Below, one piece after another: positions 1 to 35,261 of a stretch of 35,261 nucleotides of DNA. A program made the position numbers and the translations under genes. Where the stretch lies: the NCBI GenBank assembly GCA_017542695.1, contig JAFXWT010000201.1, forward strand, positions 1 to 35,261, read 5' to 3'. The notes beneath the pieces are model-generated. The model searched no databases. It saw nothing but the letters and a program-made list of their open reading frames with translations, and was not told the DNA's origin. This stretch comes from Clostridia bacterium. GTDB taxonomy: Bacteria > Bacillota_A > Clostridia > Oscillospirales > CAG-272. How positions within the stretch are numbered: the stretch's first letter is position 1; every line of letters starts with the position of its first letter.

Positions 1-160
1 CTCGGACGCGCTTAAACCGTAATTCAGAGTCTCTCTGACTTTTCTTACTTTTTGTACTTTTCAAAGTATTAACGAGTTTTTTTTCGTTGTTGTTCAATTT
101 TCAAGGACCTCTATACGCCTGTATAAAAGCCAAGCTCAAACTGTCTCTCTCACAAGGCGC
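1..160 (-). other. rRNA operon leader (pre-16S), gene beyond left edge
   Basis: Read on the minus strand this non-coding stretch follows a consensus promoter and contains CCTTGAAAATTGAACAAC (about 90-110). That is the CTTTGAAAA..GAACAA-type sequence typical of Bacillota rRNA leaders and 16S-23S spacers, where boxA-like antitermination signals sit. No open reading frame fits it. The 16S gene itself is not in the window, so the identity rests on promoter strength and the leader motif. A leader for another stable RNA remains possible. Confidence 0.65.
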
Positions 161-166
161 TCGACT

Positions 167-195
167 AGTATAGCACAGACGATCCGTTTTGTCAA
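167..195 (-). promoter_or_regulatory. Strong sigma-A promoter, likely rrn P
   Basis: On the minus strand, TTGACA (195-190) and TATACT (172-167) are separated by exactly 17 bases, as expected for a stable-RNA promoter. It points out of the left edge of the window through the rRNA-type leader. Confidence 0.85.
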
Positions 196-285
196 CAGGT
201 TTTTTAAATTTTTTTTGATTTTTTTCAAATTTTTTTCAAACGCCCCGAATGATAACGAAAAAAACAAAAAAATAGCGCTTTTCCA

Positions 286-314
286 TTGAATTTTACGGCA
301 AAATATGCGATAAT
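286..314 (+). promoter_or_regulatory. Predicted promoter of the GH2 gene
   Basis: TTGAAT (286-291) and GATAAT (309-314) are spaced by 17 bases, and a TG one base before the -10 gives an extended -10. Transcription would start near 321, giving a leader of about 30 nt before the ATG at 351. Confidence 0.5.
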
Positions 315-350
315 TATTCTCGAAATATGATTTCTGAAAGGAAACAAAAA

Positions 351-3305
351 ATGCCCGACTTTTTCGGGGCGATAGCCGCCGCGTCGCAAGACGGCGGCCG
401 CCTCCCTTTAATCAATCCCGAACCGCCGAAAAAAAGCGGCAAAACGCTGAAACTTGAAAAATGCGACGCGCCGATCTCCCCCGTGCCCAAAAAAATGAGC
501 ACGAAAGAAGAGCTGGACGCTCTGATCGCGCGCCTCGACGCGAAGTACGAGCCGTTTCGCCGCCACGTCGCGCCGCCCGTCGAAAACGACCGCCGCCGTA
601 TATATATTAAGGAATTCGACTACCGCCTGAACTGCGGCGAGTGGAAGAAAGTCACCGTTCCGCACTACGACGGTCCGGTCGGCAAGCAGACGGCGCAATA
701 TAAAACGACCTTCACCGTTGATAAACTCGATCGTAACCGCACGCTGTTCATTCATTTCGACGGCGTCGACTACATCGCCGATGTGTTCGTCAACGGCGAA
801 TACGTCGGCTCGCACGAGGGATTTTTCGGCGCGTTCGAGTTCGACGTCACCGGATTTGTCAAAGAAGGCGAAAATGACCTCCTGGTCGTCGTCAAGAACG
901 ACTTCATCTACATGGGCAACGCAACTCCCGAAGATCCCTCGCGTCGCATCGAGGGCGACAAGCTGTACGCCGCGACCGGTCCGGGATACGACGACGCCGA
1001 ATGGGGTTGGCATCACTGCCCTCCCGGCTTCGGAATATATCAAAGCGTCTATATCGAAGAGCGCCCCGCGTATTTCATTTCCGATATATTTGTGCGTCCG
1101 CTGCCCGACAGCGACGAATTTGAGATATGGACAACGATCTTCTCGACAAAGACGCTCCCTCCCGAAAGCTTTTCGCTTTCTTATTCCGTATACGGTTCCA
1201 ATTTCAGCGAAGCGCAGGTCGAATGCTTCAGCTACGAGCCGTTCACGTTCACAAACGACGCGCGCGGCTACACGGTGAACGAATACGACATCGACCACTC
1301 GGACGGCCGCGAATCGCCGACAAAGTTGAAGCTTTTCGGCGGCGAGAACACCGTGCGCTTCTGCTTTGGGCGAAGCGGAATGAAACGCTGGACTCCCGAC
1401 GCGCCGTATCTTTACGAAGCACAGGTAACGCTCTTTATCGACGGCGAGAAAACCGACGCCGCGGCTCAACGTTTCGGAATGCGAACATTTGAATTCGACG
1501 TAAAAGACGATATAAAAGGCATGCCGAAATTAAACGGCGCCCCTTGCCGCCTGCGCGGCGCGAACACGATGGGCTTTGAACAGCAGGACGTGATGCGCGG
1601 AGATTTCGATCAGCTTCGCTACGATCTTCTTATGGCAAAAGCGTGCAATATGAACTTCCTGCGCCTGACGCAGCGTCCCGTTCAGCACGAGATATACGAC
1701 CTGTGTGACGAGATCGGACTGATGATCCAGACCGACCTGCCGCTCTTTGCCTCGATGCGCCGCACGAAATTTGCGGAGGGTGTGCGTCAGGCACAGGAGA
1801 TGGAAACGCTCATCCGTTCGCACCCGTCGTGCGTATTCATAAGCTATTTCAACGAGCCGTCCAAAAACGCGAACAACGCGCCCCACCGCCACCTCGCAAG
1901 GCACGAGCTCGAAGGTTTTTTCCGCGCCTGCGACGAGGCAGTGCATGTTCTGAACCCCGAACGCGCGATAAAATACATCGACGGCGACTACGATCCGCCT
2001 TCCGCGACGCTGCCCGACAACCACCGCTATTGCACGTGGTACAACGGTCACGGCATCGACATGGGCAAGCTCTACCGCGGCTATTGGCTCGGAGTAAAAG
2101 AGGGCTGGTACTACGCCTGCGGCGAATTCGGCGCGGAGGGCCTCGACACGGTCGATCTTATGCGCCGCCGCTATCCGAAAGAATGGCTTCCGCAGTCGAA
2201 AGATGAAGAAAAAATATGGTCGCCGAGCCGTATCGTCAACGCGCAAAGCGGAAATATGCACTTCTTTTTCTATGATACACAGGACGACCTTGACGGTTGG
2301 GTAAATGAAAGCCGTCGCCATCAGGTATTCGGAACGGCTCTCCAGACGGGCGCGTTCCGCAGAGACCGGCGAATGGTCTCGTTTGCAATACACCTTTTCA
2401 TCGACGCATTCCCGTCCGGCTGGATGAAAACGATCGTCGACTGCGAGCGAGTACCGAAGCCGGCGTTCTTTACATATCGAGACCTGCTCTCCCCCGTGCT
2501 CGTCAGTCTCCGCACTGACAGAAAAACATTCTTTGAGGGCGAGGACGTGCGCGTCGAAGCGTTCATCTGCAACGACACGAGCAGCATTTCCGACGGGCAC
2601 ACGCTGACAGTTGAGCTGATCAAAGGCGACCGCGCCGTCGCCCGCGGCGCGTTCAAAGCCGATTTCGGCGCGAACGACAGCGTTTGTCAGGGCGAGATCA
2701 CGTTCAAAGCGCCAAAATGCGTGGCGCGCGACAAATATACGCTTCGCGCGATCCTGCAAGACAAATACGGAAGCGTCGTTCATTATGCCGACGAACAGAT
2801 CGAGATATATAATAAGGAAGATATCCTGCCGAAAACGGCGATCGTCGTAAAGAGGATCGACGACGCGGACAAGATCGTCGCGCTCGCAAAAGAAGGCAAT
2901 ACGGTCGTCATCGAAGATCTCGAACCGGGCGAATACGAGCTTTGCGGACATAAGATAAAAGTCAAATCGTGCGGCATGCGCCCGCTCCACTTCGTTTCGC
3001 GCAAGACCGGTCATCCGCTCGTCGCGGGGTTTGAAAAGGACGATTTCAGACTCTGGTACAGCGAAAAAGACGATATGATGACTCCGCTCATCTCGCGCAC
3101 GTTCACCGCCGACGGTTTTTCGCCGATCCTTATCAGCGGCAACAACGAGCGCGGCAGCGCGTGGGGCAAACCGCTGCACACTGCGCTCGTGACGGGCGAG
3201 ATCAAGTGCGGCAAAGGCAAGATCGTAATAAATATGCTTGATCTCGACTCACACCTGAAAAATCCCGCGGCAGTGAAGTTTTATAATAGGCTTTATAGAT
3301 ATTAA
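351..3305 (+). CDS. Glycoside hydrolase family 2 protein
   Basis: A 984-residue GH2 enzyme of the beta-galactosidase/beta-glucuronidase/beta-mannosidase superfamily. The N-terminal half has the sugar-binding jelly-roll and Ig-like sandwich signatures of the family (for example FIHFDGVDYIADVFVNGEYVG). The TIM barrel follows, with the acid/base Asn-Glu pair in ISYFNEPS (Glu about 502) and the nucleophile in ACGEFGAEG (Glu about 592). There is no signal peptide, so it probably acts in the cytoplasm on imported oligosaccharides. I chose the ATG at 351 rather than 327 because AAAGGA (337-342) lies 8 bases upstream of 351, while 327 has no ribosome binding site and falls almost on the predicted transcription start. 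It is a single gene closed by a strong terminator. The exact sugar specificity cannot be told from sequence; a long C-terminal region (after about residue 700) is not assigned. Confidence 0.9.
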   Translation: MPDFFGAIAAASQDGGRLPLINPEPPKKSGKTLKLEKCDAPISPVPKKMSTKEELDALIARLDAKYEPFRRHVAPPVENDRRRIYIKEFDYRLNCGEWKKVTVPHYDGPVGKQTAQYKTTFTVDKLDRNRTLFIHFDGVDYIADVFVNGEYVGSHEGFFGAFEFDVTGFVKEGENDLLVVVKNDFIYMGNATPEDPSRRIEGDKLYAATGPGYDDAEWGWHHCPPGFGIYQSVYIEERPAYFISDIFVRPLPDSDEFEIWTTIFSTKTLPPESFSLSYSVYGSNFSEAQVECFSYEPFTFTNDARGYTVNEYDIDHSDGRESPTKLKLFGGENTVRFCFGRSGMKRWTPDAPYLYEAQVTLFIDGEKTDAAAQRFGMRTFEFDVKDDIKGMPKLNGAPCRLRGANTMGFEQQDVMRGDFDQLRYDLLMAKACNMNFLRLTQRPVQHEIYDLCDEIGLMIQTDLPLFASMRRTKFAEGVRQAQEMETLIRSHPSCVFISYFNEPSKNANNAPHRHLARHELEGFFRACDEAVHVLNPERAIKYIDGDYDPPSATLPDNHRYCTWYNGHGIDMGKLYRGYWLGVKEGWYYACGEFGAEGLDTVDLMRRRYPKEWLPQSKDEEKIWSPSRIVNAQSGNMHFFFYDTQDDLDGWVNESRRHQVFGTALQTGAFRRDRRMVSFAIHLFIDAFPSGWMKTIVDCERVPKPAFFTYRDLLSPVLVSLRTDRKTFFEGEDVRVEAFICNDTSSISDGHTLTVELIKGDRAVARGAFKADFGANDSVCQGEITFKAPKCVARDKYTLRAILQDKYGSVVHYADEQIEIYNKEDILPKTAIVVKRIDDADKIVALAKEGNTVVIEDLEPGEYELCGHKIKVKSCGMRPLHFVSRKTGHPLVAGFEKDDFRLWYSEKDDMMTPLISRTFTADGFSPILISGNNERGSAWGKPLHTALVTGEIKCGKGKIVINMLDLDSHLKNPAAVKFYNRLYRY

Positions 3306-3309
3306 CGTC

Positions 3310-3341
3310 AAAAAAAGACAGCCGTGCGGCTGTCTTTTTTT
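3310..3341. terminator. Bidirectional intrinsic terminator
   Basis: GACAGCCG / CGGCTGTC stem with a short loop, flanked by A-run and T-run, between the convergent GH2 and Mrr-type genes. It can serve both. Confidence 0.9.
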
Positions 3342-3351
3342 GATTCTTTTT

Positions 3352-4347
3352 TTATTCCGTGTCATTCCCTATCGGTATGTAAACCATTTTTAACGGAATG
3401 TCTTTTTGATATTTTTCATCAAGTTTGTCATAATATTTCAAAATCAAATCGACGAGATCATATCCGTTGATACCTTTGATTATCGGATTTTTATCAAGAA
3501 AAACCTTTGCATTTTGCGTATAATCAGAGAGAGTAACGAACAATCCGTAGTCACCGTCCAGCATGGCACCCTTGAACGATTGAACCGTGCTTTCGGTAAT
3601 GTTGTTATCTTGGCTCTTTACCTGAACAAGAATTCGTGGCGGCAATTCATCTTTATATGCAACTATATCAATTCCGCTGTCTCCGCCCTGCTTTGAAACG
3701 GTGGTACGATACCCCATCGCTTCGAGCAAATTTGCGATGAGTTGTTCCAAAGGATACCCCTTCAGATTTTTACTTAATGCTCGTAAAATATAGTCTTTGG
3801 TACTTTGATTTATTTCGTCAGCGGTTGCGCTAACACTTGTGTCATTTCCATTAATAAATGTGGGATTATCTTTCTTTCCATTTATAAAAGAAATAAACTC
3901 GTCAGCATAGTTTTTAACGGAAAACAAAGTTGATGCCGCTCCAACCTCATACAATGCGCCTTGTGAGAAAAATGTTCGCGGAAAATGTTTTTTCCATTTC
4001 ACTTTGCGACGATGATTATACTTTTTTTCATCAGCGGCAAAAAAACTGTCACTTTCTATAACGCCGATATTTATTTTTCTGTCACTTTTTGAAGGGAAAA
4101 CGACATAATCCCCTATTTGCATTTCACATACAAAGCGAAATAGTTGTCCCGCATTAGTAGAAATTGATCCTTTTGAAGCATCCGAATAAACTCTTGCGTA
4201 TTCTTTTTTGAATCCTTCTCTTGTTTTTTCAATTTTTTCAAGGTCACCGAGTTCTTCCCAGCCAATGGCCAAAACATTTTCTTTCAAAAATAAATCATCG
4301 TCGGTAGTATGTATGCCCCACACGCGAATTTCGTCTTTGTTTTCCAT
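3352..4347 (-). CDS. Mrr-type restriction endonuclease-like protein
   Basis: A 331-residue protein with a C-terminal Mrr_cat nuclease fold. A helix with Glu201 (YPLEQLIANLLEAMGY) is followed by GGDSGIDIVAY (Asp227) and LVQVKSQ (Gln242-x-Lys244), matching the E...D...QxK version of the PD-(D/E)xK site. The N-terminal ~150 residues (RVWGIHTTDDDLF..LAIGWEELGDL..) resemble the PUA/EVE-like domain often fused to Mrr nucleases and thought to sense modified bases. Such proteins are type IV-like, methyl-dependent defence enzymes, or less often DNA-repair nucleases. No methylase or other restriction subunit lies beside it. The gene is visibly AT-richer than its neighbours, suggesting transfer. The ATG at 4347 has GGAGG 5 bases upstream; a TTG at 4359 overlaps that site and is unlikely as the start. 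Confidence 0.85.
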   Translation of the reverse strand: MENKDEIRVWGIHTTDDDLFLKENVLAIGWEELGDLEKIEKTREGFKKEYARVYSDASKGSISTNAGQLFRFVCEMQIGDYVVFPSKSDRKINIGVIESDSFFAADEKKYNHRRKVKWKKHFPRTFFSQGALYEVGAASTLFSVKNYADEFISFINGKKDNPTFINGNDTSVSATADEINQSTKDYILRALSKNLKGYPLEQLIANLLEAMGYRTTVSKQGGDSGIDIVAYKDELPPRILVQVKSQDNNITESTVQSFKGAMLDGDYGLFVTLSDYTQNAKVFLDKNPIIKGINGYDLVDLILKYYDKLDEKYQKDIPLKMVYIPIGNDTE

Positions 4348-4380
4348 TTTTTCCTCCAAAAATCGCTTTTTTCTTTTTTA

Positions 4381-4409
4381 ATTATAACATCTTTTACAAA
4401 ACATTTCAA
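4381..4409 (-). promoter_or_regulatory. Promoter of the Mrr-type gene
   Basis: TTGAAA (4409-4404) and TATAAT (4386-4381) with a 17-base spacer on the minus strand. The gene therefore has its own constitutive-looking promoter. Confidence 0.75.
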
Positions 4410-4436
4410 GCTGTTTTTTAGATAAAAACATCTTTC

Positions 4437-4563
4437 TCTCCCGCGTTCAGCGGGAGATGTCGCGCCCGCGGACGCGACAGAGGGCTTCCGCTCTTGCGCG
4501 CCATTATACACCTCATCCGTCACGCAAAGCGTGACACCTTCCCCTCAAGGGGAAGGCTTTTAG
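4437..4563. repeat. Intergenic palindromic repeat cluster
   Basis: Four consecutive hairpins: CTCCCGC/GCGGGAG, GTCGCG/CGCGAC, GTCACGC/GCGTGAC and CCTTCCCC/GGGGAAGG. The last is followed by a T-rich tract. The CATCCGTC...ACCTTCCC...GGAAG(G)C module recurs in diverged form at about 22080-22133, so this is a dispersed REP-like element and not a unique terminator. Confidence 0.7.
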
Positions 4564-4591
4564 TTTGTTTTCATTTTCACATATTTACATA

Positions 4592-4620
4592 TTGACATAT
4601 TTGAATTTGTGTGATACAAT
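4592..4620 (+). promoter_or_regulatory. Promoter of the ArsR-family gene
   Basis: TTGACA (4592-4597), 17-base spacer, TACAAT (4615-4620). Three ACATATT-like heptads overlap the -35 region and could be part of an autoregulatory operator, but no clean palindrome is seen. Confidence 0.8.
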
Positions 4621-4651
4621 GAAAATGCAAAAAAAATTTCGGAGGTACACT

Positions 4652-5077
4652 ATGGCAATCACAAATTCAGACGCCGCAAAGATCTTCAAGGCGCTTTCAG
4701 ATGAAAACCGTCTTTCCCTCGTGCTTTCCCTCACAGACGGCGAAAAGAGCGCGACCGAACTGCTCAAAGCCATGCCTTTTTCTCAGCCCACGCTGTCGCA
4801 TCACCTTTCCCTGCTGTGTGAAAGCGGAGTGATCATCGCGCGCCGCGACGGAAAAACGGTAAACTACCGCATAAATACCGAGGCGGCATCAATACTTTCG
4901 GACATTTCCGCGTCGCTCGCGGCATCTCCGTCCGAGCCTGCGAAAAAGAGCGCGCCGATCAAAGCAAAACGCGCACCCGCGCCGAGAAAACCGCGCGAAA
5001 AGAAAGAAGAAGCGCCCGAGCCGCCGAAGGAGGAAGCTCCCGTCCGCCGCAATCAGGTATTCGATTTCTTTGACTGA
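4652..5077 (+). CDS. ArsR-family regulator with charged C-terminal tail
   Basis: A 141-residue protein. Residues about 1-88 form an ArsR winged helix: AAKIFKALSDENRLSLVLSL, the recognition helix FSQPTLSHHLSLL, and a wing RRDGKTVNYRI. The canonical metal-binding CVC of ArsR/SmtB is absent and only one Cys (LLCESG) is present, so metal sensing is not supported. Residues about 95-141 are a Pro/Ala/Lys/Glu-rich, probably disordered tail ending in the hydrophobic peptide NQVFDFFD, which could be a docking motif. The ATG at 4652 has GGAGG 6 bases upstream; upstream in-frame starts lie in or near the promoter. No transporter or obvious target gene is adjacent, and it has its own promoter and terminator. 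Confidence 0.85.
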   Translation: MAITNSDAAKIFKALSDENRLSLVLSLTDGEKSATELLKAMPFSQPTLSHHLSLLCESGVIIARRDGKTVNYRINTEAASILSDISASLAASPSEPAKKSAPIKAKRAPAPRKPREKKEEAPEPPKEEAPVRRNQVFDFFD

Positions 5078-5091
5078 TACAAACGCTCTTT

Positions 5092-5117
5092 CGCTCCCTT
5101 GCAAAAGGGGGCGTTTT
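5092..5117 (+). terminator. Intrinsic terminator of the ArsR-family gene
   Basis: CGCTCCCTT / AAGGGGGCG stem (one G-U pair) followed by TTTT and further T-rich sequence. Confidence 0.8.
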
Positions 5118-5170
5118 GCTTATTTTTCCTTTTTTCAAAAAACGTCGAACCGAATCGCTTTTTTTGCGAC

Positions 5171-5176
5171 TATAAT
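5171..5176 (+). promoter_or_regulatory. -10 element of the first extended ECF sigma gene
   Basis: TATAAT lies 29 bases before the start codon. No sigma-A -35 is found at 16-18 bases. Upstream sits CGTCGAACC with an AAC that could be part of an ECF-type -35, and an inverted TCGC(T7)GCGA directly before the -10. Activator dependence or autoregulation is possible. Confidence 0.45.
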
Positions 5177-5205
5177 GGCGAGAGCTCTCACCGAAGGACA
5201 ATAAA

Positions 5206-6834
5206 ATGAAAAACGAAGATGCCAAAAAATATATCGACTTTTTAACTCCCATCGCGCTTTCAATATGCGGGAGTCATGTCGAAGCCGCCGATCTCGTGCA
5301 GGAAACCGTGCTCGCCGCGCTGACATATCAGAGCCGCGGCAAGACTATCGAAAACCCGCACGCGTGGCTGAAAAAAGTGCTTGATTTCAAATGGAACGAT
5401 ATGCTTCGCAAAAAGTACGGTCAGCCGGAGGTTTTCATCGGCGACGATTTCGACGCGCCCGAGTCTGACGATTTCGTCAGCGACATCGTGCGCCACGAGG
5501 ATGGCGAGGAGGTGCGCCGCGAGGTCACGTATCTCTCCGAATCATACCGCCGCGCGATCGTGAAGCACTATTTTTACGGAAAAAGCGTCGCGGACATCGC
5601 CGCGGAGGAAAATATCCCCGTCGGCACGGTGAAAAGCCGGCTCGACTTTGGCAGAAAGCAGATGAAGAAAGGACTAACGCAAATGGAAAAATACAACGAA
5701 CAAAGTTATATGCCGAAAAAACTAATTGTCAATAACAGCGGCGTAAGCGGAAGAAACGAAGAACCCGGGGGACTTGTCCAAGATGATCTTCTGGCTCAAA
5801 ACATCCTCGTCGCCGCATACGAAAAACCGCTCTCCGTCAGCGACATTGCAAAAACGCTCGGTGTGGCGGCGGCATATATCGAACCGATAATCAAAAAACT
5901 CGTCGGCGGCGAAATGATGGTAAAAACGGGCGACGGAAAAGTATATACTGATTTCATCATCTATCACGTATCTGACTATGTAAAATACATAAATGATGCC
6001 GAAAAATTCGTCTCCGATAATATCGACGCATATCTTTCTTCCGTAAAAACAGCGATCGAAAGACTTAAAAAGACCGATTTTTACAGTCCTCGTCTCGAAA
6101 GATATATGATAATAAAGATCGCGGACAACGGAACGTATATGGGCGGCGAAAAATATCGCTCAAAGCAGGTCTTTCCTCTGCGTCCAAACGGAGGACAATG
6201 GATCGCCTTCGGAACGATCGTCCCCGAAAATTACAAAATACCGCCGGAAAAGCAAGGAAAACATGAATACAGTCTCGCAGGCGAGCGTTGGACGACGGTA
6301 CACTCTCCCTCCGCGGAAAAACAAATTTTTATGTACAATTACGAAAGCGCGCTTTATCCTTATCGCGCCGAAAAATTCGACGGATACGGCACACGACTTC
6401 TGCGCGACACGGAAATCGGAATGGCTACTCTGTTTTACCACATCAAAAACGGTATCGCGCCGGAAAAAACCGATTCAGACACAAGATTTATCAAAACGAT
6501 ACCGCTTCTCTCGGAACGCGGGTTTTTGAAAAAGACCGAAAGCGGATACGAGGTACTCGTGCCGTGCCTGACGAAAGCTCAAAACGACGTTTTCCGCGGG
6601 ATATGCCACGCGGCGTCGATAGAGTTTGCAAACGCCATCGCCGAGCCGCTTCGGGAATACTCGAAAACGCATAGAAAAGACATCCCGCCGCATCTGCACA
6701 GCGTCCCCGATCAAAAACTCTGTATGCCGTTTGGTCCGCAGCCGATGAACTTCGTCTATGACGCTATCGAGCGCGGCGTTCATCCGCTCGACATCGGCTA
6801 TCCGTGCCCCGAAACGTATTGCGTGTTTGATTAA
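5206..6834 (+). CDS. ECF-type sigma factor with ~380-aa C-terminal extension
   Basis: A 542-residue protein. Residues about 1-155 are a compact ECF sigma factor: sigma-2 with EAADLVQETVLAALTYQ and an HAWLKKVLDFKWNDMLRK core-binding/-10 region, and sigma-4 with LSESYRRAIVKHYFYGKSVADIAAEENIPVGTVKSRL split over the helix-turn-helix. The rest is unlike ordinary ECF proteins. A winged-helix-like segment (about 205-250, LSVSDIAKTLGVAAAYIEPI) is followed by a long domain with many aromatic residues and a second possible winged helix (about 420-455). The same architecture recurs in the gene at 25653-27284. No anti-sigma gene is adjacent, so the extension may regulate the sigma domain in cis or sense a ligand. 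The start at 5206 has GAAGGA 7 bases upstream. An SD-like AAAGGA 9 bases before Met160 could allow internal initiation. Confidence 0.85.
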   Translation: MKNEDAKKYIDFLTPIALSICGSHVEAADLVQETVLAALTYQSRGKTIENPHAWLKKVLDFKWNDMLRKKYGQPEVFIGDDFDAPESDDFVSDIVRHEDGEEVRREVTYLSESYRRAIVKHYFYGKSVADIAAEENIPVGTVKSRLDFGRKQMKKGLTQMEKYNEQSYMPKKLIVNNSGVSGRNEEPGGLVQDDLLAQNILVAAYEKPLSVSDIAKTLGVAAAYIEPIIKKLVGGEMMVKTGDGKVYTDFIIYHVSDYVKYINDAEKFVSDNIDAYLSSVKTAIERLKKTDFYSPRLERYMIIKIADNGTYMGGEKYRSKQVFPLRPNGGQWIAFGTIVPENYKIPPEKQGKHEYSLAGERWTTVHSPSAEKQIFMYNYESALYPYRAEKFDGYGTRLLRDTEIGMATLFYHIKNGIAPEKTDSDTRFIKTIPLLSERGFLKKTESGYEVLVPCLTKAQNDVFRGICHAASIEFANAIAEPLREYSKTHRKDIPPHLHSVPDQKLCMPFGPQPMNFVYDAIERGVHPLDIGYPCPETYCVFD

Positions 6835-6843
6835 AATATCAAA

Positions 6844-6870
6844 AAAACTCCCTCCGTGGCGGGAGTTTTT
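6844..6870. terminator. Bidirectional intrinsic terminator
   Basis: AAACTCCC / GGGAGTTT stem with 8-base loop and A/T tails between the convergent sigma factor and SDR genes. Confidence 0.88.
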
Positions 6871-6888
6871 GTTCGTTGTAAATATAAT

Positions 6889-7662
6889 TTACATTGCCGT
6901 ATATCCGCCGTCGACAGGGAGATTGACCCCCGTAACGTACGACGACGCAGGAGACGCGAGGAACAGAACGGCGGTGTCAAGCTCGCCCTCTTTTCCGTAT
7001 CTCTCCTCGGGGATCATCGTCTTTGCGTTCTGCTGGAAGAAATCCGAGTTCAGCGTTTCTTCCGTCAGCGGCGTGTAGAAATATCCCGGGCAGATCGCGT
7101 TTACTGTGATACCGTATTTGCCCCACTCGGACGCGAGCGCGCGCGTGAGGTTGACGACGCCGCCCTTTGCGGCGTGATACGGCGCCGAGCCGGCGATCTT
7201 ATTGCCGACAAGACCATACATCGACGCGATGTTTATGACTCTGCCGTATTTCTGCGGTATCATCGCCTGCTTTGCGACGGCGCGCGCGACTCTGAACGAG
7301 CCGAACAGGTCGATGTTCATTTCGTTATGGAACTGCTCGTCGGTAATGTCCTCGGCGGGCGCGACAGCGCCCGTTCCCGCATTGTTGACAAGAATATCGA
7401 TGCGGCCGAACTTTTTCATAACTTCGTCAACCATCGCGTTGACGTTTTCCGTATCCGTGATATCACAGCGAATAGCGAGCGTTTCAACACCGTATTCTTT
7501 CGCAATATCGGCAGCGACTTCGTCGATGAGGTTCTGTCGTCTGGCGACGGCAACTATCTTCGCGCCCTGGCTCGCGAGCGCCTTTGCCATTTGAACGCCG
7601 AGTCCCGTTGAGCAACCCGTGACTATCGCCACTTGTCCGTTCAGATCAAAATAATTCTTCAT
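6889..7662 (-). CDS. SDR-family oxidoreductase (FabG / gluconate 5-dehydrogenase type)
   Basis: A 257-residue classical short-chain dehydrogenase. The NAD(P)-binding glycine motif TGCSTGLG is at about 15-22, NNAG at 93-96, and the catalytic Ser147, Tyr162 and Lys166 (YHAAK) are in place. The C-terminus GVNLPVDGGYTAM is typical. Family members of this size that begin with FxLxGQVAIVTG are often gluconate 5-dehydrogenases or 3-oxoacyl-ACP reductases. With no fatty-acid genes nearby and several glycan genes in the window, sugar-acid metabolism is the more likely role, but this is inference. AAAGGA precedes the ATG. No convincing own promoter is seen, so transcription may come from the greA operon upstream. 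Confidence 0.88.
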   Translation of the reverse strand: MKNYFDLNGQVAIVTGCSTGLGVQMAKALASQGAKIVAVARRQNLIDEVAADIAKEYGVETLAIRCDITDTENVNAMVDEVMKKFGRIDILVNNAGTGAVAPAEDITDEQFHNEMNIDLFGSFRVARAVAKQAMIPQKYGRVINIASMYGLVGNKIAGSAPYHAAKGGVVNLTRALASEWGKYGITVNAICPGYFYTPLTEETLNSDFFQQNAKTMIPEERYGKEGELDTAVLFLASPASSYVTGVNLPVDGGYTAM

Positions 7663-7709
7663 TTTTCTTTTCCTTTTCTTTTGCTTTATTTCGGCTTTAT
7701 GCCGTATTT

Positions 7710-7736
7710 AAGGGAGCGTCGGGGCGACGCTCCCTT
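7710..7736. terminator. Hairpin after greA, probable weak terminator
   Basis: AAGGGAGCGTC / GACGCTCCCTT, an 11-bp perfect stem with a 5-base loop. On the minus strand only TTAAATA follows, so termination of the ydj-greA operon may be incomplete and allow read-through into the SDR gene. Confidence 0.55.
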
Positions 7737-7745
7737 TCTCGCGTT

Positions 7746-8249
7746 TTAATATGTACTTATGCTGAGATTTTCGTCATCGCGTCCTTTTTCAACGGACAAA
7801 ACCTTAACATAATAGCTGTATTTGTCGTTGACCTTGATAAGCACGCGATCGCCGACTTTTTTGCCCATTATCGCTTTGCCGAGCGGAGATTCTTTGCTTA
7901 TGTACCCTTCGAGCGAGTTCTGACGAAGCGTCGTCACAAGCACGATTTCCATCTCCTCCTCCGCGTCCTCGTCGTAAAGTTTTATCCTGTCAAAAAGTCC
8001 GATAACGCCGTCGGCGCTCTTCACGTCGACGATCTTCGCCGTGTCTATCATCATTTGCAGATAACGGATGCGGCTGTTGTTGCGTCCGAGCTCGCGCTTC
8101 GCGGCGCGATACTCGAAATTTTCGCTGAGGTCGCCGAGCTCGCGGGCGTGTTTCAGTTCCTCTTTGAGCTTCGGCATGAGTTCAAATTTACGGTAGTCGA
8201 TCTCCTCCTGCATTTTCTTTATATCGACTCTCGTCAGTTCGTCGTGCAT
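7746..8249 (-). CDS. greA: Transcription elongation factor GreA-like
   Basis: A 167-residue GreA/GreB-family factor, which rescues backtracked RNA polymerase by stimulating transcript cleavage. The N-terminal coiled coil carries the catalytic tip GDLSENFEY (about 39-47) with the conserved acidic residues. The C-terminal FKBP-like domain has SKESPLGKAIMGKKVGDRVLI. The ATG at 8249 lies just after the stop codon of ydjH (8253-8251), and the ribosome binding site GGAGG/AGGA is inside the end of ydjH, so translation is coupled. A longer in-frame ORF upstream merely reads the ydjH sequence out of frame. Placement of greA at the end of a ydjIGH operon is unusual. Confidence 0.9.
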   Translation of the reverse strand: MHDELTRVDIKKMQEEIDYRKFELMPKLKEELKHARELGDLSENFEYRAAKRELGRNNSRIRYLQMMIDTAKIVDVKSADGVIGLFDRIKLYDEDAEEEMEIVLVTTLRQNSLEGYISKESPLGKAIMGKKVGDRVLIKVNDKYSYYVKVLSVEKGRDDENLSISTY

Positions 8250-8250
8250 A

Positions 8251-9057
8251 TCAGATCCTGCCTCCGCCTCCGCTGTAACTGCGTCCGCCGCCCGACGTTC
8301 CGCCATAGCTGCGACCACCGCTTCCCGAATTGCTCTCTCGACGGACTTTCGTCGTGTGAGAGTAGAGGAAGATGTCGCGCGAAACGGTGATCGAGGACTT
8401 GTCGCCGATCATATATCCGAGCGCGCCCTTCTGCTTGACCGCCGTCGTCAGCTTTTTCTTTTCCTTTTTTGTCACAGATAAGCCGACGAAAAGACCGACG
8501 GCAAGCCCGATCACGATGCGTATAGCGACTTTACCGGGGTCCTTGGGCTCGCCCTTGAAGCCGCCGTCGCAAAATGAACGGCACTTGTTTGTGAAGTAGA
8601 TGGATGCATTGTAGAAATTCTCACCGCTGCCGTAATCTCTGCCACGTTTGAGATCGTACGTCATCTTGTCCATCAGCGCGGCGCGCGTGTCTTCGTTTCC
8701 GGCGAGTTTTTTGCCCTTGCCGAAGCCGATCATCGCCCAGTTTTCCTCGTCTTCGTACCCGAATTCTTCCGTGTTGAAAACGAAGATCACACCGTCGTCA
8801 AATTCACATTCCTCGTCGTAGATATCGGTGGTATATCTTTCGAGCGATTTGCCGCCTATGGTGTTCGTTATGACGTAGATAACGTCAAACGAATACTCCG
8901 ATTTGATTGCCTTGCACGTCGCTTCGATCTGTGCGATCTGAGACGACGACATTGTTCCCGTGTTGTCGATTACGTGGCGCTTTGCCGCCGACGCGCTGAC
9001 CGACACGAGCGACGCGAGCAGGATGACCGTGAATAATACAGATAATATCTTCTTCAT
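8251..9057 (-). CDS. ydjH: TPM-domain membrane protein, YdjH-like
   Basis: A 268-residue protein with a signal peptide (MKKILSVLFTVILLASL..VSASA). An extracytoplasmic TPM domain (formerly DUF477) follows: VIDNTGTMSSSQIAQIEATC, then the characteristic acidic stretch and GFGKGKKL. One transmembrane helix (RIVIGLAVGLFVGLSV, about 178-195) and a Gly/Ser-rich tail (GGRSYGGTSGGGRSYSGGGG) complete it. TPM proteins often act in membrane-protein quality control. Between a YdjG-like and a YdjI-like gene this corresponds to B. subtilis YdjH of the pspA-ydjGHI operon. The ATG at 9057 has GAGG 6 bases upstream; a GTG four codons earlier overlaps the preceding stop and is less likely. Confidence 0.85.
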   Translation of the reverse strand: MKKILSVLFTVILLASLVSVSASAAKRHVIDNTGTMSSSQIAQIEATCKAIKSEYSFDVIYVITNTIGGKSLERYTTDIYDEECEFDDGVIFVFNTEEFGYEDEENWAMIGFGKGKKLAGNEDTRAALMDKMTYDLKRGRDYGSGENFYNASIYFTNKCRSFCDGGFKGEPKDPGKVAIRIVIGLAVGLFVGLSVTKKEKKKLTTAVKQKGALGYMIGDKSSITVSRDIFLYSHTTKVRRESNSGSGGRSYGGTSGGGRSYSGGGGRI

Positions 9058-9065
9058 GGCGCACC

Positions 9066-10124
9066 TCACATAAGCAGGATGAGCAGCGCCGCGACGGGCA
9101 CCGCCACAGCCGCCGCGATCAGCAGCAACATACGCCAGAATTTGCCTTTGTCACACGGCAGATTGCCTATGAATTTGCCCGTCTGCCCGTTCATCGCAAA
9201 CGTGTAGATCTTGTCTTTCCACTTTGTGTTGAGCAGCCATACGGGAAGCAGCGCATATTTTGCCTTGCCGTTCTTTGTGCTGCACCCGGAGCTTGCCGTC
9301 GTGACTGTCGAATATCCCTCGACGCTTCCGCGCAGAAACATATTCATACTCGCTTTGACGCGCTCTCCCGCTCGCGGCCGGCTCGCCTTTTCGTCAACGT
9401 CGTACTTGTCGGCGAGATACCCCGTGAGGTATGCCGAGCCGAACGGGATGGCGTCGTCCATGTTGTATGGCTCTATCGCCTCCATCATCGCGTCGTCCAT
9501 CTTCGTCGAGCCGTCGACGGGCACCTTTTCAAATGAGCCGACGCCCTCGCGGTATACGTTGAAATAGTCCGTTCTTGTGTAGTTGTACGTCCTGTCGCTC
9601 CACGTGCGGACGCGCGTCGCTCTGAATGACGCGGACGCGCTCGCGTCGCAGTCGAAAAGCCAAAACGGGACGTATATACCCTGTATTTCATTGATTTTGT
9701 TTTCGTCCTTGAACGCGTTCGGCATCAGTTTTTTGTCTTTGTAGAAGTTGATGAGCCCCTTTTTCGCGTCCTCTTTGCTGAGCTTGAACGGTATCACGAT
9801 GTCGGGGCGGAGCACGCCCGACACGTTCCCCGACATGACGGTCGGGTTGTCGCAGTACGGGCATTTCGTCGCGATGGTGTTTTCGTCGCCGATTATCTCA
9901 CCGCCGCACGACGGGCAAGTGTATACAACGCCTTCGCCGAGATCCTCGCCATGATATTCCTCAAACTCAAATTCGTCTTTTTTCTCCTCGCTGTCGGCGC
10001 TGAGCTGCTCCATTGCAGCCGCTTCAAACTCATTTCCGCAGGAATCACAGACAAGGAGCTGTTTTGAACTGTCGAAGCGGAGCGGAGCGCCGCAGGCGGG
10101 ACATTTATAATTCAGTATATCCAT
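9066..10124 (-). CDS. ydjG: Zinc-ribbon membrane protein, YdjG-like
   Basis: A 352-residue protein. Two N-terminal TFIIB-like zinc ribbons (CPACGAPL..CDSCG and CPSCGGE..CPYCDNP) are followed by a soluble domain of about 200 residues with IPFKLSKEDAKKGLINFYKDK and YVPFWLFDCDA, common in bacterial zinc-ribbon membrane proteins. A single C-terminal transmembrane helix (MLLLIAAAVAVPVAALLILL) probably serves as tail anchor. It lies 32 bases downstream of the YdjI-like gene and is followed by the YdjH-like gene, mirroring the B. subtilis ydjGHI set, in which YdjG and YdjH form a membrane complex. GGAGG precedes the ATG at 10124 by only about 4 bases. Confidence 0.8.
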   Translation of the reverse strand: MDILNYKCPACGAPLRFDSSKQLLVCDSCGNEFEAAAMEQLSADSEEKKDEFEFEEYHGEDLGEGVVYTCPSCGGEIIGDENTIATKCPYCDNPTVMSGNVSGVLRPDIVIPFKLSKEDAKKGLINFYKDKKLMPNAFKDENKINEIQGIYVPFWLFDCDASASASFRATRVRTWSDRTYNYTRTDYFNVYREGVGSFEKVPVDGSTKMDDAMMEAIEPYNMDDAIPFGSAYLTGYLADKYDVDEKASRPRAGERVKASMNMFLRGSVEGYSTVTTASSGCSTKNGKAKYALLPVWLLNTKWKDKIYTFAMNGQTGKFIGNLPCDKGKFWRMLLLIAAAVAVPVAALLILLM

Positions 10125-10156
10125 ATTCCCTCCGAATGAAAATCAAGCCGGTCTGT

Positions 10157-11506
10157 TTATACCTTGTCGTTGTCGTCGAAGAGATCTCCGCATTCGGGGC
10201 AGAATTTCGGGGGATTGTGCGGGTCTTTCGGTTCCCATCCGCATTTGTCGCAACGATAAAGCGGGGCTGATGCGGGTTTCTTCGCGCCGCATTCAAGGCA
10301 GAATTTGCCCTTATTCATCGTGCCGCACGACGGGCATTTCCAGCCGTCGACGGTCTCGGGCTTCTTCGCGCCGCACTCGACGCAGAACTTGCCCGTGTTC
10401 TCAGCGCCGCAGGAGCACTTCCACGTTTCTTTCGCGGGTGCCGCGGGAGCGGGCTGCTGTGTCTGTTGCTGTTGCGCTTGCTGTTGCTGTTGAGCGCCGA
10501 CTGCATAAAGATTCTGAGCGTTGAAACCGCCGGCGTTTGCCGCCATGTTCATTCCGGCAAAGCCGAACATTGCGCCGCCCGCGCCCTGATTTTTCGCCGC
10601 GTCCTGCATGGCCTGCGCCTGAGCACCGACGAGGTGCGCCGCCGCCATGTTCGCGTTTCGGAACGTCGCGTTTCTTTGGAGCTCTTTTATCATCTTCTCG
10701 TCTTCTTCGCTCGCCTTAACAGACGAAACGCCGAACTGATGGATCGCAATGCCTCTTGCCTCGCCCCATCTTTTCGAGAGTACTTCGTTGAGCGCGTCGG
10801 ATATCTCCGTCGTGTGACCGGGGAGAGATGAGTATCTGATGCCCATTTCGGATATCTTCGCAAACGCCGGCTGGAGCGCAGTCAGAAGCTCACTCTTCAG
10901 CTGCGAGTCGAGATTTTCGCGGCCGTATGCCTCGGTGATGTTGCCGCATACGTTCTTGTAGAATATCATCGGGTCGATGAGCTTGTACGAATACTCGCCG
11001 AAGCACTTGATAGCGATATCTATATCGAGCCCGATGTTGTTGTCGACAACGCGGAACGGAACGGAGTTCGGCGTTCCGTATTTGTTGCCGATGATCTCTT
11101 TTGTGTTGAAATAGTACACACGCTGGTCTTTCGCCGTGTCGCCGCCGAACGTGAAACGCTTGCCGAGCGTCTTGAACGAGTTGAGCAGTCCTTTGCCGAA
11201 GCCGCCGTAGAAAACGCTCGGCTCCGTCGACGAATCGTAAACGAATTCGCCCGGCTCCGCGCAGAACTCGGCGATTTTTCCGTTGTCAACGATCATCATG
11301 CACTGCCCGTCCGCAACTGCGACTATCGAGCCGTTCGAGATGATGTTGTCGTCGCCCTTCGAGTTCGACGAACGCTTTGAATTGGTTCTCTTCTGTCCTC
11401 TGACGGCAAGTGTGTTCGCGTCGAGCGAATCACAGTAGAAAAATTCTCTCCACTGATCTGCAAGTACGCTTCCAGTAGCTCCCGCCAATGCTTTAATAAG
11501 TCCCAT
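10157..11506 (-). CDS. ydjI: SPFH-domain protein with three zinc ribbons, YdjI-like
   Basis: A 449-residue protein. The N-terminal ~300 residues are the SPFH/virion-core-like domain of the YdjI family (MGLIKALAGATGSVLADQW, then YYFNTKEIIGNKYGTP and QFGVSSVKASEEDEKMI). A Gln-rich linker (AQQQQQAQQQQTQQ) and three zinc ribbons follow (CSCGAE..CVECG, CPSCG..CLECG, CDKCG..CPECG). In B. subtilis YdjI is a flotillin-like partner recruited to the membrane by YdjG/YdjH in the PspA envelope-stress system. It is the first gene of the minus-strand operon ydjI-ydjG-ydjH-greA and has a consensus promoter. No pspA is present in the window. AGGAGG lies 6 bases before the ATG. Confidence 0.87.
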   Translation of the reverse strand: MGLIKALAGATGSVLADQWREFFYCDSLDANTLAVRGQKRTNSKRSSNSKGDDNIISNGSIVAVADGQCMMIVDNGKIAEFCAEPGEFVYDSSTEPSVFYGGFGKGLLNSFKTLGKRFTFGGDTAKDQRVYYFNTKEIIGNKYGTPNSVPFRVVDNNIGLDIDIAIKCFGEYSYKLIDPMIFYKNVCGNITEAYGRENLDSQLKSELLTALQPAFAKISEMGIRYSSLPGHTTEISDALNEVLSKRWGEARGIAIHQFGVSSVKASEEDEKMIKELQRNATFRNANMAAAHLVGAQAQAMQDAAKNQGAGGAMFGFAGMNMAANAGGFNAQNLYAVGAQQQQQAQQQQTQQPAPAAPAKETWKCSCGAENTGKFCVECGAKKPETVDGWKCPSCGTMNKGKFCLECGAKKPASAPLYRCDKCGWEPKDPHNPPKFCPECGDLFDDNDKV

Positions 11507-11549
11507 TGTGTTCCTCCTGAAAAATTATTTGCTTTTTAGAATTAACTGT

Positions 11550-11578
11550 ATTTTATCATAAGTATTACATGTTGTCAA
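11550..11578 (-). promoter_or_regulatory. Promoter of the ydjI-ydjG-ydjH-greA operon
   Basis: TTGACA (11578-11573) and TAAAAT (11555-11550) with 17-base spacing on the minus strand. This looks like a housekeeping sigma-A promoter; no ECF/sigma-W-like TGAAAC...CGTA pair is seen here. Confidence 0.8.
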
Positions 11579-11588
11579 GAGCGGCGGC

Positions 11589-11617
11589 AAAAAAGGCCCC
11601 CTTGTGTAAGGAAGCCC
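11589..11617 (-). terminator. Intrinsic terminator of the ZIP gene
   Basis: On the minus strand a GGCTTCCTT / AAGGGGGCC stem (two G-U pairs) is followed by TTTTTT, about 50 bases after the ZIP stop codon and just before the ydj promoter. Confidence 0.75.
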
Positions 11618-11669
11618 GCTTTGAGTATAGCGAAAATGCGGATGGATCGCTTTTTCAAAAACGATCTCA

Positions 11670-12452
11670 TTATCCCAGCGCCACGTCGAGCGCCATCATT
11701 ACCGTAAATCCGAGCGCGAACATCACGACGCCGACGTTGGAATGCTCGCCCGCCGACATTTCGGGGATCAGTTCCTCGACGACAACGTAGATCATCGCGC
11801 CCGCCGCAAACGAAAGAAGATACGGCATTGCGGGAACGAACAGTCCCGCAAACAGAACGGTCAGGATCGCGCCAATCGGCTCAACCGCTCCGGATAAAGC
11901 GCCGTCCAGAAACGCCCGCCCCTTTGTCTTGCCCTCGGCGTGTAGCGGCATCGAAATTATAGCGCCCTCGGGGAAATTCTGTATTGCAATGCCTATGGAA
12001 AGCGCCAGCGCTCCACCGGCCGTGATCTCTGCAGAGCCGGAAAGGAGTCCGGCAAACACCACGCCGACCGCCATCCCCTCGGGAATGTTGTGAAGCGTGA
12101 CCGCGAGCACCATCATTGTGGTCTTTTTCGCCTTGCTTTTCGGTCCCTCCGCCTGTTCGGCGTTCATATGTAAATGCGGGATGATCTTATCGAGCAGAAG
12201 CAGGAACAGGATACCGAGCCAGAAGCCGATAAAAGCAGGCAAAAATGCCCACCTGCCTCGGTCTGCGCATTGATTCATCGCGGGAATGAGCAAGCTCCAT
12301 ATCGACGCCGCAACCATCACTCCGCCCGCAAAACCCGTCAGCGCGCGCTGAACTCTGCGGCTCAGCTCCTTTTTCATAAAGAACACGCACGCCGAACCGA
12401 GCGCCGTTCCGATAAACGGGATCGTAATCCCGATGATCACGTTCTTCCACAT
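11670..12452 (-). CDS. ZIP-family metal transporter
   Basis: A 260-residue integral membrane protein of the ZIP family, which imports Zn2+ and often Fe2+ or Mn2+ into the cytoplasm. The TM4 metal motif HNIPEG (121-126) and TM5 motif QNFPEG (158-163) are intact, and the loop between TM3 and TM4 has HLHMNAE. About eight transmembrane segments are visible, the usual ZIP number. It is a single gene with its own promoter and terminator. GAGG lies 6 bases before the ATG. A palindrome at the transcription start suggests control by a metal-responsive repressor; which metal cannot be read from the sequence. Confidence 0.9.
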   Translation of the reverse strand: MWKNVIIGITIPFIGTALGSACVFFMKKELSRRVQRALTGFAGGVMVAASIWSLLIPAMNQCADRGRWAFLPAFIGFWLGILFLLLLDKIIPHLHMNAEQAEGPKSKAKKTTMMVLAVTLHNIPEGMAVGVVFAGLLSGSAEITAGGALALSIGIAIQNFPEGAIISMPLHAEGKTKGRAFLDGALSGAVEPIGAILTVLFAGLFVPAMPYLLSFAAGAMIYVVVEELIPEMSAGEHSNVGVVMFALGFTVMMALDVALG

Positions 12453-12493
12453 AAGACACCTCAGACTCTTTCGTTTATTGCTTTCACCATTCG

Positions 12494-12509
12494 GTTAGTT
12501 TTCGCTAAC
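12494..12509. promoter_or_regulatory. Palindromic operator at the ZIP transcription start
   Basis: GTTAG-TTTTCG-CTAAC, a 5-6-5 inverted repeat directly downstream of the -10 element, where a bound repressor would block initiation. TTAG/CTAA arms recall DtxR/MntR-type sites but the spacing differs from those I know, so the regulator is unassigned. Confidence 0.55.
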
Positions 12510-12510
12510 G

Positions 12511-12539
12511 ATAATATCATAAAAAAATGTATTTGTCAA
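12511..12539 (-). promoter_or_regulatory. Promoter of the ZIP gene
   Basis: TTGACA (12539-12534), 17-base spacer, TATTAT (12516-12511) on the minus strand. Confidence 0.8.
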
Positions 12540-12567
12540 TGAATTTCGATCGAAAATGAAACGGACA

Positions 12568-12741
12568 AGTTATATTGCCGCAATGGCGGCAGTTATATTG
12601 TCCCTGCGGGACAGTTATATTTTGCGGCGATGCCGCAAAGTGATATTATATTCGCCCCGAAACTGCGCGAAGCGCAATATCACTCGGCGCAAGCCGAATA
12701 TAACTGCAACGCAATATCACTCGCCGCAGGCGAATATAACT
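12568..12741. repeat. Nested-hairpin repeat built on AGTKATATT / AATATMACT units
   Basis: Four direct units in the left half (AGTTATATT at 12568, 12591, 12613 and AGTGATATT at 12639) face four inverted units in the right half (AATATCACT at 12676, AATATAACT at 12697, AATATCACT at 12713, AATATAACT at 12733). Small GC-rich hairpins fill the gaps: GCCGC/GCGGC, GTCCC/GGGAC, TTGCGGC/GCCGCAA, CGGC/GCCG and CGCC/GGCG. It has no coding potential and looks like a MITE- or REP-like intergenic element. Confidence 0.75.
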
Positions 12742-12783
12742 GAAAGAAACCTGATTTGTCAGAGACAAATCAGGTTTCTTTCA
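12741..12783. repeat. Perfect 20-bp stem hairpin
   Basis: A perfect inverted repeat (12741-12760 with 12764-12783) with a 3-base loop joins the nested-hairpin element to the partial tRNA-Ser copy. It could act as a transcription terminator for the minus strand but lacks a long T-run. Confidence 0.7.
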
Positions 12784-12804
12784 TGGCGGAAAGACGGGGA
12801 TTCG
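12779..12804 (-). repeat. Partial copy of the tRNA-Ser 3' end
   Basis: These 26 bases are identical to 12924-12949, which cover the last 21 bases of the tRNA-Ser gene (T-arm 3' half, acceptor, CCA) plus 5 downstream bases. Same orientation, 145 bp apart. Between them (12805-12923) are two further hairpins and no gene. It resembles an attachment-site duplication or a decayed tandem duplication. Confidence 0.7.
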
Positions 12805-12888
12805 CTTTTCTGCGGAAAAGCCACGGCGGTTGAAACGACCGTTCAGGTCGTTTCCAAGAGCCGCCTTTCGAATCCACGTCATAGCATC

Positions 12889-12926
12889 AAAAAATGATGC
12901 GAGACAAAAATGCCTCGCATCATTTT
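12889..12926 (-). terminator. Terminator of tRNA-Ser
   Basis: On the minus strand a 13-bp stem (AAAATGATGCGAG / CTCGCATCATTTT) with a 10-base loop is followed by a run of six T, starting 3 bases after the tRNA CCA end. Confidence 0.8.
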
Positions 12927-12928
12927 CA

Positions 12929-13020
12929 TGGCGGAAAGACGGGGATTCGAACCCCGGAACGGGTATTAGCCGTTACACGATTTCCAGTCGTGCGCCTTAG
13001 ACCAGCTCAGCCATCTTTCC
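12929..13020 (-). tRNA. tRNA-Ser (anticodon GGA)
   Basis: A 92-nt gene including an encoded CCA. The acceptor GGAAAGA pairs with TCTTTCC, the D-arm reads GCTGAGCTGGTCTAAGGC, and the anticodon loop CTGGAAA closes a CACGA/TCGTG stem, giving anticodon GGA. A class II variable arm and the T-loop GGTTCGAATCC follow. The long variable arm confirms Ser. It decodes UCC/UCU. Confidence 0.96.
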
Positions 13021-13043
13021 GTATAGCTTTAACCCGCTGTGCT

Positions 13044-13072
13044 AGTATAACACAAATGCCCTGTCAAGTCAA
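13044..13072 (-). promoter_or_regulatory. Promoter of tRNA-Ser
   Basis: TTGACT (13072-13067), 17 bases, TATACT (13049-13044) on the minus strand. A second TTGACA overlaps at a non-functional 12-base spacing. Confidence 0.8.
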
Positions 13073-13135
13073 GAGAAAAATTGATTTTTCCCTCGCAATT
13101 TTTTTCATTGTTTACATTTTGTTCAAGTTTTTTTA

Positions 13136-13164
13136 TTGAAAAATAAAAAAGAATTGCTTATAAT
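13136..13164 (+). promoter_or_regulatory. Promoter of the ABC exporter
   Basis: TTGAAA (13136-13141), 17-base spacer, TATAAT (13159-13164). Start codon at 13198, so the leader is about 27 nt. Confidence 0.75.
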
Positions 13165-13197
13165 GTTAAGTACAAAATAAAAATTTTCAGAGGAATT

Positions 13198-16179
13198 ATG
13201 CTTCAACTCAAAAACATTACGAAAACTTACGTCGCGGGCGAAATGAAGGTGAACGCCCTCTCTGACGTCTCCGTTAATTTCCGCGAGAGCGAGTTCGTCG
13301 CCGTGCTCGGTCAATCGGGTTCGGGCAAGACGACGCTGCTCAACATCATCGGCGGACTTGACAGGTACACGAGCGGACAGCTCGTCATAAACGGCACTCC
13401 GACCGACAGATATCACGACGCGGACTGGGACACCTACCGCAACCATTCGATCGGCTTCGTGTTCCAGAGCTATAACCATATCCCGCATCAGACGGTGCTC
13501 GCCAACGTCGAGCTGGCGCTGACGCTTTCGGGCGTTTCTAAAACAGAGCGCCGCCGTCGCGCCGCCGAAGCGCTCGGTAAAGTCGGACTTTCGGAGCAGA
13601 TGATGAAAAAGCCGAACCAGCTTTCCGGCGGGCAGATGCAGCGCGTCGCGATAGCGCGCGCCATCGTCAACGAGCCGGACATCCTGCTTGCAGACGAGCC
13701 GACGGGTGCTCTCGACTCCGAAACGTCGGTACAGATAATGGAGATACTGAAAGAGATCTCGCGCGACCGCCTCATCATCATGGTCACGCACAATCCCGAC
13801 CTCGCCGACAAATACGCCACGCGCATCGTGCGGCTCAAAGACGGCAGGATCACGGGCGATACAGATCCTTACACCGACGATATGATCCCCGCCGCTCCCG
13901 CCGAGCCAACGGACAAAAAATCGAAAAAGAAAAAGGCGAAAATAGAGCACGGCGTCAAAAAAGGCAAGCGCTCAATGTCGATATTCACCGCGCTGTCGCT
14001 CTCCGTCAAAAACCTCGGAACAAAGCGCGGGCGCACGTTTATGACGTCGTTCGCGGGCAGCATCGGTATCATCGGAATCGCGCTGATAATGGCGCTTTCA
14101 AACGGAATACAGCTTTATATAAACCGCGTGCAGGAGGACACGCTTTCGACGTATCCGATAACGATACAAAAGGAAACGACCGATCTCTCCAGCGTCATAT
14201 CTACTTTGTCCGAAAGCCGCAACTCTGAAGACAGAAATCACGAGCTTGACGCGGTCTACGAAAACAGGATAATGTACGACCTGATGAACTCGATGGTCAA
14301 CATTGAAACGAGTAAGAACAACCTCGCTCGTTTCAAGCAGTATCTCGACAAGGAAATGAACGAGGCGACAAGCACCACAGAGCTTTACAAGATCGCCACG
14401 GTGAAATACTCGTACGACCTGCCGATGAATATCTACACGACAGACCCCGACGGAAAGATCGTCCGTTCCGACTACTCAGCCCTGCTTTCCGAAATGATGA
14501 ATACCATCGGAATATCGGGTTCGGCGGCATCAATGTATTCGAGCTTCGGCCCGATGTCGTCGCAGTCGCAGGTGTGGACGGAGCTTCTCGCGGGGCAGAA
14601 CGGCGAGCCGATAAGCGACCTTTTGTTTGAGCAGTACGACGTTCTGAAAGGCAGATGGCCCGAAAAATACGACGAGATAATCATCGTCGTCAACGAGCGC
14701 AACGAGATAAGCGACGTGTCGCTTTACGCGCTCGGACTGAAAACGTCGGAAGAGCTGATCTCCGTCATGAACGAATACATGAACGGCAAGACGAACGAGA
14801 GCAAAGTGCAAAGATGGACGTATGACGAGATCATCGGAAAGACGTTCCGCGTCGTGCTCTCTCCCGATATGTACATTCCGGGCAACGGAACGTACACCGA
14901 CCTCACCGAAACCGATCTCGGCACGGACACTCTTTACCGCACCGCCGAAACGGAGCTTAAGATCGTCGGCATCGTCCGTCAGAACGAGGACGCCGTCGCC
15001 GGCATGATCGGCGGCACGATCGGATACACTTCGGCGCTGACGACGCACATAATCAACGCGACGGCGGAAAATCCGCTCGTCAAAGCTCAGCTTGAAGACG
15101 ACAAGACAGACGTTCTGACAGGGCTCAGATTCAAAGACGAAAACACCTCGGAACCGACCGACGATGAAAAGAAAACGGCGGTCGACGAGTATATCGCTTC
15201 CCTTTCCGACGAGGAAAAAGCGGAGCTTTACATCGAGATAATGAGCCACCCGTCCGACGAGTACATCCAGAAGATGATGGATCAGTTCGTCGGTTCGGCG
15301 AGCCGCGAGGTAATCGAGCAGAAACTGCTCGAGCAGTACCCGCAGTACGAAAAAATGATAAAAGAGATGGACGACGAAACGCTGATGAGCTACGTCGCAA
15401 CGTCGATGGCGGCGCAGATAACGAACAGTTACGCTACTCAGGTCCGCCAGACGCTCGGCGAGATCCCCTCGGAGCAGCTTGCCGCCATGCTCGGCAAAAC
15501 GGAGCTTTCCGACGGTCAGTACGCGCTGATCTATGACGAAATGATAGCAAAGAGCGTCTCCGATTCGACGTATGAGGACAACCTCGAAAAATTCGGTTAC
15601 GTCACACTCGACAACCCCTCGTCGATCAACATTTTCGCTTCGACCTTCTCCGATAAGGACAAAATCGCCGAGATCATAACGAAATACAACGACACGGTGG
15701 ATGAAACCGACAAAATATCGTACACCGACTACGTCAAACTGCTCATGTCGTCGATAACGACGATAATCGATGTCATTTCGTACGTGCTCATCGCGTTCGT
15801 AGCGATCTCGCTCGTCGTTTCGTCGATAATGATAGGAATAATCACATATATTTCCGTTCTCGAAAGAACGAAGGAAATAGGCATACTGCGCTCTGTCGGA
15901 GCGTCGAAGCGCGACGTTTCGCGCGTTTTCAACGCCGAAACATTGACGATCGGCTTTTTCTCGGGCATCATCGGTATCGGTGCGACGCTCCTGCTCTGCA
16001 TACCAATCAACACAATAATCAGGGCGCTTTCGGGTATATCCAATATCGGAGCCGCTCTGCCGTTTATCGGCGCCGTCGTGCTCGTTGCGATAAGTATGCT
16101 CCTGACGTTCATCGCGGGACTTATCCCGTCGCGCCTCGCGGCGAACAAGGATCCCGTCACCGCGCTCAGAACGGAATGA
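13198..16179 (+). CDS. ABC transporter, ATPase fused to FtsX/MacB-type permease
   Basis: A 993-residue fusion. Residues 1-225 are an ABC ATPase of the LolD/MacB type: Walker A GQSGSGKTT (38-46), signature LSGGQMQR (143-150), Walker B ILLADEPTGALD (163-174), H-loop His199. After a Lys-rich linker a first TM helix (SFAGSIGIIGIALIMALS) leads into a large extracytoplasmic domain of about 540 residues. A C-terminal FtsX domain with three TM helices ends in the typical LIPSRLAANKDPVTALRTE. Such proteins act as mechanotransducers that expel peptides, lipids or antimicrobials rather than classic importers. No two-component system adjoins it, so the substrate is open. AGAGGA lies close (3 bases) to the ATG. 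Confidence 0.92.
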   Translation: MLQLKNITKTYVAGEMKVNALSDVSVNFRESEFVAVLGQSGSGKTTLLNIIGGLDRYTSGQLVINGTPTDRYHDADWDTYRNHSIGFVFQSYNHIPHQTVLANVELALTLSGVSKTERRRRAAEALGKVGLSEQMMKKPNQLSGGQMQRVAIARAIVNEPDILLADEPTGALDSETSVQIMEILKEISRDRLIIMVTHNPDLADKYATRIVRLKDGRITGDTDPYTDDMIPAAPAEPTDKKSKKKKAKIEHGVKKGKRSMSIFTALSLSVKNLGTKRGRTFMTSFAGSIGIIGIALIMALSNGIQLYINRVQEDTLSTYPITIQKETTDLSSVISTLSESRNSEDRNHELDAVYENRIMYDLMNSMVNIETSKNNLARFKQYLDKEMNEATSTTELYKIATVKYSYDLPMNIYTTDPDGKIVRSDYSALLSEMMNTIGISGSAASMYSSFGPMSSQSQVWTELLAGQNGEPISDLLFEQYDVLKGRWPEKYDEIIIVVNERNEISDVSLYALGLKTSEELISVMNEYMNGKTNESKVQRWTYDEIIGKTFRVVLSPDMYIPGNGTYTDLTETDLGTDTLYRTAETELKIVGIVRQNEDAVAGMIGGTIGYTSALTTHIINATAENPLVKAQLEDDKTDVLTGLRFKDENTSEPTDDEKKTAVDEYIASLSDEEKAELYIEIMSHPSDEYIQKMMDQFVGSASREVIEQKLLEQYPQYEKMIKEMDDETLMSYVATSMAAQITNSYATQVRQTLGEIPSEQLAAMLGKTELSDGQYALIYDEMIAKSVSDSTYEDNLEKFGYVTLDNPSSINIFASTFSDKDKIAEIITKYNDTVDETDKISYTDYVKLLMSSITTIIDVISYVLIAFVAISLVVSSIMIGIITYISVLERTKEIGILRSVGASKRDVSRVFNAETLTIGFFSGIIGIGATLLLCIPINTIIRALSGISNIGAALPFIGAVVLVAISMLLTFIAGLIPSRLAANKDPVTALRTE

Positions 16180-16194
16180 AGAGAGGTTTATTGA

Positions 16195-16623
16195 ATGGGA
16201 AGATTTAGCCAACGCCTCGCCGCGTTCTTCTACGGGCGTAACGGTCCCGACGAGCTGTGCCGCCTGCTGTGGTGGATATCTCTCGTGTTCCTTATCGCGA
16301 GCACGATAGTCCGGATTTTCGTGTCGCTCGTCGCGGGGTATATCCTTTACGGTGTGTCGCTGATTTTCATCGGATGGTCGATGTTCCGCTCGCTGTCGAG
16401 GAATGTATCGAAGCGCCGCGAGGAAAACTCGAAATATCTCGTTTTCCGCGGCAGGATCAAAGCATTTTTCATGCGGCAGAAAAACAGGAAAAAGTTTAAG
16501 GACACCTATATTTACGTCAAGTGCCCGAACTGCCACAACATCCTCCGCTTCCGCCGCATCGTCGGCGAGCACCGAGCAAAATGCCCGTGCTGTCATAAGG
16601 ATTTCGATTTGAATATAAGATGA
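16195..16623 (+). CDS. Small zinc-ribbon membrane protein
   Basis: A 142-residue protein with two transmembrane helices near the N-terminus (LLWWISLVFLIASTIVRIFV and LVAGYILYGVSLIFIGWSMF). A basic cytoplasmic stretch follows, then a C-terminal zinc ribbon with CPNCHN and CPCCHKDF. Proteins of this build are widespread in Clostridia and have no established role. The gene starts 16 bases after the ABC exporter stop, with GAGAGG upstream, so it is co-transcribed with it and may be an accessory or regulatory subunit. Confidence 0.85.
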   Translation: MGRFSQRLAAFFYGRNGPDELCRLLWWISLVFLIASTIVRIFVSLVAGYILYGVSLIFIGWSMFRSLSRNVSKRREENSKYLVFRGRIKAFFMRQKNRKKFKDTYIYVKCPNCHNILRFRRIVGEHRAKCPCCHKDFDLNIR

Positions 16624-16626
16624 AAC

Positions 16627-16648
16627 AGAGAGCGAAAGCTCTCTTTTT
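16627..16648 (+). terminator. Intrinsic terminator of the ABC exporter operon
   Basis: AGAGAGC-GAAA-GCTCTCT tetraloop hairpin followed by TTTTCTTTTT. Confidence 0.9.
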
Positions 16649-16659
16649 CTTTTTCGGAC

Positions 16660-16830
16660 AGTGATTTGGACGCCATCTTTGCGTAGCGAAGAGTCCGTGG
16701 GGCTTCACGGATTGCCGAAAAGCAGTGTTCTTTTTGATACTTAGTGGTTCCCGCGTGCGAACGTACGTAAGTGCGTGGGGTCCGCGTTTTTCTTTCACGC
16801 AGAAAGAAAAAGTATGCTTGTTTTCTTCCT
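16660..16830. repeat. Dispersed intergenic repeat, copy 1
   Basis: Non-coding. It starts with TTTGGACGCCATCTTTGCG, closely matched at 22202 by TGTGGACGCCACCTTTGCG, and ends in a TTTTTCTTTC/GAAAGAAAAA hairpin, like copy 2. It contains GTACGTAAGTGCGTG and GTCCGTG..CACGGA inverted segments. It lies directly before the OLE promoter. Confidence 0.6.
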
Positions 16831-16855
16831 ATAAGAAGAAAAACGCCCAAACCCC

Positions 16856-16884
16856 TTGCATATTCCGAAAATATATTGTATAAT
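16856..16884 (+). promoter_or_regulatory. Promoter of OLE RNA
   Basis: TTGCAT (16856-16861), 17-base spacer, TATAAT (16879-16884). Predicted start near 16891. Confidence 0.8.
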
Positions 16885-16890
16885 TATAAG

Positions 16891-17490
16891 TGCGGTATTA
16901 TACCGTAGTGACGGTGCAGTATCCTAGTTGAAGCACACGTTTCCGAAGACGGGCCTAAAAATCCGTTAAAGGGCATATCGATGAAACTCCTTGTTGCTGC
17001 TTTTTGCGCCCAGCTTAGGGTGGCTGCTGGGAGATTAGGATCGCGGGCGATCTGTAATGGCATACGGAACACGACCCTCTTTCCATGGAGGCCTTGTCAA
17101 GTGGTTAAGGCGCCTTTGCAAAACCATTGAGCCGAGACTACGGGCAAGGATTAAACCCATTATGCGGTACTTGTTGCTGTGAATGGTGTAGCCTGCCTTG
17201 AAGCGGCATTGGCGGATAGCGGAACAAATCGTTCTTCATGGCCTGAAAACGAGGCGACTGCCGATTGAAATCAATGCTGCAAAAGAGACTAGGAAACGTG
17301 GTTACTTTATCCGAGGAAAGCTCCTAGGCTGTTCTTACGGAGATACAAAAGGGATTGCAGTGCGAACTCTATAGGCAATCAAGTCGCGGACGCGGTGACG
17401 CTCCGACGCGCCCTTTAATGGGAAACCGCCGCATCGGTAACGGGCGGTCGGGCACGGGGAAAGCCTACTTGACCTGATGTCGCAAGGTTT
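16891..17490 (+). ncRNA. ole: OLE RNA (ornate, large, extremophilic)
   Basis: About 600 bases with no usable reading frame follow a consensus promoter and end just before oapA. OLE RNAs are about 600 nt, highly structured, and are encoded in Bacillota directly upstream of oapA in the order ole-oapA-(dxs)-tlyA-nadK-argR-recN; the same order without dxs is found here. Visible helices include a 5' GCGGTAT/ATACCG hairpin, CTAGGA (17289) with TCCTAG (17322), and ACCGCC (17425) with GGCGGT (17443). OLE forms a membrane-associated RNP with OapA and other Oap proteins and affects cold, ethanol and Mg2+ stress in Halalkalibacterium halodurans. Identification rests on synteny, length and position; I have not aligned it to the covariance model. 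The 3' end is approximate, and no terminator separates it from oapA. Confidence 0.9.
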
Positions 17491-17552
17491 ACCTTTTGTA
17501 TCACCGTCGCTTAACTCAAATCATTCATTTACATATCTCAATGGAGGTCCTT

Positions 17553-18167
17553 TTGGAACATCCCGAAAAGGACGGCGAACGCCGTCCGAAAAAGCAGAAA
17601 AAGCCGTCGTTCTTCTCCCTTGTCAACTGGAAGTGGGTCGCCGCGGCGTTCATATCGAGTATTTCCATTTCGATAGTCCTTTCCCTGCTCTCGTCAGAGC
17701 TGATGAACTATCTCAACGTCTTTTTCTCGATTCTGATACTTTTCCTGTTCATCATGATCGGCGTCGTCTTCGACGTCATCGGCGTCGCCGTGACGAAGGC
17801 GGACATCGCGCCGTTCAATTCGATGGCGGCACGCAAGGTGCGCGGCGGCCGCCGCGCTGTCAGAATGATAAAAAACGCCGACCGCGTATCAAGCTTCTGC
17901 AACGACATCATCGGCGATATCTGCGGCGTCGTTTCCGGTGCGACGGCGACGGCGATAGCGATAAAAATGGCGATGTTGACAAGCAGCTCAAACGAAATAT
18001 GGATAAACCTCATCATCTGCGGCGTCGTTTCGGCGCTCACCGTCGGACTTAAAGCGATCGGCAAAGCGGCGGGACTGAATTACGCCGACAAAATAGTGAC
18101 GGCCGTCGCCGTTTCGCTCAGCATTTTCGAGAAAACGACAAAGCACACGTCAAAAAAGAAAAAATGA
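17553..18167 (+). CDS. oapA: OLE-associated protein A (OapA)
   Basis: A 204-residue membrane protein. After a Lys-rich N-terminus come four hydrophobic helices (about 24-48, 50-77, 120-143, 150-175). The conserved cytoplasmic region between helices 2 and 3 reads FDVIGVAVTKADIAPFNSMA, ARKVRGGRRAVRMIKNADRV and SSFCNDIIGDICG, the family's hallmark. OapA binds OLE RNA and brings it to the membrane. I place the start at the TTG at 17553, which has GGAGG 5 bases upstream. The ATG at 17541 overlaps that site and has no site of its own. The gene ends in an ATGA overlap with tlyA, so the two are translationally coupled. Confidence 0.9.
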   Translation: MEHPEKDGERRPKKQKKPSFFSLVNWKWVAAAFISSISISIVLSLLSSELMNYLNVFFSILILFLFIMIGVVFDVIGVAVTKADIAPFNSMAARKVRGGRRAVRMIKNADRVSSFCNDIIGDICGVVSGATATAIAIKMAMLTSSSNEIWINLIICGVVSALTVGLKAIGKAAGLNYADKIVTAVAVSLSIFEKTTKHTSKKKK

Positions 18168-18949
18168 GAGCAGACGTTTTCCTAAAAGAACGCGGATACG
18201 CAAAAAGCCGCACCGCCGCCGCGGAACTCATATCGCGGGGAGTATATGTCAACGGTAAAAAAATATCGAAACCGTCGCAGGAAATATCGGGCGCGGAGCA
18301 TGAAATAACGATCTCCGAGCCGCAAAAATACGTCAGCCGCGGCGGGCTGAAGCTCGAAGCCGCGCTCGATGCGTTCGGAATTTCGCCCGAAGGTCTGCGC
18401 GCCGTCGACATCGGCGCGTCAACAGGGGGATTCACAGATTGTCTCATCAGCCGCGGCGCGCGCGAGGTCGTCGCCGTAGACGTAGGACACGACCAGCTCG
18501 ACAGCTCGCTCGCCACCGATCCGCGCGTGAAGAATATGGAGGGCGTGAACGCCCGCACGCTAACACAAGGCGACGTCGGCGGGCGCGTACCGCTCGTCGT
18601 CACCGATGTTTCGTTCATCTCGCAGTCGCTCATTTACGGAGCAGTTGCCGAAATTCTCGACGACGGCGGGACATTCATCTCGCTGATAAAGCCGCAGTTT
18701 GAGGCGGGGCGCGAAAACATCGGCAAGAGCGGCATCGTCGTCAAAGACGAAAAAACACACGTAAAAGTAATCGAAAAGCTCATCACCGAAGCACTATGCC
18801 ATAGTCTCGGTATGCTCTCGGTCATCCCCTCGCCGATCAAAGGCGGCGACGGAAACACCGAATATCTCGCTCTTTTCAAAAAAGGAGCCGCCGTCGGCTC
18901 GCTCGACATAAGATCGTGCGTCAGCGCGGCACTCGGAGGAAAATCATGA
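18164..18949 (+). CDS. tlyA: TlyA-family rRNA methyltransferase
   Basis: A 261-residue protein with an N-terminal S4 RNA-binding domain (about 1-60, MRADVFLKERGYAKSR..YVNGKK) and an FtsJ/RrmJ-type SAM-dependent methyltransferase domain. The SAM motif VDIGASTGGFTDCL is at 81-94, with VAVDVGHDQLD and SLIKPQFEAGREN further on. TlyA proteins (YqxC in Bacillus) make 2'-O-methylations in 16S/23S rRNA; the old name hemolysin A is misleading. The start overlaps oapA by 4 bases and the end overlaps nadK by 4 bases. Confidence 0.93.
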   Translation: MRADVFLKERGYAKSRTAAAELISRGVYVNGKKISKPSQEISGAEHEITISEPQKYVSRGGLKLEAALDAFGISPEGLRAVDIGASTGGFTDCLISRGAREVVAVDVGHDQLDSSLATDPRVKNMEGVNARTLTQGDVGGRVPLVVTDVSFISQSLIYGAVAEILDDGGTFISLIKPQFEAGRENIGKSGIVVKDEKTHVKVIEKLITEALCHSLGMLSVIPSPIKGGDGNTEYLALFKKGAAVGSLDIRSCVSAALGGKS

Positions 18950-19815
18950 AAAAAATCAAAAACGTATCGCTTTATCTCAATCGTGAGCGCGACGACGCGG
19001 ACAAGTACGTCCACGCGGCGCTTAACGTTCTGACAAAGCACGGCGCGTCCGTTACGATGCTGCACGGCTGTGAGGATGTCGGCGGACACATCGACGTATT
19101 CAAATATGTCGATGATATCGACGAGCTCGTGTCGGAAGCCGACGCGCTCATAATGCTCGGCGGTGACGGAACGATGCTCCGCGTATGCGGCGCATCGGCG
19201 CGCCGCGGAGTTCCGATACTCGGCATAAATCTCGGACATCTCGGATTTCTGACGGGCATCGAGCGGGACGACATCGACAAAATCGCGTCTCTCTTTTCGG
19301 GCGATTATTCGATAGAAGAAAGAATGATGCTCGACGTCACCGCTACCGACGGAGACAATATAAGCAGCTACACGTCTCTCAACGACGTGACCGTTTTTTC
19401 AAGCGCCAGCTCAAAGATCGCGTCGTTCACGCTCAGCTGTGACGGACGGCGCGTCATTTCGTTCAAGGCGGACGGGATCATCGTTTCGACACCGACCGGC
19501 TCGACGGCGTATTCGCTCGCCGCGGGCGGTCCGATAATCGACCCGCTTACAGATCTTATCTGCGTCACTCCGGTCTGCCCGCACTCGCTCGGTTCGCGCC
19601 CGATAGTTTTCTCCGCCGATTCCGTGCTTGAAATTTCGGGAAAAACAAACAGCTCCGACACGGGCGTCGTCGTAACGCCGGACGGTATAAACCAGCTCCA
19701 CGTGAGCGAAAGCTCAAAAACCGTGATCCGCCGATCCGCGCTCAGAACGAAAATTATAAAAATCGGCGAAAACCGCTTTTTCGACATAGTTAACACAAAA
19801 TTATACAACAGATGA
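18946..19815 (+). CDS. nadK: NAD kinase
   Basis: A 289-residue NAD kinase, which makes NADP from NAD with ATP or polyphosphate. The diphosphate-binding GGDG motif is at 72-75 (LGGDGTML) and the NAD-binding segment SFKADGIIVSTPTGSTAYSL is intact. The ATG at 18946 overlaps the tlyA stop (ATGA) and has GGAGG 6 bases upstream. An in-frame ATG at 18916 lies inside tlyA and lacks such a site. Confidence 0.95.
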   Translation: MKKIKNVSLYLNRERDDADKYVHAALNVLTKHGASVTMLHGCEDVGGHIDVFKYVDDIDELVSEADALIMLGGDGTMLRVCGASARRGVPILGINLGHLGFLTGIERDDIDKIASLFSGDYSIEERMMLDVTATDGDNISSYTSLNDVTVFSSASSKIASFTLSCDGRRVISFKADGIIVSTPTGSTAYSLAAGGPIIDPLTDLICVTPVCPHSLGSRPIVFSADSVLEISGKTNSSDTGVVVTPDGINQLHVSESSKTVIRRSALRTKIIKIGENRFFDIVNTKLYNR

Positions 19816-19824
19816 GGTTACAAT

Positions 19825-20283
19825 ATGAAAACAGGACGACACGATGCAATTCTCGAAATCATCGCGACCGATAACATCGACACCCAGGAACAACTCACCG
19901 AAAAACTCCGCGAGCGCGGCTTTTCAGTCACTCAGGCGACCGTCTCGCGCGACATCAAACAGCTTCGCCTTGTAAAGCGATCAACAAACGGCGGCTCGTA
20001 CAAATATACCGTTCAGAAAAGCGACGATCCGCAAAACAACGCGAAATACAGAAACATCATGCGCGAGACGCTCATTTCGATCAGGCAGGCGGGCACGCTC
20101 GTCGTCGTAAGGACGTACACGGGCATGGCGAACGCCGCCGCCGCCGCCATCGACGCCGTCGCGGGCTCTCTCGTCGTCGGCACGATCGCGGGCGACGACA
20201 CGATCTTTGTCGCTACGGAAAGCGAAGAAACGGCGCGCATTTTCATCGCCACCGTTAAGAATTTCACGGGAGTGGAATCGTAA
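19825..20283 (+). CDS. argR: Arginine repressor ArgR/AhrC
   Basis: A 152-residue regulator. The N-terminal winged helix has QEQLTEKLRERGFSVTQATV followed by SRDIKQLRLVK. The C-terminal hexamerisation and arginine-binding domain has TYTGMANAAAAAID and GTIAGDDTIFV, with the paired Asp residues that bind arginine. The length is typical. In this conserved cluster ArgR is commonly found between nadK and recN without arginine genes beside it, and its targets are elsewhere. GAGG lies upstream of the ATG at 19825; 9 bases separate it from the nadK stop. Confidence 0.95.
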   Translation: MKTGRHDAILEIIATDNIDTQEQLTEKLRERGFSVTQATVSRDIKQLRLVKRSTNGGSYKYTVQKSDDPQNNAKYRNIMRETLISIRQAGTLVVVRTYTGMANAAAAAIDAVAGSLVVGTIAGDDTIFVATESEETARIFIATVKNFTGVES

Positions 20284-20307
20284 TTTGCCATACGGGAGGC
20301 ACAAAAA

Positions 20308-21990
20308 GTGCTACGAGAACTGACAATTCAAAACATCGCCATCGTAAAGCGCGAGAGCATCTGCTTCCCGCGCGGTTTTTCCGTTATCACCGGCGAAACG
20401 GGCGCGGGCAAATCAATAATCATCGACGCGATCTCGCTCATCATGGGTGAGCGCGCCTCGCGCGAGCTCGTCCGCAGCGGTGAGACGAAAGCGTCCGTCA
20501 CGGCGCAGTTTACAGACGTGCCGGCGCATATATCGAACGTCGCTGCCTCGCTCGGTGTTGAGTGCGACGGCGAACTCGTATTCTCGCGCGAACTGACGCT
20601 TGACGGCGACTCTCTTTCATCGACGGCGCGCATCAATGGCAGACCCGTTTCGGCAACGGTGATGAAAACTCTCGCGTCGAACCTCATGAGTCTCCACACT
20701 CAGCACGCGAGTCAGATGCTATTAAATGACGAAAACCACATCGAATACCTCGACGCGTTCGCCGAAACGGAAAACGACATCGCCGAATACGCGAAGATAT
20801 ATCAAAAAGCGCTCGACGGCGAGCGCAAAATAGCGTCGCTGAAAAAGAGCGAACAGGAAAAGCGCCGCCTCTCCGATATGCTGAAATTTCAGATAAGCGA
20901 AATAAAATCGGTCTCCCCGCGCGAAAACGAGGAGGAACTCCTCGAAGCCGAGGCGGCAAAGATACGCAACGCCGAGGCGATATCGAAGCAGACGCGCATC
21001 ATCACACGCGCGCTTTACTCAAACGACAAGGGCTTTTCGGCACGCGATCTTATCGACAAGGCGCAAAGCGCCATCGTCGCGCTCGGAGATGTGATAAAAC
21101 AAGGCGGCGAGTACGTTTCGGCGCTCGATGAAATGAAGATAAAGCTCGAGGACATCGCCGAAACGGTAAAAAGCGAATGCTTCGTCGACATCGAAGACCC
21201 TTCGGCAGCGCTCGACAAGATCGAACGTCGGCTCGATGCGATAAAATCGCTCGGACGCAAGTACGGCAACACCGTTCAAGAGATCATCGCTTTCCGCGAG
21301 AAAGCGGAAAAGGAACTTGCCGAGATCGAGGGTGCCGACGAGATGATCGAGGACATCAAAAACGATTTGCGCGCCGTGTACGCCGAGCTCAGAACGGCGG
21401 CTGAAAAACTGACAGAAAAGCGTCGCGCGGCGGCGCTCGTTCTCGAAGATCGCATAAAAAAAGAGCTCGCCTCACTCGAAATGGACAAGGTCGAGTTCAA
21501 AATTGAATTGAAACAGCTTGCTGGGTATACGCCCGCGGGCATCGACGGAGTGTCGTTCCTCGTTTCGACCAACCCGGGCGAGCCGCTTCTCCCGATGTCA
21601 AAAATCGCGTCAGGCGGCGAGCTTTCGAGAATGATGCTCGCGTTCAAGTGCGCGTTTGCCGAAAAGGAAATGACGCCGACGCTCATTTTCGACGAGATCG
21701 ACACGGGAATTTCCGGCCGCACGTCGCACAAAATCGGGCTGAAGCTCCGCGAGAGCGCAAAGACGGCGCAGGTCATCTGCGTCACGCACTCGCCGCAGAT
21801 CGCGTCGCTTGCCGAGGAGCATCTGCTCGTTTCAAAGCACGAAACGCCCGACGGGCGCACGGAATCAGGCGTCGTTTCGCTCGACTATGACGGGCGCGTG
21901 AAAGAAATTTCCCGCATCATCGGCGGCGAGAAGATAACCGAAAAAACGGTCACGGCGGCAAAGGAAATGCTTTCATCGAGCTTTCTTTGA
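20308..21990 (+). CDS. recN: DNA repair protein RecN
   Basis: A 560-residue SMC-like ATPase that acts early in double-strand break repair. Walker A is ITGETGAGKSI (28-38). Two long coiled-coil segments follow (about 155-220 and 290-385). The C-terminal head has SGGELSRMMLA and Walker B TLIFDEIDTGISG. The start codon is GTG at 20308 with GGGAGG 8 bases upstream; the GTG codes the Met of MLRELTIQNIAIV. It closes the OLE cluster. Confidence 0.95.
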   Translation: MLRELTIQNIAIVKRESICFPRGFSVITGETGAGKSIIIDAISLIMGERASRELVRSGETKASVTAQFTDVPAHISNVAASLGVECDGELVFSRELTLDGDSLSSTARINGRPVSATVMKTLASNLMSLHTQHASQMLLNDENHIEYLDAFAETENDIAEYAKIYQKALDGERKIASLKKSEQEKRRLSDMLKFQISEIKSVSPRENEEELLEAEAAKIRNAEAISKQTRIITRALYSNDKGFSARDLIDKAQSAIVALGDVIKQGGEYVSALDEMKIKLEDIAETVKSECFVDIEDPSAALDKIERRLDAIKSLGRKYGNTVQEIIAFREKAEKELAEIEGADEMIEDIKNDLRAVYAELRTAAEKLTEKRRAAALVLEDRIKKELASLEMDKVEFKIELKQLAGYTPAGIDGVSFLVSTNPGEPLLPMSKIASGGELSRMMLAFKCAFAEKEMTPTLIFDEIDTGISGRTSHKIGLKLRESAKTAQVICVTHSPQIASLAEEHLLVSKHETPDGRTESGVVSLDYDGRVKEISRIIGGEKITEKTVTAAKEMLSSSFL

Positions 21991-22002
21991 AAAGAAAGCT
22001 CG
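21977..22002 (+). terminator. Perfect hairpin across the recN stop codon
   Basis: A 12-bp inverted repeat (CGAGCTTTCTTT / AAAGAAAGCTCG) with a 2-base centre includes the TGA of recN. No T-run follows, so it may protect or end the transcript rather than act as a classical intrinsic terminator. Confidence 0.5.
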
Positions 22003-22079
22003 GCAAAGAAACTTCAAACGTGCAGACGGAAGAAAGCGTGATAAATAAATCGCCCGTTTTTCTCCCTTATGAACGCTTC

Positions 22080-22133
22080 GCTGCCTCTCATCCGTCTTTT
22101 GCTTCGCAAAGTCCACCTTCCCACAAGGAAGCC
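22080..22133. repeat. Diverged copy of the CATCCGTC...ACCTTCCC repeat
   Basis: Shares the order CTCATCCGTC, GC-AAAG centre, CACCTTCCC...AAGG..AGCC with the cluster at 4510-4561. Non-coding. Confidence 0.5.
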
Positions 22134-22198
22134 AAAAAACCGCCGTCAGCGCACAACGCGCCGACACGATCCGCGCTGCGCTGCAGCGCGTGCTCCGG

Positions 22199-22411
22199 CT
22201 TGATGTGGACGCCACCTTTGCGGGGTTCCGACGGTGAATTTTGCAAGGCAAAATTCAAAAACCAAAGCCGCGGTGCGGCGAAGTTTTAGTCGGGGAGCAA
22301 ATGCCGCTATATTTTCGGCTTCATCTACGGCTCGTAAGCGGTCAAGCGGCACGCTTGTCTGCTTCTTTTGGTACTTTTCTTTCAGAAAAAGAAAAGTACA
22401 AAGAAAAAAAG
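22199..22411. repeat. Dispersed intergenic repeat, copy 2
   Basis: Begins with TGTGGACGCCACCTTTGCG (compare 16664) and ends with the hairpin TACTTTTCTTT / AAAGAAAAGTA, as copy 1 ends with a similar pyrimidine/purine hairpin. Inner hairpins include TTTTGCAAGGCAAAA and GCCGCGGTGCGGC. It lies directly before the tyrS T-box promoter. The stretch between recN and this element holds no gene. Confidence 0.55.
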
Positions 22412-22438
22412 AAAAGGTCAAAAAGGCGTTTGTCGCCC

Positions 22439-22467
22439 TTGACAAATCCATCATTTAATGCTATACT
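22439..22467 (+). promoter_or_regulatory. Promoter of the tyrS T-box transcript
   Basis: TTGACA (22439-22444), 17-base spacer, TATACT (22462-22467). Confidence 0.88.
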
Positions 22468-22479
22468 TATCCCACAGGC

Positions 22480-22717
22480 AATGACAAAGAGAGTACGTGT
22501 CGCTCACCCTTCACAGAGAGCCGTCGGCGGTGAAAGACGGCAAGGCGCGCCACCGAAATACACTTTTGAGCCGCGCCCCGACACGTAGGCGGCGACGGGT
22601 GCGCCCGTTATCGCGCGGAGTCACGTACTCACAAAGGCGCGTGCCGCGAGGTGCGCGCAAACAGAGGTGGTAACACGATCTTTCGTCCTCGACATTCGTC
22701 GGGGACTTTTATTTTTA
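22480..22717 (+). promoter_or_regulatory. Tyrosine T-box riboswitch
   Basis: The leader binds uncharged tRNA-Tyr and then lets transcription proceed into tyrS. The Stem I base TACGTGTCG (22494-22502) pairs with CGACACGTA (22579-22587). The specifier loop GAAATACACTTTTGAG carries the Tyr codon TAC at 22559-22561. The T-box sequence AGAGGTGGTAACACG (22663-22677) has TGGT (22668-22671), complementary to the ACCA end expected of tRNA-Tyr. The intrinsic terminator GTCCTCGAC / GTCGGGGAC (22685-22706) is followed by TTTTATTTTTATT. Promoter, leader and gene are in the expected order. Confidence 0.95.
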
Positions 22718-22736
22718 TTAAGGAAGGTATCGAAAA

Positions 22737-23963
22737 ATGCAAATTTACGAAGAACTCGTCGCGCGCGGCCTGATAGCACAGGTGACGAATGAAGAAGAGA
22801 TCCGCCGGATGATAAACGCAGGCAAAGCCACGTTTTACATCGGCTTCGACTGCACGGCAGACAGTCTCACAGCAGGTCATTTCATGGCGCTGACGCTGAT
22901 GAAACGACTTCAACAGGCAGGCAACAAGCCGATCGCGCTCATCGGCGGCGGCACGACTATGATCGGCGACCCTTCGGGACGCTCCGACATGAGAAAAATG
23001 CTCACGCGAGACGACATTGACCACAACGCCGAATGTTTCCGTCGCCAAATGGAAAAATTCATCGAGTTCGGCGAGGGCAAGGCGCAGATGGTCAACAACG
23101 CCGACTGGCTCCTCTCCCTAAACTATGTCGAACTGCTCCGCGAAGTCGGCACGTGTTTCTCGGTCAACAATATGCTCCGCGCCGAGTGCTACAAACAGCG
23201 TATGGAAAAAGGACTCTCGTTCTTTGAGTTCAACTATATGATAATGCAGTCCTATGACTTTTACTATCTCTTCCAGAATTACGGCTGTAATATGCAGTTC
23301 GGCGGCGACGATCAGTGGTCAAACATGCTCGGCGGCACCGAGCTTATCCGCAGAAAGCTCGGAAAAGATGCGCACGCCATGACGATTACGCTTCTCACCG
23401 ACTCGCAGGGCAAAAAGATGGGCAAGACCGCGGGCAACGCAGTATGGCTCGATCCGAACAAAACATCCCCGTTCGATTTTTACCAGTATTGGCGCAACGT
23501 CGACGACGCGGACGTTATGAAGTGCATCAAGATGCTCACATTCATCCCGATGGATAAGATCGCGGAAATGGAAAACTGGGACATCTCGCGCATCAACGAA
23601 AAGAAGGAAATTCTCGCATACGAGCTGACCGCCCTCGTTCACGGCGACGAGGAGGCGACAAAGGCGCAGAACGCGGCGCGCGCACTCTTCTCCGGCAAGG
23701 GCGACACGGCGAATATGCCGACTACGGAGCTTACCGCCGACAATTTTACGGACGGCAAAATATCAATTCTCGATCTTATGACGATCTCGGGACTCGCGCC
23801 CTCGCGCGGCGAGGCGAAGCGGCTCATCCAAGGCGGCGGCGTTTACATCGGCGACGAAAAATGCGACAGCTTCTCGAAAGATTTCGCCCTCTCCGACTTC
23901 GACGGCGACGGCGTCGTCATCCGCAAAGGCAAAAAGGTATTCGTGAGATTTGTGGTGAAATAA
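22737..23963 (+). CDS. tyrS: Tyrosyl-tRNA synthetase
   Basis: A 408-residue class I synthetase that charges tRNA-Tyr. The HIGH-equivalent is AGHF (46-49), the KMSKS-equivalent is KMGKT (227-231), and GDDQWSNMLGG lies between them. The C-terminal S4 RNA-binding domain (about 340-400, SRGEAKRLIQGGGVYI) is present, so the enzyme is complete. AAGGAAGG precedes the ATG. Expression is controlled by the T-box leader. Confidence 0.97.
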   Translation: MQIYEELVARGLIAQVTNEEEIRRMINAGKATFYIGFDCTADSLTAGHFMALTLMKRLQQAGNKPIALIGGGTTMIGDPSGRSDMRKMLTRDDIDHNAECFRRQMEKFIEFGEGKAQMVNNADWLLSLNYVELLREVGTCFSVNNMLRAECYKQRMEKGLSFFEFNYMIMQSYDFYYLFQNYGCNMQFGGDDQWSNMLGGTELIRRKLGKDAHAMTITLLTDSQGKKMGKTAGNAVWLDPNKTSPFDFYQYWRNVDDADVMKCIKMLTFIPMDKIAEMENWDISRINEKKEILAYELTALVHGDEEATKAQNAARALFSGKGDTANMPTTELTADNFTDGKISILDLMTISGLAPSRGEAKRLIQGGGVYIGDEKCDSFSKDFALSDFDGDGVVIRKGKKVFVRFVVK

Positions 23964-23970
23964 AAACTCA

Positions 23971-23997
23971 AAAATCCCGCATCCGCGGGATTTTTTT
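23971..23997 (+). terminator. Intrinsic terminator of tyrS
   Basis: AAAATCCCGC-ATC-CGCGGGATTTT stem (with one extra base) followed by a T-run, 7 bases after the stop codon. Confidence 0.92.
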
Positions 23998-24047
23998 CGT
24001 TCGCCGTCCGTCGAATTTTCTCCCGCTCAAAAGAAAGCCAAAATCCC

Positions 24048-24076
24048 TTGACATTTCCCTTCCGTTCCGATATAAT
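24048..24076 (+). promoter_or_regulatory. Promoter of the MATE gene
   Basis: TTGACA (24048-24053), 17-base spacer, TATAAT (24071-24076): a full consensus promoter. Confidence 0.9.
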
Positions 24077-24114
24077 AGAATGGTTAATTTCATAAAACTC
24101 ACTCACGGTGTAAA

Positions 24115-25500
24115 ATGTTGAAAAAATATATCGGAAACAAACAATTTTATAAAGCCGCGCTGGCGATCGCCCTGCCGATAATGCTTCAGAACGGCATCAC
24201 AAACTTCGTCAGTATGCTCGACAATATCATGATCGGGCGCGTCGGTCAGATGCAGATGACAGGCGTCGCCGTAGCTAACCAACTCATGTTCGTGTTCAAC
24301 CTCGCCATTTTCGGCGCACTGTCGGGCGCGGGCATCTTCGGCGCGCAGTTCCACGGCAAAGGCGACGTCGAGGGCGTGCGCAATTCGTTCCGCTTCAAAC
24401 TTATGATCGGCGCGTTCCTCGTCGCCGTCGGAACGCTCATTCTCTCCGTTTGGGGCAAAGACCTGATCGGTCTGTATCTGCGCGGCGACGGCACAGTCGA
24501 GGACGCGGAAGCGACGCTGAAATACGGGCTTGAATACCTCACGATAATGGTCATGACGTTCCTGCCGTTCGCCCTGTGTCAAAGCTATGCGAGCACACTG
24601 CGCGAAACGGGAGAATCCGTCCTGCCCATGACGGCGGGCATCGTCGCGGTGTTCGTCAACCTCGCGTTCAACTGGGTGCTGATCTACGGCAACCTCGGCG
24701 CTCCTGCGCTCGGCGTTCGCGGCGCGGCGATAGCCACCGCGATCTCGCGTCTTGTCGAGCTCTCGATAGTCGTGATATCGACGCACGTCAGACGTGCGAA
24801 GTTCGAGTTCGCACGCGGACTTTATAAAAAAATATTCATTCCCGCTTCGCTTTTCGGATCTATCGCTCTTCGCGGGCTACCGTTGCTGCTCAATGAAACG
24901 CTGTGGTCGGCGGGCATGGCGACGCTGGCGCAATGCTACTCGGTGCGCTCGCTCGACGTAATGAGTGCCGTCAATATCACAAACACGCTCTATAACGTAT
25001 TCAACGTCGGCATTTTCGCCCTCTCGACGACAGTCGGTATTATCGTCGGTCACGCGCTCGGCGCGGGCGACGTCGAAAAGGCCAAGGACACGGCGCGCAA
25101 AATGATCGCCCTCGTTTTCGTCATCTCGATCGGCGTCGGAGTGGTTTACGCCGCTTGCTCGGCGTTCTTCCCGAACATTTACAACGCCACGCAGAGCGCA
25201 AAATCGACAGCTTCGAGTTTCATCATCGTCGGCGCGATCTTCATGCCGATGAGCTCGCTCTGCCACGCCTGCTACTATACGCTCCGCGCGGGCGGCAAAA
25301 CTTTCGTCACTTTCCTGTTTGACAGCGTTTTCGTCTGGCTGCTCGCCGTGCCGACGGCGTACGTGCTCGCACACTTCACCACCCTGCCGATCGTCGGCGT
25401 TTACGCCGCCGTCGTCGGACTTGACTCGGTCAAAGCCGTCATCGGCACGATCCTCGTCAAACGAGGCGTGTGGATACACAATATCGTGAATAAGGAATGA
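24115..25500 (+). CDS. MATE-family efflux transporter
   Basis: A 461-residue integral membrane protein with about 12 hydrophobic segments in two homologous halves. Each half begins with a MATE signature: ALAIALPIMLQNGITNFVSM with DNIMIGRVGQ, and LPLLLNETLWSAGMATLAQ. MATE proteins export drugs or metabolites in exchange for Na+ or H+. The ribosome binding site before the ATG at 24115 is poor (ACGGTG), so translation may be weak despite the strong promoter. A single gene with its own terminator. Substrate unknown. Confidence 0.93.
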   Translation: MLKKYIGNKQFYKAALAIALPIMLQNGITNFVSMLDNIMIGRVGQMQMTGVAVANQLMFVFNLAIFGALSGAGIFGAQFHGKGDVEGVRNSFRFKLMIGAFLVAVGTLILSVWGKDLIGLYLRGDGTVEDAEATLKYGLEYLTIMVMTFLPFALCQSYASTLRETGESVLPMTAGIVAVFVNLAFNWVLIYGNLGAPALGVRGAAIATAISRLVELSIVVISTHVRRAKFEFARGLYKKIFIPASLFGSIALRGLPLLLNETLWSAGMATLAQCYSVRSLDVMSAVNITNTLYNVFNVGIFALSTTVGIIVGHALGAGDVEKAKDTARKMIALVFVISIGVGVVYAACSAFFPNIYNATQSAKSTASSFIIVGAIFMPMSSLCHACYYTLRAGGKTFVTFLFDSVFVWLLAVPTAYVLAHFTTLPIVGVYAAVVGLDSVKAVIGTILVKRGVWIHNIVNKE

Positions 25501-25511
25501 TCCTTACGCAT

Positions 25512-25550
25512 AAATGAAAAATCCACGCCCCGCGCGGATTTTTCATTTTT
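25512..25550 (+). terminator. Intrinsic terminator of the MATE gene
   Basis: AAATGAAAAATCC / GGATTTTTCATTT, a 13-bp stem with TT following. Confidence 0.85.
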
Positions 25551-25562
25551 ATACATCTGTAT
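25547..25562. repeat. 16-bp direct repeat, left copy
   Basis: TTTTATACATCTGTAT, identical to 27843-27858 and in the same orientation. The core ATACA-TC-TGTAT is itself palindromic. The two copies bracket the second extended sigma gene and the small membrane-protein gene. Confidence 0.6.
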
Positions 25563-25613
25563 AATTTATTCGTGGGGCAATTCGCAAATCGCCCTAATTT
25601 CCCGAACAATCCG

Positions 25614-25642
25614 AAAAAAACGGCGGTCTCCCGCCGTTTTTC
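25614..25642 (-). terminator. Intrinsic terminator of the second extended sigma gene
   Basis: AAAAACGGCGG / CCGCCGTTTTT stem with a 4-base loop and T-run on the minus strand, 11 bases after the stop codon. Confidence 0.88.
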
Positions 25643-25652
25643 CATCCGCAAA

Positions 25653-27284
25653 TTATTTCTTTACGCTCATCCACACTGTTTCTGCGTTCAGCTTGTCGCG
25701 GAGCGGTTCGAGTATGCCGTCGTCGATAAGCGCCTTTATCAGCGTCTCGCAAACAGGGAACGCCGCAAGATTGGCGAAAAATTTGTACTCCGGGATCAAG
25801 TGCTCGGGGAGCACTTCCCTGATAAGCGCCGCTACCTCCGCCGCCGTCTTTTCCGCCTCGTCGCTGAAAGCGTCAACGATCTTGTCGGATATCTTGTCCG
25901 CCGCGTCGTCATCCGCATAATTCATTACGAGGAATTTTGTGTAAAGCGTGTCGCCGTCGCGGTAGATGTAGTTTTCCTCGATCGCCTTTGCCGCCGTTTC
26001 TTTCTCATCGTCGGAAAGCGTGTTCACATCAAGACCGTTTATAGCGCGGATAGCCATTTGCAGTTTTTCGTCGTTTGCAAGATTCCGTCCGCAGTGGAAA
26101 TGCGGTTCGATCGGAAATTCTTTTGAATAGCTGTATATATTTGTAATATGCACATAGGAATGTCCGAGAATGTTGCGTGCCGTAATTCCGTCGCACCCGC
26201 CGAACCAATTCTTGCCGAAATTTTCAAATCCGAAAACCGAAAACTCGCGCTTCGGCATTTCAACGCCCGGAAAAAACTTTTCGGCAAGTATTTCTTTGAC
26301 TTTCCGATTGAAATTGTATCCGATGTTCTGCACCTGCTGCCAAAGGACAGCGTTCAGCGTGACGTTCTTGTTTATGAAAGGCACAGCGAGATACTCGCTC
26401 TCATGCGCTTTCACGAACTCCTTGACCGTTTTGCAGATGAAAGGCGTGCGTTTTTCAAAAATGCTCCACGCGCGCTTTGTCTGCTCCTTGTCGAGAAGAA
26501 CGAAGTTCATTGCGTATTTTCCGCCACCGACATCGCGCAAAACTCCGTATCTGCCATACTGCCCTCTGAGAAGAATGTTTATTTCGTCCTCGACGTATAT
26601 CATCGGCACGTTAAGTTCTTCCGAAATCTCCTTTGCCGTGCGCGGCTTTTTTGAGCAGAGCGACATTATGTGAAGCGAAAGCTCGCGGTTGCATACCTCT
26701 CTCGGATCGCTCCAACCGGGATTTCCCGTTCCCCAGATCTCGTATTCAATGTGGTCGAAAGATGTCGGCTTTTGTATTTTATCCATGTTCATTACCTCAT
26801 TTCTTATTTCGTTTCTCGAAGAAAACAAGCGCTGACGCACCGCCGTTTCGCTGATGCCAAGCTCCCGCGCGATCACCGCCGTCGGCTTCGCGTCGAGATA
26901 AAACGCCACCGTCACGTCTCTGTACGAGCGCGCAAGAAACGCTATCGCGCGAAAAATACTTTTTAAGTCATCCTCGTCGCTGTCGGAAACGTCATCGTCG
27001 GCAATATTGTTCAGATATTCGTCAGCGTCGCCCTCGCACGAGCGCTCGCGCTCCGCACGCCGCTTTTCCGAATATTTCGCGTATACATTGTGCGCGACGC
27101 GCCAGACGTACGCCTCCGCGTTTTCGATCTCGCCGTCCGTTTTCGCCTGTTTCAGTATTTCAAGCGTAATGTCGGACGAAAGATCTTCCGCCTCGTGCGA
27201 ATTATTCGTCCTTGCGTAGCAAAAACCGAACAGTCGGTCGAGCATTTCGCGGTCGAGCAGTTTGATAAGCTCCTGTTTCTTCAT
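25653..27284 (-). CDS. ECF-type sigma factor with ~380-aa C-terminal extension (second)
   Basis: A 543-residue protein, one residue longer than the one at 5206. The sigma-2 region has NSHEAEDLSSDITLEILKQA and EAYVWRVAHNVYAKYSEKRR. An acidic linker (DDDVSDSDEDD) precedes sigma-4 with LARSYRDVTVAFYLDAK and AVIARELGISETAVRQRLF. The extension begins at about residue 167 and has a winged-helix-like part (RTAKEISEELNVPMIYVEDEI), a middle domain rich in Phe/Gly (FGFENFGKNWFGGCDG) and a second winged-helix-like part (KAIEENYIYRDGDTLYTKFL). The order matches the other protein although identity is low. The start at 27284 has AAAGGG upstream; a longer reading frame runs through the cre palindrome. GAGG stands 8 bases before Met167 at the domain junction. 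No anti-sigma gene is adjacent. Confidence 0.85.
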   Translation of the reverse strand: MKKQELIKLLDREMLDRLFGFCYARTNNSHEAEDLSSDITLEILKQAKTDGEIENAEAYVWRVAHNVYAKYSEKRRAERERSCEGDADEYLNNIADDDVSDSDEDDLKSIFRAIAFLARSYRDVTVAFYLDAKPTAVIARELGISETAVRQRLFSSRNEIRNEVMNMDKIQKPTSFDHIEYEIWGTGNPGWSDPREVCNRELSLHIMSLCSKKPRTAKEISEELNVPMIYVEDEINILLRGQYGRYGVLRDVGGGKYAMNFVLLDKEQTKRAWSIFEKRTPFICKTVKEFVKAHESEYLAVPFINKNVTLNAVLWQQVQNIGYNFNRKVKEILAEKFFPGVEMPKREFSVFGFENFGKNWFGGCDGITARNILGHSYVHITNIYSYSKEFPIEPHFHCGRNLANDEKLQMAIRAINGLDVNTLSDDEKETAAKAIEENYIYRDGDTLYTKFLVMNYADDDAADKISDKIVDAFSDEAEKTAAEVAALIREVLPEHLIPEYKFFANLAAFPVCETLIKALIDDGILEPLRDKLNAETVWMSVKK

Positions 27285-27298
27285 CGTTTTGCCCTTTC

Positions 27299-27312
27299 TG
27301 AAAGCGCTTTCA
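27299..27312. promoter_or_regulatory. Perfect cre-like palindrome
   Basis: TGAAAGCGCTTTCA is a perfect 14-bp palindrome matching the catabolite-responsive element consensus (TGNNARCGNWWWCA) read by CcpA and related LacI-family proteins. It lies 15-28 bases upstream of the sigma factor start codon and downstream of the predicted transcription start, a roadblock position. Confidence 0.65.
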
Positions 27313-27407
27313 CCCGTTAAGTGTCGGAAAAACAAGAAATGTTAGCGTTTTTTTGAAAAAATGCAAAAATCCCGTGATTTATCGCAGATTTCGCCCTTTC
27401 CGAATGT

Positions 27408-27436
27408 AGTATATCATTTTTCATGGTGAAAGTAAA
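27408..27436 (-). promoter_or_regulatory. Promoter of the second extended sigma gene
   Basis: TTTACT (27436-27431), 17 bases, TATACT (27413-27408) on the minus strand. It gives a 5' UTR of about 115 nt that contains the cre palindrome. Confidence 0.6.
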
Positions 27437-27570
27437 GAAAAAAGGTGCTATTTACACAAAGGCGTCCCGAAAATCATTTTCTCATTTTTCCATCTTTTCA
27501 AAATTCCCGCTCGAATATCGCTTGCGCAAATTCAAATAATAATCCCAGACCGCAAAGGGAGCGACTTATT

Positions 27571-27807
27571 ATGAAAATAAAGACAAAAGGCGACGCGACA
27601 AGCGTCAAAAACACAGTTTTGCATTCGCTCGACGATATGAGGCGAAACAATATCGAGATTTCGCTGCGCTTCTCGTGGCTCGACGTGATGATCGCGGCTA
27701 TGGGAGCGGTGCTTTTAATCGTATCGCTCGCGTGGATGATGAAAAAATGCAGGAAGCTCTGCTCTTGCTTCAAAAAGAAAAAATCGGAACAGTCCGATCA
27801 AAACTGA
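27571..27807 (+). CDS. Small single-pass membrane protein with Cys/Lys tail
   Basis: A 78-residue protein: a polar N-terminus (1-36), one transmembrane helix (about 37-57, LDVMIAAMGAVLLIVSLAWMM) and a short tail KKCRKLCSCFKKKKSEQS with Cys60, Cys64 and Cys66 and many lysines. The ATG at 27571 has AAAGGGAG upstream and a terminator follows the stop. It is divergent from the second extended sigma gene. I do not recognise a family. The membrane-anchored, Cys-containing tail could be palmitoyl-like, metal- or redox-linked, but that is speculation. Confidence 0.65.
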   Translation: MKIKTKGDATSVKNTVLHSLDDMRRNNIEISLRFSWLDVMIAAMGAVLLIVSLAWMMKKCRKLCSCFKKKKSEQSDQN

Positions 27808-27813
27808 AAACAG

Positions 27814-27841
27814 AAAAACCTTGCTGTCGCAAGGTTTTTTT
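27814..27841. terminator. Bidirectional intrinsic terminator
   Basis: AAAAACCTTGC-TGTC-GCAAGGTTTTT between the convergent small membrane-protein gene and the GH78 gene. Confidence 0.92.
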
Positions 27842-27842
27842 G

Positions 27843-27858
27843 TTTTATACATCTGTAT
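27843..27858. repeat. 16-bp direct repeat, right copy
   Basis: Identical to 25547-25562. It ends at the last base of the GH78 stop codon region. Confidence 0.6.
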
Positions 27859-30566
27859 TATATTCTCTTGCACTCGTTAGGAGCATCCACCTCGACGACG
27901 ATTTTGCCGCACTCGACCCGCCATTTGACGACGATGTTGCCGTACGGCGTCGGCACTGCGCCCTCGGCGTATGTCAGCCCGCACGGGTGTGGATCGACGG
28001 TGAATTTTCTGTATCCGATATCGCGCGGCTTCACGCCGAGAATCTCCGTTTTAAGATAGACCGCGGGCGCGGCGCTCCATGCGTGAGCGATGCTCCGCCC
28101 CCACTCACCATCGGCGTTTTTGAATGTTTCGACGCACGTACGAAGACCGTCGTCAATCATTTCTCCCCACTCTCGACGGATAACGTCGAGCGCGACGTCG
28201 TATTTTCCAAGTTTGAACAGCGCACCGAGCGCGTAATACAGAAAGAACGGCGTTCCGATGCGGACGACGCCGCTCGGCGCCTCGTATTCCGTCGGCGCGC
28301 CATACGTGCGGCGCGCGGGCGTTCCCGCGCGGAAATTCCCACGCGAAACGTCGTTGACGAGCATCCTCTCGCAGGCGTCTCTGCGCGCGCCGTCGGCAAC
28401 GTCATAGAGCAAAGCAAACGTCGCCGTCTGAACGCTGACGCGCTCCAGAGACAGATATTTTTCGTACGGATCCGGCGTTCTGTCTTTGAATTTACAGAAA
28501 TCAAGATAAAGCGAATATCCCGCCTCGTCGCGCACCGTGTCGACGTAAGCGTTCTTTACCTTGCTGAAACAACAGTTGTTGATCGTCTCTTTCAATTTTT
28601 TTGATTTTTCAAGGTATATCCTCGATTTTTCGGCGTCTCCGAGGAGCGACAAAAGATTTGATACGTTTGTATAACATCCGCAAAGCATCATATTGTTCGC
28701 AGTCACTTCGCCGTAAGGAGAAAGATCGTTGTTCGCCCATTCGATGAGGTTCCACGCGCCGCAAGGCGCGAAAAGCCCGCGAGGCGACATATGCGCTTCC
28801 GCGCGCTCGAGACATTCTTCGGCGGCGGCAAGCAGCGCATTTGTTCCCTCTCCCGCGCCAAAATGCATGATATGCTCACAGACGTGATTTACCCAAGAAA
28901 AGCTCCATATCGGGATGCCGCCATCCGGATACGTCGGGAAGCAAGCGCAAGGCAGGTAAGCGTCATTTACGTAGAGTGGATTCGACCCGCGGTAGTAGGT
29001 ACGGAGCCCCGCCGCCATCGAGTGCGCCACGGTGTCAAGATACCGCGCGTCAAACTCGCGCGCGCCGAAAGAGACCATGTTGATCTTCCCCGTTATCGCC
29101 GCGTCGCCCACCCAAATATTTTGCTCATATCCGGGACAATCGACATAACTGTCGAGCATGCACACGTCGGCGGTATCGAGCGATATCATATAGATGCTGT
29201 CGAGTTTTTCGTCGCTCGATGCGAACGCGCCCGCGTCGTTCGCGCCATATTTTTCTTCGATAAGCGACACGGTAATATCGTGCACATCCGCCCCGCCCGG
29301 AATACATATCTCGACGTATCTGAAACCGCGCAGGCGCGACGAGGTAAATGAATTTTTACCCTCTCTCGCAACGATCACCCCGCTCTGCTTTTCGCCCATA
29401 TCGCGCGCGCCGCGCGATGAAACATACTCGAACGTGCGGAAGTACACCCACGCTCCGCGTGATGCGTCAAATCCGATCTTCAGCCGTCCGACGCGCTCGC
29501 GGCCGAAATCGAACGTGATGCGTTTTCCTTCAAAAGCGAGAACATCGGCTTGCGACGGCGCGATAACGCGCTCCGCGATCGACGCTTCCGGCAAAATCTG
29601 CACCATGCCTATGTTTTTTATCAGCCCGGCTGTTGTCTCGGGTATTTTATACTTTTGTATAATATCATTCCACGGGTATCTGAACGGCGCTTTTTCCTCC
29701 GCAGCCGCAGCGACGCGCCAATCAAAGTTCGTGCCTGTTCTGACCTTGAACGCGCACTCGCCGCCGCGCGAAAAGACGCAGATCACGTGATGCCCGCCGC
29801 CTGTCACGACGGGAGATGACATGTCGACTTCGTTCCCGTCAATATAGACCGAATGAACGCCGCAGATCTCCTTGAAACATAGCTTTTCGCCGTTAACGGC
29901 GAAAAATTCTGAAAAATACACCGACGGTGAAGCCGATCTGAATTTGAAATATTCTCCGCCGAATCGTTCACGATCTTCGTCGGAACTCGATTTTTCGGGG
30001 GATACTTCCCTCTTTTCCTGCGGCTTTTGAAAACTCTGATAAACGTCTACGCCTTTTGAAAGCGCATATTCTTTCGCCTCGCACGGTGTAAAATCGCCGT
30101 CATCCGCCGTCACGTCGAATATCTCGAACCCGCCGCCGGATATGTAATGAGGCACATAACTGCGGCTTTTGACCTCGCGGCAAGTCCACGAAAGTGGCTT
30201 GCGCTCGCCGTCGATGATGAATTCGCACACGAAACCGCGATTAATCGGCGCGCGCGAGTCGACAAATCGAGCGCGTATTTCATTCTTTCCCGCCTTGACA
30301 GCGTCTGTCACGTCGTAGACCTCGTACGCGCGGTGATAAACGTAGCTGCGGAGCGCAAATTCCGCCTCCGTGTCTATGCCGATCGTCACGGACAGATGAT
30401 CCGACGCCGTCACGATCATCAGCGCTCGGCGCGGCTTTTTTTCCGCCGTCAGCACGGCGCGAAAGTCATACAGCGCCTCCCTTTTTTCGTCGGCGCGGCA
30501 AGGAGACGTGAGCGTCGCCCACGCCGGATAATCAACTGTTTCCGTTACAAAATCGGCTCTTTTCAT
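27858..30566 (-). CDS. GH78 alpha-L-rhamnosidase-like protein
   Basis: A 902-residue protein of glycoside hydrolase family 78, which releases terminal L-rhamnose from plant glycosides or pectin side chains. N-terminal beta-sandwich domains are followed by the (alpha/alpha)6 catalytic barrel. The general acid lies in VDCPGYEQNIWVGDA (Glu about 481), the general base in REWGEMIDDGLRTCVETF (the last Glu), and IAHAWSAAPAVYL near the end is the family's HGWSA motif. There is no signal peptide, so it acts inside the cell. The start at 30566 has GGAG 6 bases upstream. The upstream in-frame ATG at 30593 lies within the -10 element and cannot be used. It is divergent from the Gfo/Idh gene. Confidence 0.88.
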   Translation of the reverse strand: MKRADFVTETVDYPAWATLTSPCRADEKREALYDFRAVLTAEKKPRRALMIVTASDHLSVTIGIDTEAEFALRSYVYHRAYEVYDVTDAVKAGKNEIRARFVDSRAPINRGFVCEFIIDGERKPLSWTCREVKSRSYVPHYISGGGFEIFDVTADDGDFTPCEAKEYALSKGVDVYQSFQKPQEKREVSPEKSSSDEDRERFGGEYFKFRSASPSVYFSEFFAVNGEKLCFKEICGVHSVYIDGNEVDMSSPVVTGGGHHVICVFSRGGECAFKVRTGTNFDWRVAAAAEEKAPFRYPWNDIIQKYKIPETTAGLIKNIGMVQILPEASIAERVIAPSQADVLAFEGKRITFDFGRERVGRLKIGFDASRGAWVYFRTFEYVSSRGARDMGEKQSGVIVAREGKNSFTSSRLRGFRYVEICIPGGADVHDITVSLIEEKYGANDAGAFASSDEKLDSIYMISLDTADVCMLDSYVDCPGYEQNIWVGDAAITGKINMVSFGAREFDARYLDTVAHSMAAGLRTYYRGSNPLYVNDAYLPCACFPTYPDGGIPIWSFSWVNHVCEHIMHFGAGEGTNALLAAAEECLERAEAHMSPRGLFAPCGAWNLIEWANNDLSPYGEVTANNMMLCGCYTNVSNLLSLLGDAEKSRIYLEKSKKLKETINNCCFSKVKNAYVDTVRDEAGYSLYLDFCKFKDRTPDPYEKYLSLERVSVQTATFALLYDVADGARRDACERMLVNDVSRGNFRAGTPARRTYGAPTEYEAPSGVVRIGTPFFLYYALGALFKLGKYDVALDVIRREWGEMIDDGLRTCVETFKNADGEWGRSIAHAWSAAPAVYLKTEILGVKPRDIGYRKFTVDPHPCGLTYAEGAVPTPYGNIVVKWRVECGKIVVEVDAPNECKRI

Positions 30567-30591
30567 CGGTGTCTCCGTGTCTTTTTTCTTC

Positions 30592-30620
30592 ATTTTATCA
30601 TCGCCGCGCGAAAAGGTCAA
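30592..30620 (-). promoter_or_regulatory. Promoter of the GH78 gene
   Basis: TTGACC (30620-30615), 17 bases, TAAAAT (30597-30592) on the minus strand; this fixes the start codon at 30566. Confidence 0.7.
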
Positions 30621-30660
30621 GCGTTATGAATAATTTTTGATAATATTTATCTTTTTGATG

Positions 30661-30689
30661 TTGACTTTTCCTCTCGCAAAATGTAAAAT
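30661..30689 (+). promoter_or_regulatory. Promoter of the Gfo/Idh-ThuA operon
   Basis: TTGACT (30661-30666), 17 bases, TAAAAT (30684-30689). It is back to back with the GH78 promoter, 40 bases apart. Confidence 0.78.
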
Positions 30690-30730
30690 GGGTTTTGGAA
30701 AATATTTTTTTCACAAAGGAGAATGGACTA

Positions 30731-31816
30731 ATGGAAAAGATCAAAGTGGGCATCATCGGATGCGGAGGAATCGCACGCGGCAAACATTACCCCTCCCTCA
30801 AGGGAATGGACGACGTTGAGATCGTCGCTTTCTGCGACATCATCCCGGAACGCGCACAGAAACTCTGCGACGACTACGGCAACCCGAACGCAAAAGTCTA
30901 CACAGACTATAAGGAACTGCTGAAAGACGATAGCATCGTAGCCGTTCACGTTTGCACGCCGAACCGCTCGCACAGCTTCATCACGATCGACGCACTTGAG
31001 GCAGGAAAGCACGTAATGTGCGAAAAGCCGATGGCGAAGACGGCGGCCGAAGCTCGCGCGATGGTCGAGGCGGCAAAAAGAACGGGAAAGATCTTAACGA
31101 TCGGCTATCAGAGCCGCTACAGAGCGGACAGTCAGTACATAAAAGCCGCCTGTGACGCAGGCGACCTCGGCGAAATATACTACGCAAAAGCGCACGCGCT
31201 CCGTCGCCGCGCCGTTCCGACATGGGGTGTTTTCCTGAATGAATACGAGCAGGGCGGCGGTCCGCTGATCGACATCGGCACGCACGCGCTCGACCTCACA
31301 CTCTGGATGATGAACAACTATAGCCCTAAGATGGTCGTCGGTCAGACGTTCAAGAAGATCCCCGGCGGCCCCGGCACGGGCAATATATGGGGCGATTGGA
31401 AAGAAGACGAATACACAGTCGAGGATTCCGCGTTCGGTTTCGTCGTAATGGAAAACGGCGCCGTCATCTCGCTTGAAAGCAGCTGGGCGCTCAATACCCT
31501 CGATGTAATCGAAGCTAAAACAACTCTCTGCGGCACGAAGGCGGGCGCGGATATGCGCGACGGAGTCCGTATCAACGGAGTCAAATTCGGCAAGCAATTC
31601 GTTGAAAAGCCGAACCTCGACGTCGGCGGCGTCGCGTTCTTCGACGGTGCAAGCGGCTCAAAACCCGAGCAGATCGAAGCTCGCGTGTTTTACAACGCCA
31701 TCGAAAAAGGCACTCCGCTGTGCGTTTATCCCGAGCAGGCACTCGTCGTAACGGAAATCCTCGAGGCGATCTACACGTCGGCAAAGACGGGTGAACCCGT
31801 ATATTTCAACAAATGA
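30731..31816 (+). CDS. Gfo/Idh/MocA-family oxidoreductase
   Basis: A 361-residue NAD(P)-dependent sugar or inositol dehydrogenase. The N-terminal Rossmann fold has VGIIGCGGIARGKHYPSL (about 6-23), the EKP motif is at 98-100 (CEKPMAKT), and the catalytic segment IDIGTHALDL contains the Asp181 and His185 pair. Such enzymes oxidise a sugar hydroxyl to a keto group, for example in rhamnose-, inositol- or keto-glycoside pathways. It has AAAGGAG 9 bases before the ATG and is transcribed with the ThuA-like gene. A longer TTG-initiated frame overlaps that site. The substrate is not evident. Confidence 0.92.
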   Translation: MEKIKVGIIGCGGIARGKHYPSLKGMDDVEIVAFCDIIPERAQKLCDDYGNPNAKVYTDYKELLKDDSIVAVHVCTPNRSHSFITIDALEAGKHVMCEKPMAKTAAEARAMVEAAKRTGKILTIGYQSRYRADSQYIKAACDAGDLGEIYYAKAHALRRRAVPTWGVFLNEYEQGGGPLIDIGTHALDLTLWMMNNYSPKMVVGQTFKKIPGGPGTGNIWGDWKEDEYTVEDSAFGFVVMENGAVISLESSWALNTLDVIEAKTTLCGTKAGADMRDGVRINGVKFGKQFVEKPNLDVGGVAFFDGASGSKPEQIEARVFYNAIEKGTPLCVYPEQALVVTEILEAIYTSAKTGEPVYFNK

Positions 31817-31824
31817 GGTGCAAT

Positions 31825-32568
31825 ATGAAAGTAACAGTCTGGACAGAAAACGTACAGGAAAAGCAGGACTACGTAAAAAAAATTTACCCTGACGGCATCG
31901 GCGGCGAGATCGCCAAATTCCTTTCCGCAGAAGAGGATATAGAGGCAAAATGGGTCACTCTCGACATGGAAGAATGCGGGCTTGACGACAAGACGCTCGA
32001 CGAAACGGACGTCCTCTTCTGGTGGGGACATTGCGCTCACGACAAGGTGCCGGACGAGATCGTCGCAAAGGTGCAGGAGCGCGTGCTTAAAGGAATGGGG
32101 CTCGTCGTGCTGCATTCGGGTCATTATTCAAAAATATTCCGCGCGCTTCTCGGCACGTCGTGCTCGCTCCGCTGGAGAGATCACGAGTTCGAGCGCGTGT
32201 GGAACATGGCTCCCTACCACCCGATAGCAAAGGGGATCCCCGCGATGTTCGAGCTTGACGACGAGGAGATGTACGGCGAATTCTTCGACATTCCGAAGCC
32301 CGACGACATCGTTTTCGGCGGCTGGTTCGACGGCGGCGAGATATTCCGCTCGGGCGTGACATTCTCGCGCGGCGCGGGAAAGATCTTCTATTTCCAGCCG
32401 GGACACGAGACGAACAAGGCATACTACAATCCCTACGTCAGTCAGATCCTCATCAACGCGGCGCGCTGGGCGGCTCCCGTGAACTATCGCACGACGATCG
32501 CATGCCCGCATGACAGCAGGACGACAAATGAGATCCGCGCGGCCGGAGAAGACGTGCAGGGATTCTGA
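31825..32568 (+). CDS. ThuA-like (trehalose utilisation) protein
   Basis: A 247-residue ThuA-like protein with a class I glutamine-amidotransferase-like fold. Recognisable stretches are DVLFWWGHCAHDKVPDEIV, GLVVLHSGHYSKIF and GAGKIFYFQPGHETN. ThuA works with dehydrogenases in the oxidation of sugars such as trehalose or sucrose to 3-keto derivatives, and gene pairs of Gfo/Idh with ThuA are common. The ATG at 31825 has GAGG 6 bases upstream. An ATG at 31813 overlapping the upstream stop (ATGA) is an alternative that would add four residues. Confidence 0.9.
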   Translation: MKVTVWTENVQEKQDYVKKIYPDGIGGEIAKFLSAEEDIEAKWVTLDMEECGLDDKTLDETDVLFWWGHCAHDKVPDEIVAKVQERVLKGMGLVVLHSGHYSKIFRALLGTSCSLRWRDHEFERVWNMAPYHPIAKGIPAMFELDDEEMYGEFFDIPKPDDIVFGGWFDGGEIFRSGVTFSRGAGKIFYFQPGHETNKAYYNPYVSQILINAARWAAPVNYRTTIACPHDSRTTNEIRAAGEDVQGF

Positions 32569-32582
32569 TTTTATTGAATATA

Positions 32583-32624
32583 AAAAACGGCTTTGGGCGG
32601 CACACCTCCCAAAGCCGTTTTTTT
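32583..32624. terminator. Bidirectional intrinsic terminator
   Basis: AAACGGCTTTGGG / CCCAAAGCCGTTT stem with A/T tails between the convergent thuA-like and iscU genes. Confidence 0.92.
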
Positions 32625-33051
32625 AATTTTCGCAGTGTTCGCACGACACTTCCTTGAACAGTTCAGGGTCGTAGACGATACCCTTTTTGTCGTAGTAATC
32701 CTTGACCGCGGCCTTGACCGCCTCCTCCGCGAGCACGGAGCAATGGATCTTATGCGCCGGAAGCCCGTCGAGCGCCTCGACTACCGCCTTATTTGAGAGC
32801 GTCAGCGCCTCCTCAACAGATTTTCCTTTTATCATTTCCGTTGCCATCGAGCTCGTAGCGATCGCAGAACCGCACCCGAATGTGTTGAATTTCACGTCGG
32901 TAATAATGCCGTTTTCGTCGATCTTGAGATACATCCGCATTATATCGCCGCATCTGGCATTGCCGACCTCGCCTACTCCGTCCGCGTCGTCGATCTTGCC
33001 GACGTTGCGCGGATTCTGAAAATGATCCATTACTTTTTCACTATATAACAT
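32623..33051 (-). CDS. iscU: Iron-sulfur cluster scaffold IscU/NifU-type
   Basis: A 142-residue scaffold on which Fe-S clusters are built. The three ligand cysteines are Cys34 (NARCGD), Cys60 (FGCGSA) and Cys104 (IHCSVLAEEA), with the conserved Asp36. Two extra cysteines near the C-terminus (VSCEHCEN) are characteristic of clostridial NifU-like proteins. The ATG at 33051 lies 11 bases inside the end of iscS, so the two are translated together. A longer in-frame ORF starts within iscS. Confidence 0.95.
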   Translation of the reverse strand: MLYSEKVMDHFQNPRNVGKIDDADGVGEVGNARCGDIMRMYLKIDENGIITDVKFNTFGCGSAIATSSMATEMIKGKSVEEALTLSNKAVVEALDGLPAHKIHCSVLAEEAVKAAVKDYYDKKGIVYDPELFKEVSCEHCEN

Positions 33052-34228
33052 GTTTCCTTTCCCCCTTTTCAAGCTCGTCCCAGACGGGCGACATATTTCT
33101 TAAATATTCAACAACGGTGGGCACTTTTTCGATAATGTACGCTATCTCGTCAGGTGTGTTTTCCTCCGACAGAGTCAGGCGAAGCGAGCCGTGCGCGACT
33201 TCGTGCGGAAGCCCGATCGAAAGCAGAACATGGCTCGGATCGAGCGAGCCCGACGTGCACGCGGAGCCCGACGACGCCATAATTCCTTTCATATCAAGTA
33301 GAAGCAGAAGCGACTCGCCCTCTATCCCCTCAAAGCACATGTTGACATTTCCCGGCAGACGGCGAACTCTGTCGCCGTTGAGGACGGAATGCGGTATCTT
33401 CGAGAGCCCGTCGATCAGCACGTCGCGCATTTTTGCAATCTTTTCGGCGTTAGCCGCCATGTTCTCGCACGAATATTCAAGCGCCGCCGCCATTCCGATA
33501 ATGGCGGGCAGGTTTTCCGTACCCGCACGCTTTCCTCTTTCCTGCGCGCCGCCCGAAATGAGCGTTTCGAGGAAGATCCCTTTTCTGCAATAAAGCGCGC
33601 CGACGCCGCGAGGCCCGTGGAATTTGTGCCCCGACAGCGATAACATATCGACGTTCATCAATTTGACATCAATAGGTACGTGCCCGACTGCCTGCACCGC
33701 GTCGGTGTGGAAAATGACTCCGCGCTCGCGGCAAACGGCGCCGATCTCGGAGATCGGCTCAATCGTTCCGATCTCGTTGTTGGCAAACATAACGGAGACG
33801 AACGCCGTGTCTTTTCGGATCGCCGCGGCAACCTGTTCGGGCGTTACGAGCCCGTTTTTGTCTACGTCGAGAAGCTCGATCTCAAATCCTTGTTTTTTCA
33901 GCTTGTCGAGAGTATGAAGGATCGCGTGATGTTCGATTTTTGTAGATATGATGTGCCTTTTTCCCCATTTTGCACCGAGCGTCGCGGCTGAAATCAAGGC
34001 ATGATTGTCGCTTTCGCTCCCGCCCGATGTGAAGTAAATTTCGCGCGGCTCAGCGCCGATATATCTTGCCACCGTTTCGCGCGCGACGACGAGCTTTTCC
34101 TGCGCCGCCTGTCCTGCCGAATGGAGACTCGACGGGTTTCCGTAGCACTCGTCCATACATTTTATCATAGCGTCGCGCGCGGCGGGACATATCTTCGTCG
34201 TCGCCGCATTGTCTGCGTATACAGTCAT
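33041..34228 (-). CDS. iscS: Cysteine desulfurase IscS/NifS
   Basis: A 395-residue PLP enzyme that mobilises sulfur from cysteine for Fe-S clusters. The Schiff-base lysine is Lys202 in SLSGHKFHGPRG, and the persulfide Cys324 is in SSGSACTSGSLDPSHVL. The N-terminus VYADNAATT is typical. The ATG at 34228 has GAGGG 7 bases upstream; the ATG two codons earlier is too close to the site. It lies between iscR and iscU. Confidence 0.96.
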   Translation of the reverse strand: MTVYADNAATTKICPAARDAMIKCMDECYGNPSSLHSAGQAAQEKLVVARETVARYIGAEPREIYFTSGGSESDNHALISAATLGAKWGKRHIISTKIEHHAILHTLDKLKKQGFEIELLDVDKNGLVTPEQVAAAIRKDTAFVSVMFANNEIGTIEPISEIGAVCRERGVIFHTDAVQAVGHVPIDVKLMNVDMLSLSGHKFHGPRGVGALYCRKGIFLETLISGGAQERGKRAGTENLPAIIGMAAALEYSCENMAANAEKIAKMRDVLIDGLSKIPHSVLNGDRVRRLPGNVNMCFEGIEGESLLLLLDMKGIMASSGSACTSGSLDPSHVLLSIGLPHEVAHGSLRLTLSEENTPDEIAYIIEKVPTVVEYLRNMSPVWDELEKGERKHVI

Positions 34229-34254
34229 TTTCATTCCCTCTTACATTGATACAT

Positions 34255-34668
34255 TTAGATATTTCGATTTATATTCCCATTGATCACGTCTTTCAGCGTA
34301 ACTCCGTTGAGAAAGTCGTCGACTACCCTGTCAAGCTCGCTCCACAGCGGAGCCGTGACACAGCCGATCTGCCGCGGGCACGCGCCGCCCGCGCATTCGA
34401 CGGGCACCGTCGTTCCCTCCGTCGCCTCGATTATATCCTTAACGGTAATGTCATTCGCCTCGCGCGCGAGCTTGTACCCGCCCGCCTTGCCGCGAAAGCT
34501 CTCAACAAGCTCCGCTTTGACAAGCGTCGAAATTATCGCCTCGAGATATTTCACCGATATCTCCTGTCGCTCTGCAACGTCGCGCAGCGATACGGGCGCG
34601 CCTCCGCCGCTCAAAGCGATGTCGACCATCACTCTCAGTGCATACCGCCCTTTTGTCGATATCAACAT
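34255..34668 (-). CDS. iscR: Rrf2-family regulator IscR
   Basis: A 137-residue Rrf2 regulator that senses Fe-S status. The winged helix has STKGRYALRVMVDIAL and VSVKYLEAIISTL-like recognition residues, and the cluster cysteines are Cys92, Cys97 and Cys103 (ECAGGACPRQIGC). It is the first gene of iscR-iscS-iscU and probably represses its own promoter through the flanking palindrome. The ATG at 34668 has AGAGGTG upstream; a TTG six codons earlier overlaps that site. Confidence 0.94.
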   Translation of the reverse strand: MLISTKGRYALRVMVDIALSGGGAPVSLRDVAERQEISVKYLEAIISTLVKAELVESFRGKAGGYKLAREANDITVKDIIEATEGTTVPVECAGGACPRQIGCVTAPLWSELDRVVDDFLNGVTLKDVINGNINRNI

Positions 34669-34683
34669 AATTTTCACCTCTTT

Positions 34684-34710
34684 CAATTCCTACTATATCA
34701 CAAGGAATTG
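34684..34710. promoter_or_regulatory. Palindromic operator of the isc promoter
   Basis: CAATTCC (34684-34690), 13 bases, GGAATTG (34704-34710): a perfect 7-bp inverted repeat enclosing the -10 element. It is a likely IscR site by position. Confidence 0.6.
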
Positions 34711-34720
34711 TTTTTGTCAA
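34692..34720 (-). promoter_or_regulatory. Promoter of iscR-iscS-iscU
   Basis: TTGACA (34720-34715), 17 bases, TATAGT (34697-34692) on the minus strand. Confidence 0.85.
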
Positions 34721-34732
34721 TAGAAAAGCAAT

Positions 34733-34759
34733 AAAAAAAGCGCCCGCGGCGCTTTTTTT
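34733..34759 (-). terminator. Intrinsic terminator of the small membrane-protein gene
   Basis: AGCGCC-CGC-GGCGCT stem with seven A before and seven T after, directly downstream of the gene at 34766. Confidence 0.88.
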
Positions 34760-34765
34760 GCCAGA

Positions 34766-34996
34766 TCAGTCAAACCACCAGACGTTTCCCTTGACAAGGA
34801 GCGTGATAAGGTCGATGAGCCATACGAACGGAGCAAAGAAGAACAGAATAACGGCTACGACTATGCCGAACACGTTGCCTTTATCAATGCTTTTGCACAA
34901 TTTGTAGATATTCCAGACGATATCGAGTGCGGGGATGCAAAGGATGATCTTGACAATAAGGGGAAGTTCGTCGATCGCTTTGATAAAGCTTTTCAT
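34766..34996 (-). CDS. Small two-TM membrane protein
   Basis: A 76-residue protein with two hydrophobic helices (about 12-32, LPLIVKIILCIPALDIVWNI, and 42-66, VFGIVVAVILFFFAPFVWLI) joined by a short polar loop KLCKSIDKGN. Similar proteins are common in Clostridia and have no known role. GGAGG lies 6 bases before the ATG, and it has its own promoter and terminator. Confidence 0.85.
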   Translation of the reverse strand: MKSFIKAIDELPLIVKIILCIPALDIVWNIYKLCKSIDKGNVFGIVVAVILFFFAPFVWLIDLITLLVKGNVWWFD

Positions 34997-35029
34997 GGTT
35001 TACCTCCAAAAAAATATTTGTCACATATA

Positions 35030-35057
35030 ATTATACACTTCAAATCAAAAATGGCAA
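35030..35057 (-). promoter_or_regulatory. Promoter of the small two-TM gene
   Basis: TTGCCA (35057-35052), 16 bases, TATAAT (35035-35030) on the minus strand. Confidence 0.6.
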
Positions 35058-35103
35058 GATTTTTTTGAAAAAATACGTATTTTTTTGATAAAATCCTCAT
35101 TTT

Positions 35104-35261
35104 TCATTGATCATTGTCGTGTTCCGTCTGCTCGATCGCGGTTTTATCGGGCGTTTCTTCTTTTTCGTCACTCTTTTTGCCGCGCTTTATATCAAGACGA
35201 ATGATTCCGATGACCGCCGACGTCATGCTGATCGCCTCGTTGACGATGCCTGAATGCGATC
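35104..35261 (-). CDS. C-terminal fragment of an unidentified gene
   Basis: The minus strand is open from the window edge to a TGA at 35106-35104, encoding a 52-residue C-terminus that begins SHSGIVNEAISMTSAVIG and ends in a charged tail (KKSDEKEETPDKTAIEQTEH). The hydrophobic-then-charged pattern and the neighbours' codon use suggest it is real. The gene starts outside the window and I do not recognise it. Confidence 0.5.
   Translation of the reverse strand, partial: SHSGIVNEAISMTSAVIGIIRLDIKRGKKSDEKEETPDKTAIEQTEHDNDQ

Follow-up and report, generated by a model that had tools for sequence, protein, structure and literature searches.

Does the long non-coding region beside oapA, in a gene cluster that has lost some of its customary members, encode an ordinary OLE RNA or a variant of one, and what do its borders tell us about this RNA? 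Two papers describe the biochemical function of OLE, a large and conserved RNA, as unknown, with the gene neighbourhood as a main clue (PMC12265935, PMC10898510). The window analysed here, meaning the whole stretch of 35,261 nt, contains the following central features.

16895-17523, + strand: OLE RNA core, an RF01071 match by cmscan over model positions 1-616 (421.7 bits, E 9.8e-121)
17553-18167, + strand: oapA, 204 aa, TTG start, SD GGAGG at 17543-17547
18164-18949, + strand: tlyA (TIGR00478, 201.2 bits, cut-off 185.8)
18916-19815, + strand: nadK (PF20143, PF01513)
19825-20283, + strand: argR (TIGR01529, 137.2, cut-off 130.45)
20308-21990, + strand: recN (TIGR00634, 488.8, cut-off 407.85)

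A preliminary description of this DNA had proposed an OLE RNA within about 600 non-coding bases, and both parts of that proposal held: no open reading frame of at least 80 aa lies inside 16851-17476 on either strand, and the Rfam covariance model gave an end-to-end match of 629 nt at 16895-17523, its score of 421.7 bits standing against a curated threshold of 50. The oapA gene lies immediately 3′ of OLE, as it does in 41 of the 42 fetched loci, and profile matches confirmed the order oapA, tlyA, nadK, argR, recN given in the same description. In a tree of OapA proteins, built from 41 of the 43 rows because two extracted proteins were shorter than 90 aa, the window groups with loci L001, L002, L082, L083 and L084 (100/99). 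OLE scores across the six members of this clade range from 417 to 427 bits, the window's copy being on par with its relatives. The locus is a genuine full-length OLE copy beside oapA.

The OLE fold is supported by covariation across 36 full-length sequences, drawn from the 42 in the collection at that stage. Left out were L004, which is cut by a contig end, and the short variants L017, L018, L020, L021 and L022; L131, a later find, was used only in the strict search for the 5′ hairpin described below. The Rfam structure was transferred from the window onto this 36-row alignment for 153 of its 159 pairs, 135 of which are canonical in the window and 18 non-canonical. Standard pairs occupy 87.3% of the alignment cells (36 sequences, 153 pairs), against 38-46% in controls with the partner shifted 1-3 columns; a double change is seen at 111 of the 153 pairs, and none of 500 shuffles matched the real alignment on any measure. 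Across the set, most of the P6 middle does not pair. P7, P8 and P9 are present and unshortened, as judged from the end-to-end RF01071 coverage with helix names taken from their order. An unconstrained fold of 633 nt, with a z of -3.83 against 20 shuffles, contains both a P1-type helix and the 5′ hairpin.

Within this fold, the elements that would close and join the RNA are the following.

16910-16915, + strand: GACGGT, 5′ strand of the end-to-end helix that we take to be the published P1; pairs with 17503-17508
17503-17508, + strand: ACCGTC, 3′ strand of the same helix; pairs with 16910-16915
16955-16962, + strand: A-rich loop CUAAAAAU, identical in 33 of 36 rows
17007-17013, + strand: loop CGCCCAG, putatively one half of the kissing pair, identical in 31 of 36 rows
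17056-17063, + strand: loop AAUGGCAU, putatively the other half
17239-17243, + strand: P9 apical loop UGGCC, with a self-complementary GGCC that is present in all six clade members
17394-17400, + strand: GGUGACG, a GNRA-type apical loop in the 3′ half, candidate OapB-site hairpin

The end-to-end helix retains all six pairs in 33 of the 36 rows, five in 2 and three in 1. The dimer contacts of OLE, including the A-rich loop, were assigned by cryo-EM (PMC12265935), and matching by letters and order suggests which loops of the window correspond to them: the letters of all the dimer-contact loops (A-rich, two kissing and palindromic P9) are present in the window, and these loops are kept in all six clade members. 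The loop at 17056-17063 reads AAUGGCAU in 25 of 36 rows, AACGGCAT in 9 and AAAGGCAT in 2, and a published switch at the P9 contact exchanges GGCC for GAUC or AGCU (PMC12286853). Clade versions of the GNRA-type loop read GTGA, GAGA, GAAA, GCAA, GAGA and GTAA. The bS21 site of H. halodurans OLE is an anti-SD mimic in P6, according to PMC12054373; its candidate counterpart in the window, CCCUCUUUCC, is imperfect because little of the P6 middle pairs across the alignment.

In coverage, fold, contact loops and an adjoining oapA, the window therefore resembles the full-length OLE class as portrayed by Fernando and Breaker 2024 (RF01071; PMC11332333), and it shares with that class the downstream tlyA-nadK-argR-recN genes. 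It differs in an extra hairpin 5′ of P1, absent from the Rfam model, and in having neither dxs nor xse/ispA as neighbours, while its weak middle P6 is a trait of many loci. Variants 1 and 2, from the TANB77 and RF39 clades, likewise come from uncultured gut bacteria; PMC11332333 describes them as having P7/P8 shortened or missing, the OapB site often missing, and OapB and OapC largely missing. In contrast, the window covers the full model and its relatives carry OapB- and OapC-type genes. The earlier characterization of the locus as a natural variant is thus apt for the altered cluster borders but not for the RNA body, in which model positions 1-616 are covered and the contact loops are intact; the body belongs to the ordinary full-length type of OLE rather than to a structural variant.

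OapA itself agrees with the preliminary description. The alignment shows its hallmark DxxxD, with D118 and D122 invariant in 18 of 18 sequences, and a CNNM-like four-helix membrane fold is predicted, in line with the four-helix protein proposed. By prediction this membrane fold is common to OapA and the MpfA/CorB-type CNNM transporters (PF01595 falls below its cut-off), but the window's protein is 204 aa long and carries DxxxD, and Pfam found neither a CBS nor a CorC_HlyC domain in it. A search of OapA against PDB sequences gave no match at E values up to 1.

RNA identity, fold, contact-loop letters, oapA, DxxxD and the cluster can all be read directly from the sequence; we infer the transcription start, the dimer, the membrane location, the partners in this genome and the physiology. 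PMC12265935 reports that OLE dimerises, that OapA holds the RNA at the membrane, and that H. halodurans needs OLE under Mg2+, alcohol, cold and carbon stress. As the OLE-OapA parts are intact, the same mechanism is expected here, and the locus very probably encodes a canonical OLE ribonucleoprotein (RNP) in an uncultured Clostridia lineage of gut/rumen type, adding a clade of this type with full-length OLE. Transcription would proceed from the promoter at 16856-16884 and start near 16891; the RNA would open with a short clade-specific hairpin, close its ends through P1, fold as a full-length OLE and dimerise via loops that are conserved. The same transcript would also yield OapA, which would anchor the RNA at the membrane; OapB and OapC would aid folding, and, as in H. 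halodurans, the RNP would serve homeostasis of metal ions and under stress.

Two other readings of the RNA were rejected. The region might be only a structured 5′ leader regulating oapA in cis, as its position between a promoter and the oapA start would allow: the gap from the OLE end to the TTG is 29 nt, and no terminator-like site was found in it on the + strand. Such a leader is nevertheless very improbable, given a whole-length match to a family that PMC12265935 describes as a trans-acting RNP RNA, and given the retention of loops matching the published dimer contacts. Still harder to credit is an OLE copy decaying after the cluster changed. The missing dxs and xse/ispA and the 18 non-canonical pairs of 153 are what such decay might leave behind, but the other 135 pairs are canonical, the score equals those of relatives, oapA is open and the contact loops are kept in six clade members. 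The role of the RNA here is most likely that of the canonical OLE-OapA membrane RNP.

The altered borders were compared across 43 loci, window included, with denominators counting the loci that have enough sequence. We observed dxs after oapA in 26 of 42 loci and ispA upstream in 25 of 36, and downstream argR in 31 of 36, recN in 28 of 32 and tlyA in 31 of 38; the five loci without argR are the short-OLE loci L017, L018, L020, L021 and L022, labelled Bacilli, Erysipelotrichaceae or Clostridia. In the window, as had been described, dxs and xse/ispA are missing, with none between oapA and tlyA and none upstream. The same is true of the clade: dxs is missing between oapA and tlyA in all six members (the call for L001 rests on the tlyA start, where the contig breaks), and adjacent xse/ispA are missing in all five judgeable members, the L083 contig being too short. 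Borders without dxs and xse/ispA are common to the clade, so the OLE-OapA pair can be retained without having these genes alongside. Elsewhere in the tree, L085, L094, L096 and L098, at two separate places, keep xse/ispA without dxs; in L088 and L093 dxs and xseA remain but ispA was not detected; and L091, on its own branch, misses both dxs and xse/ispA. The tree pattern fixes no order of dxs and ispA loss. A dxs gene is located elsewhere in G001 and G002, and polyprenyl_synt was not found in either of these incomplete assemblies. A clade with the full OLE-OapA pair but without the isoprenoid genes is a natural test of the neighbourhood clue.

In place of the missing upstream genes, the window carries the following features.

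13198-16179, + strand: MacB-like fused ABC ATPase/FtsX permease, 993 aa (PF00005, PF02687)
16195-16623, + strand: 142-aa protein with two CxxC pairs, also adjoining ole in L001 and L082
16627-16654, + strand: terminator-like site, a hairpin with its stem at 16627-16644 plus a T-rich tail, between the 142-aa gene and the ole promoter

The ABC exporter operon of the preliminary description is borne out as far as the adjoining MacB-like gene goes, but the remainder consists of only the one 142-aa gene, followed by the terminator-like site before ole. Seven terminator-like sites were counted in 16150-17700, compared with 2.1 in shuffles. We rejected the exporter as an OLE-linked gene: of 35 loci, only the window has it in the 6 kb upstream of oapA, and L001 has the same tRNA-side sequence and 142-aa gene with no exporter between. 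The exporter is therefore private to the window. The 142-aa gene precedes ole in 3 of 40 loci, counting the window; its relatives in L001 and L082 show tblastn identities of 59% and 40%, and its zinc-ribbon and membrane-domain matches are sub-threshold only. The dispersed repeat said to adjoin the RNA is weakly supported: one 16-mer does occur twice, at 16668 and 22207 (0.07 expected; two matches in 0 of 100 shuffles), but it has no wider second copy: blastn of 16624-16894 found no second copy within the window, the 101 loci in the collection at that stage held no exact 16-mer match, and phage records matched neither 16624-16894 nor the window's OLE.

Between this border and the RNA body lie the promoter and the clade-specific element.

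16856-16861 (-35) and 16879-16884 (-10), + strand: ole promoter TTGCAT-N17-TATAAT, read from the letters
16891-16907, + strand: 5′-terminal hairpin TGCGGT-ATTAT-ACCGTA (7 bp when TTA is taken as the loop)

The promoter had been called a consensus one, which is accurate for its perfect -10 but not for its -35, which matches at 3 of 6 positions and is why a consensus scan did not list it. The TTG and four of the six -10 positions are invariant in 7 aligned sequences including the window, and the promoter's place is conserved in the window's relatives. The distance from the -10 to P1 is 23-28 nt in all six clade members and 3-19 nt elsewhere, in the 27 of 31 other loci with a -10 found. The hairpin fills this longer spacing in all six members, sitting between the -10 box and P1, and begins 5-7 nt past the -10, which should place it at the expected transcription start.

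In a strict search, all 6 clade members had the hairpin and none of the 31 other full-length OLE loci did; the criteria were set after the outcome of a first, score-based scan had been seen. In that first scan (60 shuffles), p was below 0.05 for the window, L002, L083 and L084 and weaker for L001 (0.22) and L082 (0.08); the scan also picked out a single locus outside the clade, L007, because of an A/T palindrome spanning its promoter. Folding z is -2.93 for a 25-nt stretch of the window and ranges from -1.18 (L082) to -4.16 (L084) in the other five. Across the six sequences 35 of 36 cells are paired, 9 of them altered on both sides; covariation is 1.022 versus 0.401 in shuffles, and neither this score nor the paired percentage was reached by any of 500 shuffles. 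Double changes affect 4 of the 6 pairs, a count reached by 21 of 500 shuffles, and the real pairing is equalled by 4 of 720 arm permutations. These six related sequences provide good, though not final, evidence for an RNA hairpin.

Palindromes at start sites are often operators, and the placement of this one at the expected start would suit a DNA site at which a repressor binds at +1. ArgR is encoded nearby, but the letters of the palindrome are presumably unlike an ARG box. We consider an operator unlikely, as the arms vary while their complementarity stays, giving the 9 doubly changed cells, whereas an operator read by a single repressor should hold its letters constant. Free-energy folding of the whole RNA likewise yields the stem. 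Read instead as an RNA hairpin, the element most likely would shield the OLE 5′ end from exonuclease or stack on P1. On balance, and with some reserve, we favour the view that OLE in this clade gained a covarying 5′ hairpin that caps or extends the two-ends domain while the locus shed dxs and xse/ispA, making the isoprenoid linkage dispensable and the tlyA-nadK-argR-recN linkage the important one. The hairpin offers a lineage-specific handle on the unresolved end domain of OLE.

Partner genes were sought in relatives. A synteny search found OapB-type genes between map and infA in G001, G002 and G003 (L049, L048 and L047); of their products, that of G003 matches PDB OapB at E 8.5e-14 and that of G001 at E 6.6e-7, while that of G002 is 47% identical to G001's and 30%, over 77, to G003's. 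Pfam KOW-family matches were rejected as OapB, those whose context was read being L24 and the others of NusG-like length. L7Ae genes in the YbxF (OapC) place beside rpsL occur in G006, G063 and G088, the G063 protein having 37% identity over 71 residues to a Thermoanaerobacterium one. In G001 and G002 only a YlxQ-type L7Ae was found, but rpoC/rpsL are missing from both assemblies, so an OapC gene may have escaped detection there. G001-G004 each have one sub-threshold PF01595 match, which is oapA itself in G001, G002 and G004 and, by eye, an unrelated transporter in G003; these assemblies are incomplete. With OapA as a proxy for the OLE-OapA pair, it was detected in 39 of 146 relatives of G002 (E 1e-3; G070, 473 aa, E 2.1e-4, is probably not OapA), in 48 of 196 relatives of G063 (two weak) and in 121 of 394 members sampled from G088's order (three weak only). 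The pair thus appears patchy in distribution among these incomplete assemblies.

Downstream of recN an apparently separate unit begins, with a promoter-like TTGACA-N17-TATACT at 22439-22467 and a T-box at 22472-22693, followed at 22737-23963 by a gene named tyrS from its sequence and the T-box.

No polyprenyl synthase match was found in G001 or G002, two assemblies of relatives that both contain dxs. Because rpoC and rpsL are likewise absent from these two assemblies, the missing polyprenyl synthase probably reflects assembly gaps. A survey of G002 relatives with OapA as query returned two OapA-like genes in a single assembly, G095, on contigs C41 and C94 (identity 45% and 40%); either this genome has a second OLE locus or the bin is mixed.

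Locus L131 (NZ_AP023421.1, Pusillibacter faecalis pMM59_01) carries a full-length OLE at 8984-9648 (399.8 bits), accompanied by oapA-dxs-tlyA-nadK-argR-recN and by tyrS. The replicon holding this locus is 504 kb long. It has a plasmid annotation and is typed conjugative; it is perhaps a chromid.

The window itself contains several further elements:

22472-22693, T-box leader 5' of tyrS, 101.3 bits
12742-12672 (-), Gut-1 RNA match, 54.6 bits against a threshold of 50
12779-12804 and 12924-12949, two copies of a perfect 26-nt repeat
16668-16683 and 22207-22222, 16-mer GGACGCCAYCTTTGCG, one copy in each of two intergenic regions
5206-6834 (+) and 25653-27335 (-), two proteins resembling sigma factors (542 and 560 aa), called by eye

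T-box matches are also present in L002 and L084, two loci from the window's six-member clade. The Gut-1 match falls on a 37-nt tandem repeat. The 12924-12949 copy of the 26-nt repeat overlaps the 3' end of a tRNA gene (13020-12932, -), and the pair looks like an attachment-type duplication of the tRNA end. Exact matches to the 16-mer were absent among 101 loci. As judged by eye, both sigma-factor-like proteins have extended C-terminal parts, and a 542-aa gene near dxs in L050, a comparison locus, resembles their genes.
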